Positions 1 through 23,982 of a stretch of 23,982 bases of DNA are shown piece by piece. The position numbers were made by a program, and so were the translations under genes. Each line of letters opens with the position of its first letter. The first letter of the stretch is position 1. Under the pieces are notes generated by a model. The model was not told the DNA's origin, made no database searches, and saw nothing but the letters and a program-made list of their open reading frames with translations. The stretch comes from Saccoglossus kowalevskii (taxonomy: Eukaryota; Hemichordata; Enteropneusta; Harrimaniidae), in contig NW_003155103.1 of assembly GCF_000003605.2 (NCBI RefSeq), positions 1-23,982 of the forward strand, read 5' to 3'.

Positions 1-224
1 ATCTGCATGTTAATAGGGGTCATATGCTATTCTGCATATTAATAGGAGTCATGTGTTATTCTGCATATTAATAGGGGTCATATGCTATTTTGCATATTAA
101 TAGGAGTCATATGCTCTTATGCATATTAATAGGAGTCATATGCTATTCTGCATATTAATAGGGGTCATATGCTATTCTGCATGTTAATAGGAGTCATATG
201 CTATTCTGCATATTAATAGGGGCC

Positions 225-518
225 ATATGCTATTCTGCATATTAATAGGAGTCATATGCTATTCTGCATATTAATAGGAGTCGTATGCTATTCTGCATAT
301 TAATAGGAGTCATATGATATTCTGCATATTAATAGGAGTCATGTGATATTCTGTATATTAATAGGTGTCATATGCTATCCTGCATATTAATAGGTGTCAT
401 ATGCTATTCTGCATATCAATAGGGGTCATATGCTATTCTGCATATTAATAGGGGTCATATGCTATTCTGCATATTAATAGGGGCCATATGCTATTCTGCA
501 TATATTAATAGGGGTCAT
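225..518. repeat. Local duplicate, copy 1 of 2
   Basis: About ten units here match 2163-2456 in the same order at an offset of 1938 bp. Shared markers are, in sequence, a TCGTATG unit (281 and 2219), a CATATGATATT unit, a CATGTG unit with CTGTATATT, two GGTGTC units with TATCCTGC in the first, and a CATATCAATAGG unit. The match ends where this copy goes on to a CATGTCAATTGG unit while the other goes on to a 36-bp unit. It is a segmental duplication inside the array, not two independent runs of ordinary units, because the rare markers keep their order. Confidence 0.8.
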
Positions 519-732
519 ATGCTATTCTGCATGTCAATTGGGGTCATATGCTATTCTGCATATTAATTGGAGCCATATGCTATTCTGCATATTAATAGAA
601 GTCATGTGCTATTCTGCATATTAAAAGGAGTCATATATTATTCTGCATATTAATAGCGGTCATATGCTATTCTGTATATTAATAGGGGTCATATTCTATT
701 TTGCATATTAATAGGAGTCATGTGTTATTCTG

Positions 733-744
733 CATATTAATATG
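733..744. repeat. 12-bp perfect palindrome from a G-to-T-type unit variant
   Basis: Where the usual ATTAATAGGG reads ATTAATATGG, the unit contains CATATTAATATG, which equals its own reverse complement. The same palindrome lies at 6860-6871, 10220-10231, 10727-10738, 12501-12512, 15954-15965, 19493-19504 and 21498-21509. Five of these (733, 10727, 12501, 15954, 19493) share the context of a GGAGTCATGTGTTATT unit before and GGGTCATATGC after, so they are copies of one event spread by HOR amplification. Confidence 0.75.
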
Positions 745-2162
745 GGTCATATGCTATTTTGCATATTAATAGGAGTAATATGCTATTCTGCATATTAATA
801 GGAGTCATATGCTATTCTGCATATTAATAGAAGCCATATGCTATTCTGCATATTAATAGGAGTCATATATTATTCTGCATATTAATAGGGGTCATATGCT
901 ATTCTGTATATTAATAGGGGTCATATGCTATTCTGTATATTAATAGGGGTCATATACTATTCTGCATATTAATAGGAGTCATATTCTATTCTGCATATTA
1001 ATAGGAGTCATTATATTCTGCATATTAATAGGAGACATGTGTTATTCTGCATAATAATAGGGGTCATATGCTATTCTGCATGTTAACAAGGGCCATACGC
1101 TATTCTGCATATTAATAGGAGTCATGTGCTATTGTGCATATTAAAAGGAGTCATATTATTCTGCATATTAATAGGGGTCATATGCTATTCTGTATATTAA
1201 TAGGGGTCATATGCTATTCTGCATATTAATAGGGGTCATATGCTACTCTGCATGTCAATTGGGGTCATATGCTATTCTGCATATTAATAGGAGTCGTATG
1301 CTATTCTGCATATTAATAGGAGTCATAAGCTATTCTGCATATTAATAGGGGTCATATGCTATTCTGCATATTAATAGGGGCCATATGCTATTCTGCATAT
1401 TAATAGGAGTCATATGCTATTCTGCATATTAATAGAAGTCATATGCTATTCTGCATATTAATAGGAGTCATATTCTATTCTGCATATTAATAGGAGTCAT
1501 TATATTCTGCATATTAATAGGAGACATGTGTTATTCTGCATAATAATAGGGGTCATATGCTATTCTGCATGTTAACAAGGGCCATATACTATTCTGCATA
1601 TTAATAGGAGTCATGTGCTATTGTGCATATTAAAAGGAGTCATATATTATTCTGCATATTAATAGGGGTCATATGCTATTCTGCATATTAATAGGAGTCA
1701 TATGCTATTCTGCATATTAATAGGAGTCATATGCTATTCTGCATATTAATAGGAGTCATATGCTATTCTGCATATTAATAGGAGTCATATGCTATTCTGC
1801 ATATTAATAGGAGTCATGTGTTATTCTGCATAATAATAGTGGTCACATGCTATTCTGCATATTTATAGGAGTCATATGCTATTCTGCATATTAATATTAG
1901 TCATATGCTATTATGCATGTTAACAAGGGCCATATGCTATTCTGCATATTAATAGGAGTCATATGCTATTCTGCATATTAATAGGGGTCATACGTTATTC
2001 TGCATATTAATAGGTGTCATATGCTATTCTACATATTAATAGGAGTCATATGCTATTCTGCATATTAATAGGGGTCATATGCTATTCTACATATTAATAG
2101 GAGTCATATGCTATCCTGCATATTAATAGGGGTCATATGCTATTCTGCATATTAATAGGGTC

Positions 2163-2456
2163 ATATGCTATTCTGCATATTAATAGGAGTCATATGCTAT
2201 TCTGCATATTAATAGGAGTCGTATGCTATTCTGCATATTAATAGGAGTCATATGATATTCTGCATATTAATAGGAGTCATGTGTTATTCTGTATATTAAT
2301 AGGTGTCATATGCTATCCTGCATATTAATAGGTGTCATATGCTATTCTGCATATCAATAGGGGTCATATGCTATTCTGCATATTAATAGGGGTCATATGC
2401 TATTCTGCATATTAATAGGGGCCATATGCTATTCTGCATATATTAATAGGGGCCAT
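2163..2456. repeat. Local duplicate, copy 2 of 2
   Basis: This is the partner of 225-518, with the same order of rare units at a 1938-bp offset (TCGTATG, GATATT, GGTGTC twice, CATATCAATAGG). A small difference is CATGTGTTATT here against CATGTGATATT in the first copy. It is followed directly by the first 36-bp unit of the window (CTGTTGTATG at 2464), which marks the duplication edge. Confidence 0.8.
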
Positions 2457-2463
2457 ATGCTAT

Positions 2464-2480
2464 TCTGTTGTATGCATAAT
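2464..2480. repeat. Isolated early 36-bp unit (TTGTATG insertion)
   Basis: Between TTCTG and CAT, where ordinary units read straight through, seven extra bases TTGTATG are present, creating an ATGCAT. Only three other such units occur before 9.1 kb (6464, 6502, 8133), whereas dozens occur after it. The neighbourhood resembles 8100-8160 and 22800-22840: in all three a GGGGCC unit and a CATATATTAATA unit precede the insertion and a CATAATAATAGGAGTC follows it. Confidence 0.8.
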
Positions 2481-2689
2481 AATAGGAGTCATATGTTATT
2501 CTGCATAATAATAGGGATCATATGCTATTCTGCATGTTAACAAGGGCCATACGCTATTCTGCATATTAATAGGAGTCATGTGCTATTGTGCATATTAAAA
2601 GGAGTCATATTATTCTGCATATTAATAGGGGTCGTATGCTATTCTGCATATTAATAGGAGTCATAAGCTATTCTGCATATTAATTGGGG

Positions 2690-3400
2690 TCATATGCTAT
2701 TCTGCATATTAATAGGAGTCGTATGCTATTCTGCATATTAATAGGAGTCATAAGCTATTCTGCATATTAATAGGGGTCATATGCTATTCTGCATATTAAT
2801 AGGGGCCATATGCTAATCTGCCTATATTAATAGGGGTCATATGCTATTCTGCATATCAATAGGGTTCATATGCTATTCTGCATATTAATAGGGGTCATAA
2901 GCTATTCTGCATATTAATAGGGGTCATATGCTATTCTGCATATTAATAGGGGCCATATGCTAATCTGCCTATATTAATAGGGGTCATATGCTATTCTGCA
3001 TATCAATAGATGTCATATGCTATTCTGCATATTAATAGGGGTCATATGCTATTCTGCATATTAATAGGGGCCATATGCTATTCTGCATATTAATAGGAGT
3101 CATATGCTATTCTGCATATTAATAGATATCATATGCTATTCTGCATATTAATAGGAGTCATATTCTATTCTGCATATTAATAGGAGTCATTATATTCTGC
3201 ATATTAATAGGAGACATGTGTTATTCTGCATAATAATAGGGGTCATATGCTATTCTGCATGTTAACAAGGGCCATATGCTATTCTGCATATTAATAGGAG
3301 TCATGTGCTATTGTGCATATTAAAAGGAGTCATATATTATTCTGCATATTAATAGGAGTCATATGCTATTCTGCATATTAATAGGAGTCATATGCTATTC
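2690..3400. repeat. Segment duplicated near the right end (22999-23709)
   Basis: Markers in this segment recur near the window end at one constant offset of 20309 bp: TCGTATG (2719 and 23028), the 31-bp CTAATCTGCC unit (2813; CTAATTTGCC at 23122), GGGTTC (2862 and 23171), and GTTAAC (3261 and 23570). A unit with AATAGATATCATATG near 3124 reads AATAGATGTC in the partner. After about 3400 the two continue in the same order, but the right copy is 58 bp (two units) shorter by the CATATTTATAGG unit (3691 against 23942). Confidence 0.85.
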
Positions 3401-3620
3401 TGCATATTAATAGAAGTCATATGCTATTCTGCATATTAATAGAGTCATATGCTATTCTGCATATTAATAGGAGTCATATGCTATTCTGCATATTAATACG
3501 GAGTCATATGCTATTCTGCATATTAATAGGAGTCATATGCTATTCTGCATATTAATAGGAGTCATATGCTATTCTGCATATTAATAGGAGTCATATGCTA
3601 TTCTGCATATTAATAGGAGT
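3350..3620. repeat. Homogeneous run of GGAG units
   Basis: About nine consecutive units here are nearly identical, all of the GGAGTCATATGC type, with single changes (AGAAGTC, one unit lacking a G, one with an extra C). The equivalent stretch after GTTAAC at 1571 is shorter: GTTAAC to the next GTTAAC measures 348 bp there (1571-1919) and 493 bp here (3261-3754), a difference of 145 bp, exactly five units. This indicates recent local expansion or contraction. Confidence 0.7.
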
Positions 3621-4474
3621 CATATTCTATTCTGCATATTAATAGGAGTCATGTGTTATTCTGCATAATAATAGTGGTCACATGCTATTCTGCATATTTA
3701 TAGGAGTCATATGCTATTCTGCATATTAATATTAGTCATATGCTATTATGCATGTTAACAAGGGCCATATGCTATTCTGCATATTAATAGGAGTCATATG
3801 CTATTCTGCATATTAATAGGGGTCATACGTTATTCTGCATATTAATAGGAGTCATATGCTATTCTGCATATTAATTGGAGCCATATGCTATTCTGGATAT
3901 TAATAGGAGTCATATTCTATTCTTGATATTAATAGGAGTCATAAGCTATTCTGCATATTAATAGGGGTCATATGCTATTCTGCATATTAATAGGGGCCAT
4001 ATGCTATTCTGCATATTAATAGGAGTCATATGCTATTCTGCATATTAATAGAAGTCATATGCTATTCTGCATATTAATAGGAGTCATATTCTATTCTGCA
4101 TATTAATAGGAGTCATTATATTCTGCATATTAATAGGAGACATGTGTTATTCTGCATAATAATAGGGGTCATATGCTATTCTGCATGTTAACAAGGGCCA
4201 TATACTATTCTGCATATTAATAGGAGTCATATGCTATTCTGCATATTAATAGGAGTCATATGCTATTCTGCATATTAAAAGGAGTCATATGCTATTTTGC
4301 ATATTAATAGGAGTCATATGCTATTCTGCATATTAATAGAAGTCATATGCTATTCTGCATATTAATAGGAGTCATATTCTATTCTGCATATTAATAGGAG
4401 TCATTTTATTCTGCATATTAATAGGAGACATGTGTTATTCTGCATAATAATAGGGGTCATATGCTATTCTGCAT

Positions 4475-4741
4475 GTTAACAAGGTCCATATGCTATTCTG
4501 CATATTAATAGGAGTCATGTGCTATTCTGCATATTAAAAGGAGTCATATATTATTCTGCATATTAATAGGGGTCATATGCTATTCTGTATATTAATAGGG
4601 GTCATATGCTATTCTGTATATTAATAGGGGTCATATGCTATTCTGCATATTAATAGGAGTCATATTCTATTCTGCATATTATTAGGAGACATGTGTTATT
4701 CTGCATAATAATAGGGGTCATATGCTATTCTGCATGTTAAC
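4475..4741. repeat. 261-bp GTTAAC-pair module, copy 1
   Basis: Two GTTAAC units start at 4475 and 4736, exactly 261 bp (9 x 29) apart. In order, the module holds AAGGTCC after the first GTTAAC, a CATGTGCTATTCTGC unit, a CATATTAAAAGGAG unit, CATATATTATT, CTGTATATT units, a CATATTCTATT unit, a CATATTATTAGGAGACATGTG unit and a CATAATAATAGG unit. The second GTTAAC is followed by AAGGGCCATACG. GTTAAC sits in an 8-bp palindrome, TGTTAACA. Confidence 0.85.
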
Positions 4742-5138
4742 AAGGGCCATACGCTATTCTGCATATTAATAGGAGTCATGTGCTATTGTGCATATTAAAA
4801 GGAGTCATATTATTCTGCATATTAATAGGGGTCATATGCTATTCTGTATATTAATAGGGGTCTTATGCTATTCTGCATATTAATAGGGGTCATATGCTAC
4901 TCTGCATGTCAATTGGGGACATATGCTATTCTGCATATTAATAGGAGTCATGTGCTATTCTGCATATTAAAAGGGTCATATGCTATTCTGTATATTAATA
5001 GGGGTCATATGCTATTCTGCATGTCAATTGGGGTCATATGCTATTCTGCATATTAATAGGAGTCGTATGCTATTCTGCATATTAATAGGAGACATGTGTT
5101 ATTCTGCATAATAATAGGGGTCATATGCTATTCTGCAT
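4475..5138. repeat. 664-bp tandem duplicate before 5139
   Basis: The distance from the GTTAAC pair at 4475/4736 to the pair at 5139/5400 is 664 bp. The second half of this copy (about 4742-5090) carries two CATGTCAATTGG units, at about 4907 and 5018. These replace the usual ATTAATAG stops with an open reading, which lets a short open frame of 63 codons run from 4865 to 5056. That frame translates the satellite itself and has no sign of being a gene. Confidence 0.75.
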
Positions 5139-6170
5139 GTTAACAAGGTCCATATGCTATTCTGCATATTAATAGGAGTCATGTGCTATTCTGCATATTA
5201 AAAGGAGTCATATATTATTCTGCATATTAATAGGGGTCATATGCTATTCTGTATATTAATAGGGGTCATATGCTATTCTGTATATTAATAGGGGTCATAT
5301 ACTATTCTGCATATTAATAGGAGTCATATTCTATTCTGCATATTATTAGGAGACATATGTTATTCTGCATAATAATAGGGATCATATGCTATTCTGCATG
5401 TTAACAAGGGCCATACGCTATTCTGCATATTAATAGGAGTCATGTGCTATTGTGCATATTAAAAGGAGTCATATTATTCTGCATATTAATAGGGGTCATA
5501 TGCTATTCTGTATATTAATAGGGGTCTTATGCTATTCTGCATATTAATAGGGGTCATATGCTACTCTGCATGTCAATTGGGGTCATATGCTATTCTGCAT
5601 ATTAATAGGAGTCGTATGCTATTCTGCATATTAATAGGAGTCATAAGCTATTCTGCATATTAATAGGGGTCATATGCTATTCTGCATATTAATAGGGGCC
5701 ATATGCTAATCTGCCTATATTAATAGGGGTCATATGCTAGTCTGCATATCAATAGGGTTCATATGCTATTCTGCATATTAATAGGGGTCATAAGCTACTC
5801 TGCATATTAATAGGGGTCATATGCTATTCTGCATATTAATAGGGGCCATATGCTAATCTGCCTATATTAATAGGGGTCATATGCTATTCTGCATATCAAT
5901 AGATGTCATATGCTATTCTGCATATTAATAGGGGTCATATGCTATTCTGCATATTAATAGGGGCCATATGCTCTTCTGCATATTAATAGGAGTCATATGC
6001 TATTCTGCATATTAATAGATATCATATGCTATTCTGCATACTAATAGGAGTCATATTCTATTCTGCATATTAATAGGAGTCATTATATTCTGCATATTAA
6101 TAGGAGACATGTGTTATTCTGCATAATAATAGGGGTCATATGCTATTCTGCATGTTAACAAGGGCCATAT
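5080..6170. repeat. 1.1-kb duplicate M1 (partner at 6947-8037)
   Basis: About 37 units recur 1867 bp downstream in the same order. Landmarks at the same 1867-bp offset are the first GTTAAC (5139 and 7006), the second (5400 and 7267), GGGTTC (5755 and 7622) and a third GTTAAC (6154 and 8021). Both copies share rare units: CTACTCTGCATGTCAATTGG, TCGTATG, two 31-bp CTAATCTGCC units, an ATAAGCTACTCTGC unit, AATAGATGTC and AATAGATATC. Differences are few (for example CTAGTCTGC here at about 5738, and CTCTTCTGC near 5970), so this is a recent segmental duplication. Confidence 0.88.
5139..5405. repeat. 261-bp GTTAAC-pair module, copy 2
   Basis: GTTAAC units start at 5139 and 5400, 261 bp apart, with the same internal order of variant units as at 4475. 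The first is followed by AAGGTCC and the second by AAGGGCCATACG. A private change is GAGACATATG in place of GAGACATGTG. Confidence 0.85.
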
Positions 6171-6946
6171 GCTATTCTGCATATTAATAGGAGTCATGTG
6201 TTATTCTGTATATTAATAGGGTCATATGCTATTCTGCATGTTAATAGGGGCCATATGCTATTCTACATATTAATAGGAGTCATATGCTATTCTGCATATT
6301 AATAGGAGTCATGTGTTATTCTGTATATTAATAGGGGTCATATGCTATTTTGCATATTAATAGGAGTCATATGCTATTCTGCATATTAATAGGAGTCATA
6401 TGCTATTCTGCATATTGATAGGAGTATAAGCTTATTCTGTATATAATAGGGATCATATGCTATTCTGTTGTATGCATATCAATAGGGCGTAATATGCTAT
6501 TCTGTTGTATGCATAATAATAGGGGTTATAAACTATTCTGCATATTAATAGGGGTCATATGCTATTCTGCATATTAATAGGGGTCATATGCTATTCTGCA
6601 TGTGAATAGGGGCCATATGCTACTCTTCATATTAATAGGGGTCATTTGCTATTGTGCATGTTAATAGGGGCCATGTGCTATTCTGCATAATAATAGAAGT
6701 CATATGCTATTCTGCATATTAATAGAAGTCATGTGCTATTCTGCATATTAAAAGGAGTCATATATTATTCTGCATATTAATAGGGGTCATATGCTATTCT
6801 GTATATTAATAGGGGTCATATTCTATTCTGCATATTAATAGGAGTCATGTGTTATTCTGCATATTAATATGGGTCATATGCTATTCTGCATATTAATAGG
6901 AGTCATATTCTATTCTGCATATTAATAGGAGTCATTATATTCTGCA
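6154..6946. repeat. Spacer between M1 and M2, with early 36-bp doublet
   Basis: No gene is present. After the GTTAAC at 6154 the sequence leaves the duplicated M order. It contains a short-indel patch (GGAGTATAAGC and CTGTATATAATAGG near 6420-6450), two 36-bp units (CTGTTGTATG at 6464 and 6502), a GGTTATAAAC unit, a CATGTGAATAGG unit at about 6600 followed by CTACTCTTCATATT, and the HOR landmark GCCATGTGCT at 6670. The 6410-6700 part is homologous to 10270-10570, where the same odd units follow in the same order. Confidence 0.75.
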
Positions 6947-8037
6947 TATTAATAGGAGACATGTGTTATTCTGCATAATAATAGGGGTCATATGCTATTC
7001 TGCATGTTAACAAGGTCCATATGCTATTCTGCATATTAATAGGAGTCATGTGCTATTCTGCATATTAAAAGGAGTCATATATTATTCTGCATATTAATAG
7101 GGGTCATATGCTATTCTGTATATTAATAGGGGTCATATGCTATTCTGTATATTAATAGGGGTCATATGCTATTCTGCATATTAATAGGAGTCATATTCTA
7201 TTCTGCATATTATTAGGAGACATGTGTTATTCTGCATAATAATAGGGATCATATGCTATTCTGCATGTTAACAAGGGCCATACGCTATTCTGCATATTAA
7301 TAGGAGTCATGTGCTATTGTGCATATTAAAAGGAGTCATATTATTCTGCATATTAATAGGGGTCATATGCTATTCTGTATATTAATTGGGGTCTTATGCT
7401 ATTCTGCATATTAATAGGGGTCATATGCTACTCTGCATGTCAATTGGGGTCATATGCTATTCTGCATATTAATAGGAGTCGTATGCTATTCTGCATATTA
7501 ATAGGAGTCATAAGCTATTCTGCATATTAATAGGGGTCATATGCTATTCTGCATATTAATAGGGGCCATATGCTAATCTGCCTATATTAATAGGGGTCAT
7601 ATGCTATTCTGCATATCAATAGGGTTCATATGCTATTCTGCATATTAATAGGGGTCATAAGCTACTCTGCATATTAATAGGGGTCATATGCTATTCTGCA
7701 TATTAATAGGGGCCATATGCTAATCTGCCTATATTAATAGGGGTCATATGCTATTCTGCATATCAATAGATGTCATATGCTATTCTGCATATTAATAGGG
7801 GTCATATGCTATTCTGCATATTAATAGGGGCCATATGCTATTCTGCATATTAATAGGAGTCATATGCTATTCTGCATATTAATAGATATCATATGCTATT
7901 CTGCATATTAATAGGACTCATATTCTATTCTGCATATTAATAGGAGTCATTATATTCTGCATATTAATAGGAGACATGTGTTATTCTGCATAATAATAGG
8001 GGTCATATGCTATTCTGCATGTTAACAAGGGTCACAT
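6947..8037. repeat. 1.1-kb duplicate M2 (partner at 5080-6170)
   Basis: This is the downstream partner of M1 at a constant 1867-bp offset through landmarks 7006, 7267, 7622 and 8021. Private differences include AATTGGGGTCTT at about 7386 and GGACTC near 7915. After the GTTAAC at 8021 the copy reads AAGGGTCACATG and departs from M1. Confidence 0.88.
7006..7272. repeat. 261-bp GTTAAC-pair module, copy 3
   Basis: GTTAAC units start at 7006 and 7267, 261 bp apart. Internal unit order is as at 4475 and 5139, including AAGGTCC after the first GTTAAC and the CATATTATTAGGAGACATGTG unit before the second. Confidence 0.85.
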
Positions 8038-9127
8038 GCTATTCTGCATATTAATAGGGGTCATATGCTATTCTGCATATTAATAGGGGCCATATGCTAT
8101 TCTGCATATATTAATAGGGGCCATATGCTATTCTGTTGTATGCATAATAATAGGAGTCATGTGCTATTCTGCATATTAATAGGAGTCATATGCTAATCTG
8201 CATATTAATAGGGGTCATATGCTATTCTGCATATTAATAGGGGTCATATGCTATTCTGCATATTAATAGGGGTCATATGCTATTCTGCATGTGAATAGGG
8301 GCCATATGCTACTCTTCATATTAATAGGGGTCATTTGCTATTGTGCATGTTAATAGGGGCCATGTGCTATTCTGCATAATAATAGAAGTCATATGCTATT
8401 CTGCATATTAATAGAAGTCATGTGCTATTCTGCATATTAAAAGGAGTCATATATTATTCTGCATATTAAAAGGAGTCATATATTATTCTGCATATTAATA
8501 GGGGTCATATGCTATTCTGTATATTAATAGGAGTCATGTGTTATTCTGCATGTTAACAAGGGTCATACGCTATTCTGCATATTAATAGGAGTCATGTGCT
8601 ATTGTGCATATTAAAAGGAGTCATATTATTCTGCATATTAATAGGGGTCATATGCTATTCTGTATATTAATAGGGGTCTTATGCTATTCTGCATATTAAT
8701 AGGGGTCATATGCTACTCTGCATGTCAATTGGGGTCATATGCTATTCTGCATATTAATAGGAGTCGTATGCTATTCTGCATATTAATAGGAGTCATAAGC
8801 TATTCTGCATATTAATAGGGGTCATATGCTATTCTGCATATTAATAGGGGCCATATGCTAATCTGCCTATATTAATAGGGGTCATATGCTATTTTGCATA
8901 TCAATAGTGTTCATATGCTATTCTGCATATTAATAGGGGTCATAAGCTATTCTGCATGTTAATAGGGGTCATATGCTATTCTGCATATTAATAGGGGCCA
9001 TATGCTAATCTGCCTATATTAATAGGGGTCATATGCTATTCTGCATATTAATAGATATCATATGCTATTCTGCATATTAATAGGGCTCATATGCTATTCT
9101 GCATATTAATAGGAGTCATATGATATT
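8038..9127. repeat. Transition segment of the array
   Basis: No gene is present. The segment joins pieces seen elsewhere: a 36-bp unit at 8133; a CATGTGAATAGG/CTACTCTTCATATT block at about 8291 with GCCATGTGCT at 8359; a duplicated CATATTAAAAGGAG unit (about 8430 and 8465); a GTTAAC at 8552 that lacks the usual partner 261 bp upstream; then a CTACTCTGCATGTCAATTGG unit and two 31-bp CTAATCTGCC units (about 8867 and 9004). The missing partner suggests a deletion just before 8552. Confidence 0.7.
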
Positions 9128-10130
9128 CTCTTGTATGCATAATAATGGTGGTCATATGCTGTTCTGCATATTGATAGGGGTCATAAGCTATTCTGCATAT
9201 TAATAGGGGTCATATGCTATTCTGCATATTAATCGGTGTCATATGCTATTCTGCATATTAATAGGGGCCATATGCTAATCTGCCTATATTAATAGGGGTC
9301 AGATGCTATTCTGCATATCAAAAGGGGTCATATACTATTCTGCATATTAATAGGGGTCATATGCTATTCTGCATATTAATAGGAGTCATATGATATTCTC
9401 TTGTATGCATAATAATAGTGGTCATATGCTGTTCTGCATATTGATAGGGGTATAAGCTATTCTGTATATTAATAGGGGTCATATGCTATTCTGTTGTATG
9501 CATATTAATAGGGGTCATATGCTATTCTGTTGTATGCATAATAATAGGGGTCATAAGCTATTCTGCATATTAATAGGGGTCATATGCTATTCTGCATATT
9601 AATAGGGGTCTTATGCTATTCTGCATATATTAATAGGGGCCATATGCTATTATGCATAATAATAATGGCCATATGCTAATTCTGCATATTGATAGGGGTC
9701 ATATACCATCTGTTGTATGCATATCAATAGGGGCCATATGCTATTCTGCATATTAATAGGGGTCATAAGCTATTCTGCATATTAATAGGGGTCATATGCT
9801 ATTCTGCATATTAATAGGGGCCATATGCTAATCTGCCTATATTAATAGGGGTCATATGCTATTCTGCATATTAATAGGGGTCATATGCTATTCTGCATAT
9901 TAATAGGAGTCATATGATATTCTCTTGTATGCATAATAATAGTGGTCATATGCTGTTCTGCATATTGATAGGGGTATAAGCTATTGTGTATATCAATAGG
10001 GGTCATATGCTATTCTGCATATTAATAGGGGTCATAATCTATTCTGCATATTAACCGGGGTCATATGCTATTCTGCATATTAATAAGGGCCATATGCTAT
10101 TCTGCATATTAATAGGAGTCATATGCTATT
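9128..10130. repeat. First cluster of CTCTTGTATG modules
   Basis: CTCTTGTATG units start at 9128, 9398 and 9922. The first two are 270 bp apart and the last two 524 bp apart; a 524-bp (or 523-bp) spacing returns at 15095-15619 and 18635-19158. The 9128 and 9398 units are followed by a CATATGCTGTTCTGC unit and a CATATTGATAGG unit, and the last module by the marker GCTATTGTGTATAT. A doublet of 36-bp units lies at 9491 and 9527, 36 bp apart. From here to about 22.3 kb GGGG units outnumber GGAG units. Confidence 0.8.
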
Positions 10131-10234
10131 CTGCATATTATATGGGTCGTATCCTATTCTGCTTATTAATATGGGACATATGCTATTCTACTTATTAATA
10201 GGAGTCATAAGCTATTCTGCATATTAATATGGGT

Positions 10235-10390
10235 CATATGCTATCTGTGTATGCATAATAATAGAGGTCATATTGCTGTCTGCATATGATAGGAGTATAA
10301 GTTATTCTTTATATTAATAGGGATCATATGTTATCTGTTGTATGCATATAATAGGAGTAATATGCTATTCTGTGTATGCATAATAATAGG
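10235..10390. repeat. Degenerate patch of units with small deletions
   Basis: Several successive units have lost one to three bases: CTATCTGTGTATGC for CTATTCTGTTGTATGC, CATATGATAGG for CATATTGATAGG, CATATAATAGG for CATATTAATAGG, and TTATCTGTTG. The same set of odd units is more intact at 6415-6540, so this is a damaged copy of that block. Either real decay or a locally poor consensus sequence would produce this pattern. Confidence 0.7.
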
Positions 10391-10536
10391 GGTTATAAAC
10401 TATTCTGCATATTAATAGGGGTCCTATGCTATTCTGCATATTAATTGGGGTCATATGCTATTCTGCATGTGAATAGGGGCCATATGCTACTCTTCATATT
10501 AATAGGGGTCATATGCTATTCTGCATGTTAATATGG
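10391..10536. repeat. Lead-in to HOR copy 0
   Basis: This stretch holds a GGTTATAAAC unit, a CATGTGAATAGG unit (GTGAATAGG at 10469), then CTACTCTTCATATT and a CATGTTAATATGGGCC unit, ending at the HOR landmark GCCATGTGCT. The same order occurs at 6600-6670 and 8290-8359. Confidence 0.7.
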
Positions 10537-12310
10537 GCCATGTGCTATTCTGCATATTAATAGGAGTCATATGCTATTCTGCATATTAATAGAAGTCATG
10601 TGCTATTCTGCATATTAAAAGGAGTCATATATTATTCTGCATATTAATAGGGGTCATATGCTATTCTGTATATTAATAGGGGTCATATTCTATTCTGCAT
10701 ATTAATAGGAGTCATGTGTTATTCTGCATATTAATATGGGTCATATGCTATTTTGCATATTAATAGGAGTCATATGCTATTCTGCATATTAATAGGAGTC
10801 ATATGCTATTCTGCATATTAATAGAAGTCATATGCTATTCTGCATATTAATAGGAGTCATATTCTATTCTGCATAATAATAGGAGTCATTATATTCTGCA
10901 TATTAATAGGAGACATGTGTTATTCTGCATAATAATAGGGGTCATATGCTATTCTGCATGTTAACAAGGGCCATATGCTATTCTGCATATTAATAGGAGT
11001 AATGTGCTATTCTGCATATTAAAAGGAGTCATATATTATTCTGCATATTAATAGGGGTCATATGCTATTCTGTATATTAATAGGGGTCATATGCTATTCT
11101 GTATATTAATAGGGGTCATATGCTATTCTGCATATTAATAGGAGTCGTATTCTATTCTGCATATTATTAGGAGACATGTGTTATTCTGCATAATAATAGG
11201 GGTCATATGCTATTCTGCATGTTAACAAGGGCCATACGCTATTCTGCATATTAATAGGAGTCATGTGCTATTGTGCATATTAAAAGGAGTCATATTATTC
11301 TGCATATTAATAGGGGTCATATGCTATTCTGCATATTAATAGGAGTCGTATGCTATTCTGCATATTAATAGGAGTCATAAGCTATTCTGCATATTAATAG
11401 GGGTCATATGCTATTCTGCATATTAATAGGGGCCATATGCTAATCTGCCTATATTAATAGGGGTCATATGCTATTCTGCATATCAATAGGGTTCATATGC
11501 TATTCTGCATATTAATAGGGGTCATAAGCTATTCTGCATGTTAATAGGGGTCATATGCTATTCTGCATATTAATAGGGGCCATATGCTAATCTGCCTATA
11601 TTAATAGGGGTCATATGCTATTCTGCATATCAATAGGGGTCATATGCTATTCTGCATATTAATAGGGCTCATATGCTATTCTGCATATTAATAGGAGTCA
11701 TATGATATTCTCTTGTATGCATAATAATGGTGGTCATATGCTGGTCTGCATATTGATAGGGGTATAAGCTATTCTGTATATTAATAGGGGTCATATGCTA
11801 TTCTGTTGTATGCATATTAATAGGGGTCATATGCTATTCTGTTGTATGCATAATAATAGGGGTCATAAGCTATTCTGCATATTACTAGGGGTCATATGCT
11901 ATTCTGCATATTAATAGGGCCTTATGCTATTCTGCATATATTAATATGGGCCATATGCTATTATGCATATTAATAATGGCCATATGCTATTCTGCATATT
12001 AATAGGGGTCATAAGCTATTCTGCATATTAATAGGGGTCATATGCTATTCTGCATATTAATAGGGGCCATATGCTAATCTGCCTATATTAAAAGGGGTCA
12101 TATGCTATTCTGCATATTAATAGGGGTCATATGCTATTCTGAATATTAATAGAGTCATATGATATTCTCTTGTATGCATAATAATAGTGTCATATGCTGT
12201 TCTGCATATTGATAGGGGTATAACGTATTGTGTATATTAATAGGGGTCATATGCTATTCTGTTGTATGCATATTAATAGGGGTCATATGCTATTCTGCAT
12301 GTTAATAGGG
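10537..12310. repeat. Short higher-order repeat, copy 0 (1774 bp)
   Basis: The copy begins at landmark GCCATGTGCT and ends where the next begins. Its order is the landmark, GTTAAC pair at 10960/11221, TCGTATG and ATAAGC units, 31-bp CTAATCTGCC units, a GGGTTC unit, CTCTTGTATG units at 11710 and 12167, and the marker GTATTGTGTATAT. It has the same order as the 3.5-kb copies that follow but lacks the 879- and 732-bp modules that make those longer. The landmark-to-GTTAAC distance is 423 bp, as in copy 2 and unlike copies 1 and 3. Confidence 0.82.
10960..11226. repeat. 261-bp GTTAAC-pair module, copy 4
   Basis: GTTAAC units start at 10960 and 11221, 261 bp apart. The first is followed by AAGGGCC rather than AAGGTCC, and this is true of all later copies. 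A private change is GGAGTAATGTG after the first GTTAAC, and GGAGTCGTATTC inside. Confidence 0.85.
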
Positions 12311-12675
12311 GCCATGTGCTATTCTGCGTATTAATATGAGTCATATGCTATTCTGCATATTAATAGAAGTCATGTGCTATTCTGCATATTGAAAGGAGTC
12401 ATATATTATTCTGCATATTAATAGGGGTCATATGCTATTCTGTATATTAATAGGGGTCATATTCTATTCTGCATATTAATAGGAGTCATGTGTTATTCTG
12501 CATATTAATATGGGTCATATGCTATTTTGCATATTAATAGGAGTCATATGCTATTCTGCATATTAATAGGAGTCATATTCTATTCTGCATATTAATAGGA
12601 GTCATTATATTCTGCATATTAATAGGAGACATGTGTTATTCTGCATAATAATAGGGGTCATATGCTATTCTGCAT

Positions 12676-12942
12676 GTTAACAAGGGCCATATGCTATTCT
12701 GCATATTAATAGGAGTCATGTGCTATTCTGCATATTAATAGGAGTCATATATTATTCTGCATATTAATAGGGGTCATATGCTATTCTGTATATTAATAGG
12801 GGTCATATGCTATTCTGTATATTAATAGGGGTCAAATGCTATTCTGCATATTAATAGGAGTCATATTCTATTCTGCATATTAATAGGAGACATGTGTTAT
12901 TCTGCATAATAATAGGGGTCATATGCTATTCTGCATGTTAAC
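12676..12942. repeat. 261-bp GTTAAC-pair module, copy 5
   Basis: GTTAAC units start at 12676 and 12937, 261 bp apart. Here and in the next two copies the unit before the second GTTAAC reads CATATTAATAGGAGAC instead of CATATTATTAGGAGAC, and a GTCAAATGC unit is present. Confidence 0.85.
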
Positions 12943-13483
12943 AAGGGCCATACGCTATTCTGCATATTAATAGGAGTCATGTGCTATTGTGCATATTAAA
13001 AGGAGTCATATTATTCTGCATATTAATAGGGGTCATATGGTATTCTGTATATTAATAGGGGTCTTATGCTATTCTGCATATTAATAGGGGTCATATGCTA
13101 CTCTGCATGTCAATTGGGGTCATATGCTATTCTGCATATTAATAGGAGTCGTATGCTATTCTGCATATTAATAGGAGTCATAAGCTATTCTGCATATTAA
13201 TAGGGGTCATATGCTATTGTGCATATTAATAGGGGCCATATGCTAATCTGCCTATATTAATAGGGGTAATATGCTATTCTGCATGTCAATAGGGTTCATA
13301 TGCTATTCTGCATATTAATAGGGGTCATAAGCTATTCTGCATATTAATAGGGGTCATCTGCTATTCTGCATATTAATTGGGGCCATATGCTAATCTGCCT
13401 ATATTAATAGGGGTGATATGCTATTCTGCATATCAATAGGGGTCATATGCTATTCTGCATATTAATAGGAGTCATATGATATT

Positions 13484-14362
13484 CTCTTGTATGCATAATA
13501 ATAGTGGTCATATGCTGTTCTGCATATTGATAGGGGTATAAGCTATTCTGTATATTAATAGGGGTCATATGCTATTCTGTTGTATGCATATTAATAGGGG
13601 TCATATGCTATTCTGTTGTATGCATAATAATAGGGGTCATAAGCTATTCTGCATATTACTAGGGGTCATATGCTATTCTGCATATTAATAGGGCCTTATG
13701 CTATTCTGCATATATTAATAGGGGCCATATGCTATTATGCATATTAATAATGGCCATATGCTATTCTGCATATTAATAGGGGTCATATACCATCTGTTGT
13801 ATGCATATTAATAGGGGCCATATGCTATTCTGCATATTAATAGGGGCCAAATGCTATTCTGCATATTAATAGGGGCCATATGTTATTCTGTTGTATGCAT
13901 ATCAATAGGGGCCATATGCTATTCTGCATATTAATAGGGACCATATGCTATTCTGCATATTAATAGGGGTCATATGCTATTCTGCATATCAATAGGGGTC
14001 ATATGCTATTCTGCATATTAATAGGGGTCTTAAGCTATTCTGCATATTAATCGGGGTCATATGCTATTCTGCATATTAATAGGGGCCATATGCTAATCTG
14101 CCTATATTAATAGGGGTCATATGCTATTCTGCATGTCAATAGGGTTCATATGCTATTCTGCATATTAATAGAGGTCATAAGCTATTCTGCATATTAAGAG
14201 GGGTCATCTGCTATTATGCATATTAATAGGGGCCATATGCTAATCTGCCTATATTAATAGGGGTCATATGCTATTCTGCATATCAATAGGGGTCATATGC
14301 TATTCTGCATATTAATAGGGGTCATATGCTATTCTGCATATTAATAGGAGTGATATGATATT
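13484..14362. repeat. 879-bp inner module P of HOR copy 1
   Basis: The module starts at a CTCTTGTATG unit followed by CATATGCTGTTCTGC, CATATTGATAGG and GGTATAAGC units, then a 36-bp doublet at about 13577/13613, an ATTACTAGG unit, CATATATTAATA, AATAATGGCC, ATACCATCTG, and 31-bp CTAATCTGCC units. The next module (14363-15094) repeats this order with one block of 147 bp less. The same 879-bp spacing is found in copy 2 (17024-17903). Confidence 0.85.
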
Positions 14363-15094
14363 CTCTTGTATGCATAATAATAGTGGTCATATGCTGTTCT
14401 GCATATTGATAGGGGTATAAGCTATTCTGTATATTAATAGGGGTCATATGCTATTCTGTTGTATGCATATTAATAGGGGTCATATGCTATTCTGTTGCAT
14501 GCATAATAATAGGGGTCATAAGCTATTCTGCATATTACTAGGGGTCATATGCTATTCTGCATATTAATAAGGCCTTATGCTATTCTGCATATATTAATAG
14601 GGGCCATATGCTATTATGCATATTAATAATGGCCATATGCTATTCTGCATATTAATAGGGGTCATATACCATCTGTTGTATTCATATTAATAGGGGCCAT
14701 ATGCTATTCTGCATATTAATAGGGGCCAAATGCTATTCTGCATATTAATAGGGGCCATATGTTATTCTGTTGTATGCATATCAATAGGCGCCATATGCTA
14801 TTCTGCATCTTAATAGGGACCATATGCTATTCTGCATATTAATAGGGGTCATATTATATTCTGCATATCAATAGGGGTCATATGCTATTCTGCATATTAA
14901 TAGGGGTCATAAGCTATTCTGCATATTAATCGGGGTCATATGCTATTCTGCATATTAATAGGGGCCATATGCTAATCTGCCTATATTAATAGGGGTCATA
15001 TGCTATTCTGCATATCAATAGGGGTCATATACTATTCTGCATATTAATAGGGGTCATATGCTATTCTGCATATTAATAGGAGTCATATGATATT
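14363..15094. repeat. 732-bp inner module Q of HOR copy 1
   Basis: Q has the same opening and order as P. Q-specific marks are CTGTTGCATGC instead of CTGTTGTATGC in the 36-bp doublet, AATAAGGCCTTATG, GGCGCC at 14787 and CATATTATATTCTGC. It is 147 bp shorter than P by one block around the CATGTCAATAGGGTTC and AAGAGGGGTC units. P and Q are therefore tandem paralogues within the HOR. The copy-2 equivalent is 17903-18634, also 732 bp. Confidence 0.85.
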
Positions 15095-15763
15095 CTCTTG
15101 TATGCATAATAATAGTGGTCATATGCTGTTCTGCATATTGATAGGGGTATAAGCTATTCTGTATATTAATAGGGGTCATATGCTATTCTGTTGTATGCAT
15201 ATTAATAGGGGTCATATGCTATTCTGTTGTATGCATAATAATAGGGGTCATAAGCTATTCTGCATATTAATAGGGGTCATATGCTATTCTGCATATTAAT
15301 AGGGTCTTATGCTATTTCTGCATATAATAATAGGGGCCATATGCTATTATGCATAATAATAATGGCCATATGCTATTCTGCATATTGATAGGGGTCATAT
15401 ACCATCTGTTGTATGCATATCAATAGGGGCCCAAATGCTATTCTGCATATTAATAGGGGTCATAAGCTATTCTGCATATTAATAGGGGTCATATGCTATT
15501 CTGCATATTAATAGGGGCCATATGCTAATCTGCCTATATTAATAGGGGTCATATGCTATTCTGCATATTAATAGGGGTCATATGCTATTCTGCATATTAA
15601 TAGGAGTCATATGATATTCTCTTGTATGCATAATAATAGTGGTAATATGCTGTTCTGCATATTGATAGGGGTATAAGCTATTGTGTATATTAATAGGGGT
15701 CATATGCTATTCTGTTGTATGCATATTAATAGGGGTCATATGCTATTCTGCATGTTAATAGGG

Positions 15764-18700
15764 GCCATGTGCTATTCTGCGTATTAATATGAGTCATATG
15801 CTATTCTGCATATTAATAGAAGTCATGTGCTATTCTGCATATTGAACGGAGTCATATATTATTCTGCATATTAATAGGGGTCATATGCTATTCTGCATAT
15901 TAATAGGGGTCATATTCTATTCTGCATATTAATAGGAGTCATGTGTTATTCTGCATATTAATATGGGTCATATGCTATTTTACATATTAATAGGAGTCAT
16001 ATGCTATTCTGCTTATTAATAGGAGTCATATGCTATTCTGCATATTAATAGAAGTCATATGCTATTCTGCATATTAATAGGAGTCATATTCTATTCTGCA
16101 TATTAATAGGAGTCATTATATTCTGCATATTAATAGGAGACATGTGTTATTCTGCATAATAATAGGGGTCATATGCTATTCTGCATGTTAACAAGGGCCA
16201 TATGCTATTCTGCATATTAATAGGAGTCATGTGCTATTCTGCATATTAAAAGGAGTCATATATTATTCTGCATATTAAGAGGGGTCATATGCTATTCTGT
16301 ATATTAATAGGGGTCATATGCAATTCTGTATATTAATAGGGGTCAAATGCTATTCTGCATATTAATAGGAGTCATATTCTATTCTGCATATTAATAGGAG
16401 ACATGTGTTATTCTGCATAATAATAGGGGTCATATGCTATTCTGCATGTTAACAAGGGCCATACGCTATTCTGCATATTAATAGGAGTCATGTGCTATTG
16501 TGCATATTAAAAGGAGTCATATTATTCTGCATATTAATAGGGGTCATATGCTATTCTGTATATTAATAGGGGTCTTATGCTATTCTGCATATTAATAGGG
16601 GTCATATGCAACTCTGCATGTCAATTGGGGTCATATGCTATTCTGCATATTAATAGGAGTCGTATGCTATTCTGCATATTAATAGGAGTCATAAGCTATT
16701 CTGCATATTAATAGGGGTCATATGCTATTGTGCATATTAATAGGGGCCATATGCTAATTTGCCTATATTAATAGGGGTAATATGCTATTCTGCATGTCAA
16801 TAGGGTTCATATGCTATTCTGCATATTAATAGGGGTAATAAGCTATTCTGCATATTAATAGGGGTCATCTGCTATTCTGCATATTAATAGGGGCCATATG
16901 CTAATCTGCCTATATTAATAGGGGTGATATGCTATTCTGCATATCAATAGGGGTCATATGCTATTCTGCATATTAATAGGGGTCATATGCTATTCTGCAT
17001 ATTAATAGGAGTCATATGATATTCTCTTGTATGCATAATAATAGTGGTCATATGCTGTTCTGCATATTGATAGGGGTATAAGCTATTCTGTATATTAATA
17101 GGGGTCATATGCTATTCTGTTGTATGCTTATTAATAGGGGTCATATGCTATTCTGTTGTATGCATAATAATAGGGGTCATAAGCTATTCTGCATATTACT
17201 AGGGGTCATATGCTATTCTGCATATTAATAGGGCCTTATGCTATTCTGCATATATTAATAGGGGCCATATGCTATTATGCATATTAATAATGGCCATATG
17301 CTATTCTGCATATTAATAGGGGTCATATACCATCTGTTGTATGCATATTAATAGGGGCCATATGCTATTCTGCATATTAATAGGGGCCAAATGCTATTCT
17401 GCATATTAATAGGGGCCATATGTTATTCTGTTGTATGCATATCAATAGGGGCCATATGCTATTCTGCATATTAATAGGGACCATATGCTATTCTGCATAT
17501 TAATAGGGGTCATATGCTATTCTGCATATCAATAGGGGTCATATGCTATTCTGCATATTAATAGGGGTCATAAGCTATTCTGCATATTAATCGGGGTCAT
17601 ATGCTATTCTGCATATTAATAGGGGCCATATGCTAATCTGCCTATATTAATAGGGGTCATATGCTATTCTGCATGTCAATAGGGTTCATATGCTATTCTG
17701 CATATTAATAGGGGTCATAAGCTATTCTGCATATTAAGAGGGGTCATCTGCTATTATGCATATTAATAGGGGCCATATGCTAATCTGCCTATATTAATAG
17801 GGGTCATATGCTATTCTGCATATCAATAGGGGTCATATGCTATTCTGCATATTAATAGGGGTCATATGCTATTCTGCATATTAATAGGAGTCATATGATA
17901 TTCTTTTGTATGCATAATAATAGTGGTCATATGCTGTTCTGCATATTGATAGGGGTATAAGCTATTCTGTATATTAATAGGGGTCATATGCTATTCTGTT
18001 GTATGCATATTAATAGGGGTCATATGCTATTCTGTTGCATGCATAATAATAGGGGTCATAAGCTATTCTGCATATTACTAGGGGTCATATGCTATTCTGC
18101 ATATTAATAAGGCCTTATGCTATTCTGCATATATTAATAGGGGCCATATGCTATTATGCATATTAATAATGGCCATATGCTATTCTGCATATTAATAGGG
18201 GTCATATACCATCTGTTGTATGCATATTAATAGGGGCCATATGCTATTCTGCATATTAATAGGGGCCAAATGCTATTCTTCATATTAATAGGGGCCATAT
18301 GTTATTCTGTTGTATGCATATCAATAGGCGCCATATGCTATTCTGCATATTAATAGGGACCATATGCTATTCTGCATATTAATAGGGGTCATATTATATT
18401 CTGCATATCAATAGGGGTCATATGCTATTCTGCATATTAATAGGGGTCATAAGCTATTCTGCATATTAATCGGGGTCATATGCTATTCTGCATATTAATA
18501 GGGGCCATATGCTAATCTGCCTATATTAATAGGGGTCATATGCTATTCTGCATATCAATAGGGGTCATATACTATTCTGCATATTAATAGGGGTCATATG
18601 CTATTCTGCATATTAATAGGAGTCATATGATATTCTCTTGTATGCATAATAATAGTGGTCATATGCTGTTCTGCATATTGATAGGGGTATAAGCTATTCT

Positions 18701-19302
18701 GTATATTAATAGGGGTCATATGCTATTCTGTTGTATGCATATTAATAGGGGTCATATGCTATTCTGTTGTATGCATAATAATAGGGGTCATAAGCTATTC
18801 TGCATATTAATAGGGGTCATATGCTATTCTGCATATTAATAGGGGCCTTATGCTATTCTGCATATATTAATAGGGGCCATATGCTATTATGCATAATAAT
18901 AATGGCCATATGCTATTCTGCATATTGATAGGGGTCATATACCATCTGTTGTATGCATATCAATAGGGGCCATATGCTATTCTGCATATTAATAGGGGTC
19001 ATAAGCTATTCTGCATATTAATAGGGGTCATATGCTATTCTGCATATTAATAGGGGCCATATGCTAATCTGCCTATATTAATAGGGGTCATATGCTATTC
19101 TGCATATTAATAGGGGTCATATGCTATTCTGCATATTAATAGGAGTCATATGATATTCTCTTGTATGCATAATAATAGTGGTCATATGCTGTTCTGCATA
19201 TTGATAGGGGTATAAGCTATTGTGTATATTAATAGGGGTCATATGCTATTCTGTTGTATGCATATTAATAGGGGTCATATGCTATTCTGCATGTTAATAG
19301 GG
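15764..19302. repeat. 3.5-kb higher-order repeat, copy 2 (3539 bp)
   Basis: The same marker order as copy 1 applies: GCGTA at 15779, GTTAAC pair at 16187/16448, CTCTTGTATG-type units at 17024, 17903 (reads CTTTTG) , 18635 and 19158, and GGCGCC at 18327. Module lengths are 879, 732 and 523 bp. It is the longest copy because it holds both the 58-bp block near 16020-16080 (marked by an AGAAGTC unit) and the extra 29-bp unit before 17024. Private changes include CTGCTTATTAATAGG and CATATGCAATTCTG. Confidence 0.92.
16187..16453. repeat. 261-bp GTTAAC-pair module, copy 6
   Basis: GTTAAC units start at 16187 and 16448, 261 bp apart, with a private CATATTAAGAGGGG unit and a CATATGCAATTC unit inside. 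Spacing to the same module in copies 1 and 3 is 3511 and 3481 bp. Confidence 0.85.
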
Positions 19303-19667
19303 GCCATGTGCTATTCTGCGTATTAATATGAGTCATATGCTATTCTGCATATTAATAGAAGTCATGTGCTATTCTGCATATTGAAAGGAGTCATATATTA
19401 TTCTGCATATTAATAGGGGTCATATGCTATTCTGTATATTAATAGGGGTCATATTCTATTCTGCATATTAATAGGAGTCATGTGTTATTCTGCATATTAA
19501 TATGGGTCATATGCTATTTTGCATATTAATAGGAGTCATATGCTATTCTGCATATTAATAGGAGTCATATTCTATTCTGCATATTAATAGGAGTCATTAT
19601 ATTCTGCATATTAATAGGAGACATGTGTTATTCTGCATAATAATAGGGGTCATATGCTATTCTGCAT

Positions 19668-19934
19668 GTTAACAAGGGCCATATGCTATTCTGCATATTA
19701 ATAGGAGTCATGTGCTATTCTGCATATTAAAAGGAGTCATATATTATTCTGCATATTAATAGGGGTCATATGCTATTCTGTATATTAATAGGGGTCATAT
19801 GCTATTCTGTATATTAATAGGGGTCAAATGCTATTCTGCATATTAATAGGAGTCATATTCTATTCTGCATATTAATAGGAGACATGTGTTATTCTGCATA
19901 ATAATAGGGGTCATATGCTATTCTGCATGTTAAC
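19668..19934. repeat. 261-bp GTTAAC-pair module, copy 7
   Basis: GTTAAC units start at 19668 and 19929, 261 bp apart, with the same order as copies 5 and 6 including GTCAAATGC. This is the last intact pair; the GTTAAC at 21213 has no partner 261 bp upstream because the array enters the HOR part-way through the module there. Confidence 0.85.
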
Positions 19935-20674
19935 AAGGGCCATACGCTATTCTGCATATTAATAGGAGTCATGTGCTATTGTGCATATTAAAAGGAGTCA
20001 TATTATTCTGCATATTAATAGGGGACATATGCTATTCTGTATATTAATAGGAGTCTTATGCTATTCTGCATATTAATAGGGGTCATATGCTACTCTGCAT
20101 GTCAATTGGGGTCATATGCTATTCTGCATATTAATAGGAGTCGTATGCTATTCTGCATATTAATAGGAGTCATAAGCTATTCTGCATATTAATAGGGGTC
20201 ATATGCTATTGTGCATATTAATAGGGGCCATATGCTAATCTGCCTATATTAATAGGGGTAATATGCTATTCTGCATGTCAATAGGGTTCATATGCTATTC
20301 TGCATATTAATAGGGGTCATAAGCTATTCTGCATATTAATAGGGGTCATCTGCTATTCTGCATATTAATAGGGGCCATATGCTAATCTGCCTATATTAAT
20401 AGGGGTGATATGCTATTCTGCATATCAATAGGGGTCATATGCTATTCTGCATATTAATAGGGGTCATATGCTATTCTGCATATTAATAGGAGTCATATGA
20501 TATTCTCTTGTATGCATAATAATAGGGGTCATATGCTATTCTGCATATTAATAGGGGTCATATGCTATTCTGCATATTAATAGGAGTCATATGATATTCT
20601 CTTGTATGCATAATAATAGGGGTCATATGCTATTCTGTTGTATGCATATTAATAGGGGTCATATGCTATTCTGT

Positions 20675-20800
20675 TGTATGCATAATATAGGGGTCATAAG
20701 CTATTCTGCATATTACTAGGGGTCATATGCTATTCTGCATATAATAGGGCCTTATGCTATTCTGCATATATAATAGGGGCCCATATGCTATTATGCATAA
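20675..20800. repeat. Patch of units with short deletions in copy 3
   Basis: Successive units read CATAATATAGG, CATATAATAGGGCC and CATATATAATAGGGGCCC, each one to three bases off the forms seen in copies 1 and 2 (CATAATAATAGG, CATATTAATAGGGCC, CATATATTAATAGGGGCC). The patch sits at the point where copy 3 is rearranged. Confidence 0.75.
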
Positions 20801-21060
20801 TAATAATGACCATATGCTATTCTGCATATTGATAGGGGTCATATACCATCTGTTGTATGCATATCAATAGGGGCCATATGCTATTCTGCATATTAATAGG
20901 GGTCATAAGCTATTCTGCATATTAATAGGGGTCATATGCTATTCTGCATATTAATAGGGGCCATATGCTAATCTGCCTATATTAATAGGGGTCATATGCT
21001 ATTCTGCATATCAATAGGGGTCATATGCTATTCTGCATATTAATAGGGGTCATATGCTAT

Positions 21061-22343
21061 TCTGCATATTAATAGGGGTCATATGCTATTCTGTATATTA
21101 ATAGGGGTCAAATGCTATTCTGCATATTAATAGGAGTCATATTCTATTCTGCATATTAATAGGAGACATGTGTTATTCTGCATAATAATAGGGGTCATAT
21201 GCTATTCTGCATGTTAACAAGGGCCATACGCTATTCTGCATATTAATAGGAGTCATGTGCTATTGTGCATATTAAAAGGAGTCATATTATTCTGCATATT
21301 AATAGGGGTCATATGCTATTCTGTATATTAATAGGGGTCCTATGCTATTCTGCATATTAATAGGGGTCATATGCTACTCTGCATGTCAATTGGGGTCATA
21401 TGCTATTCTGCATATTAATAGGAGTCGTATGCTATTCTGCATATTAATAGGAGTCATAAGCTATTCTGCATATTAATAGGGGTCATATGCTATTGTGCAT
21501 ATTAATATGGGCCATATGCTAATCTGCCTATATTAATAGGGGTCATATGCTATTCTGCATGTCAATAGGGTTCATATGCTATTCTGCATATTAATAGGGG
21601 TCATAAGCTATTCTGCATATTAAGAGGGGTCATCTGCTATTATGCATATTAATAGGAGCCATATGCTAATCTGCCTATATTAATAGGGGTCATATGCTAT
21701 TCTGCATATCAATAGGGGTCATATGCTATTCTGCATATTAATAGGGGTCATATGCTATTCTGCATATTAATAGGAGTCATATGATATTCTCTTGTATGCA
21801 TAATAATAGTGGTCATATGCTGTTCTGCATATTGATAGGGGTATAAGCTATTCTGTATATTAATAGGGGTCATATGCTATTCTGTTGTATGCATATTAAT
21901 AGGGGTCATATGCTATTCTGTTGCATGCATAATAATAGGGGTCATAAGCTATTCTGCATATTACTAGGGGTCATATGCTATTCTGCATATTAATAAGGCC
22001 TTATGCTATTCTGCATATATTAATAGGGGCCATATGCTATTATGCATATTAATAATGGCCATATGCTATTCTGCATATTAATAGGGGTCATATACCATCT
22101 GTTGTATGCATATTAATAGGGGCCATATGCTATTCTGCATATTAATAGGGGCCAAATGCTATTCTGCATATTAATAGGGGCCATATGTTATTCTGTTGTA
22201 TGCATATCACTAGGCGCCATATGCTATTCTGCATATTAATAGGGACCATATGCAATTCTGCATATTAATAGGGGTCATATTATATTCTGCATATCAATAG
22301 GGGTCATATGCTATTCTGCATATTAATAGGGGTCATAAGCTAT
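21061..22343. repeat. Mosaic partial higher-order repeat, copy 4
   Basis: The array re-enters HOR order at the GTCAAATGC unit (about 21107), passes the GTTAAC at 21213, GGGTTC at 21568 and CTCTTGTATG at 21789; the GTTAAC-to-GGGTTC (355 bp) and GTTAAC-to-CTCTTG (576 bp) distances equal those of copies 2 and 3. From the AAGAGGGGTC unit (about 21623) onward its marks are of module Q and the end of P (CTGTTGCATGC, AATAAGGCCTTATG, GGCGCC at 22213), not of the P start expected there. It therefore combines two paralogous positions of the HOR, with the switch near 21500-21600. It ends at about 22343, where GGAG units resume. Confidence 0.82.
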
Positions 22344-22980
22344 TCTGCATGTTAATAGGAGTCATATTCTATTCTGCATATTAATAGGAGTCATATGCTA
22401 TTCTGCATATTAATAGGAGACATGTGTTATTCTGCATAATAATAGGGGTCATATGCTATTCTGCATGTTAACAAGGGTCATATGCTATTCTGCATATTAA
22501 TAGGAGTCATGTGCTATTCTGCATATTAAAAGGAGTCATATATTATTCTACATATTAATAGGGGTCATATGCTATTCTGCATATTAATAGGGGTCATATG
22601 CTATTCTGCATATTAATAGGGTCATATGCTATTCTGCATGTTAATAGGGGCCATATGCTATTCTGCATATTAATAGGAGTCATATGCTATTCTGCATATT
22701 AATAGGGGTCATATGCTATTCTGCATATTAATAGGGGTCATATGCTATTCTGCATATTAATAGGGGCCATATGCTATTCTGCATATATTAATAGGGGCCA
22801 TATGCTATTCTGTTGTATGCATAATAATAGGAGTCATGTGCTATTCTGCATATTAATAGGAGTCATGTGCTATTCTGTATATAAAAGGAGTCATATATCT
22901 GCATATAATAGGGGTCATATGCTATTCTGTATATAATAGGGGTCTATGCTATTCTGCATATAATAGGGGTCATATGCTAC
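22344..22980. repeat. Junction segment after the HOR domain
   Basis: No gene is present. GGAG units and the GAGACATGTG, GTTAAC (22467) and AAAAGGAG markers of the left part return, followed by a CATGTTAATAGGGGCC unit as at about 6240 and a 36-bp unit at 22810 in the context seen at 8133 and 2464. A 64-codon open frame at 22742-22936 is satellite sequence that stays open only because of small indels, and is not a gene. Confidence 0.75.
22870..22965. repeat. Second patch of units with short deletions
   Basis: Five adjacent units carry deletions of one to several bases: CTGTATATAAAAGG, CATATATCTGC, CATATAATAGG (twice) and GGGTCTATGC. Comparable intact units occur in the same order at about 5190-5560 and 7060-7430. 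The concentration in under 100 bp, with clean units on both sides, is unusual for this array. Confidence 0.75.
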
Positions 22981-22998
22981 TCTGCATGTCAATTGGGG

Positions 22999-23982
22999 TC
23001 ATATGCTATTCTGCATATTAATTGGAGTCGTATGCTATTCTGCATATTAATAGGAGTCATAAGCTATTCTGCATATTAATAGGGGTCATATGCTATTCTG
23101 CATATTAATAGGGGCCATATGCTAATTTGCCTATATTAATAGGGGTCATATGCTATTCTGCATATCAATAGGGTTCATATGCTATTCTGCATATTAATAG
23201 GGGTCATAAGCTATTCTGCATATTAATAGGGGTCATATGCTATTCTGCATATTAATAGGGGCCATATGCTAATCTGCCTATATTAATAGGGGTCATATGC
23301 TATTCTGCATATCAATAGATGTCATATGCTATTCTGCATATTAATAGGGGTCATATGCTATTCTGCATATTAATAGGGGCCATATGCTATTCTGCATATT
23401 AATAGGAGTCATATGCTATTCTGCATATTAATAGATGTCATATGCTATTCTGCATATTAATAGGAGTCATATTCTATTCTGCATATTAATAGGAGTCATT
23501 ATATTCTGCATATTAATAGGAGACATGTGTTATTCTGCATAATAATAGGGGTCATATGCTATTCTGCATGTTAACAAGGGCCATATGCTATTCTGCATAT
23601 TAATAGGAGTCATGTGCTATTGTGCATATTAAAAGGAGTCATATATTATTCTGCATATTAATAGGAGTCCTATGCTATTCTGCATATTAATAGGAGTCAT
23701 ATGCTATTCTGCATATTAATAGAAGTCATATGCTATTCTGCATATTAATAGGAGACATATGCTATTCTGCATATTAATAGGAGTCATATGCTATTCTGCA
23801 TATTAATAGGAGTCATATGCTATTCTGCATATTAATAGGAGTCATATGCTATTCTGCATATTAATAGGAGTCATATTCTATTCTGCATATTAATAGGAGT
23901 CATGTGTTATTCAGCATAATAATAGGGGTCACATGCTATTCTGCATATTTATAGGAGTCATATGCTATTCTGCATATTATGA
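22999..23982. repeat. Right-end segment matching 2690-3720
   Basis: From 22999 to about 23709 this follows 2690-3400 at a constant 20309-bp offset (TCGTATG 23028, CTAATTTGCC 23122, GGGTTC 23171, GTTAAC 23570). It then runs through seven or eight similar GGAG units and reaches CATATTTATAGG at 23942, now at offset 20251, two units short of the left copy. Private changes include TTCAGC near 23910 and GGAGTCCTATG at about 23665. The window ends inside a unit, so the array continues. Confidence 0.85.

What the first reader, a model, noticed from the sequence alone, without database searches (positions are those of the whole stretch)
12311..19302. Two complete 3.5-kb higher-order repeats built from about 120 units of 29 bp
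Landmarks recur in identical order and at almost constant spacing: GTTAAC pair (12676/12937, 16187/16448, 19668/19929), CTCTTGTATG units (13484, 14363, 15095, 15619 against 17024, 17903, 18635, 19158), GGCGCC (14787, 18327). Copy lengths are 3453 and 3539 bp. HOR organisation is well known for primate alpha satellite (171-bp monomers). A HOR of this many very short monomers is much less commonly described, to my knowledge.
Basis: partly seen in the sequence, partly recalled or inferred. Interest (0 to 1): 0.75.

Follow-up and report, generated by a model that had tools for sequence, protein, structure and literature searches.

The report
Repeat array with 3.5-kb internal duplication
A long stretch of non-coding 29-letter DNA repeats, probably from an acorn worm, contains a 3.5-kb block copied in tandem two to three times, which is how repeat arrays ordinarily grow and not a new kind of structure.

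Summary
The whole window is one satellite array of about 814 units of 29 bp. Segment 12311-15763 aligns with 15764-19302 at 96.8% (3428 matches, 23 mismatches, 90 gap positions; 99.3% without gaps). Arrays with shuffled unit order give 83.6% on average and at most 84.9% in 40 trials. The copies hold 114 and 117 units. A third, more diverged copy follows at about 19303-23378, and part of the block precedes copy 1. Shorter sub-repeats are nested inside the block.

The rarity claim does not hold. HORs of 3.36 and 3.6 kb are published for the 5-bp human GAATG satellite, and irregular 1.6 and 2.5-kb HORs for a 61-bp repeat (PMC2588610). The 3.5-kb period is also not a fixed property of this satellite: the two other contigs found to carry it show other long periods.

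Best explanation: a neutral satellite locus whose latest growth included tandem duplication of ~118-unit blocks by unequal exchange. The mitochondrial contig of the assembly matches what is published for Saccoglossus kowalevskii, so the source is probably an acorn worm. Low interest.

The parts
1..23982 (+). Satellite array, about 814 head-to-tail units, consensus CATATTAATAGGGGTCATATGCTATTCTG (29 bp), units found on the + strand only; fills the whole contig, no flanks, no ORF of 100 aa
   Evidence: TRF 812.4 copies of period 29, positions 2-23979; wraparound decomposition into 814 units, 613 of them exactly 29 bp; 29-mer with up to 3 mismatches 684 forward, 0 reverse; 0 ORFs of 100 aa or more; window is the whole contig C4433
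12311..15763 (+). Long-block copy 1, 3453 bp, 114 units
   Evidence: Alignment to copy 2: 3428 matches, 23 mismatches; unit count
15764..19302 (+). Long-block copy 2, 3539 bp, 117 units; has 58 bp and 29 bp (3 units) more than copy 1
19303..23378 (+). Long-block copy 3, diverged, with insertions of up to 317 bp; end approximate
   Evidence: Semi-global alignment to copy 2: 3350 matches, 105 mismatches, 97.0% of aligned bases; the same scoring gives 92.1% for the stretch before copy 1. Third GTTAAC pair at 19668/19929 and third GGCGCC at 22213; 137 units in this interval
11479..12310 (+). Partial earlier copy: matches the end of the block (14864 to about 15763) at offset 3385-3453
   Evidence: 97.7-98.3% of aligned bases over three consecutive pieces of about 300 alignment columns
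13484..15618 (+). Nested sub-repeats in copy 1 of 879, 732 and 524 bp (13484-14362, 14363-15094, 15095-15618); the same set lies in copy 2 (17024-17902, 17903-18634, 18635-19157)
   Evidence: Over aligned bases: sub-repeats within a copy 98.3-98.6% (copy 1) and 98.5-99.0% (copy 2), with 147 to 358 gap positions because their lengths differ; the same sub-repeat between copies 99.4-99.5%, with 0 to 3 gap positions

Best explanation
It is an ordinary non-coding satellite array of 29-bp units. Shown: the array, the two 99.3%-identical blocks of about 118 units, the diverged third copy, nested shorter duplications, and insertions or deletions of whole units between copies. Inferred: the array grows and shrinks by unequal exchange between misaligned sister chromatids (or by a replication-based equivalent). 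Shorter blocks (about 0.5-0.9 kb) were duplicated first, then a block of about 3.5 kb was duplicated in tandem, and later exchanges added or removed units inside single copies. The long period marks recent local duplications in this stretch of the array, with no evidence that its length is selected.
For: Block copies are 96.8% alike with gaps (99.3% without) while shuffled arrays reach at most 84.9%. The two larger differences between copies 1 and 2 are exactly 58 and 29 bp. Many other shared offsets coexist in the window (6992, 1867, 3481, 4765, 879, 3886 bp). Nested sub-repeats are less alike than the same sub-repeat in the neighbouring copy, which orders the events. The two other contigs with this satellite have different dominant offsets. 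A simple model of random tandem duplication, deletion and mutation gave long preferred offsets, different each time, in 12 of 12 runs, against a top count of 0-2 in 3 shuffles of the observed units (one parameter set, chosen by me).
Against: No reads, no second individual and no flanking DNA were available, so exchange is not observed directly. The simulation shows feasibility only. Copy 1 aligns with 97.3% of aligned bases to C444 (2289-6458 of its reverse complement) and 95.1% to C3456 (4040-8087), with 761 and 724 gap positions (gaps are cheap in that scoring and no background was computed for it), so a related long block may be shared across the array; that weakly favours a more stable higher-order unit than I suppose.
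Confidence: 0.85

Rival explanations
1. A true, regular higher-order repeat kept by selection, for example a centromeric array in which the ~3.5-kb block is the homogenised unit.
For: Blocks are far more alike than neighbouring units. The satellite (29-mer with up to 3 mismatches) occurs only in three contigs that hold nothing else, as expected for an unassembled heterochromatic locus.
Against: Two full copies plus one diverged copy, of lengths 3453, 3539 and about 4076 bp; other contigs show other periods. No match to the recalled core of the CENP-B box with up to 1 mismatch (such boxes are, from recall, not required outside mammals). Only about 53.7 kb is assembled and nothing links it to a centromere.
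Confidence: 0.07
2. Assembly artefact: one block was duplicated by the assembler, or reads from different places of the array were joined.
For: Three contigs made of array alone with no flanks are typical of unresolved repeats; the window is a whole contig.
Against: Copies 1 and 2 differ by 23 substitutions spread along the block and by unit-length indels, so they are not one sequence written twice; long offsets also appear in the two other contigs. Not tested with reads.
Confidence: 0.06
3. Rolling-circle amplification: blocks of the array were excised as circles, copied and re-inserted, giving tandem copies of one block. This overlaps with the 'replication-based equivalent' of the best explanation, so the odds do not add up to one.
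For: Would also give tandem near-identical blocks of arbitrary length (established knowledge, no call).
Against: Expected to give one dominant exact length per event; the window shows several coexisting offsets and nested duplications. Sequence alone cannot separate this from unequal exchange.
Confidence: 0.1

Closest known systems
Human GAATG satellite (HSat3) HORs, including DYZ1 (PMC2588610 section 6; PMC4022460 passages)
   Same: Very short monomer (5 bp) organised into long, highly homologous blocks of 3360 and 3600 bp
   Different: There the blocks run over about 60 and 100 kb of sequenced array; here two full copies and one diverged copy, and other contigs have other periods
61-bp VNTR of Xp22.33 with irregular HORs of 1.6 and 2.5 kb (PMC2588610)
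   Same: Minisatellite-size unit, 18-kb array, irregular long periods in a complex arrangement: the closest match in form among those I read
   Different: Different unit length and organism; sequences were not compared
Alpha satellite HORs of primates (as described in PMC2588610, passages)
   Same: Units within a block diverged, blocks alike
   Different: 171-bp monomers, large homogeneous arrays at centromeres, chromosome-specific HORs; none of that shown here

Membership tests
Satellite DNA (tandemly repeated, non-coding) | Head-to-tail repeats of one unit over kilobases | tested here: met
   812.4 copies of period 29 over 2-23979
Satellite DNA (tandemly repeated, non-coding) | No coding capacity | tested here: met
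   0 ORFs of at least 100 aa in six frames, open ends included
Satellite DNA (tandemly repeated, non-coding) | Heterochromatic location | not testable with these tools
   All three contigs are array only; no chromosome or chromatin data
Higher-order repeat (HOR) | Blocks of several monomers much more alike than the monomers inside a block | tested here: met
   Blocks 96.8% with gaps, 99.3% without; shuffle null 83.6%; for copy 1 unit identity 0.950 at offset 118 against 0.846 for all unit pairs
Higher-order repeat (HOR) | Regular tandem reiteration of a block of constant length over the array | tested here: not met
   Lengths 3453, 3539 and about 4076 bp; other dominant offsets in C444 and C3456
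Alpha-satellite-type centromeric HOR | CENP-B box or centromere chromatin | tested here: inconclusive
   0 matches to the recalled CENP-B box core with up to 1 mismatch; chromatin not testable

The most novel reading that the evidence does not exclude
The three array contigs are pieces of one large single-locus heterochromatic array of the acorn worm (centromeric or on one special chromosome), in which a ~118-unit block is a true, homogenising higher-order unit: a case of HOR formation from minisatellite-size units in a hemichordate.
Probability: 0.08. Interest if true: 0.4.

Novelty: new member of a known kind. Interest (0 to 1): 0.15.

Why it matters
It is a clean small example of multi-scale duplication in a satellite array (29 bp, about 0.5-0.9 kb, about 3.5 kb), useful for modelling how arrays grow. 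If long reads showed a regular block over a whole locus, it would give a non-primate case for testing how higher-order units arise. As it stands it confirms a described behaviour of satellite DNA.

Tried and rejected
Relatives elsewhere: exact consensus patterns found nothing in viral contigs or in prokaryote genome contigs; neither collection is where an animal satellite would be expected. Six 14-mers of the unit occur in no paper of the library. No paper held all of 'higher-order repeat', '29-bp', 'satellite DNA' and 'tandem'. One search found 218 papers with two of six terms and listed 12, none with a 29-bp phrase; the other 206 were not seen, so it settles nothing. Searches gave listings only, from which nothing was used.

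A DNA search of the own genome with 301 bases was answered but not scored because of too many candidates; exact and near-exact patterns answered the question instead.

Organism: I first took the mitochondrial contig for that of a fish and searched and read fish papers. Rejected: AGA occurs in frame inside ND1, ND2 and ND5 (one codon each) and AGG in none of the nine genes counted, which speaks against the vertebrate code. A lancelet was considered and set aside: the passages on lancelet gene order describe no COX1 inversion.

The script stopped with an error after the copy 1/copy 2 result; the rest was rerun. The C444 alignment at offset 2114 collapsed onto itself and is discarded. The comparison of 8701-12310 with copy 1 (92.1% of aligned bases, many gaps) shows no clean earlier full copy. 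In C3456 an alignment at 6.37-6.71 kb offset gives 95.2% of aligned bases with 821 gap positions, patchy (pieces 0.871-1.0); the same scoring gives 92.1% for the stretch just named, so this is only modestly above background and I do not lean on it. Inverted repeats in copy 1 are only 70-82% complementary (10 pairs); I gave them no role.

Full report
WHAT THE WINDOW IS. The window is the whole of contig C4433 (23,982 bp) of an assembly of 572,110,611 bases in 4830 contigs. It is one tandem array: TRF gives 812.4 copies of a 29-bp unit over positions 2-23979. My decomposition gives 814 units, 613 of exactly 29 bp and 55 of 35-38 bp; the 7-bp stretch TTGTATG occurs 55 times. The 29-mer with up to 3 mismatches is found 684 times on the + strand and never on the - strand. 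There is no ORF of 100 aa.

CHECK OF THE CLAIM. Copies 12311-15763 and 15764-19302 align with 3428 matches, 23 mismatches and 90 gap positions: 96.8%, or 99.3% without gaps. The gaps are 58 bp, 29 bp and three single bases. Shuffling the order of the units gives 83.6% on average and 84.9% at most in 40 trials. In 60 random segment pairs the median is 83.5%, and the top two, 92.9% and 87.3%, lie near the same offset. In a grid of 120 segment pairs, three exceed 0.90, all at the 3450-bp offset inside the repeat. All but one of the listed landmarks are exact: CTCTTGTATG at 17903 carries one substitution.

EXTENT. The long alignment is not limited to two copies: it runs from 11479 to 22347 with the offset rising from 3385 to 3886 bp. 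A third copy lies at about 19303-23378 (3350 matches, 105 mismatches, insertions up to 317 bp against copy 2; 97.0% of aligned bases, where the same scoring gives 92.1% for the stretch before copy 1). The tail of an earlier copy lies at 11479-12310. Inside the block are sub-repeats of 879, 732 and 524 bp. Within a copy these are 98.3-99.0% alike over aligned bases, with 147-358 gap positions; the same sub-repeat in copies 1 and 2 is 99.4-99.5% alike. The sub-repeats are thus older than the block duplication (inference). Neighbouring units are no more alike (0.853) than any two units (0.846), but units 118 apart, counted from copy 1, are 0.950 alike.

ELSEWHERE IN THE GENOME. The 29-mer with up to 3 mismatches occurs 1125 times forward and 424 times reverse in the whole assembly. 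These numbers equal exactly the 684 + 441 forward matches counted in C4433 and C3456 and the 424 reverse matches in C444. Two exact patterns agree: 115 of 115 (59 and 33 counted, 23 listed for C444) and 41 of 41. At this stringency the satellite is confined to three contigs, 23,982 + 15,002 + 14,721 = 53,705 bp, all filled by the array with no flanks. More diverged relatives were not searched for, and the assembly may be incomplete. In the two other contigs the dominant offsets differ: 4228, 2114 and 2085 bp in C444; 8360, 2027 and 6405 bp in C3456. So 3.5 kb is a local feature. Against this, copy 1 can be aligned, with 761 and 724 gap positions, to about 4.2 kb of C444 and 4.0 kb of C3456 at 97.3% and 95.1% of aligned bases, so the order of units may be partly shared across the array; I computed no background for that scoring.

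SOURCE. The mitochondrial contig C4830 (17,037 bp) carries COX1 on the strand opposite to ATP6, COX3, ND4, ND5, CYTB, ND2, ND1 and COX2 (ND6 too is on that strand), and ND2 before ND1 (Pfam names them except ND2, which matches only Proton_antipo_M and is named by its place). AGA stands in frame inside ND1, ND2 and ND5, AGG is absent from the nine genes counted, and tRNA-Lys has anticodon TTT. PMC3121625 (passages) states that S. kowalevskii differs from Balanoglossus by inversion of COX1 and transposition of either ND1 or ND2, with AGA = Ser, AGG missing and tRNA-Lys UUU. The source is thus probably Saccoglossus kowalevskii or a near relative; I compared no sequence with a named record. The array contigs have no flanks, so contamination by another organism is not excluded.

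MECHANISM. Best reading: a neutral satellite growing by unequal exchange. Whole-unit indels, coexisting offsets, nested duplications and different long periods in different pieces all fit. A simple random duplication-deletion-mutation model gave long preferred offsets in 12 of 12 runs, each with its own value; 3 shuffles of the observed units gave a top count of 0-2. Exchange itself is inferred.

COMPARISON. Long higher-order blocks in short-unit satellites are in print: HORs of 3360 and 3600 bp in GAATG arrays, ~5.8 kb in HSATII, irregular 1.6 and 2.5 kb in a 61-bp VNTR (PMC2588610 section 6); 3.6-kb DYZ1 and 1.77-kb HSat2 units (PMC4022460 passages). The present array resembles the 61-bp VNTR most. 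As a strict HOR it fails on regularity. I found no description of this satellite in the paper library by unit sequence or by the four terms; the library lacks most subscription papers, and one search listed only 12 of 218 papers.

VERDICT. Observation confirmed; interpretation partly supported; ordinary kind of structure in a sequence that I did not find described.

Noticed in passing
L025, L026 (contig C4830 of the same assembly, 17,037 bp): Mitochondrial genome with COX1 on the opposite strand (its coding-strand GC skew is +0.18 against -0.33 for the contig's + strand), ND2 before ND1, AGA in frame and AGG absent from nine genes counted; this agrees with what PMC3121625 (passages) says of Saccoglossus kowalevskii and points to the likely source.
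   Followed up: yes
window, mainly 9000-22900: Units lengthened to 35-38 bp (55 of 814 units; 39 are 36 bp) and the 7-bp stretch TTGTATG (55 sites, 2468 to 22813) are concentrated in the right-hand two thirds; only three of the 55 lengthened units start before 8000.
   Followed up: partly
window 2819-3127 and 23128-23436: An exact repeat of 309 bp lies 20,309 bp apart: the right end of the window resembles the left part, so the array seems to return to another sequence type after the 3.5-kb block region (alignment 2705-3721 with 23014-23972).
   Followed up: no
L022 and L023 (contig C3456): The same satellite with long offsets near 6.4 and 8.4 kb, patchy, plus locally homogenised runs of identical neighbouring units (offset 29 has 622 exact 60-mer pairs).
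   Followed up: partly
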